Positions 1 to 31,626 of a stretch of DNA of 31,626 bases are shown here, piece after piece. The first letter of the stretch is position 1, and each line of letters opens with the position of its first letter. Position numbers and translations under genes: made by a program. Under the pieces are notes generated by a model, which worked only from the letters and a program-made list of their open reading frames with translations, searched no databases and had not been told where the DNA came from. This DNA is from a virus, in IMG/VR virus record IMGVR_UViG_3300025879_000063, positions 1-31,626 of that record, one strand, 5' to 3'.

Positions 1-3000
1 CATCGTCAAATAAAGCCGCAAATAAAGCTGATTGTAAACTAGAGAATATTATGTTTTGTACCGCTGTATAATATATTATTTTAGAAACATTAGTTTTAAC
101 GTCTCCACGTCTGTTTTTAAGATCCAGGATAGCTTTTTTAGTTAATCTCATGTATTGCATAGGGGTGTTTGCGAAAGCTAATATAATACGTCCTAATGGG
201 CTTGCTTGTTGTTGAGATATTCTATCTGGTCTTGACGACTGCTGTGTTTCTTCTGCAACTTCTTGAAAATCTAAAAATGCTTTACTTTCCGCTTCTTTTT
301 GAGATAATCCTTCTTTAATATAACTATCTATTCTGTTTCTATAAAAAGATGCTCCCCCTATTGCGATAGCAAAACTATCCGCTATTTGTGTAGGTAAGAA
401 TCCCATTTTTAATATAGAAGATAATGCTGCTTTAGCTTTATTTGTCGATGTTTCTGCTGCGCTAGCAATGTCATCCGCATTTACATCTGTTTTTAACCCA
501 GATCTTCTTTGTTTTAAGAAATCTGAATTAAATATCATTGCAAAATCACCCCAAAATTGTTTTTGGTTACTAAAAGCTTTAGCTGCTTTTATAGGATTAT
601 TATCTCCCCAGTTTATAAAGTTTGCAATAGATAATGTTTGTAATAAAGCTGATCTTGTATTGAAGAACATAATAGTACCTACAGAATCGTTAACCCAATT
701 CATAAATTGATTAGTTAACTTATTAGATCCGTTAGGTCTATTTCTACCGCTTTTCATTCTGTAAAGCATATCTTTCAACGCTTCTACATAATCTTCTCCA
801 AAAGCTGCTCTAAGTTTATTAATATTATCTTTAGTAAAAACAGCATCTGCATTTTCTTGCCATTGCTGTAAAAATTCTTCTCTTTTTGAAGAGTTAATCA
901 TACCAATAACATCTGTCGTAATAGTTCCAGCTAACCAATTTTTATCAGGCTCAGCATATCCTACCATTAATGCGTTAATCTGCTCTGCAAAGTTTTTAAG
1001 GTCTTCATTATTATTTACTAAATCAACCAACTCCTTAGTGTCATTTTTATCTAACCCTGGTATTTCATAACCTTTTTTATTCCAAAGATAAACTCTTACA
1101 GCTACATCATTTGTAAATCCAGTTTTATTTGTTTTACCAAGACCTTTAGGTACGTTTTTTATGCTCTTTTTTAGTTTTCTAAAAGATTGAATTGTTTGTT
1201 GCTTATAGCTTTCAAAATCCCTAATTCCTTGCGCATAGGGATCAAATAAATTTTCTTTAAACCATTTAGAGTTTTTATTCCCAACTTCGCCTTTACCTAA
1301 TAGCTTATACATTAACCCGCTAAAATCTTCAGCAGACGGAGGTACAAAAAATTTCCATCTACCTTTCTTTTTAGCAAGCATTTTACTTTTAGCTTCAGAT
1401 ATAGTTTTTTTACTGCTTATCTTAGTTGAGTTTTCTATAATTTTATTAAAATTTTTATCTAGTTTTGTGTCAGTTGTTTCTTTAGAGGTTTTAGAAGCTT
1501 GCAATACAGCTTCTCCTATTTTTTCTATACCTTTTTTTGTACCTAAAGAATTTTCTTTTACATTTTTTATTTGATTAAGGTTAGGAAATAATCTAAAGTA
1601 CAAAGTGGCTCCAGATTTTGCTGGACGTATTACGTTTTTTGTTTCAGCATTTAGTGCACTATAAGTATTTGACATTTTACTTTCTTTACCTACAGCATAC
1701 ATTCCATATCCACCTATTTCTATTAAATCAATACCACTATAAAAATCTTCAATTATACTTTGATCAGACATATAAGAAAAATAACCAGCTTTACCTTCGT
1801 TTTTTTCTTTTATTAAGGCCCATATATCACCGCTTTTATTAAAAGCTTTACCTTCTATTGTAGTACTTTGCGGTAATTTTAAATGCCCTGTTTTTGACAC
1901 TGTTATTTTATTGCTGCTATTTTTATTTATTTCATTTATTATATCAAGCAGATTATTTATATATTTTTCATTAGCTTTTATACTACTTATTAAACTTTCT
2001 TTATTTTTTTCGTTAATTTTTTTAGAAATTTTAATATCTTCAAAATTATTTAAAACTATTTTGCCTTTGTCTATTTTAAACAAACTTATAGTAGCACTGC
2101 CTATTTGCGATATTTCATTTAATTTTACTTCTATTTTTATATCTGAGCCATCGGGTCTTGTTATTATTAAATCCCCTTTTTTGCCCGTTATATATTTTAC
2201 TTTGAATTCTTTGCTAATTTTATTTAAAACTTCTTTTAAAGCTATTTCATATTTAAAACCCTTATTAGAAGCCTCAAGGTCCTGCATATACTCTAATATG
2301 CCTTCATGAGTTAATTCTTCTTTTATAGTGTCAATATCATCATTACTAACTTTTTTATTTTTTAAAAATTCTTCAATTTTATTATTATCGAATCCACCTT
2401 CTATCATAAACTTAAACAATTTTTTACGATCGTTTTCGTTTATATTATAATTATCGCTAACAGGAGTAGCTTCTTTGCTAAATTGTAGCTCATAATTATT
2501 AGTAGCTTTATTTATGCTTTTACCATAATCTGTTAAATATTTAGTTATTCTAGGGTCTGTTACTATAATATTATTATCTTTAGTTAAAGGTATTACAGCA
2601 TTAGTCACGTCCTCATATTCAGGATTAAACGCTTCGTCTTTAAAATTTTCTTTTAATATACGTTTTCCGGGTTGCCAATAAATACTTCCAGCAAAAGTAT
2701 ATTTCTTACCATTATAATTATAAACAGTAAAATCTTCTGCTCTTTTATTTATTGTAAGTGTATTATTGCCAAAATTCAAAACATCAACATAAGAGTAAAC
2801 ATCTTTTTTTGGATCATACTTTTGTTTCGAAATTAAAGAATCAACAAGTACAACTTCACCTTCTTCATAAGAGTCGTATATATTTTCAAACACAAACGTA
2901 CCTTCTATTTCAGCAAAACCTCCATTTATTTCTTCTACAAAACTTAAATCTACAGCACTTTCATCAGTATCTATATTGTTGATAAAATTTTGATAATCTT

Positions 3001-6000
3001 CTCTTAATTTATAATTGTTATAGAATTTAGCGTTTTTACCATCTCTTACTGTTTTAGATATAAGTTCTTTATTAGTATTGTACTCCTCGTAGAGTTTACC
3101 CTCAATGTCTCCTCTTTTGTATCCAACAACTTCAGAAGTATTATTTTTTACATCAACACTTACTATTTTCTTTAAACCGCTGCTGTCATTAGTAGACTCA
3201 AGATACGTTAGCTTTTTAGTAGACTTGTCCATTCGGTCCCACCATTGGCCATCAGCCCAAAAAGACAATAATTTATTGTTTTTAAAAGCAATTCTTTTGT
3301 TTTCACCATAGTGTTTCCATAATTTCCAGGTGTTCTCGTTTAAATTACCAGTATTACTATCTCGAGCTGCTAAACACCACGGATTTGCATTTTCACCCCA
3401 GTTAGAATCTATTAGTTTCCTAACATCGGCTTGTGCTTCTTTTGATTCTTCAACACTGTATATAGTTATACCGTCGTTTAACTCTTTTTTATTACTTAAT
3501 GTTTCAACAGTGTCTGGATTTATTGCTTTTATCTTGGGTTTTACGTCATACTTAGCTAATAATTCGTTAGGGTTTTTAAAACTGTACGGGTCTACTTTTT
3601 TTGTTTCACCAGTCTTAATAGCATCAACAACTTTATAACCATCTTCTGGTAATATTAAATAACCATTAGCCATGTAATATAAAGCAAGGTTTTTGTATTT
3701 TGCTTTTTTATTTTCTTTCACATCTAGCTTATCTGCCCATTCAAATAACTGATCTACAGCTTTAGACGGGTTTTCAAGATCAGGTCTTTTCTTTTTTAAA
3801 TGCTTTTCATACCTATCTCTAGACGCTTTAGAAAATTGAATTATAAATAAAGAATCCGCGTAACCTGGAGTATTTAAAGCTTTGTCTACATGCTTTGCTC
3901 GGCTAAATTGTATCTGAGCCGCTCCTGCTCTAATATCTGCTTTTTGCTCACCTGTTAATTCAGCTAGTTCTCTTACTGCAGTATTAGTGGTAATTTGACC
4001 ATACAATCTAATAAGGGCTAATATAGTCTGGGCTCTAGGGTCTTTCCCTGTAATCTTAACTAATGTTTCGTCTTTATTAATACCAAAAGCGGTATAGAAA
4101 TCTTCTTTAGTAATATTTCTTTTGAGATTAAATGGTATTAAACCAGCTCCTTTAGAAGTTCTTTCGCCTTTATCGTAGAACGCTTGCTGTAGTTTTCTTG
4201 GAACACCTACTCCTGTGCCTATCAATTCTTCTCTAGCTGTTTCACCTTCAAGTATTGCGCCTTCAGGTAGCATAGAGATGAACATATCTGCATGCTTTAT
4301 AATCAAGCGTTGCATATGAGGTATTTCTGCTGAAGCTAAATTAGCTGCAGGGGTTGTAACCTTTTTAACAGTAGTTCTCCACCAATCAGCAGTAATCGCA
4401 GGGGCTAAATCTTTCAATTTAGAAAAAGATAACGCACTAAAGTCTTCAGAAACCATATCAGCTATAGCTTCTCCCACAGCTTCCGTATAAGCTTTAGATC
4501 TTTCAGGCCCTAATATTATTCTAGGGTCTACTAACTTTTTCTTTCTATTCTCTTCAGAGCGGATTTCGGTCATTGTTGTTTCCGGGCTGTAATCTGAAGC
4601 AATTTGTATTGTTTCTTTACCTTCAGGACTTAATGCATCTAAGCTTACATTTATTTTTTCTTCAATTCCTAATCTTTTAGCTAAGTCGTTTGCTCTTAAA
4701 TAAGCTCTGTTAACTAAAAATTTTTCAATATCTTGAGCACCATTGTATTCGTTAAGAACCATTGTCTCTATATCTGATCTCATAGAATCTTGAAAATCTT
4801 GTCTAGAAACAGATTTTTTAGCATCCATTGGTATTGGATCGTATAAAGCTTTAGTTCTATTAGTTATTACTTTATCAATAACTGGCTTTAAACTTGTTAA
4901 AACTTTTTGTTCTAACCTTGTTTGTTTACCCCCCTTGATAGGTTCTTTACCAAATTTAGCTGCAATAGCTGCATTCTCTTCAGCTAATTGTTTTATTGTA
5001 GTTATATCATTAGTAATCTCGGTTGTCTGTTCAGGTGATAATGATTTTGAAAACGCTACATCCTCTGTTAATCCAGCATCTGAAAGATCTACATTTTCTA
5101 AAGCAGCTGCAGCCTTTTCGGTTAATTTACCTTGATCCGCGCTTTCGTCAAACTCTTTAATAAAATTATATACATCTTTACCAGATTCAAATCCTATATT
5201 AGTATATCCTATTGGTTTAAAAACACCTACAATAGCATCGCCTATTTTTTCAAAAAGTGTTTTATCATAGTTAATTTGCTTTTTACGTAAAGCATCAGAA
5301 AACACATTTACATATTCTGTATTATACTTTTTACCAGTATAACCTCTTGATTTCATTTCAGCATCAACAAATCTTCTTTGAGAAGACGTCATTGCTTTTC
5401 TAAATTGATTAACAATTTTACCTTGCTTTTTAGCGTCACCAACAAGTTTATTAAGTATTGGATGCAAAACTTCGTGCATACCCGCATTAATAGAACCCGT
5501 TTTTCTAGCTATATCTCTGTCTATAACTATATCATTGCCAATAACAAAAGCGGACACTTCAAATCCTTTGTTTTTATTATCAAAATAAGATTTTCTATTC
5601 TTTTCGCTTACTTTATCGCTATTCATTAAGTCTTCTACTTCTTTAGAACTCTTAACGTCTATATTTAACCCTTTTTCAGAAGCAATAGTTTCAGCAGATG
5701 CAATATTTTTTTCAAGCTCCATGTCAATTAAGCTTTGCCTAACTGTATCGTATTCAGCTTTAAATCCTGAAGAAGCAGCTTCATATTCAGCGTTAGATAT
5801 ATCGCCTCTTCTTAATTTTTTATTTAATTCTGTTATTTTATAAGCTGCAGCGTCGGCTAAATCAGTAAGGCTCTCTATTTCGCTTATTTGCTTGTTATTT
5901 AAGCTATTATATATTTCGTTCCCTTTTACTACAGAGTCAGCAATATTAGATTCTTTTTTATTTATTTCAATTTGTATTCCTTCTTTAACACTTTTATCTT

Positions 6001-7258
6001 TAGATAAATTATATTGTTTTCTTAAATCCGATAATTCATTTATATTATTATAAATTTTATCTCCATCTACAACATTTCTGATTGTATTCATGCTTTTTGC
6101 AGAATAAGAACCAGCTACCATGCCTCCGCCACCAATAAATCCTTGAAGACCTGCTTCTAACCCCTCCTGACTAGTGACAGCGTCTACAACTGTTTTAAAT
6201 ATTTTTGATTCTTTATCTGTACCGGCCACGCTACCTAACTCAGTATTAACTTGGTCAGTAGCATGTTGTAATATCTCTGTAGTAAATTCTGTAGTTCCCA
6301 CTGAAAACATTCGCATAGCAGATCTAGCCCCTTTATTATATATTAGTTTTTCAGCAAGGTATTTACTACCCATACCTATTAAACCTGTAGATCCTGTTCC
6401 TTTTATAGCTCCTTTAGTTCCTTTAGCAACAGTTCCTAGTCCAATAAATTCTAATGCTGTAGAAATAACTCCCATACCTACAGGTATTGCATTGTCCGCT
6501 TCTCCGGATTTTAATAATTCATCAAAGCTAACTCCTAAGTTTTCAGCTTTTAATTTATTATACTCTACAAAGTTTTCAGCTGCGTAGTCCATGAAAAACC
6601 CCGTACCCAACGTACCTGCTCCGTAAATAATACTACCAAGCATAGAAGTTATAGCATTTACACCACCCGCAAAAGCACCTCCAATATCTCCGTTTTTCGC
6701 ACTTTCTATTATACCAAGTGTTTCTTTAGTTTCAAGTTGTTCTTTCTTAAATTTATCAATAGATTCTAAAGTGCTTTTAGTTCCCATACCTCCAGACATC
6801 CAAGAATCTTCACCTTGTTCTTTAACAAATTGATCTACCTTGTCTTGCCCAAATATTCCAGCGTATACAGAATTAGTAGCTATATCTAAAGCAGATCTTG
6901 CTCCACCTCCTTCTTCTTCGTTTGTATCAAACCAAAATTCAAATACATCTCCAACTTGTTCACCTAAATTAGAGAAAGAATTTTTAATTGACTGCCAAGC
7001 CGATAAAGATTCTCCCGATTGTGATCCCATATCTTTTACTGACTCCGCAGTTGGATCCGCACTTGCAGAGTCTTGTGTCTTTACTGGTATACTAAACTGA
7101 GTTTTAAATTCATCAAAAGACTTAGTGTAGTCTCCCACTTCATTTAAGGCTGTATATAATTTTTTAGCTTTTTCAGGATTGCCAAATTGAATCTTAAAAT
7201 CTTCAAATGTTTTAGTGTATTTACCGTCGTTATATAGTTGATTATATAATTCTTCCAT
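1..7258 (-). CDS. Giant multidomain virion/ejection protein (large polyvalent protein), 3' end outside the window
   Basis: An open frame of at least 2,419 codons runs from an ATG at 7258 to the left edge with no stop; I read it codon by codon. Seen in order: two motif copies at residues 4-26 and 34-56; glycine-rich hydrophobic segments near 200-222, 258-280 and 364-390; HEVLH at 595-599; a Trp-dense stretch 1287-1340 (seven Trp); a PD-(D/E)xK-like core with E1671, D1696 and E1710-x-K1712; and, after about residue 2180, a region with NRPNGSNKL, FANTPMQYMRLTKKA and IIYYTAVQNIIFYSL that I recognise as like the LPD38 domain of large polyvalent proteins. It follows the two internal-protein genes, 4 bases after the 468-residue one, a position held by T7 gp16-like ejection proteins or crAss-like cargo proteins. 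No RNA polymerase DxDxD-type motif was noticed. The frame is certain; the role as injected cargo is inferred. Confidence 0.85.
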   Translation of the reverse strand, partial: MEELYNQLYNDGKYTKTFEDFKIQFGNPEKAKKLYTALNEVGDYTKSFDEFKTQFSIPVKTQDSASADPTAESVKDMGSQSGESLSAWQSIKNSFSNLGEQVGDVFEFWFDTNEEEGGGARSALDIATNSVYAGIFGQDKVDQFVKEQGEDSWMSGGMGTKSTLESIDKFKKEQLETKETLGIIESAKNGDIGGAFAGGVNAITSMLGSIIYGAGTLGTGFFMDYAAENFVEYNKLKAENLGVSFDELLKSGEADNAIPVGMGVISTALEFIGLGTVAKGTKGAIKGTGSTGLIGMGSKYLAEKLIYNKGARSAMRMFSVGTTEFTTEILQHATDQVNTELGSVAGTDKESKIFKTVVDAVTSQEGLEAGLQGFIGGGGMVAGSYSAKSMNTIRNVVDGDKIYNNINELSDLRKQYNLSKDKSVKEGIQIEINKKESNIADSVVKGNEIYNSLNNKQISEIESLTDLADAAAYKITELNKKLRRGDISNAEYEAASSGFKAEYDTVRQSLIDMELEKNIASAETIASEKGLNIDVKSSKEVEDLMNSDKVSEKNRKSYFDNKNKGFEVSAFVIGNDIVIDRDIARKTGSINAGMHEVLHPILNKLVGDAKKQGKIVNQFRKAMTSSQRRFVDAEMKSRGYTGKKYNTEYVNVFSDALRKKQINYDKTLFEKIGDAIVGVFKPIGYTNIGFESGKDVYNFIKEFDESADQGKLTEKAAAALENVDLSDAGLTEDVAFSKSLSPEQTTEITNDITTIKQLAEENAAIAAKFGKEPIKGGKQTRLEQKVLTSLKPVIDKVITNRTKALYDPIPMDAKKSVSRQDFQDSMRSDIETMVLNEYNGAQDIEKFLVNRAYLRANDLAKRLGIEEKINVSLDALSPEGKETIQIASDYSPETTMTEIRSEENRKKKLVDPRIILGPERSKAYTEAVGEAIADMVSEDFSALSFSKLKDLAPAITADWWRTTVKKVTTPAANLASAEIPHMQRLIIKHADMFISMLPEGAILEGETAREELIGTGVGVPRKLQQAFYDKGERTSKGAGLIPFNLKRNITKEDFYTAFGINKDETLVKITGKDPRAQTILALIRLYGQITTNTAVRELAELTGEQKADIRAGAAQIQFSRAKHVDKALNTPGYADSLFIIQFSKASRDRYEKHLKKKRPDLENPSKAVDQLFEWADKLDVKENKKAKYKNLALYYMANGYLILPEDGYKVVDAIKTGETKKVDPYSFKNPNELLAKYDVKPKIKAINPDTVETLSNKKELNDGITIYSVEESKEAQADVRKLIDSNWGENANPWCLAARDSNTGNLNENTWKLWKHYGENKRIAFKNNKLLSFWADGQWWDRMDKSTKKLTYLESTNDSSGLKKIVSVDVKNNTSEVVGYKRGDIEGKLYEEYNTNKELISKTVRDGKNAKFYNNYKLREDYQNFINNIDTDESAVDLSFVEEINGGFAEIEGTFVFENIYDSYEEGEVVLVDSLISKQKYDPKKDVYSYVDVLNFGNNTLTINKRAEDFTVYNYNGKKYTFAGSIYWQPGKRILKENFKDEAFNPEYEDVTNAVIPLTKDNNIIVTDPRITKYLTDYGKSINKATNNYELQFSKEATPVSDNYNINENDRKKLFKFMIEGGFDNNKIEEFLKNKKVSNDDIDTIKEELTHEGILEYMQDLEASNKGFKYEIALKEVLNKISKEFKVKYITGKKGDLIITRPDGSDIKIEVKLNEISQIGSATISLFKIDKGKIVLNNFEDIKISKKINEKNKESLISSIKANEKYINNLLDIINEINKNSSNKITVSKTGHLKLPQSTTIEGKAFNKSGDIWALIKEKNEGKAGYFSYMSDQSIIEDFYSGIDLIEIGGYGMYAVGKESKMSNTYSALNAETKNVIRPAKSGATLYFRLFPNLNQIKNVKENSLGTKKGIEKIGEAVLQASKTSKETTDTKLDKNFNKIIENSTKISSKKTISEAKSKMLAKKKGRWKFFVPPSAEDFSGLMYKLLGKGEVGNKNSKWFKENLFDPYAQGIRDFESYKQQTIQSFRKLKKSIKNVPKGLGKTNKTGFTNDVAVRVYLWNKKGYEIPGLDKNDTKELVDLVNNNEDLKNFAEQINALMVGYAEPDKNWLAGTITTDVIGMINSSKREEFLQQWQENADAVFTKDNINKLRAAFGEDYVEALKDMLYRMKSGRNRPNGSNKLTNQFMNWVNDSVGTIMFFNTRSALLQTLSIANFINWGDNNPIKAAKAFSNQKQFWGDFAMIFNSDFLKQRRSGLKTDVNADDIASAAETSTNKAKAALSSILKMGFLPTQIADSFAIAIGGASFYRNRIDSYIKEGLSQKEAESKAFLDFQEVAEETQQSSRPDRISQQQASPLGRIILAFANTPMQYMRLTKKAILDLKNRRGDVKTNVSKIIYYTAVQNIIFSSLQSALFAALFDD

Positions 7259-7262
7259 TTAA

Positions 7263-8669
7263 TTATAAATTATCGTAAGCACCGCTTCCGGTATTATTAG
7301 TTTTTGTTTTTTTGGTTTTATTAGTGCTACCGCTATATTTATTCCAATTACCTATAAAATAGTTAGTAGCTTTTGAACTTAAATTTGAATTTTTTAAGTA
7401 AAAATCATATAAAGCTTTTGGGTCGTTTATGTTTAATGAAATTGGTCTTGAATTCCCAGGCGAGCTAGGATTGTATTTATACAAATTAGCCTGTTCTACT
7501 TGGCTTGTAAAATCTTTAGCAGCTTTTTCTATTTCATCATCATCATATCCATTTGCTTCAAAAAACATTTCAAATAACTGTCCTTTTGTAATATAAGGCC
7601 TTGCTCTTGCTGTAGGATCAATGCTATTTATTTGAGCAGTAATTTCTTCCGGCGAAGGGTTTGATGTTGCTAAATTCGCAAAATTTAAAGCATTCGGTAG
7701 TATAGCTCCTGCTGCTAAATTAACTTCGTCTTTTAAAGCACCACTAAGTCCACCTGAATTTGGTCTAGAGGGAGGTTTTTTATCAATAGCTCCTTGCGCA
7801 GCAGTTTCAGATAAAAAGTCCATATACTTTGCTAAAACTTCTTGTTCTAGCATGTCCTCATTCCCCGGTTCAAACAGCTCTTTATTCTGTATGTTTAATC
7901 CGCCATCTACTAAAAAATCATCTGTAGCTAAAGAAAGTAATGTATCTCTACCTCCTGAGTTTATTAAATTTTTCAGCTTGTTTTGAACCATTGTTTTTCT
8001 TGCTCCTACTAAAGATTGACCGCTGCTATAAATACCTTCGTTTAATTTTAATATAGAATCTGCTGTTTTAAAATCCTTTAAAAAAGGCTTATTAATTTCC
8101 ATATAACTTTTATAGTCGCCAGCATTATCATCAAAAAATACTAACTGACCTCCGGGACCTACACTCATAGAACCTTCATTAGTATATATTTTAGCAGCCT
8201 CATTTAATGACCCTATAGAATTACCATTTGAAATTCTTTTGTCGTCAAAATCTTTTAAATAAGATAATTTGTCTTCCTTGTATGTGTTTAACTGTGTTGC
8301 TAGGTTTGAAAATGAATTTTTAATACCATTCATTTTATCTCTAACAGCAGCATACTCTGATGGATTTTCTGAAGCATCAATTTTTGTAATTTCTTTTGCT
8401 AAACTTGCATAAGAATTTCTTTGTTCTACTAAAAAATTAGTGACTGCACTATTTTGCTCTGGAGTTAGATTAGTTAAATCAGGTTCGCTTAGCGAATTTA
8501 TATATGAAGCAACTTTAGTGCTAATAGCCTTTTTTTCTGCTTTTTCTTGAGCTTCTGCAATAGCGTTGACCCTAAGCCCTTCATTAAAACTTTTTTGAAA
8601 AGAGTCCACCCAATTGTTAACCTTGCTTTGATTTACAAGTGCTTGTCCTTTTACTAAATTTACATTCAT
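7263..8669 (-). CDS. Internal virion / ejection protein, 468 aa
   Basis: Mostly helical, charged protein with long stretches likely to form coiled coils (for example around residues 20-60 and 75-135) and a Lys/Thr/Asn-rich C-terminal tail. It has no signal peptide or obvious catalytic motif. It lies 9 bases after a short glycine-zipper protein and 4 bases before the giant gene. The three-gene set small membrane-active protein, mid-size helical protein, giant protein matches the arrangement of T7 gp14-gp15-gp16, which form the DNA ejection channel, and of crAss-like cargo genes. I therefore call it a gp15-like internal virion protein by position and composition; I see no diagnostic sequence motif. 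The ATG at 8669 is preceded by an AT-rich leader. Confidence 0.55.
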   Translation of the reverse strand: MNVNLVKGQALVNQSKVNNWVDSFQKSFNEGLRVNAIAEAQEKAEKKAISTKVASYINSLSEPDLTNLTPEQNSAVTNFLVEQRNSYASLAKEITKIDASENPSEYAAVRDKMNGIKNSFSNLATQLNTYKEDKLSYLKDFDDKRISNGNSIGSLNEAAKIYTNEGSMSVGPGGQLVFFDDNAGDYKSYMEINKPFLKDFKTADSILKLNEGIYSSGQSLVGARKTMVQNKLKNLINSGGRDTLLSLATDDFLVDGGLNIQNKELFEPGNEDMLEQEVLAKYMDFLSETAAQGAIDKKPPSRPNSGGLSGALKDEVNLAAGAILPNALNFANLATSNPSPEEITAQINSIDPTARARPYITKGQLFEMFFEANGYDDDEIEKAAKDFTSQVEQANLYKYNPSSPGNSRPISLNINDPKALYDFYLKNSNLSSKATNYFIGNWNKYSGSTNKTKKTKTNNTGSGAYDNL

Positions 8670-8678
8670 ATTATATTG

Positions 8679-9272
8679 TTATTTAAAAAGTTTGCCAATT
8701 GCAGGAGCCGCGGCACTTGCTAAACTTCCAACTCCTCCCAATATGCTGTTTGTGGCTTGTTGCCTAGCTTGATTAGCTGCAGCTAAATCATCCTGCGCCA
8801 TTCCCATTAATGTTTCTACTTTGTCTTGTTCAGCGTCTCTTGAAATTAATTCACCTTTTGCCTCGTATAACTGTAACTTACCAGCTTCTTGAGCAGCTGC
8901 CATTTGATTTCTTGATTCTTGCCTACCTATGTCGGCTGAAGCAGTTTGCAAGTTTTGGGCTTGTTGATTAGCTAAAGATTGAGCTAATGCCGCAATGCCA
9001 GATCCTCCTGCCGCAGCACCCATAGAATTCATAGTGTTAGATAAGCCTTGTTGCTGTTGTTGAGCCTGAAAATTAGCTGCTTGTTGATTAACAGTAAGAT
9101 CTTCCATAGTGTTCTGCATATTTTGATATACATTAGAAGTATCAAGGTTTTCATATTGATCTTTCCTTTTATTGAACTCCGCTTGAGCTCTTCTTTGCTC
9201 TCTTTTTCTTGCTCCGCCTCCTATAATACCGCCAGCAACTCCGGCTAGCCCACCAACTATTTGTCCAAACAT
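8679..9272 (-). CDS. Small internal virion protein with glycine-zipper termini, 197 aa
   Basis: The N-terminus (residues 1-22) is a run of Gly, Val, Ala and Ile with GxxxG spacing, followed by a basic patch KREQRR. The centre is Ala/Gln-rich, with a run of five Gln near residue 74, and helical. The C-terminus, SILGGVGSLASAAAPAIGKLFK in outline, is a second small amphipathic Gly/Ala segment. This build is typical of short ejection proteins that insert in the host envelope (T7 gp14-like) and of phage proteins next to the tail genes. The start ATG at 9272 follows a 32-base spacer. The function is inferred from composition and neighbours, not from a recognised family. Confidence 0.55.
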   Translation of the reverse strand: MFGQIVGGLAGVAGGIIGGGARKREQRRAQAEFNKRKDQYENLDTSNVYQNMQNTMEDLTVNQQAANFQAQQQQQGLSNTMNSMGAAAGGSGIAALAQSLANQQAQNLQTASADIGRQESRNQMAAAQEAGKLQLYEAKGELISRDAEQDKVETLMGMAQDDLAAANQARQQATNSILGGVGSLASAAAPAIGKLFK

Positions 9273-9296
9273 TTTATTAAGTTTTTATAATTTATT

Positions 9297-9303
9297 ATTA
9301 CGT
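9297..9303 (-). promoter_or_regulatory. Recurrent spacer motif ACGTAAT upstream of the internal-protein gene
   Basis: The third spacer copy of the heptamer ACGTAAT lies 25 bases before the ATG at 9272, at the start of the ejection-protein cluster; the following bases (AATAAA) resemble those after the groEL copy (AATATA). Tentative. Confidence 0.2.
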
Positions 9304-9304
9304 A

Positions 9305-9646
9305 TTATTTGCTACTATCAAACACCTCAGAACCAATTGAAAAAATTTCAGCATACTCTGTTGAGTCATTTCTAAATTGTAATCTAGCAAAATAGCCTAA
9401 TAGAGATCCTGTGTTTTGAGTATTGTCTTTTGAAAACAATATAAAACTAGAATCAGTAGGTCTTTCTTGTGAAGGTGCAATTTCACATATCATAGTATTA
9501 GTATTTTGATCAATGCTAAGTACTTTACCTATCTTTTGTATTTCGTCTGATTTGTAAGAATTATTAGAATTTGTAAAGTAAGTTATATCTCCAACCTGAA
9601 CAGATGTATTAATAGGCTGTAAAAATTTTAATGTTATTTGATCCAT
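9305..9646 (-). CDS. Conserved small beta-rich virion-associated protein, 113 aa
   Basis: A short protein of alternating hydrophobic residues suggesting beta structure, beginning DQITLKFLQPINTSVQVGD and ending with the pattern LGYFARLQFRNDSTEYAEIFSIGSEVFDSSK in outline. I recall similar LGYxxEVxFxNxSTExAExFxxxSEVxxSSK endings in small proteins of marine phages, where they sit among tail genes; I do not know a demonstrated function. It starts 7 bases after the stabilisation gene stop and precedes the internal proteins by 32 bases, so it is probably part of the tail or its distal plug. No signal peptide or cysteine pair is seen. Confidence 0.55.
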   Translation of the reverse strand: MDQITLKFLQPINTSVQVGDITYFTNSNNSYKSDEIQKIGKVLSIDQNTNTMICEIAPSQERPTDSSFILFSKDNTQNTGSLLGYFARLQFRNDSTEYAEIFSIGSEVFDSSK

Positions 9647-9653
9647 AATTTTT

Positions 9654-12600
9654 TTATAAGCATTGGTTAATACTAGATATTGTTCCGCCTGACCCGACTG
9701 TAACTATAAAGCTTGAGTTAGCTATACTAGATAAACTATATGTTTGACCGTCTGTTAATCCAGCTGCCATTCTATAAGTACCCGCCGCTAAATCACCTCC
9801 ACTAGTAGTGTCAAGTGTAGCGCCTACTATGACTTGAGAATTATCTATAAAAAGAATTGTTGTAGCTATACCTTCTAAATCATTACAATCGTCCACTGCT
9901 AATACGCTATCATACATAATTTCAGAAGGAGTGCTTATAAAGGAGTCTAAGTCTAATGTATGTGTTATATAATTATCACCTGATGAATTAACAATTATAG
10001 AGCCGGTTACAGTAAACTCCTTATTATCAGGACTGTTTAAACTTTGTGAAATACTTTGTAAAGAATAAGTCCAATCCTCGTCACCTATAACTGGAGATGG
10101 GATAGCAGGCGTAAAAGACGAAGCTCCTATTGTTGCGTACTCAAATATATTCGTGCCAGAGCTTGTTGCTGTAAAAGAAAAATTAATTACAGGTTCTTGT
10201 CCTGGTGCATATTCTGTATTAGCAGTAAAAAGGCGTCTTTCAGGAGATCCAGTTACTGTAAGAGAAGGGTTATTTGTTTCAGCTGTAATTTTTAATCCCA
10301 CTTCTACTTGTTGTTCTATATCTATTGTAATAGAAGCTCCGTCATTAGCAATATTAACGTTTATATCTCCGGTTATTTTTAATTTATAAGGGCTTTTTCC
10401 GTCTTCAATAAAAGGTATAATAATATTTGTTATTTCTGCAATTCCAGTTGAATTCATGGCTACATTAGAAGCGTATATAGCTGAATTTAAATCGGCATCT
10501 AATAATTCAACAGAATATAAAGCTCCAGGGTCTCCAATTAAGTTTAACGTTAAAGCCTCTCCTATTTGATTAGCTACAAAAGTATACCCGCTATTTCCAT
10601 TTAAAGTAAATCCATTTATTAACTGAGTCTCAACAACAATAGGTATTGCGTCTGCTTGTATAACAATTGAATTAGCAGTTATGGTTGCATTAGGGAATGT
10701 ATATGAAACTACAAACTCAACAGCTACTAAGTTTTGATCTACGTCATAAGTTTTATTCACGACCACATTGTAGCTATTTTGATTACCTCTTGCTATTGAT
10801 AATCGGGGTTCTTCAAAGAAATAATATCCATTGTCCGCGGTTACAGTTTTTGTTAATATAACAGAAGTACTATTAAATGCTCCCGCTCCAGCATATACAC
10901 TTATCTCTTGATTAGGTGTACTATTTGTTCCATTAATTTCATATCCGCCTTGAATAAAATATAATTGATCCTGAGCAGTACCTTGTATTTCTAAAGCAAA
11001 ATCTGCATTAGCGCTAGGCATTAATGTATTATCTGCAAACTCAAAGCTAAAGATAACATTATCACCTGATTGAGTGAATGAAGTATTTACTATTTCAATA
11101 GGCGTATTTATTATACTAAAGTCAGAAGCTGATATAGTATACCCTTTACTAGGTGTTATTAATAAAGTTTGTGCGCCAACGTCATTTAAATCTTCTCCAA
11201 CATTAGCACTGAAGTTTATTTCAGAAATAGTATAACTCACAGAAGGATTATTATTAAATACATGAACATTATAAGCACTCACAGGTGGCGCTGTTACAAC
11301 AGAAGCTCTTCCAATACCTTGAACTGAAAATTCTTTTGAATCAATGTTGTTATCAGTATTACTATTAAAATAAGTAGCATCACCTTTTATGTAATTAAAC
11401 CACTTACTTTCTTTATCTAAAAACTGCTTTACATAACCTTCTTGTAAATCTGTTTTTATGTAATTAGTATACCATCCGTTTTTATCTAAAGTTTCTGTTG
11501 TTAAGTCTTGTAGCTGCAATTCTGATACCTCCGCAATATTTAAGCCATCATAATTATTATTGCTATACACATATTTTCTTGATTGACTACCGGTATAATT
11601 TAAGGTTTTATATTTTTTTACAACAGCAGGCATCTCATTAATTAACAATGTAACCGCGCTATCATATTGTGTGCCATAAAGATTATTTTGAGCTACTCCC
11701 GGCACTCTGTGTTCCCAGGCTATACCGTTTTTAAAAGTATAATACCTATCATTTAAAGTTATACCTCCTTCTTCACTAAAATTCTTCCTGCTTTCCCATC
11801 CTTTAACGCTTTCTTTAAAGCTAATTGTAGTCGACGTTGGGTTTGTTATTGTAGTAACATTAGAGTTAATAACGCCGTCTTCAAGCTTACTACTCCACTC
11901 ATTAGATAGTTTGCTTAATGAAACATTATAAGCTCCTTTATCGTCATCAAAACTACCCCAAACAGTGTCTGATTCTTTTAAATTATCAGCAAAAAAGTCA
12001 CTCATGCCATATCTAGAGATTTCCTCAAGTCCATCGTTTGATAATCTAAGAACAACACCTCTGTTTTTGTCTGTGAAATAAACCCTATAACCATAAGAAG
12101 CAAAGCTTTCTGGGTTTTTACTAATTCCAAATTCACCAACATAAGGCACAGCTTGTCCTAGTACATTGTTATTAGAAGTAACATTAGCATTACCATCTGC
12201 ATTAAATAGAGCATCTTTATTAGCTAGTATACGTAAACATTTATCTTCACAAAGAGTTACCAAATTTGTATCTCTAGAATGTAGCTTTTGTATAGAGCTA
12301 TATATAGGATTTAAATCTTTAGTAATATTTTCTCCTTGAATAAATTGATTTAAATCATTAACACCTGATACTGAATTAAATATTTGTGAAAATATTAAAC
12401 CAGTTAACCTACGCTCTTCGTTATAAGGTTCTTTTAAAACAGCAGAAACAATTGGTCCATTATCAATAGTAGTTGCATTAAAGTCATCTCTTATTCTATC
12501 GGATTCAACTCCATTACCAAATGAATAGCAATTAAACCAATCTAAGGTATGAGCCTTACCATATTCAGAAATTGGATATATTTTTGAAGCAGAATGATAT

Positions 12601-15600
12601 ATTTCTAATTCAGCAGATTCTTTTGGTTCTGTTTCAAATATAGCTGGATTTGTTGATGTAAATGTACCACTGTCTGGTATTGCTGATAAAAACTGTATTT
12701 GCGGAGATCCAGGCTGGTTCCACCCTCTAAACGTTCCTGCTGGCGCTGGGAATGACCAACCAGAAGGTCCTTGAAATAAACCAGTTCCATTTGCTGGGTC
12801 TACGGGCTCTACTTTTAAATACCATCTTTTTCTTTTGTTAGATCCATCATTAAACCTACCTGACCCAGTACTTCTTTCGTAATTTCTAAAACGCTCTACA
12901 GGTTCTACAGATTTTATTCTATATATTACTCCATCTGGGTCTTCTTTAAATCTAAATAAGCCGCCTACGCTTTCTAATATATTAACTGCTCTTCTGTATT
13001 CTGTATAGACTGTTTTACCAACCCCAAAATCAGCTCCTTCAGGCCATATACCCGCAAAACCTATTGTTAAATCTTGTCCGCCTATGGTAAATCCACCTCC
13101 TCTGTTTGGTTTACCATATGGAGCATAAGAAACAATCCCATTATCTATAAAGAACCCTTGTTCCCAATTAGATCCTAAAATAGCATCTCTTGATAATCCG
13201 ACATCAGTCCAACCTAAGTTGAAAGCTTGGGCAACAGTATAATTAGTGGAACTATCGCTGTTTAATAAATATTCTTGTAAAGTAGCGTCTCTATATAGTT
13301 TTACAAAAAATCTACCTTCAAATTCTGGCTTATTTGCAAATTCTTTTAAAGAAAACTCAGTTAAAACACCGTCGATAAGATTATTAGAATCATCAAACAT
13401 CCATTTTACATCATCTCCGAATCCATTTTCAATGCTAACTGCATACCAGGCTACTCCTTGTATAGTTACTTCCTCAGTAACTGTTATTTTATAATAATCT
13501 GATATATTTTGATCGTCAAAAAACCTAACTAATCTAGTCTTTGATATAGAAGATGGATCTACAATTGCTTTAGCGGAGTTGTTATCTACATCTTGTTTCT
13601 TAATTCTAAACAACTGGAAATCAGGCTCAGGCGCAGCAGTCGGGTCTATAGCACTAGCTACCTGCCCTAATACAGCAACTGCTTCTTTTAAGAATGTAGG
13701 AGCTTCATTAGATATAGCTATTATTTTGTATTTAGCAGACTCTAATACGGGTTCACTAGAGTCGTGTCGTTTTTTTAATTCTAAAAATGTTTCTTCATCT
13801 ACTTTATTTCTATCGGATGAAGAAAAGCTAATCCAAATATTACCATCAGCTGCATCATACCAGCGGTCCATAGCTAAATTATAATATTCATTAGAAGTTT
13901 CTTTTATATAATATCTAAAACCAGTAAACTCTTTAGGTTTATTACCTTTAGCTTGAACGGTTATATTATTATAATTTAAAGATTCTTTTTTTAATAGTTT
14001 AATCGCAGCAGATTCAGAAGTAAACACAGGCGTTTGACGGCCGTAGTCATCTTGAAAAACAACACCTAATTGATATGTTCTTTGTGTTTTTATTGATTTA
14101 TTAGGAACATTAGGAGAAACCTCTAAATCTGAATTAGGAGAAATTGAAACATTTAAAGAAGGTACTACCTGATTGTTTAATTCATCTATTAAATTAAAAT
14201 TTTGTAAATAATTTCCGTAAACCAATCTGTTACCCGTTATTTCTTGAGCCTTAGCTTTTCGGGGTACATTGTCATATACTCTTAATATTTGATTTGATGG
14301 TAATACAGAAGAAATAATTTCAGATTTAATACTAAATTCATTTGCATTCCATATGCTGCTATTTCTTTTAAAAGTATCAACAACATAGACTGTTTGATTT
14401 CCTGCTTCTTTGTAAAGCAAGTCAACTTCTACAACATCAATAGGAGTATCTAAGTTAGCAAAATTTTTAATAACACATTGCTTCATTTGATTTACCATTC
14501 CTAAATTATAACCTTTTTTAGGTTCGTAATCAAAATCTCCGGGTAAAAACGCTACTTCAGAAAATGTTGAAAAGGAAGAGTAATAACCGTCTTTGTATTT
14601 ATATCTGTAAGCAAATCTAGGAAATTTAAATTCAAAAAAGGGATCTTCCTCTAAAGTTACATTCCATGTTATCTCCTCATCTTGCACAGTTTCTGGTACA
14701 GATAATATAGAAACAAATACAGAAGTTTGCGTTTCACCTTGTGGCACACTTAATACTTCCGCTCTTACAATATATTTTTCAGGAATAGTAGAACCTGATA
14801 ATTCCACGGACCCGTTAAAGGTTAAAACATCACCAACAGAATAAAATGGATAAGGACTTGATAACCAATTTATAGTAAATTTACTACCTATTGGCGCTGC
14901 TATTCTTTCGGGTGGATTATTTATATCATCTATAACAAAGTTTTGCTTTGTTGTACCGCTTATAACAGCAGGATTTCCATTAGCGTCTACAGCTCTAGTC
15001 TTTGATAATTCTAGAACTAATGGGTTTACAGGTGCTTTTTTAATTACAGTTATATCCGATTCTATAAAATCACGAGCTAAATTACTATCTGCTCCATAAA
15101 AAACACTATGAGTTCTAAAATCACTATTTTTATTAGCTTCTTTAAAGTTTTTTACATTAATTACTTTTGGTTCAGTTTGGTTGTCTGTCCAAAATAATAA
15201 ATCTTCAATAATATTTATACCTGTTATTAAATAGTCTTTGCTAAACTTTAATATATTATTAGCGTCTACTAATATAGGTGATACCACTTCTGTTTTTTGA
15301 TCATACTCCGCAATAGCACTTATATTATCGCTAGCTATAAACCAATATATTTTTTCATTAACATCATCTTTTATTTGCCCTATTTTTGATGGGTTTGTTA
15401 ATGAATCAATATAGTTATCTGTCCAAGAAGTGTATACATTTGTGCTAGGGTTTAAACTTCTATAAAATTTAGAAGCATTCCCCGCTATATTTTGTAAAGC
15501 ACCAACATTACTACCGTCAGAAGTAGAGAGTTCTAAATTTATAGCATCTCTATATTCGCCGTTTGGTACTAAACGCTCATCAAGGTCTTTATTCATTTTC

Positions 15601-15632
15601 CCTGATGTAAACGTATGGCTCAATTCTAGCAT
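9654..15632 (-). CDS. Tail stabilisation protein (crAss-like / P22 gp10-like) with long beta-rich C-terminal extension, 1,992 aa
   Basis: The N-terminus carries MNKDLDERLVPNGEYRDA and then NLELSTSDGSNVGALQNIAGN, which I recognise as the signature of the crAss-like tail stabilisation protein. This protein closes the connector and forms the tail hub in short-tailed phages. The first roughly 1,450 residues are the stabilisation body. From about residue 1450 to the end, the sequence becomes low in charge, rich in Thr, Ser, Asn, Val and Ile, and reads as several Ig-like beta modules. The last about 80 residues are bracketed by two Cys (C1916 and C1991), possibly a disulfide. The gene follows the ring protein by 3 bases. 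At 1,992 residues it is longer than I expect for this family; the extra part is a plausible receptor-binding or adhesion tip. The ATG at 15632 puts the signature close to the start. Confidence 0.85.
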   Translation of the reverse strand: MLELSHTFTSGKMNKDLDERLVPNGEYRDAINLELSTSDGSNVGALQNIAGNASKFYRSLNPSTNVYTSWTDNYIDSLTNPSKIGQIKDDVNEKIYWFIASDNISAIAEYDQKTEVVSPILVDANNILKFSKDYLITGINIIEDLLFWTDNQTEPKVINVKNFKEANKNSDFRTHSVFYGADSNLARDFIESDITVIKKAPVNPLVLELSKTRAVDANGNPAVISGTTKQNFVIDDINNPPERIAAPIGSKFTINWLSSPYPFYSVGDVLTFNGSVELSGSTIPEKYIVRAEVLSVPQGETQTSVFVSILSVPETVQDEEITWNVTLEEDPFFEFKFPRFAYRYKYKDGYYSSFSTFSEVAFLPGDFDYEPKKGYNLGMVNQMKQCVIKNFANLDTPIDVVEVDLLYKEAGNQTVYVVDTFKRNSSIWNANEFSIKSEIISSVLPSNQILRVYDNVPRKAKAQEITGNRLVYGNYLQNFNLIDELNNQVVPSLNVSISPNSDLEVSPNVPNKSIKTQRTYQLGVVFQDDYGRQTPVFTSESAAIKLLKKESLNYNNITVQAKGNKPKEFTGFRYYIKETSNEYYNLAMDRWYDAADGNIWISFSSSDRNKVDEETFLELKKRHDSSEPVLESAKYKIIAISNEAPTFLKEAVAVLGQVASAIDPTAAPEPDFQLFRIKKQDVDNNSAKAIVDPSSISKTRLVRFFDDQNISDYYKITVTEEVTIQGVAWYAVSIENGFGDDVKWMFDDSNNLIDGVLTEFSLKEFANKPEFEGRFFVKLYRDATLQEYLLNSDSSTNYTVAQAFNLGWTDVGLSRDAILGSNWEQGFFIDNGIVSYAPYGKPNRGGGFTIGGQDLTIGFAGIWPEGADFGVGKTVYTEYRRAVNILESVGGLFRFKEDPDGVIYRIKSVEPVERFRNYERSTGSGRFNDGSNKRKRWYLKVEPVDPANGTGLFQGPSGWSFPAPAGTFRGWNQPGSPQIQFLSAIPDSGTFTSTNPAIFETEPKESAELEIYHSASKIYPISEYGKAHTLDWFNCYSFGNGVESDRIRDDFNATTIDNGPIVSAVLKEPYNEERRLTGLIFSQIFNSVSGVNDLNQFIQGENITKDLNPIYSSIQKLHSRDTNLVTLCEDKCLRILANKDALFNADGNANVTSNNNVLGQAVPYVGEFGISKNPESFASYGYRVYFTDKNRGVVLRLSNDGLEEISRYGMSDFFADNLKESDTVWGSFDDDKGAYNVSLSKLSNEWSSKLEDGVINSNVTTITNPTSTTISFKESVKGWESRKNFSEEGGITLNDRYYTFKNGIAWEHRVPGVAQNNLYGTQYDSAVTLLINEMPAVVKKYKTLNYTGSQSRKYVYSNNNYDGLNIAEVSELQLQDLTTETLDKNGWYTNYIKTDLQEGYVKQFLDKESKWFNYIKGDATYFNSNTDNNIDSKEFSVQGIGRASVVTAPPVSAYNVHVFNNNPSVSYTISEINFSANVGEDLNDVGAQTLLITPSKGYTISASDFSIINTPIEIVNTSFTQSGDNVIFSFEFADNTLMPSANADFALEIQGTAQDQLYFIQGGYEINGTNSTPNQEISVYAGAGAFNSTSVILTKTVTADNGYYFFEEPRLSIARGNQNSYNVVVNKTYDVDQNLVAVEFVVSYTFPNATITANSIVIQADAIPIVVETQLINGFTLNGNSGYTFVANQIGEALTLNLIGDPGALYSVELLDADLNSAIYASNVAMNSTGIAEITNIIIPFIEDGKSPYKLKITGDINVNIANDGASITIDIEQQVEVGLKITAETNNPSLTVTGSPERRLFTANTEYAPGQEPVINFSFTATSSGTNIFEYATIGASSFTPAIPSPVIGDEDWTYSLQSISQSLNSPDNKEFTVTGSIIVNSSGDNYITHTLDLDSFISTPSEIMYDSVLAVDDCNDLEGIATTILFIDNSQVIVGATLDTTSGGDLAAGTYRMAAGLTDGQTYSLSSIANSSFIVTVGSGGTISSINQCL

Positions 15633-15635
15633 ATT

Positions 15636-16547
15636 CTAGTGTTTTATAATTTTAGATTTATTACGCATTACCTGTGTAATTTCCTCTATTTTAATTTTAG
15701 ATAAACGTATTTTAGCATTTCTTCTAGCCGCTGCAGCTTCTCTTTTGTATCTAGATACTATATATTCCTGGGTGTTAGCTCTTGTAGCTAAAATAGAATA
15801 AGCAATATATTTATATAAAGCCTCTTCTGCAAATTTATGTACTACCATTTCTTCATCGGTAGCTAATCCATCTGAAATGTATTTTAACGTCACGATGCGA
15901 TTTACCATAGAAGAATCAAAGAATATAATCCCTTGCAATGGGTCAATATAAAACACCCCGTTAATTTGAGAATGTTCAGGGTTTAGTCCATATCTTCTTC
16001 CAAAAGAAGCTCCGTTTAATAAATCTTCATTGTTAATATTATCAGCATATTCTTTGTTAGGGCTACCAGATGACTGAAATTTTTTTCTAGTTTCAGATTC
16101 ATTTGCAGTAATTACTTCTTCACTTTGCTGATCAAACAAATATTCCATATTGTTATCTTGTAGTATAGGTAATGGATTGCTTGTTTTGCTAGTAGGGTAT
16201 ATAATTCTTTCTATACCGCTTTGGTCTAACCAAGTCAGTTTCACATAGTTAACGTAGTCTTTAGGAAGTATAAAACTTAAATTTGGTCCAATTTCTATTT
16301 CTTGTGATTTAATAGAAGGTAGCAAGTCAAAGCTAAACTCTTGAATACCGCGTTTTGCGTGAAACATTACGTCTGTTCTTTTTGCTTTGCTTATAATTTT
16401 TTCTTCACCAACATAAGCTATCATAAAATTATTTATAATATCTTTTATGCTAGTAAACTGATAACTACCGTAGTTTTCATCAAAACTATTCCAAACACCA
16501 TCAGGCCCTAAATAGTATTGCTCATCCGTTTGATTTATTAAACCCAT
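15636..16547 (-). CDS. Ring / head-tail connector protein, 303 aa
   Basis: The protein begins MGLINQTDEQYYLGPDGVWNSF in outline and has a mixed alpha/beta body. Its C-terminal helix is basic (RYKREAAAARRNAKIRLSKI), as in ring proteins that pack on the portal. It shares the neighbourhood seen in crAss-like phages: after the 243-residue connector and directly before the stabilisation protein, with spacers of only 3 bases on each side, so the three genes are probably translated as a unit. I recognise it as a conserved partner of these tail genes, most likely a ring or stopper protein of the neck. Its exact position in the particle is inferred from order, not from a motif. Confidence 0.65.
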   Translation of the reverse strand: MGLINQTDEQYYLGPDGVWNSFDENYGSYQFTSIKDIINNFMIAYVGEEKIISKAKRTDVMFHAKRGIQEFSFDLLPSIKSQEIEIGPNLSFILPKDYVNYVKLTWLDQSGIERIIYPTSKTSNPLPILQDNNMEYLFDQQSEEVITANESETRKKFQSSGSPNKEYADNINNEDLLNGASFGRRYGLNPEHSQINGVFYIDPLQGIIFFDSSMVNRIVTLKYISDGLATDEEMVVHKFAEEALYKYIAYSILATRANTQEYIVSRYKREAAAARRNAKIRLSKIKIEEITQVMRNKSKIIKH

Positions 16548-16550
16548 ATA

Positions 16551-17282
16551 TTATGCTTTTTCTTGTTGAATAGTTTCTTGTTCTTCGCTATTAGCTACTT
16601 GGTAAACAGATAAGTCTTTTATCAATATCCCGGCTAATTCTAATATTTTAAAAACCAATTCAGTTTCTTCAGAAGAATGTAGTTCAAAGTCTACTGAATA
16701 CGTAGCGTCATATAAAGCTTCTCCAAATACATTTTGGTATTTCCATTGCACTTTTGCAGGTTTCTTTATATACTGTATTTCTATATCAATGCTGTCAGTT
16801 ATTTCTGAATTACCATATACTCTTATGCCATTTGAGTTAGCGACAAATATAGGGCGTATGTTTTGTGGTTTTGTTAAAGGAGAGGAATTTATATATAAAA
16901 ACTCATTAGCGTTTATACGCTCTGCTTCAATAGCTTCTGTAGAACTAATGCCAAAAGAATTTATTGTTTCATTTTTATATATAACTGAGCCTAGTCTGTA
17001 TAAATCAGCTGGTAAAATAAAATAATTTCCAATTCTATTAGGAGAAGAGGAAGTTTCAAATATATTTATTTTTTCATTAAGTATATTTAGCATATCAGAA
17101 TATTCCGTATCGTTTCCAGGTATTCTGCCAAATTGGTTTATATCGTAAAAGTATTGCTCAAATAAATCCATTTGCGCTTGATTAGCAAATAAATTAAATT
17201 CTTGCGGTGTTATATAACCCCTTTGTTCTTTATTAAGTATACCTAATACTCTTTGGTAAACTGTATCTACACTTACGCTCAT
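16551..17282 (-). CDS. Head-tail connector / ring protein (tail tubular-like), 243 aa
   Basis: The opening VDTVYQRVLGILNKEQRGYITPQEF (in outline), followed by a phrase like NLFANQAQMDLFEQYF, matches a family I know from crAss-like and related marine phages. Family members are connector (ring) proteins with a helical N-terminal part that attaches to the portal and a beta domain in the middle. The gene sits after the capsid genes and before the 303-residue ring protein, where connectors normally lie. The ATG at 17282 is preceded by an A-rich leader and, further up, by the strong hairpin at 17298-17337. The family assignment is good; assignment to a particular ring is inferred. Confidence 0.75.
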   Translation of the reverse strand: MSVSVDTVYQRVLGILNKEQRGYITPQEFNLFANQAQMDLFEQYFYDINQFGRIPGNDTEYSDMLNILNEKINIFETSSSPNRIGNYFILPADLYRLGSVIYKNETINSFGISSTEAIEAERINANEFLYINSSPLTKPQNIRPIFVANSNGIRVYGNSEITDSIDIEIQYIKKPAKVQWKYQNVFGEALYDATYSVDFELHSSEETELVFKILELAGILIKDLSVYQVANSEEQETIQQEKA

Positions 17283-17297
17283 ATGTTTATTTTTATT

Positions 17298-17337
17298 TAT
17301 AGTAATTAGGCCACACTAATGCAGCCTAATCGCTATA
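17298..17337 (-). other. Strong RNA hairpin in the spacer before the connector gene
   Basis: In the 67-base spacer between the 275-residue gene and the connector gene, the transcript would form an 11-pair stem with two G-U pairs and a 4-base loop. The arms are 17305-17315 and 17320-17330. A 2-by-2 internal loop and a further 5-pair outer stem (17298-17302 with 17333-17337) follow. The hairpin is not followed by a U-run, so it is not a canonical terminator; it could be a processing site, an RNA stabiliser or a barrier that tunes downstream expression. The fold is seen directly; the function is not known. Confidence 0.6.
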
Positions 17338-17349
17338 AAAATGTGTAAC

Positions 17350-18177
17350 CTAGTTAAGTTTCTTTAAAATTGCTTTGTAAACTTCCATTCCATCATCAGT
17401 CTTAAAATAAGAAGCTAATGCAGAATAAGGGTGTTCATCAAAAGGGACAGTCATTAATTTTCTATTTGACTCTCCGTATGTAAATGTGCGCTGATCTGCT
17501 GATAATCTTAAAATACCTGCTTCAACTGCTTTCGCTCCAGTGTTCCTTAATTGAATAGAATCATCATTAGCTAATTCAATAAATAACGACGGATTTCTTT
17601 TAGCAAATATCATCAAGTCTCTTTTTAATTCACTAGTAGATAAAGTTGCAACTTTTTCGCCATATTCAGATCTTAATATCGCTTCAGCGTGATCTATGTC
17701 TATGTTTTTAGCTATTGTAAGAGCTTCTAATTCAAATTCAATCCATTCAAGCTCGTTAACAGAATTAGCTTCTTTATCAAGCTCTTTGTATATTTTATTC
17801 CTTAATGGATGATATAATGATAATAATTTTTGCAGCGCAACGTCTTCTTTTTTTACGGTTAATACACCGTTTCTAAATACAATGCGTCCTAACGTAGCTT
17901 GCCCTTTTTGTTCGTCTACAAAAGGACTGGCTTGATTAGTAGCGTATCTTAATTCTCTTTGATAACCAGATTCTTCATCAAACCATAATAAAGGTTTTCT
18001 ACCATTATGCTTCGCTGGCAGTGTAAATACTAAAGGAGACTTACCTGTGCTTAAATAATAAGTTCTGTCTTTATATTCCCACCTTGGTTTAACTGATTGT
18101 TTTTGAACTGGTGCATTTTTTACAACAGTTGACTGAGGTGCAACCTCGCTTCTTGTAGCTGTAGCTTTTTTAGCCAT
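17350..18177 (-). CDS. Conserved structural-module protein of unknown function, 275 aa
   Basis: The N-terminal about 30 residues are low-complexity (Ala, Thr, Lys, Gln). A compact domain follows, with phrases such as PLLWFDEESGYQRELRYATN and SPFVDEQKGQATLG. The C-terminal half is helical, with KRDLMIFAKRNPSLFIELANDD and a closing section RKLMTVPFDEHPYSALASYF in outline. I recall this pattern as a conserved hypothetical protein next to the capsid gene in marine phages, but not with a proven function. Its position between capsid and connector genes suggests a head-completion, capsid-associated or DNA-binding role. It is isolated from its neighbours by two spacers (82 and 67 bases), each carrying a hairpin, so its expression may be set apart from the capsid and tail genes. 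Confidence 0.6.
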   Translation of the reverse strand: MAKKATATRSEVAPQSTVVKNAPVQKQSVKPRWEYKDRTYYLSTGKSPLVFTLPAKHNGRKPLLWFDEESGYQRELRYATNQASPFVDEQKGQATLGRIVFRNGVLTVKKEDVALQKLLSLYHPLRNKIYKELDKEANSVNELEWIEFELEALTIAKNIDIDHAEAILRSEYGEKVATLSTSELKRDLMIFAKRNPSLFIELANDDSIQLRNTGAKAVEAGILRLSADQRTFTYGESNRKLMTVPFDEHPYSALASYFKTDDGMEVYKAILKKLN

Positions 18178-18215
18178 AATATAATATAATTAAATAATTT
18201 AATAAAGGTAATACC

Positions 18216-18240
18216 TACCCTCGTATATACAACAAGGGTA
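18216..18240 (-). other. Hairpin directly downstream of the major capsid gene
   Basis: The arms 18216-18224 and 18232-18240 pair over 9 bases, with one G-U pair, around a 7-base loop, in the 82-base spacer after the capsid stop codon. There is no long U-run after it in the transcribed direction, so a classic intrinsic terminator is unlikely. A stem just past a highly expressed capsid gene could stabilise the capsid message or partly attenuate readthrough. Structure is seen; role is inferred. Confidence 0.5.
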
Positions 18241-18259
18241 AATATTACACTAGTTTTTG

Positions 18260-19681
18260 TTATACTGAAATCTTTTTCAACAATACAAAGTTATTAGCTC
18301 CTTGTACACATAAACATCTTTCTGATAAGAAGTGAACGTTCATTGCGTCTTCGTCACTTGTGTAGTTTCCACCAACAGATCCAGTAATCCAAGATTTCAT
18401 TTTTCTGTCGTCAGCTTCTGAAGCTCTGTAACGTACATGTAAAAATGGTCTTGAAATGTTCTTACCTAATTGTTGATCATAAACTGTAGAAGTTCCTGCT
18501 GGCACAATAACACCTTCAATATCTCCTACTAATCCACGAGTAGTAGCGTCGTTTAAGTATTTCCAGTCAGTTTTATAGAAGTCGTAAGAACCTCTTCTGA
18601 ATCCAGAGAAACCTAAATTTAAAGCCATATCCTCAGAGTTGTCAAATACTCCATAAGAAGTACCTCCAGCACCATAAGAATTTTGAGCTGCTAACATGTT
18701 ATCAATACCTAAAGCAGAAGCTCTATCTAAGAACATCATGTTTTCTTCAATAGCTCCTTGCTTATCTAATTCTTGTAAGATTAAATCAAAGTCAGCTAAA
18801 CCATTAGTTCCACCAAAATCAGCGTCAGAATATACTAAACCTCTGTTTTCTAAAGCTGAAAATAACCCATCAGATCCAGTAATTTCAGATCCGCCACCTA
18901 AACCAGCAGCTGGAGTAATTGGAGCAGATGCTTTTTCTGCTTCGATCATAGTCATTTCTAATTGATCTTCAAAACGAATTCTTGCTTCGTGCTCAGATTT
19001 TAAATACCATAAGTATCCAGAAGTTCCCGCTTCAGTAGCTACTTCTACCCAACCAATTTGAGCAGTATCAGAACCGTTTACATTGTATTTATCTCTTAAG
19101 ATAATTGGTTTGTTACTAAATTGCTCAAAAGCAGCATCTATTGATGTACCTGCATTAGAAGTACCTTTAGCATATTCAGAACCATATACAAATACTTTAA
19201 CATTACCAGTTCCTGTAACTGTAATAGCACCTGCGTAACCAGCGATTGTTAATGTTGCAACACCCGCAGCAACAGATACAGCGCTAACATATGCTTTTTC
19301 AACAGTTAAACCAGTAGAATCAGCAATAACAATTGTAGCTCCAGGGCCAATAAGGTTTTTAGAAGCTCCAGATGCAGCTGGAATAGTGATAGAAGTTGGA
19401 GATACAACAGTTACGTCGTCATAAGCAATGTGTAATCTTCCTTGTTCAGACCATACAACTTGATCAGAAGCCATTGGCATTTCTGCTCCTACCATACGTA
19501 AAAATCCAGAGATTGTTCTGTTTCCATAACGCTCTACTTCTTTTTCGTATACTTCTGGTAAGAATTGTTGTGTAAAATCTAATTGAGATAATGATAAATA
19601 GTTGTCATTAAATAATGTTTGTGTAGGACGTGGAGTTAAATGAGCTAACGCTCCTGCACTTCCTGTAAATGAACCTGCCAT
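18260..19681 (-). CDS. Major capsid protein, 473 aa
   Basis: The N-terminal phrases YLSLSQLDFTQQFLPEVYEK, RYGNRTISGFLRMVGAEMPM and DQVVWSEQGRLHIAY are, to my recognition, the pattern of crAss-like and related marine phage capsid proteins with the HK97 fold. Residues about 91-168 are a low-charge, Thr/Val/Ala-rich beta stretch that reads as an inserted domain, perhaps surface-exposed. The C-terminal part contains FLHVRYRASEADDRKMKSW, followed by a short segment with two nearby Cys. The length, 473, fits. The gene follows the scaffold-like protein and is the usual partner of the portal upstream. Codon use appears plain, and an A-rich leader without a Shine-Dalgarno sequence precedes the ATG at 19681, as expected for strong Bacteroidota-type initiation. 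Confidence 0.85.
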   Translation of the reverse strand: MAGSFTGSAGALAHLTPRPTQTLFNDNYLSLSQLDFTQQFLPEVYEKEVERYGNRTISGFLRMVGAEMPMASDQVVWSEQGRLHIAYDDVTVVSPTSITIPAASGASKNLIGPGATIVIADSTGLTVEKAYVSAVSVAAGVATLTIAGYAGAITVTGTGNVKVFVYGSEYAKGTSNAGTSIDAAFEQFSNKPIILRDKYNVNGSDTAQIGWVEVATEAGTSGYLWYLKSEHEARIRFEDQLEMTMIEAEKASAPITPAAGLGGGSEITGSDGLFSALENRGLVYSDADFGGTNGLADFDLILQELDKQGAIEENMMFLDRASALGIDNMLAAQNSYGAGGTSYGVFDNSEDMALNLGFSGFRRGSYDFYKTDWKYLNDATTRGLVGDIEGVIVPAGTSTVYDQQLGKNISRPFLHVRYRASEADDRKMKSWITGSVGGNYTSDEDAMNVHFLSERCLCVQGANNFVLLKKISV

Positions 19682-19704
19682 AATTTTTTAATTTTTAATT
19701 TTTT

Positions 19705-20889
19705 TTATTTTCTAGTTTTAATTCCAAACTTAGAAGGAGCTCCGGGATTTATTGCTCTAATTTTAAAACCGCCTATTCTTTCTACACTTTCGTGAGTTCC
19801 TCTAGGAGACATATCAATGTTTTTTGCTTTAGCTACACTTTGTTTAATAGCATCTGCTTTACCTTGCTCATAAAAATGTTGTGCAATCTTATCCGCGTTC
19901 ATAGCTGTAAACAAAGACTTATGATAACCCGCTGCGTCACTAATTTCATTTTTTTCGTTCAAGAACTTCTTGACAAAATTATTAATATCGCTTTGAGTCT
20001 CTTTTACTTGATCTACATTATTTACTTTAAACCGAAATTGCTTTTCTCCAACGTTGAAATCAAAACCTTTGAAATCATTAGAAAAAAGTTTTTCTGTTTT
20101 GTTTTTAAATGTAGAAACTTGTTGTTCAGCTAATTTTGCTGCTTCCGCGTTTTCTTTTTTATAACGATTAAAAAATTCAATCGCTTTTTGTTGTTCTGGA
20201 TTTAGTCTAGATCCAGCTTTTATTTCTTCGTAATATTTAGTTTTTAAACTATCAAGATGCTGCTTAGCTTTTGATAACTCTTCTTTTTTAGCTAATTTTT
20301 TTCTTCTAATATCTAATTCGTCATCCATGTCCCCATCATAAGAAAAATTGTCTTCCATCAAGAAATCAATTTCTTCTTTATCTAAATGAGGTTTAGTTGT
20401 TTCGTAATATTCTCTTAATAACTGATCATCATTTAAAGAAGAGTAATCAGTATTTAACTTAACATAATCTTCAAGGCTTCCGCCTGTTTCATTAATAAAA
20501 TCTACAACTTTTTGAATATTTTCAGGAAGTTCTACTCCCGATTCTTTTTGTTCAGCTATAGCTTCTTGTATATCTTCTTGTAAATCAACTACTTGCTCTT
20601 GGACTTTTTCCTCTTGTATTTCTTCAATTACAGATTCTGGTTCTTCTTGGACAGAGCTTTGTACTTCTTCAACCAATTTTTCACCGTTACTACTGTCTTC
20701 AGATTGTTCGATGGTAGCATTGCTTACATCTGGTTTTTGCTCTGGAGCAGCATTTTCTGTTGGATTATTTAACTCGCTTAAATTTACCTTAATAATGCCG
20801 TCCTCATAAGACATAGCTTTATTTTCTTCTGTTTTTTGTTCTTGAGCAACTTCTTGTGTCGCTAAAGGTTCTTCATTGGTTCCTGCCAT
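19705..20889 (-). CDS. Acidic coiled-coil protein, probable capsid scaffold, 394 aa
   Basis: The first about 150 residues are extremely Glu/Gln-rich and disordered-looking. Residues about 180-290 are helical and charged, and there is a short basic C-terminus (APSKFGIKTRK). This composition, together with the position between portal and major capsid protein, is typical of scaffolding proteins. It resembles the uncharacterised protein at the same place in crAss-like genomes. No protease motif is seen, so I find no sign of a fused maturation protease. The role is inferred from composition and gene order. Confidence 0.65.
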   Translation of the reverse strand: MAGTNEEPLATQEVAQEQKTEENKAMSYEDGIIKVNLSELNNPTENAAPEQKPDVSNATIEQSEDSSNGEKLVEEVQSSVQEEPESVIEEIQEEKVQEQVVDLQEDIQEAIAEQKESGVELPENIQKVVDFINETGGSLEDYVKLNTDYSSLNDDQLLREYYETTKPHLDKEEIDFLMEDNFSYDGDMDDELDIRRKKLAKKEELSKAKQHLDSLKTKYYEEIKAGSRLNPEQQKAIEFFNRYKKENAEAAKLAEQQVSTFKNKTEKLFSNDFKGFDFNVGEKQFRFKVNNVDQVKETQSDINNFVKKFLNEKNEISDAAGYHKSLFTAMNADKIAQHFYEQGKADAIKQSVAKAKNIDMSPRGTHESVERIGGFKIRAINPGAPSKFGIKTRK

Positions 20890-20921
20890 GATAAAATATT
20901 ATATAATTATTACTATTATTA

Positions 20922-23348
20922 TTACTTAGGCTCAAAGGAACCTAAGTTGAAATTACCGCTAAGTATATCATTACCTGATGATTCAAAATTTTTAGGCGGC
21001 AAATTGTTTTGTCTTTGTTCTATTAATTCGCTTTGTTGAGTTGCTTGCAATTCAGTTCTTTTATCTTTACGATCTTCTTTTTCTTTTGTCTCAGATTTTT
21101 TACTTTGAACTTCTATGCCTTTTAATTTCATATTCATTTCAAACTCCATTTGCATTAACTCTTTTTTCAGAGAAGCCTCCTGCATTAATTTTTGTTGATC
21201 TATTTGAGCTTTTGCTTGTTCGAACATAATCTTTTGTTGCGTGATAGCTTCTTGTTTTTGCATTTCAGCCTGAGCGGCTACTTGTTGAGCTTGAGCGTTC
21301 GCTTCTGCTTGAGCTTGTATATTCTGTTGTTGTATTTGCTGATCTCTTATTTGTTTTTCGTTTCTTCTAAGTTTTAGTAATTGATTAGCTAATTTTATAT
21401 TTTTAATTTCTCTTAAATCTATAGCATCAGATAAATCTATTAAACCACTTTGTACAGCTGCTTGAATATTGTTTTCTAAAACCGCTCTTTGTTCTTCATC
21501 AGGCTGTAACTCAATAAATATACCAAAGTCATATAAGTACAAATCACTCATCTCCTCTAAGACGGCTACATTTTGATTCCCTATTTTATGTATAAAAGCT
21601 TCCCTTGTTGGTGAATATTCTAATATATCTGATATTCTAAGCGACAGACCTGCGCATAGGTCAGAAGTTAAAAATAAACTACCGTCTAATATGTGTCTAG
21701 TTGCTGTATTTGAATTTGCAGCAGCTAATTTTTGAACGCCAACTAAAGCTCTAGAATCAGGAGTACTACCGTCTCTTGCTTCGTTTAAACCTGTTACATC
21801 TCTTATCATTTGTAAATAATAGTTGTAGTTAGCAATTAAACTTTGTATTTTTCCACCTCCTGATCCTGTAGATATTTCTTGAATAGGAACTTTTCCTGGG
21901 TTCATATCTCCTTCTTGAGTAAAAGACCTACCTATAACAGAACCTGTTTGGAAAAACATATTTAAGGCTTCTTGCGGATTGTAATTTGTTCCATTACCTA
22001 AATCAACCTCAGCTAAACCATCAGCGTCTAAGTAAACTCCATCTGGAACCATCCTTGACATAACTTGTTGCAGTTTTAAATGGGTTAGTTGTATCATATC
22101 TGCAAAACCTGTTATTCTACTAACAAGAGATTCAATCCTTCCTTTGTACATTCTAGGGGCTACAATACTGTAGTTCATTTTTACTTTTGTATAATCGCTT
22201 TTAGGGCGTATCATATTTTTAGCAAGCTCCCATTTAAGCATTCTGCCTCCTAGTATCTTAACACCTTCATATAAAACTTCTAATGATTGGGACGCTTTTT
22301 CAATACCATACTCTTCATATAATTCTGGTGGTGGATTAAAATCATCATCTTTTGGTATTATCTTCGCTGCTCCTGTAGAAGTTTCTTTAACTTTATAAAC
22401 TTCATTTGTAAAAGTTTTATAGTTAAAATATAAAACCTGTACAGTATTTGAGTCAGTTTCATCGTAATTAGTAATTGATCTATCGTAAAAACCGTTACTT
22501 TGATAGGATTGAGAAGATATTTCTTGTAATTCATCATTTGTTAGCCAAGGAAATTCTTTTTTAAGCTCGTTTAAATGAACTCTTTTTATTTCTCCTACAT
22601 AGTAAATATCTTCAAAGTAAGGTGAGTCAGTGTAAGACCAAACTAAATCAACTGGGTCTACATATTCAATTTTAGCTCCTTCTGATTTATTAAAAGTATT
22701 TTTTACAGCAGCAATACCTATTGTAGTTAAATCGTAATTACACCTTCTTCTAATAAGATTATAATTATTACCTTCTAATAAAACATTTAAAGCTTGCTCT
22801 TCGGCTAACTCAACCTCTTGCTTATAGCTAAGTTGCATATGCAAATCTAACTCTTCTTTATTTTTAGGTAATGTCTCTGGGTCGTTTTCGAATAAGTTGA
22901 TACCAAACTCTTGAGCAGCAAATTCATTTAGCTCTCTTGTTTGCATATCTCTTATTAATGATTCCATATACTTTGTTCTTTTTTCAACCCCATAAGGATC
23001 TTGAGAATAAGCTTTTATGTCAAAAAGTCTTTCAGATATACCGTTTACAACGATATCTACAAACTTAGGTATTATAGGTACAGGTTTCCAATCTAAATTA
23101 AGATATGACAAATCACCGTTTATAGATAATTCATCTTTATATTTTTGTATACCCTGTTCTCCTCTAGCATATAATCTTAAGTTGTGAAATGTGTTTTGGT
23201 TACTTTTAAATCTACCATAACCGTTATCACTACTAAACCACTCGTTTTCAATAGCTCTACCTACAGATGTTCCGTAGTCCATTGACATTTTTTCTTTGTC
23301 ACTTGCTATTTGACTTGGAAAATAATTTGTTATAACAGATTTAGCCAT
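20922..23348 (-). CDS. Portal protein, 808 aa
   Basis: The phrase SYLNLDWKPVPIIPKFVDIV near residue 80 and the following VNGISERLFDIKAYS are patterns I know from crAss-like and related portals. The body includes YVDPVDLVWSYTDSPYFEDI and the later GLNEARDGSTPDSRALVG, in line with the portal wing and stem region. From about residue 660 to 785 the protein is a long Gln/Ala/Lys coiled coil, then a short tail; such tails form the barrel above the portal ring. The gene begins 4 bases after the terminase stop, consistent with coupled translation. Length is normal for the crAss-like type. Confidence 0.85.
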   Translation of the reverse strand: MAKSVITNYFPSQIASDKEKMSMDYGTSVGRAIENEWFSSDNGYGRFKSNQNTFHNLRLYARGEQGIQKYKDELSINGDLSYLNLDWKPVPIIPKFVDIVVNGISERLFDIKAYSQDPYGVEKRTKYMESLIRDMQTRELNEFAAQEFGINLFENDPETLPKNKEELDLHMQLSYKQEVELAEEQALNVLLEGNNYNLIRRRCNYDLTTIGIAAVKNTFNKSEGAKIEYVDPVDLVWSYTDSPYFEDIYYVGEIKRVHLNELKKEFPWLTNDELQEISSQSYQSNGFYDRSITNYDETDSNTVQVLYFNYKTFTNEVYKVKETSTGAAKIIPKDDDFNPPPELYEEYGIEKASQSLEVLYEGVKILGGRMLKWELAKNMIRPKSDYTKVKMNYSIVAPRMYKGRIESLVSRITGFADMIQLTHLKLQQVMSRMVPDGVYLDADGLAEVDLGNGTNYNPQEALNMFFQTGSVIGRSFTQEGDMNPGKVPIQEISTGSGGGKIQSLIANYNYYLQMIRDVTGLNEARDGSTPDSRALVGVQKLAAANSNTATRHILDGSLFLTSDLCAGLSLRISDILEYSPTREAFIHKIGNQNVAVLEEMSDLYLYDFGIFIELQPDEEQRAVLENNIQAAVQSGLIDLSDAIDLREIKNIKLANQLLKLRRNEKQIRDQQIQQQNIQAQAEANAQAQQVAAQAEMQKQEAITQQKIMFEQAKAQIDQQKLMQEASLKKELMQMEFEMNMKLKGIEVQSKKSETKEKEDRKDKRTELQATQQSELIEQRQNNLPPKNFESSGNDILSGNFNLGSFEPK

Positions 23349-23352
23349 ACTT

Positions 23353-25566
23353 TTAATTTTCTATTATTTTCGAAAACACACCAGAATTAGTATATTTTGA
23401 TATTTTTAAATTTATTTTATTTTTTTGCACGTTTGCTTTTGGATAATACTTGTGTCTATTGCAAGCCATTATAGCTAACCCAGAACTTATAGCAGCATCA
23501 AACTTGGTTCTGCTGTTAATATCAAAACCAGCCCAGTCATTTAAAGTTCTATTAAAATACATAGTACCATAAGTATTGTCTTCCAGTAACCCCACGTGTT
23601 TGTCTATGTAACTTTCAATAGCCGCAGCGTGAGCTTGTTTTATATCTTCACTTGAGTTAGGCATACCGCCTATTTCTTTTTCGGTAACCGATAATTTATT
23701 CCAAATACGATCAGGCCTATTCATTGAATACCCTCTATAACCTCTCCTTTTAAAATAATATAATAATCTAGGCTTATTATTTTCAGCTAATAAAGGCATT
23801 CCGTAGAAAACACAAGCCATTAAAACATCTTCAAAAAACATATCCGCTGTTTGAGGTCTAGCTATGTATTCTAAAAAAAATGTATTAGCAGGAGCATCTT
23901 CCATACTAAATTTAGTTAACCCGTGTAAAGCTCCTTTAGATCCTCCTCCACCTACTGTTCCTGATATATCGTAACTATCGCATCCAAAAGCACCCATATG
24001 TTCGTTGCCGGGGTATTTTATACCATTTTTTATTATTTGCCTATTTTGTAAAGCAGTATTAGGTACCCAAGATATTTTAAATCTACCATTAGGGTTTGGA
24101 GTAAAAACTACTTTAGAATCTTTAATACCATTAACCCATTGAAAGTTACCAGTTGTAATTACATTTGAATTACTAAGATCTTCATTGTAGTCTATTTGCT
24201 CATATATCTTAGCTAAATTAAATATACTATTTTTAGCTTCGTCTCTAAAAGCGTGCTCTTCTGTTCTTGGAAATTGTCTATAATATTCGTTTAAAGCGTC
24301 CTGGTCGCCTTTTAATCCGTCGGCTTCATTTTCCCAATGCTCTATAACTCCAACTTCTATAAGATCCCCTAATGGATCTAAAACCTCGCTTTTAGGTGTA
24401 TTAAATACAGGATGTCCGTATTCATCTATAAATCCTTCATAATTCCATTCCATTGGAATAAACAAAGAATATAAACCAGAAGCTGTTTGACCATTCCTGT
24501 TTCTTTTTGTAACATCAGAGTTTACATATAATTTTTTAAAATTCCCCCCTCCTTTATCTAAAGCGTTTGACGTAGAACCCATCATACACTTTCCAATAAT
24601 TCTAGAGCCTAATCTTAAACAAGTTTTTGTAACCCTCCAGTTGTTTAATATATTATCAGGTCTTTCCCATTTACCACTTTCATCATGAACCAATAATCTT
24701 AGTTTTTCACCATCATATGAGTTATCTCCTGTATTTTTCCAGTCAATAGTTGTATCTAAGCCTTCTAAAACTTCTAGTTTTTCTTTATTTTGTATAGATT
24801 TTCTAGTTAGTCTAGAAGCTGGTACTCTATAAGCCAATTCTGTTTTTGGTCTATCCATACCGTCTTGTATGGGTTTAAAGAAAAAAGGATAGTTAACTGA
24901 TATTGGCACTACCTTGTCAGTGAACATCTTTTTAGCGTCACTACCAGACTTAGACAGTATACCAAATCTAGCGTCTGAACTAATAGTTGCTTGATTAACA
25001 GTTTCACCTGAAGCCATAAAACTAAACCCAGAACGTCTGTTTTTTAAATAACACATTCCATAACATCTGTTATCTGCTTTACAAGCTTCCCAAAATATAA
25101 AAAACAATCTATTTGCTTCACGAAAATCAGGTCTACCTACATCTATCTTAGACCATTGAAGATACATATAATGAGTACCTGTTAAATATGTCGGCTTATT
25201 TTTGTTATAAAACCAATGACCTTCTTCTCTTCTTTTAAATTCTTCATCAATATACGGCTCCCATTTTTGTTGAAATTTTTCAGGAAGTTCTCTCCAATCG
25301 AAAATACTAGAAATAGCTTTAAGTTCTTTTGGATACTCTACTGGTTTCCATTTATTTATACCTTTGCTAATTTTAGCAGGCTCTTTCGGTAAAGCTATTT
25401 TTAAATTTTGTATACTGTAAATTTCACCAATTTGACCTGTCTTGCTAATTACAACTACGTCGTGCTCCTTATTATACCCATACTTCCATTTTTTACCTCT
25501 ATTTAACCTAGAGATTGTTGTATGTTTTATTGGTGTTATAATACTATATAATGATTGCTCGTACAT
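23353..25566 (-). CDS. Terminase large subunit (TerL), 737 aa
   Basis: An ATPase domain and a nuclease domain are visible. The Walker A-like segment is KNRRSGFS (175-182), which lacks the normal GKT. The Walker B is LRLLVHDE (289-296), with catalytic D295 and E296. In the RNase H-like nuclease half, candidate metal ligands are D530 or D533 in GCDSYD, E595 and D690. The protein packs DNA into the prohead, driven by ATP, and cuts the concatemer. It follows the putative small subunit with a TAATG stop/start overlap at 25566 and precedes the portal by 4 bases. The ATG at 25566 is the first in frame. Identification as TerL is firm; assignment of the exact nuclease residues is by pattern. Confidence 0.9.
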   Translation of the reverse strand: MYEQSLYSIITPIKHTTISRLNRGKKWKYGYNKEHDVVVISKTGQIGEIYSIQNLKIALPKEPAKISKGINKWKPVEYPKELKAISSIFDWRELPEKFQQKWEPYIDEEFKRREEGHWFYNKNKPTYLTGTHYMYLQWSKIDVGRPDFREANRLFFIFWEACKADNRCYGMCYLKNRRSGFSFMASGETVNQATISSDARFGILSKSGSDAKKMFTDKVVPISVNYPFFFKPIQDGMDRPKTELAYRVPASRLTRKSIQNKEKLEVLEGLDTTIDWKNTGDNSYDGEKLRLLVHDESGKWERPDNILNNWRVTKTCLRLGSRIIGKCMMGSTSNALDKGGGNFKKLYVNSDVTKRNRNGQTASGLYSLFIPMEWNYEGFIDEYGHPVFNTPKSEVLDPLGDLIEVGVIEHWENEADGLKGDQDALNEYYRQFPRTEEHAFRDEAKNSIFNLAKIYEQIDYNEDLSNSNVITTGNFQWVNGIKDSKVVFTPNPNGRFKISWVPNTALQNRQIIKNGIKYPGNEHMGAFGCDSYDISGTVGGGGSKGALHGLTKFSMEDAPANTFFLEYIARPQTADMFFEDVLMACVFYGMPLLAENNKPRLLYYFKRRGYRGYSMNRPDRIWNKLSVTEKEIGGMPNSSEDIKQAHAAAIESYIDKHVGLLEDNTYGTMYFNRTLNDWAGFDINSRTKFDAAISSGLAIMACNRHKYYPKANVQKNKINLKISKYTNSGVFSKIIEN

Positions 25567-25841
25567 TATCTAGATCTTTTTTCAGCAAAACCTTTAACTG
25601 TTTTTGTTACAACAGTATCTTTAGGTTTATCATCTAAAGCATTTTGCTCATCATTTATTCTATTTAATATTTCAAAAGCGTCAAATATTGCTAATTTTTT
25701 AGTTGCTGCTGCATTTTTTAATCTATCAGCAGATAAATCATCTTCAGAATCAACAATAGCTTCTTTAGCTACTTTTATTAATTCTTCTACAGCTTTATGT
25801 CCAGCTTGGATTATATTCTTTTTCGTTTCCTTGATATTCAT
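25566..25841 (-). CDS. Putative terminase small subunit, 91 aa
   Basis: A short, mostly helical and acidic protein (two or three helices, for example residues 5-30 and 38-66) with a basic end, KGFAEKRSR. It lies directly upstream of TerL, with its stop overlapping the TerL start, exactly where a small terminase would be. No sequence motif proves this; other small proteins can occupy the position. The start at 25841 makes its first 47 bases overlap the end of the preceding gene out of frame. There is no later Met in the frame, and an A-rich leader precedes this ATG, so I keep this start. Confidence 0.5.
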   Translation of the reverse strand: MNIKETKKNIIQAGHKAVEELIKVAKEAIVDSEDDLSADRLKNAAATKKLAIFDAFEILNRINDEQNALDDKPKDTVVTKTVKGFAEKRSR

Positions 25842-26388
25842 ATTTAATTGTAATTGATTTGGTAGGAACTCTGTACAACCTGTCTTTGTTTATAATAAAT
25901 TCATATTCTGCTCCAGGTTTAAAGCCAACTAAAGATCCGGTTTCTAAGAAATCTAATTCAGGATCTTTATATACTAAAATACCGATGCCTTCTTTTTCAA
26001 AATTGCTAGAAAAAATATTATTTTCAGCTAATGGTTTTATAAAGTTAAAACCTTTACAAGCTTTAAATGTATCATTATTTTTTCGGTATCCAAATACTTG
26101 ATCTAAGCTAACGAAATAAGTGTCTTCGTTGTAATAGCTTCTACTATTCTTTTCATTGCCTCTAATGTCTTTAAAACGTCTAAAAACATTATGATGAACT
26201 ATGATTTCATCTCCAACTTTTATTTCTGTATCTATTTCTAAAGGTACAGCTAAAACTTTTGCAATTCTATTAGAATAATTATGATTATGAAGTTCTGTGT
26301 TTAATATTAATTCAGAACCATTTATGGTTTTTTTATTTGTATATCTATTACCTAATGGTTTTACTATAAAATTATATAAAGCTTTCAT
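25795..26388 (-). CDS. Tandem GroES-like (co-chaperonin fold) protein, 197 aa
   Basis: Residues 1-101 read as a GroES fold: YNFIVKPLG (the IRPLxDRVIVK strand), a loop with NGSELILNT in the place of the mobile loop, NRIAKVLAVP (GEVLAVG), EIKVGDEIIVHH (VKVGDIVIF) and FVSLDQVFGY at the final strand. Residues about 110-190 repeat the plan: FNFIKPLAE, GIGILVYKD, LETGSLVGFKPGAEYEFII, LYRVPTKSITIKYEYQ. So one polypeptide seems to carry two GroES-like domains. I recall similar proteins in marine phages annotated as co-chaperonin-like or hypothetical. The gene overlaps the upstream one by one base (TAATG) and precedes the terminase genes, so it may act in assembly of the capsid or packaging machinery. 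The fold call is by pattern; the function is inferred. Confidence 0.6.
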   Translation of the reverse strand: MKALYNFIVKPLGNRYTNKKTINGSELILNTELHNHNYSNRIAKVLAVPLEIDTEIKVGDEIIVHHNVFRRFKDIRGNEKNSRSYYNEDTYFVSLDQVFGYRKNNDTFKACKGFNFIKPLAENNIFSSNFEKEGIGILVYKDPELDFLETGSLVGFKPGAEYEFIINKDRLYRVPTKSITIKYEYQGNEKEYNPSWT

Positions 26389-26606
26389 TAATATTGCAAA
26401 TCATATTCGACCGCGATTGCCATGTTTTTATTAAAATCTTTCCAAGGCAATACTTCATTGTTTTTTTCAATATATATTGAGTACTTAGTTTCTTCTTCAA
26501 TTATATTAATTATAGTGTGACCACCATACACTTCCTGACCAACAGAATAGTGCATAGCGTCACTCTTATAATCTTTACCGATACTAATCTTCCTTATTAG
26601 GCTCAT
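26388..26606 (-). CDS. Short conserved phage protein, 72 aa
   Basis: The protein MSLIRKISIGKDYKSDAMHY and onward is a small beta-rich module with the phrase GGHTIINIIEE and a C-terminal Trp. I recall the RKISIGKDYK and AMHYxVGQ pattern from marine phage genomes, but know no function. An upstream in-frame ATG at 26624 would add six residues and increase the overlap with the previous gene. I prefer 26606, because the remembered family members begin with MSLIRKISIG. Either way the gene overlaps the end of the coiled-coil gene out of frame, and its stop overlaps the start of the GroES-like gene. Confidence 0.6.
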   Translation of the reverse strand: MSLIRKISIGKDYKSDAMHYSVGQEVYGGHTIINIIEEETKYSIYIEKNNEVLPWKDFNKNMAIAVEYDLQY

Positions 26607-26823
26607 CTTCGGTAATTTCTCCATCTTTAAGATTCACAGACACTTTCCCGTAAGCTTCCTCTAGATCTTTTTGTAATTTTTGCAATTCGTTATTTTCATT
26701 AGCGAGTGCATGTAACAAGTCGTGTTTTTGAGCTTCAATTCCTCCAATTTGCATTTGCAAATTATTGATATTACCTACTACTCTTTGTAACGCTTCTAAC
26801 TCTACTGTTTTAATTTTACTCAT
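26584..26823 (-). CDS. Small coiled-coil protein, 79 aa
   Basis: Residues 5-58 form a regular heptad-like helix (VELEALQRVVGNINNLQMQI and so on), followed by GKVSVNLKDGEI and an acidic tail. I recall the ending LEEAYGKVSVNLKDGEI from small proteins of marine phages of unknown function. It is the first gene after the 129-base spacer, so a promoter or processing site may lie just upstream. Its last 23 bases overlap the next gene. Confidence 0.6.
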   Translation of the reverse strand: MSKIKTVELEALQRVVGNINNLQMQIGGIEAQKHDLLHALANENNELQKLQKDLEEAYGKVSVNLKDGEITEDEPNKED

Positions 26824-26889
26824 TTGATTTAATTTAATTGTTAATTTGTTATTTATTCAATGTTTAATCGACTATCTATATGTTTAGTA

Positions 26890-26896
26890 ATTACGT
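26890..26896 (-). promoter_or_regulatory. Recurrent spacer motif ACGTAAT upstream of the coiled-coil gene
   Basis: On the transcribed strand, the heptamer ACGTAAT lies 67 bases before the ATG at 26823 in the longest clear spacer of the window (26824-26952, 129 bases). The same heptamer occurs in the spacers before groEL and before the 197-residue internal protein. It may mark a phage promoter or a regulator site, but AT-rich sequence makes chance matches likely. No Bacteroidota -7 element (TAnnTTTG) was found nearby. Confidence 0.25.
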
Positions 26897-26930
26897 GTAT
26901 ATCTACAATTTTTAACTTTTAACTGTATTG

Positions 26931-26951
26931 TGGTATTTTATACCATTTTTT
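26931..26951 (+). terminator. Weak hairpin plus T-run, oriented against the genes
   Basis: Read on the plus strand, arms 26931-26936 and 26940-26945 pair over 6 bases around a 3-base loop and are followed by six T. This would stop antisense transcription at the end of the basic-protein gene. In the direction of the genes the hairpin falls just after the stop codon of that gene, but without a U-run behind it. The stem is short and AT-rich, so this is a tentative call. Confidence 0.3.
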
Positions 26952-26952
26952 A

Positions 26953-27891
26953 TTATTTTTCTGGATCTATAGCCTTTGATGCTTGTCCTCTTTTCCTAGC
27001 CGCTCTTTTATTTATTCTTTCTTCTCTTCTTTTTAGTCTTAAAGCTTTTTGCTTATCACCTGAGTTTAAAGCTTCAATACCTTTTTGTCTAACCCTTGCA
27101 GATCTACTTTCTTTTTTTTCAGCAGATTTAGTTTTTCTAGCTACTTTTCTTGCTGTTTTTTTATCCAATGCGTTATTATTTGGGGTAATAATTTTACTCT
27201 CTTTAACAACATCGGCTACTTTACCTGTTTTATTAGACAATTCTTTAGAAACAACTTTTTTAGCTTTTGGCTTTTTTGCAATAGTATCATCATGAGCCCA
27301 GCCTAACTTATCATATTGTTTTCTTCTAAGCTCTGAACCAATTTTACCTGTTACCTTGTTTTTCTTAGGCGCGGTTTGTTTAGGTGTATCTTTTTTAGGA
27401 GCATACTGTCCTGTTTTATTTTTACGTGCAAGATCATCCGCTGCTCGCCCAGCTTTCCCTGCTTTTCTAGCCGCTAAATCTATTTGTTTTTTATTTTTAT
27501 TCTGCAAAGAATCTACACCCTTTGCTCCATTAATTGGTAAAGACTGCAAAGACGCTAATTTATCCTGCGTTTTTTTCAAATATCTTGCGTCGCTAGCATT
27601 TTTTTCACCCCCCTTTTTTTGATAACTCTCCATCGCGGAAGTCATGTGGCCAATTTCTTTTTTTAACCTCTCTATTTCAGATTTAGTGTTTTTAGTAGAA
27701 GGAGCAGAAGGAGAAGTAGAAACAGCCCCTCGATTACGTTTGTTATTTTCACCTCCTTGTTTAGCAGGTGAATGCATCTTCATTTTTACAGGTGCACCCA
27801 TATTAAGTAATGGCTGTTGAGACATTCCTCCTTTAGTTGTTCTTTTAATCTTAGCTGTTACAGGTGTGCAGCCTTTTTGTTTGTATGCCAT
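26953..27891 (-). CDS. Very basic Lys/Arg-rich protein, 312 aa, probable nucleic-acid-binding or virion protein
   Basis: Lys, Arg and Ala dominate, in particular residues 125-312, where short helices such as ARKVARKTKSAEKKESRSAR are punctuated by Pro and Gly, a composition like histone H1 or a packaged DNA-condensing protein. Residues about 68-120 look like a coiled coil. Near the N-terminus is MKMHSPAK (37-44), sharing the SPA(K/R) motif with neighbouring genes. No enzyme motif is visible. It follows the 104-residue basic gene by 25 bases. It could be a nucleoid-like protein packed with the DNA, or an injected protein; both are inference from composition. Confidence 0.55.
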   Translation of the reverse strand: MAYKQKGCTPVTAKIKRTTKGGMSQQPLLNMGAPVKMKMHSPAKQGGENNKRNRGAVSTSPSAPSTKNTKSEIERLKKEIGHMTSAMESYQKKGGEKNASDARYLKKTQDKLASLQSLPINGAKGVDSLQNKNKKQIDLAARKAGKAGRAADDLARKNKTGQYAPKKDTPKQTAPKKNKVTGKIGSELRRKQYDKLGWAHDDTIAKKPKAKKVVSKELSNKTGKVADVVKESKIITPNNNALDKKTARKVARKTKSAEKKESRSARVRQKGIEALNSGDKQKALRLKRREERINKRAARKRGQASKAIDPEK

Positions 27892-27916
27892 AATTGTTTT
27901 TATTTATTTATTATTT

Positions 27917-28231
27917 TTAACAGTTCCATCTTCTTCTAGCTGCTTTACCTCTTTCTGAAGTCCAACTTCTAGATCTTGCACAAAAAGCTTTTCTTCTTTT
28001 AGCTGCTTTACCATTTGGATCTAATTTAGAAGGGTCTTCTGTTACAGCCGTTTTTAATTTACTACCAGGATTATCAGCTCTATATTTTTTTACGCCTTTT
28101 TCAGACATACCCCCACCCGCGGCAGCACCTGTTCCAGTAGGTTTTGCTTCGTTATAATATCCTTTAGATTTCTTACGAGGAGGAGCGTCTCCTTTCTTTT
28201 TAAACGGTGAGCTATCCTGTATATAAGCCAT
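27917..28231 (-). CDS. Small basic protein resembling DUF6321, 104 aa
   Basis: The C-terminal part has the pattern KYRADNPGSKLKTAVTEDPS, then KAAKRRKAFCARS and a final GKAARRRWNC. I recognise these (NPGSKLKTAVT, AAKRRKxFCAR, terminal RRWNC) as the conserved core of a phage protein family of unknown function, I think DUF6321. The N-terminus is low-complexity, with SSPFKKKGD at residues 7-15 and a Gly/Ala-rich linker. Two Cys (in FCAR and the terminal NC) are conserved in the form I remember. Its net charge is strongly positive, suggesting nucleic-acid contact or packing within the virion; this is not proven. Confidence 0.65.
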   Translation of the reverse strand: MAYIQDSSPFKKKGDAPPRKKSKGYYNEAKPTGTGAAAGGGMSEKGVKKYRADNPGSKLKTAVTEDPSKLDPNGKAAKRRKAFCARSRSWTSERGKAARRRWNC

Positions 28232-28252
28232 AATTAATATTTTTTAAAGTAA

Positions 28253-28600
28253 TTATTTTTTATTAAATTCTCTTCTTACAGCTTCTTTAGCGGTAATAGA
28301 CGTATCTTTTACTTTTTTTCCAGGTTTGTAAGTTACACTGTGCCCGTTTTTGCTACGTAAGGTGTATTCGTTTACTTTGTTTTTTTTCTGTGTAACTGTA
28401 TACCTACCTTTAAACCTATTTTTTACTTCTTCGAACCCTGGTGTTTCACCTACACCTGCTTTTTTAACTTTTTTGTTTTTACCTCCGGGGCCATCTGTCA
28501 TACGCGCTGGAGACTGCGCATTATCGGTTGGGTCATTTACAAGGCTCATATTCATCTTACAAGCACTAGATACTCTGTTTGTTATTGGTCTATATTTCAT
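28253..28600 (-). CDS. Small basic protein with SPAR motif, 115 aa
   Basis: I start this gene at the ATG at 28600, preceded by an A-rich leader and 4 bases after the previous stop. An upstream ATG at 28645 would add 15 residues that overlap the previous gene out of frame. The protein is rich in Lys, Asn and Thr; the first half appears disordered and contains NAQSPARMTDGPGG (27-40). Residues about 55-105 include GRYTVTQKKNKVNEYTLRSK, likely a small beta module. I do not recognise a family. Its neighbours suggest a virion-associated small protein. Confidence 0.55.
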   Translation of the reverse strand: MKYRPITNRVSSACKMNMSLVNDPTDNAQSPARMTDGPGGKNKKVKKAGVGETPGFEEVKNRFKGRYTVTQKKNKVNEYTLRSKNGHSVTYKPGKKVKDTSITAKEAVRREFNKK

Positions 28601-28604
28601 ATTT

Positions 28605-28985
28605 TTATTGTTTATTATAGGCTTCACGCTCCCATTCGAAGTCACCTCCTTCTTGAGCAGCTCTACCTGTTTGTTTATCTATTAATTGTCCGTTTACTCT
28701 TTGATATACTCTAGCTGGCGATTTTGTATCTTTTTTCCAAGTTACCGTATTGTCATCATAATGAAGTCTCCCTTGAGCCATTTGCTCCAAGTGTACTTTC
28801 TCATGGCTAACCGCTGTTTCTTTATCTTTGCCTTTTAAAGACTTATCTATAAATATAGTACCGTCATTATTCGCTTCACCTAATATACCCCCTTCTAAAT
28901 TTTTCTTAAAAACAGGTGTATTATAAGTAGAAGTTTCTTTGTCGATACCTACTAGCTCTGTAAAGTCTTTTAATTTAAATCCCAT
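28605..28985 (-). CDS. Small zinc-metallopeptidase-like protein (HExxH), 126 aa
   Basis: HEKVH at residues 61-65 is an HExxH zinc site, placed in a helix after a short strand TIFIDKSL. A WEREAY segment (118-123) near the C-terminus offers a possible third, Glu, ligand, as in gluzincins. Residues 89-92 are SPAR, a motif shared with neighbouring small proteins. It is a compact, one-domain protein with no signal peptide. It could process virion or host proteins or be a zinc-binding virion component without activity; sequence alone cannot say. The start overlaps the winged-helix gene stop by one base (TAATG). Confidence 0.55.
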   Translation of the reverse strand: MGFKLKDFTELVGIDKETSTYNTPVFKKNLEGGILGEANNDGTIFIDKSLKGKDKETAVSHEKVHLEQMAQGRLHYDDNTVTWKKDTKSPARVYQRVNGQLIDKQTGRAAQEGGDFEWEREAYNKQ

Positions 28986-29425
28986 TATCTTTCTTTGTCT
29001 TTAATCATATCGTCAATAGCTTTATTGTAAACTTTATCGGTATATGTTTTATTATTGTAAAATACACTTCTTTCTGAAGTGGGCAGATCCTCTTCTGCTA
29101 GCAGTATTCTATAAATTCTATTTATTAGTAACTTGCATTTTTGAGAAACCTTATAAACCGCATACTTAGATGATCTTCTATTTCTTTCTTTAAATACATC
29201 AATCCAACCTTGTTTTCTCAACCTAGTCCACCTATCTTTGTCCCAGCTATAAGTGTATGTCCCGTTTTTAAACTCATTTCTTGTAAAAAACTCTTTACAA
29301 TCAAGATAAATTAACAACTCAAGATCAGCATCTTTTAAATTATAAGTCTTACAAGCCCATCTTCTGACAAGCCTGTAATACTTAAATAAATTTATATCTT
29401 TAAGATCTTTTGGCGTTAGTCTCAT
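28985..29425 (-). CDS. MarR-like winged-helix protein, 146 aa
   Basis: Residues about 33-100 follow a winged-helix pattern: a helix ADLELLIYLDCKEFFTRNEF, a recognition-helix-like segment SWDKDRWTRLRKQGWIDVFK and a wing RRSSKYAVYKVSQKCK. A further helix (ISRIYRILLAEE-like, near 106-118) could dimerise as in MarR. I recall similar MarR-like genes near structural modules of marine phages. It probably binds DNA, for example to control phage transcription, though a packaging role is also possible. It overlaps groES by four bases (ATGA), so the two are translationally coupled. Confidence 0.6.
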   Translation of the reverse strand: MRLTPKDLKDINLFKYYRLVRRWACKTYNLKDADLELLIYLDCKEFFTRNEFKNGTYTYSWDKDRWTRLRKQGWIDVFKERNRRSSKYAVYKVSQKCKLLINRIYRILLAEEDLPTSERSVFYNNKTYTDKVYNKAIDDMIKDKER

Positions 29426-29679
29426 TCAACTATAACTATATCCCCTGCGTTTATAACGTGGTAAAAATTATTATTCCATTCAATACCGTGCCCTGCGTGC
29501 TTATCATATCTTATAAAATCCCCTTCTTTAACACCAACTACTTTATCCCCTGCGCTTATAACTTTAGCTCTTAAGTACCTAATGTCGCTATCTTGCTTTT
29601 CTGTCATCTCAATACCTCCAACAACTTTAGGGGCTTCTTTAATCTTTTCTATTACTAAATAATAATTAATTGCTTTCAT
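29422..29679 (-). CDS. groES: GroES co-chaperonin, 85 aa
   Basis: The short protein follows the GroES plan: an N-terminal strand INYYLVIEKIKEAP, the mobile loop with VGGIEMTE where GroES normally has GGIVL, YLRAKVISAGDKVVGVKEGD in place of GEVLAVG and VKVGD, and a final GDIVIVE. It is shorter than the bacterial protein (about 97 residues). GroES caps the GroEL ring so substrates can fold. The hydrophobic tripeptide of the loop, IEM instead of IVL, is unusual. The ATG overlaps the groEL stop in TAATG, so the two are coupled, which is evidence that they work together. Confidence 0.85.
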   Translation of the reverse strand: MKAINYYLVIEKIKEAPKVVGGIEMTEKQDSDIRYLRAKVISAGDKVVGVKEGDFIRYDKHAGHGIEWNNNFYHVINAGDIVIVE

Positions 29680-31232
29680 TATGCTAATCTTTTATTACTT
29701 ATTACACAATCCGCAGATATAATAGTTGTAACAACACTCACTGCGTTTTTAAGAGCTGACTTAGTTACTAAAACCGGATCTATAATACCCGCTTTTATCA
29801 TATTTACTTCTTTGCCTGACTTAACATCTATGCCTCTGTTTTTAGCACTAGGCTTTTTAATTTCAACAATACCAGCGTTGTCTAATATCTTATAATAAGG
29901 CGCTTTGATAGATTCAAAAAGTATTTCTTCTCCTTTATTCTTTGGTTTTAAACGGGTAGCCGCATTTAATAAAGCAACTCCACCGCCTGCAACAATACCT
30001 TCTTGATAAGCTGCTTTAGTAGCATAAATAGCGTCTTCTACCCTATCCTTCTTTTCTTTTAGTTCAACCTTAGAGTCTGCTCCTACATAAATAATACCAA
30101 CTTTTCCGGTTAGCATAGATAATCTTTGTTCTAACTTTTTCTTAAAAAACGGGTTGTTTTCGTTTTCTAACTTTTTAGTAACATCAGCTACTCTTTCTGA
30201 TACGTCTATATCTTCTATAGTTTGTAAAACTGTTGTCTTTTCGTCTGTTACTGCTTTTTTAGCAAAACCCAAAACTTCAGGGCTAATTAAGTCTAAATCA
30301 TCACCTAATTCTTCGTTTATTATTGTAGCACCTGTAAGTAAAGCTAAATCTTCTAAAGTCTCTTGTCTAGTAGGGCCAAAACCAGGAGTGTCTACTATAT
30401 TTACTTTTATATTACCTTTAACTTTATTTGATAATAAGGTTGCAAATGGCTGTTGTTCCACAGAAGCAACTATTAAAAGACTTTTTTTGCTTTTTATAAC
30501 GTGTTCTAAGACGCTTTGTATTTTTCTTATATTAGGAATAGGAGAAGACACAATAAGTACGTAAGGATCGTCTAAAACAGCTGTATGCTTGTCTTTGTCT
30601 GTTACTAAATGTGGAGATTTTAATCCGCTGTCAAATTGCACACCTTCTACAAAATCAACATAAGTTTTATTTGTGTCAGATTCTTCCATTAATACGACTC
30701 CATTCTTACCTACTTTTTCGTAAGCTTCGCCAATCTTTTCCCCTAATTCTTTATCGTTATTGCAACTAATAGTAGCTACATTTTTTAACATTTCTCCTTT
30801 TACATCTATCTTTGATAGATTTAAATATTTTTTTACTTTTTCAGAACCGCTAATAATACCAGCTTTTAAAGATCTTAATTTTTCATCTCCAGCTTTTTTA
30901 TTTACAGTTTTTAATAAAGAATGAGCTAATACTGTAGAAGTTGTTGTTCCGTCACCTGCTTCTTTTACAGTATTTCTTGCAGCTTCTTTAATCAATGTTG
31001 CTCCAATATTTTCTACCGGATGTAATAAGACTACGCTTTCTGCAACGGTTACCCCATCTTTTGTTATCACCGGTTTCCCTGTAGCGTCTTCATAAATAAC
31101 GCATTTTCCAGATGCTCCTAATGTGGAGCTTACTGCGTTTGCTAATTTTTCTACGCCACTAATTATTTGATCACTAGCTTCGTTTCCGAAAGTAAGTGTT
31201 TTTACTATTTCGCTCGGGTTATTAAATTCCAT
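29679..31232 (-). CDS. groEL: GroEL chaperonin, 517 aa
   Basis: Full-length group I chaperonin with the equatorial ATP-binding motifs: TLGASG (37-42), TKDGVTV (57-63), GDGTTT (93-98, including the Asp that contacts ATP-Mg), RVEDA (D400 at the catalytic Asp398 position) and VAGGG (414-418). It should therefore bind and hydrolyse ATP. It assists protein folding in the cytoplasm together with GroES. It lacks the C-terminal Gly-Gly-Met tail. By alignment from memory to E. coli GroEL, several apical substrate and GroES-contact positions have changed: Tyr199 to Leu, Tyr203 to His, Phe204 to Leu, Leu259 to Phe, Val264 to Ser. Phage-encoded GroEL is known but uncommon, and here it precedes groES. A 90-base spacer with a palindrome precedes the ATG. 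Confidence 0.95.
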   Translation of the reverse strand: MEFNNPSEIVKTLTFGNEASDQIISGVEKLANAVSSTLGASGKCVIYEDATGKPVITKDGVTVAESVVLLHPVENIGATLIKEAARNTVKEAGDGTTTSTVLAHSLLKTVNKKAGDEKLRSLKAGIISGSEKVKKYLNLSKIDVKGEMLKNVATISCNNDKELGEKIGEAYEKVGKNGVVLMEESDTNKTYVDFVEGVQFDSGLKSPHLVTDKDKHTAVLDDPYVLIVSSPIPNIRKIQSVLEHVIKSKKSLLIVASVEQQPFATLLSNKVKGNIKVNIVDTPGFGPTRQETLEDLALLTGATIINEELGDDLDLISPEVLGFAKKAVTDEKTTVLQTIEDIDVSERVADVTKKLENENNPFFKKKLEQRLSMLTGKVGIIYVGADSKVELKEKKDRVEDAIYATKAAYQEGIVAGGGVALLNAATRLKPKNKGEEILFESIKAPYYKILDNAGIVEIKKPSAKNRGIDVKSGKEVNMIKAGIIDPVLVTKSALKNAVSVVTTIISADCVISNKRLA

Positions 31233-31272
31233 TTTTATTTTATTAGATTAAATTATTGTCTGTAACTATATT

Positions 31273-31282
31273 ATTACGTAAT
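31273..31282. promoter_or_regulatory. 10-base palindrome in the spacer upstream of groEL
   Basis: ATTACGTAAT is a perfect palindrome 41 bases before the groEL start, within a 90-base AT-rich spacer. It includes the ACGTAAT heptamer found in two other spacers. It could be an operator or part of a promoter for the chaperonin genes; no recognised promoter consensus is seen. Chance is possible in such AT-rich DNA. Confidence 0.3.
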
Positions 31283-31322
31283 TGATATAATTTTAATTTT
31301 TACAATTAAAACTATTTTTATT

Positions 31323-31626
31323 TTAATTTTGTATAGTTAACGTAACTGATGGAGGTGTTATTAGGTTATCAATTTGAAACTGAAGACTACTCTCTAAGTT
31401 GTTTACACTTTCTTCACCCATAGCGCTTTTAACCCACTGAGTTACCTGGCCATTAGTTAACTGATCAAACGGTATAAACCCTGCTGTATCTTCAGTGTTT
31501 AAAACCTGAGTTCCAATAGCTGATGCCTCAAAAGCATTTCCTTCTGAATCAACTTGGTCTGACACCGCTGTTACCCTCCAGTGTACATTATATACAATGT
31601 TTGTGTTCCCACCTGCTGATGGATAA
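31323..31626 (-). CDS. Conserved marine-phage protein, 5' end outside the window
   Basis: The frame is open to the right edge with no stop, so the gene starts beyond the window. The GTG at 31565 is only an internal codon. At least 100 residues are visible, including NIVYNVHWRVTAV, a middle part with IGTQVLNTEDTAGFIPFDQL and the end NLITPPSVTLTIQN. I recall the VHWRxT...YGTxxL...FIPFDxLT pattern from small proteins of marine phages of several types; the function is unknown to me. It precedes groEL by 90 bases. Confidence 0.7.
   Translation of the reverse strand, partial: YPSAGGNTNIVYNVHWRVTAVSDQVDSEGNAFEASAIGTQVLNTEDTAGFIPFDQLTNGQVTQWVKSAMGEESVNNLESSLQFQIDNLITPPSVTLTIQN

Follow-up and report, generated by a model that had tools for sequence, protein, structure and literature searches.

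Polyvalent proteins, as described by Iyer et al. 2017 (PMC5512222; this and the papers below are cited for parts of their text), are large proteins with several domains and are predicted to be injected along with the DNA. A zincin is their commonest domain, processing by the zincin was already proposed there, and host-directed action is a named option for such zincins. In crassviruses, giant cargo proteins are stored in the particle and ejected ahead of the DNA, the large one being RNA polymerase-related (PMC10172136). In the chlorovirus PBCV-1, an algal virus, a restriction-type nuclease is packaged as a separate enzyme and is thought to degrade host DNA early (PMC7019647).

The window analysed here, 31,626 bases that make up one entire virus record, encodes a giant protein that shares features with each of these systems. 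Like polyvalent proteins, the giant joins disparate domains in one chain, all predicted: zincin residues, a sigma-region-2-like fold, and an HhaI-like nuclease. Unlike the polyvalent proteins in the parts of PMC5512222 covered here, it has a recurring motif at module borders, a sigma-region-2-like domain, and an HhaI-like nuclease; in the same parts of that text the words "sigma", "linker", and "processing site" are absent and "cleavage site" occurs solely in a reference. As in crassviruses, a muzzle-like protein is encoded in the window; unlike the large crassvirus cargo protein, nothing in the window has a polymerase domain detectable with Pfam. Unlike the separate enzymes of PBCV-1, the nuclease is a predicted cassette of one polyprotein, and unlike the HhaI restriction endonuclease (PDB 6uke) it is fused into a giant protein. 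Self-processing of polyvalent proteins by a zincin is thus a known proposal; new are the cassette polyprotein with a candidate processing site, the sigma-region-2-like domain, and the HhaI-like nuclease. We found no report of the border motif in polyvalent proteins in the literature searched, and no description of a sigma-like domain in such proteins in the open literature searched; a survey of jumbo phages, in the part covered here, mentions phage sigma genes, and not in polyvalent proteins (PMC7824862).

The giant gene occupies positions 2..7258 on the minus strand, the strand of all features of the giant given below. It begins with ATG and comprises 2,419 codons (2,419 aa) without a stop, the frame being open at the contig end, which cuts off the C-terminal end; the single unbroken frame that the initial annotation had placed over the left quarter and running past it is thereby confirmed. 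The frame is not a chance one, because relatives of the giant are encoded at 25 loci (first scan). The closest relative, L007, has 185 residues beyond its last aligned residue (1991 of 2176), so a length of about 2,600 aa is expected for the window giant. Searches with the whole giant gave no Pfam family at E up to 1, a single PHROGs match at E 0.067, and no tblastn match at E 0.001 among 50,697 phage records.

The larger genes follow one another on the minus strand in the order GroEL, GroES-like, terminase, portal, capsid, structural proteins, and then the muzzle-like protein, after which come two small genes, a gene for a 468-aa protein, and the giant. Specifically, the terminase large subunit lies at 23353..25566, the portal protein at 20922..23348, a homologue of the gene annotated as major capsid protein in Cellulophaga phage Calle_1 at 18260..19681, and the muzzle-like virion structural protein at 9654..15632 (all minus strand). 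The last of these scores above the Pfam threshold with the C-terminal domain of the crassvirus muzzle (crAss_MUZ_C, 30.8 bits; cut-off 27) and matches phrog_14478 at E 7.5e-135. A further family, phrog_18548, is spread over two ORFs: its first part matches the muzzle-like protein and its last part the small ORF next to it at 9305-9646, which looks as if one gene had been split in two. The GroES-like and GroEL genes (25795-26388 and 29679-31232) are the phage's own and are annotated likewise in ctfjg026, Panino, and elemoA. By similarity of the portal, the nearest phages are Caudoviricetes sp. ctfjg026, Maribacter phage Panino, Flavobacterium elemo phages, and Cellulophaga phages, with identity below 60% for all 87 of the 87 matching records. 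The virus is one of marine bacteria, probably a short-tailed phage with a host in the Bacteroidota, the host being judged from these named relatives. The giant, encoded at the end of the late genes, is counted here among the "polyvalent" proteins of tailed phages.

Two scans with alignments, covering at least 80 loci each, yielded 158 ORFs and from these at least 120 distinct giants, 109 of them complete and 1,878 to 3,353 aa long, which form the sample used here. Across these 120 giants, exchange affects the middle much more than it affects the ends. In particular, 12 of the first 25 loci match the window giant from residue 1 to residues 731-937 at 56-77% identity, and nearly all loci that reach 731-937 match again from about residue 1900. 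The window's modules A, B, C, and E are found in 30, 30, 6, and 4 of the 120 giants, respectively. Module B (3929..4543, residues 906-1110, alignment A8, 30/120 giants) and module C (3179..3826, residues 1145-1360, alignment A7, 6/120 giants) are assigned no fold, and segment D (2489..3178, residues 1361-1590) occurs in no other giant among the 120 sampled. Module C contains the Trp-dense stretch of the initial annotation, with 7 Trp between about residues 1289 and 1345; it gave no fold match. Modules B and C and the C-terminal part were modelled only within longer stretches, so that the lack of a match says little for them. Pfam searches of 44 middles, drawn from 71 giants thinned by similarity, found no family in more than 2 of the 44 at E 0.05.

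Other cassettes of the middle were recorded in passing. One of the 44 middles matches Pfam Zeta_toxin (E 8.3e-9) and AAA_33 (E 6.8e-10); the best BFVD match is annotated as a UDP-N-acetylglucosamine kinase. A HAD-like cassette ([WFY]D[FM]D[DG]T) lies in the middle of 39 of the 120 giants (for example L009, L011, and L012). Further PD-(D/E)xK-like cassettes were seen by eye mid-protein in L011, L025, and L068. In 12 of the 120 giants (for example L017-L023) the C-terminal end carries an additional small HExxH module (HE..H..D), which may be a further protease or a tag. The giant gene of L004 (10001-17243) is interrupted in frame, and the near-identical genes of L009 and L015 are each one frame.

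The ends are better conserved. At the N-terminus, two YTK[TS]F repeats (7085..7258, residues 1-58, alignment A2) correspond to the short repeats noted initially; the YTKSF pattern is present in 16/120 giants and in 0/838 other ORFs of the same loci. Such short N-terminal tags vary among relatives (YTKSF repeats versus FEYNG types; window, L016, L018) and are perhaps sorting signals. The glycine-rich hydrophobic segments of the initial annotation hold as glycine-rich N-terminal stretches but not as hydrophobic ones, no 19-residue Kyte-Doolittle window reaching 1.6; strongly hydrophobic segments occur within the first 600 aa of 17 of the 109 complete giants and not in the window giant. The conserved, helical C-terminal part (2..1462) runs from about residue 1933, with 49-86% identity in alignment A1 and 98% identity between the window and L007. 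A structure model of residues 1220-2419 (mean pLDDT 63.5) matches by fold viral ART-PolyVal-like proteins and the Gundel_1 structural protein in BFVD, with E 2.6e-8 to 3.2e-6 for the ART-PolyVal-like and PolyVal proteins. We infer that these matches belong to the C-terminal part, the BFVD rows giving no aligned ranges. For the proposed LPD38-like character of this part, Pfam gave no match with 12 C-terminal rows (E up to 0.05) and no LPD or PolyVal domain by sequence in the window giant, although the model resembles polyvalent proteins by fold.

A zincin-like domain follows the N-terminal region, at 5084..5761 (about residues 500-725). The HExxH site claimed initially is present at residues 595-599 (5462..5476), followed by a distal Glu at residue 648 (5315..5317), the presumed third zinc ligand; H595, E596, H599, and E648 are invariant in 13/13 and 30/30 aligned rows. 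In a model of residues 480-1116 (mean pLDDT 85.6), HExxH and the distal Glu lie on two helices (model residues 113-126 and 163-179) after short strands, the same two-helix placement after short strands that is described for polyvalent zincins in the part of PMC5512222 covered here. Anthrax lethal factor, a zincin also used in that part of the text, is matched weakly by Foldseek (E 0.61), and Pfam ATLF is matched by 1 of 30 zincin rows (E 0.0022). The 50 VIA rows listed for the model include no solved zincin, all being taken up by the sigma-like domain. The conserved residues support the prediction of a zincin-type protease domain. Across the sample, the zincin profile is matched by 100/120 giants, another HExxH is present in 13 more complete giants, HExxH stands upstream of the C-terminal part in 105/109 complete giants, and 4 complete and 3 truncated giants of the 120 have no HExxH.

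Residues 739-866 (4661..5044) are predicted to form a sigma-70-region-2-like domain. No PDB row reached E 0.001 in Foldseek with either model (480-1116 or 1220-2419), and the sigma match, like the HhaI match below, comes from a second look by VIA at Foldseek's own candidates. In VIA, 739-866 aligns best with sigma-E (Z 9.8; 89 residues at rmsd 2.1), and all 50 rows listed are sigma factors or polymerase-complex chains that we presume, partly from chain names, to be sigma, two of them with poor rmsd. The domain exists in three subtypes (30, 28, and 24 giants, together 70/120) that match one another by profile. Profile comparison with 14 sigma factors gave 87.9% (E 3.2e-6) for the subtype of L009 (n9), whose alignment is in register with region 2; values were 70.7% for the pooled set, 45.7% for the subtype of HExxH-less giants, and 0.2% for the window's own subtype. 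Controls (profiles in reverse, four other modules, and ten windows of the C-terminal part) reached 2.5% or less.

A reading that must be weighed here is that the sigma likeness reflects a common helical arrangement, with neither kinship nor function behind it. It draws on the low value of the window's own subtype, on the caution that helical folds can reach such VIA Z scores through common arrangement, and on Pfam, where Sigma70_r2 was matched in 0 of 1 records and is absent among the 24 families matched by the 44 middles at E 0.05. Against it stand the sigma or presumed sigma identity of every VIA row listed and the in-register match of the n9 subtype, with the controls at 2.5% or less. Column shuffles in hhalign, which keep composition and not the helical pattern, gave scores of about 130, above the real 35.7, in 1/200 cases in each of two sets and 2/300 in a repeat; the two high scores of the repeat are 5-7-column alignments, the other 298 scoring at most 15.6, and are an artefact. 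We regard this reading as unlikely, though with roughly one part in four of our credence. The domain resembles sigma-70 factors in its predicted region 2 fold and differs from them in Pfam profile, in its fusion to a zincin, and in that no region 4 was identified in the window giant, where module B was searched as part of a longer model; we describe it as sigma-region-2-like in predicted fold rather than classify it as a sigma factor.

The last cassette of the middle, at 1523..2461 (residues 1600-1912), is common to 4 of the 120 giants. The PD-(D/E)xK-like core proposed initially is present as E1671, D1696, and E1710-x-K1712, and these residues together with Q1718 are kept in 4/4 rows. The assignment can be sharpened to an HhaI-like fold: the first VIA row for residues 1658-1920 is HhaI endonuclease (PDB 6uke; Z 9.1, rmsd 3.9, 176 of 258 residues, 14% identity), followed by two SPARDA complexes at 5.4 and others at 4.5 or below. 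The residues and the model support a predicted HhaI-like nuclease domain. The window shows no clear avoidance of the HhaI site (25 GCGC versus 35.0 expected). Fold searches over the modules, which bear on the multi-enzyme reading of the initial annotation, thus returned a known enzyme fold for the nuclease and weak matches for the zincin. Alignments of the zincin, the nuclease, the sigma-like domain, the Trp module, and the C-terminal part, used as profiles against the PDB, returned weak rows only (best E 0.026), which we do not take as relatives.

A short motif, approximately hh[Q/K]FS[K/R], is found preferentially near module borders and seldom elsewhere among the ORFs of these phages; it was first seen as IIQFSK-like strings standing at such borders. 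The window giant contains five candidate processing motifs: VAFSK (relaxed; 5045..5059, residues 734-738) at the zincin/sigma-like border, with 4 of 5 residues in a model stretch below pLDDT 50; IQFSR (strict; 3899..3913, residues 1116-1120) and IQFSK (strict; 3827..3841, residues 1140-1144, conserved at the module start in A7), both outside the models or at their very end; LQFSK (2474..2488, residues 1591-1595), in a model stretch below pLDDT 50; and LQASK (relaxed; 1490..1504, residues 1919-1923) at the border of nuclease cassette and C-terminal part, just before a stretch below pLDDT 50.

Counting supports the enrichment, the motif pattern varying slightly from one count to another. In an unbiased count of repeated 3-mers in the middles, QFS ranks first (27 proteins versus 0.4) and FSK third (51 versus 4.7). 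The pattern [VIL][QK][FYL]S[KRL] occurs 99 times in the middles with the C-terminal border left out, versus 7.3 in shuffles. With a slightly broader pattern, the giants have 197 occurrences in 283,734 aa (shuffles, 42.0) and the 838 other ORFs have 18 in 357,925 aa, below their shuffles (30.8), corresponding to 0.694 per 1,000 aa in the 120 giants versus 0.050 in other ORFs of the same loci. The other ORFs are mechanical six-frame ORFs of at least 150 aa, not checked genes, and were shuffled five times. No such repeat was found in the elemoA giant, which has a zincin, or in the ctfjg026 giant, which has two HExxH.

Motif sites also coincide with sites of module exchange. The middles contain 134 sites, in 74/120 giants, and a homology breakpoint, counted from all ends of BLAST matches, lies within 5 aa of 86 of the 134 (expectation, 44.2; maximum in 500 shifts, 65). 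Identity between the window and L007 changes at the motif at 735: it is 15% over the preceding 40 aa and 82.5% over the 40 aa that begin with the motif. In ten close pairs, hand-picked and without a chance level, one partner (L025) being truncated, 9 of 20 sharp identity transitions lie at most 7 aa from a motif.

This coincidence would be expected if the motif were a linker or a DNA signal guiding module exchange by recombination, with no cutting, and the serine codons at the motif do differ in their shares from background (p 0.0002, for 111 codon sites that fall into 40 downstream groups by single linkage, two groups holding 36 and 19, so that sites are not independent). However, the serine is encoded by both codon families (TCN 46%, AGY 55%, rounded); the DNA is therefore not fixed at the motif, which speaks for selection on the protein. 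That the remaining ORFs of these phages rarely contain the motif, and that giants lacking HExxH lack it too (below), further argues against this reading, which we consider improbable. Within one protein, the residue before F (Q or K) tends to be shared by border and inner sites (0.867 versus 0.507; 0/2,000 shuffles, 32 giants; these and the codon counts are from the 71 thinned giants), an agreement to which shared ancestry contributes.

Comparison of giants with and without HExxH connects the motif to the zincin. For this comparison we used 112 giants (the 109 complete ones, the window, L179, and L180), of which five, L066, L068, L074, L084, and L179, have no HExxH upstream of the C-terminal part. 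The strict motif is present anywhere in 85/107 giants with HExxH and in 0/5 without, a difference with a hypergeometric chance of 6e-4, computed by hand with kinship ignored; L074 has one match to a looser form of the motif. On a FastTree phylogeny of the C-terminal part (from 25 residues after its start), 5 changes are required to explain the HExxH trait. Of 5 independent pairs, 4 to 5 show the motif anywhere following HExxH and none shows the reverse (sign test, 0.0625 to 0.125; five pairs permit no lower p, and with recombination five pairs may not equal five losses). For the C-terminal border motif only, the contrast is weak (58/107 versus 0/5; 2.5/5 pairs, median p 0.5). L180, 48% identical to the HExxH-less L084 in the region searched, has HExxH and motif-like strings.

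From this co-occurrence the motif would be the zincin's candidate processing site, and self-processing our first reading of the zincin, although action on host proteins is also compatible. The alternative is that the motif is cut by another protease, of host or phage, or serves as a docking site for packaging, and that the zincin acts on host proteins. Such host-directed action is the option named by Iyer et al. (PMC5512222, in the part covered), and some zincin-bearing giants lack the motif (22/107 giants with HExxH lack its strict form); the joint absence of motif and HExxH in 5/5 giants argues the other way, and we rate this alternative marginally below the recombination reading, as improbable. 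Of the initial proposal that a protease is delivered to the host, the protease domain is supported (zincin-type, with H, E, H, and distal E in 30/30 rows); the comparative evidence points first to self-processing.

The placement of the giant in the virion, proposed initially from gene position, is inferred by analogy from synteny, the "structural" annotations of named relatives, and a mass spectrometry note. Giants in comparable slots, after or close to a gene of about 450-550 aa, are annotated as structural in elemoA, Gundel_1, phi38:1, and phi18:3, and for the giant of Cellulophaga phage phi18:3 (gp123) the record cites experimental MS/MS proteomics. The zincin profile finds a match in the elemoA giant (E 3.7e-8), and the C-terminal profile in the Gundel_1 giant (gp074; E 7e-11). 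Family profiles gave nothing convincing against the giants of phi18:3, phi38:1, and Panino, and HExxH is absent from those of phi18:3 and phi38:1. That the giant is instead an unpackaged, late intracellular protein is very unlikely, given its late-operon slot adjoining structural genes and its homologous regions in the structurally annotated elemoA and Gundel_1 giants, even though the phi18:3 giant, the one with MS/MS support, has no detectable sequence similarity to the window giant.

Taken together, we think it more probable than not that the giant is a packaged, injected, zincin-cut polyprotein of a short-tailed phage. The alignments, counts, and models establish the modular anatomy, the conserved catalytic residues, the placement of the motif, its absence without HExxH, and the predicted folds of two modules, and from these we infer packaging of this giant, cleavage and its sites, injection, and effector activities. 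Support is strongest from the motif counts and the HhaI fold and weakest from the five HExxH-less cases and the zincin fold. In the proposed mechanism, the better conserved N- and C-terminal parts would serve packaging and delivery, and the middle would be a string of separate effectors (zincin, sigma-region-2-like domain, module B, module C, segment D, and HhaI-like nuclease), with short linkers at several borders that carry hh[Q/K]FS[K/R] or a close variant. The chain would be packed and then ejected with the DNA, and the zincin would cut at the linker motifs, in the particle or after entry, freeing the effectors. Once free, the nuclease may attack the DNA of the host or of competitors, while host RNA polymerase may be engaged by the sigma-like domain. 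The fullest form of this proposal, in which a family of tailed phages injects a self-cleaving polyprotein, cuts at [Q/K]FS[K/R] free a sigma-like factor and a nuclease, and the same sites double as exchange borders, we put forward only tentatively.

A concrete candidate site, many relatives, and natural HExxH-less comparisons make self-processing of such a protein open to peptide mapping. The cassettes would constitute a store of undescribed effectors, because no Pfam family recurs beyond two of the middles searched. If the sigma-like domain works, the phage would bring a promoter-opening factor into the cell instead of a polymerase.
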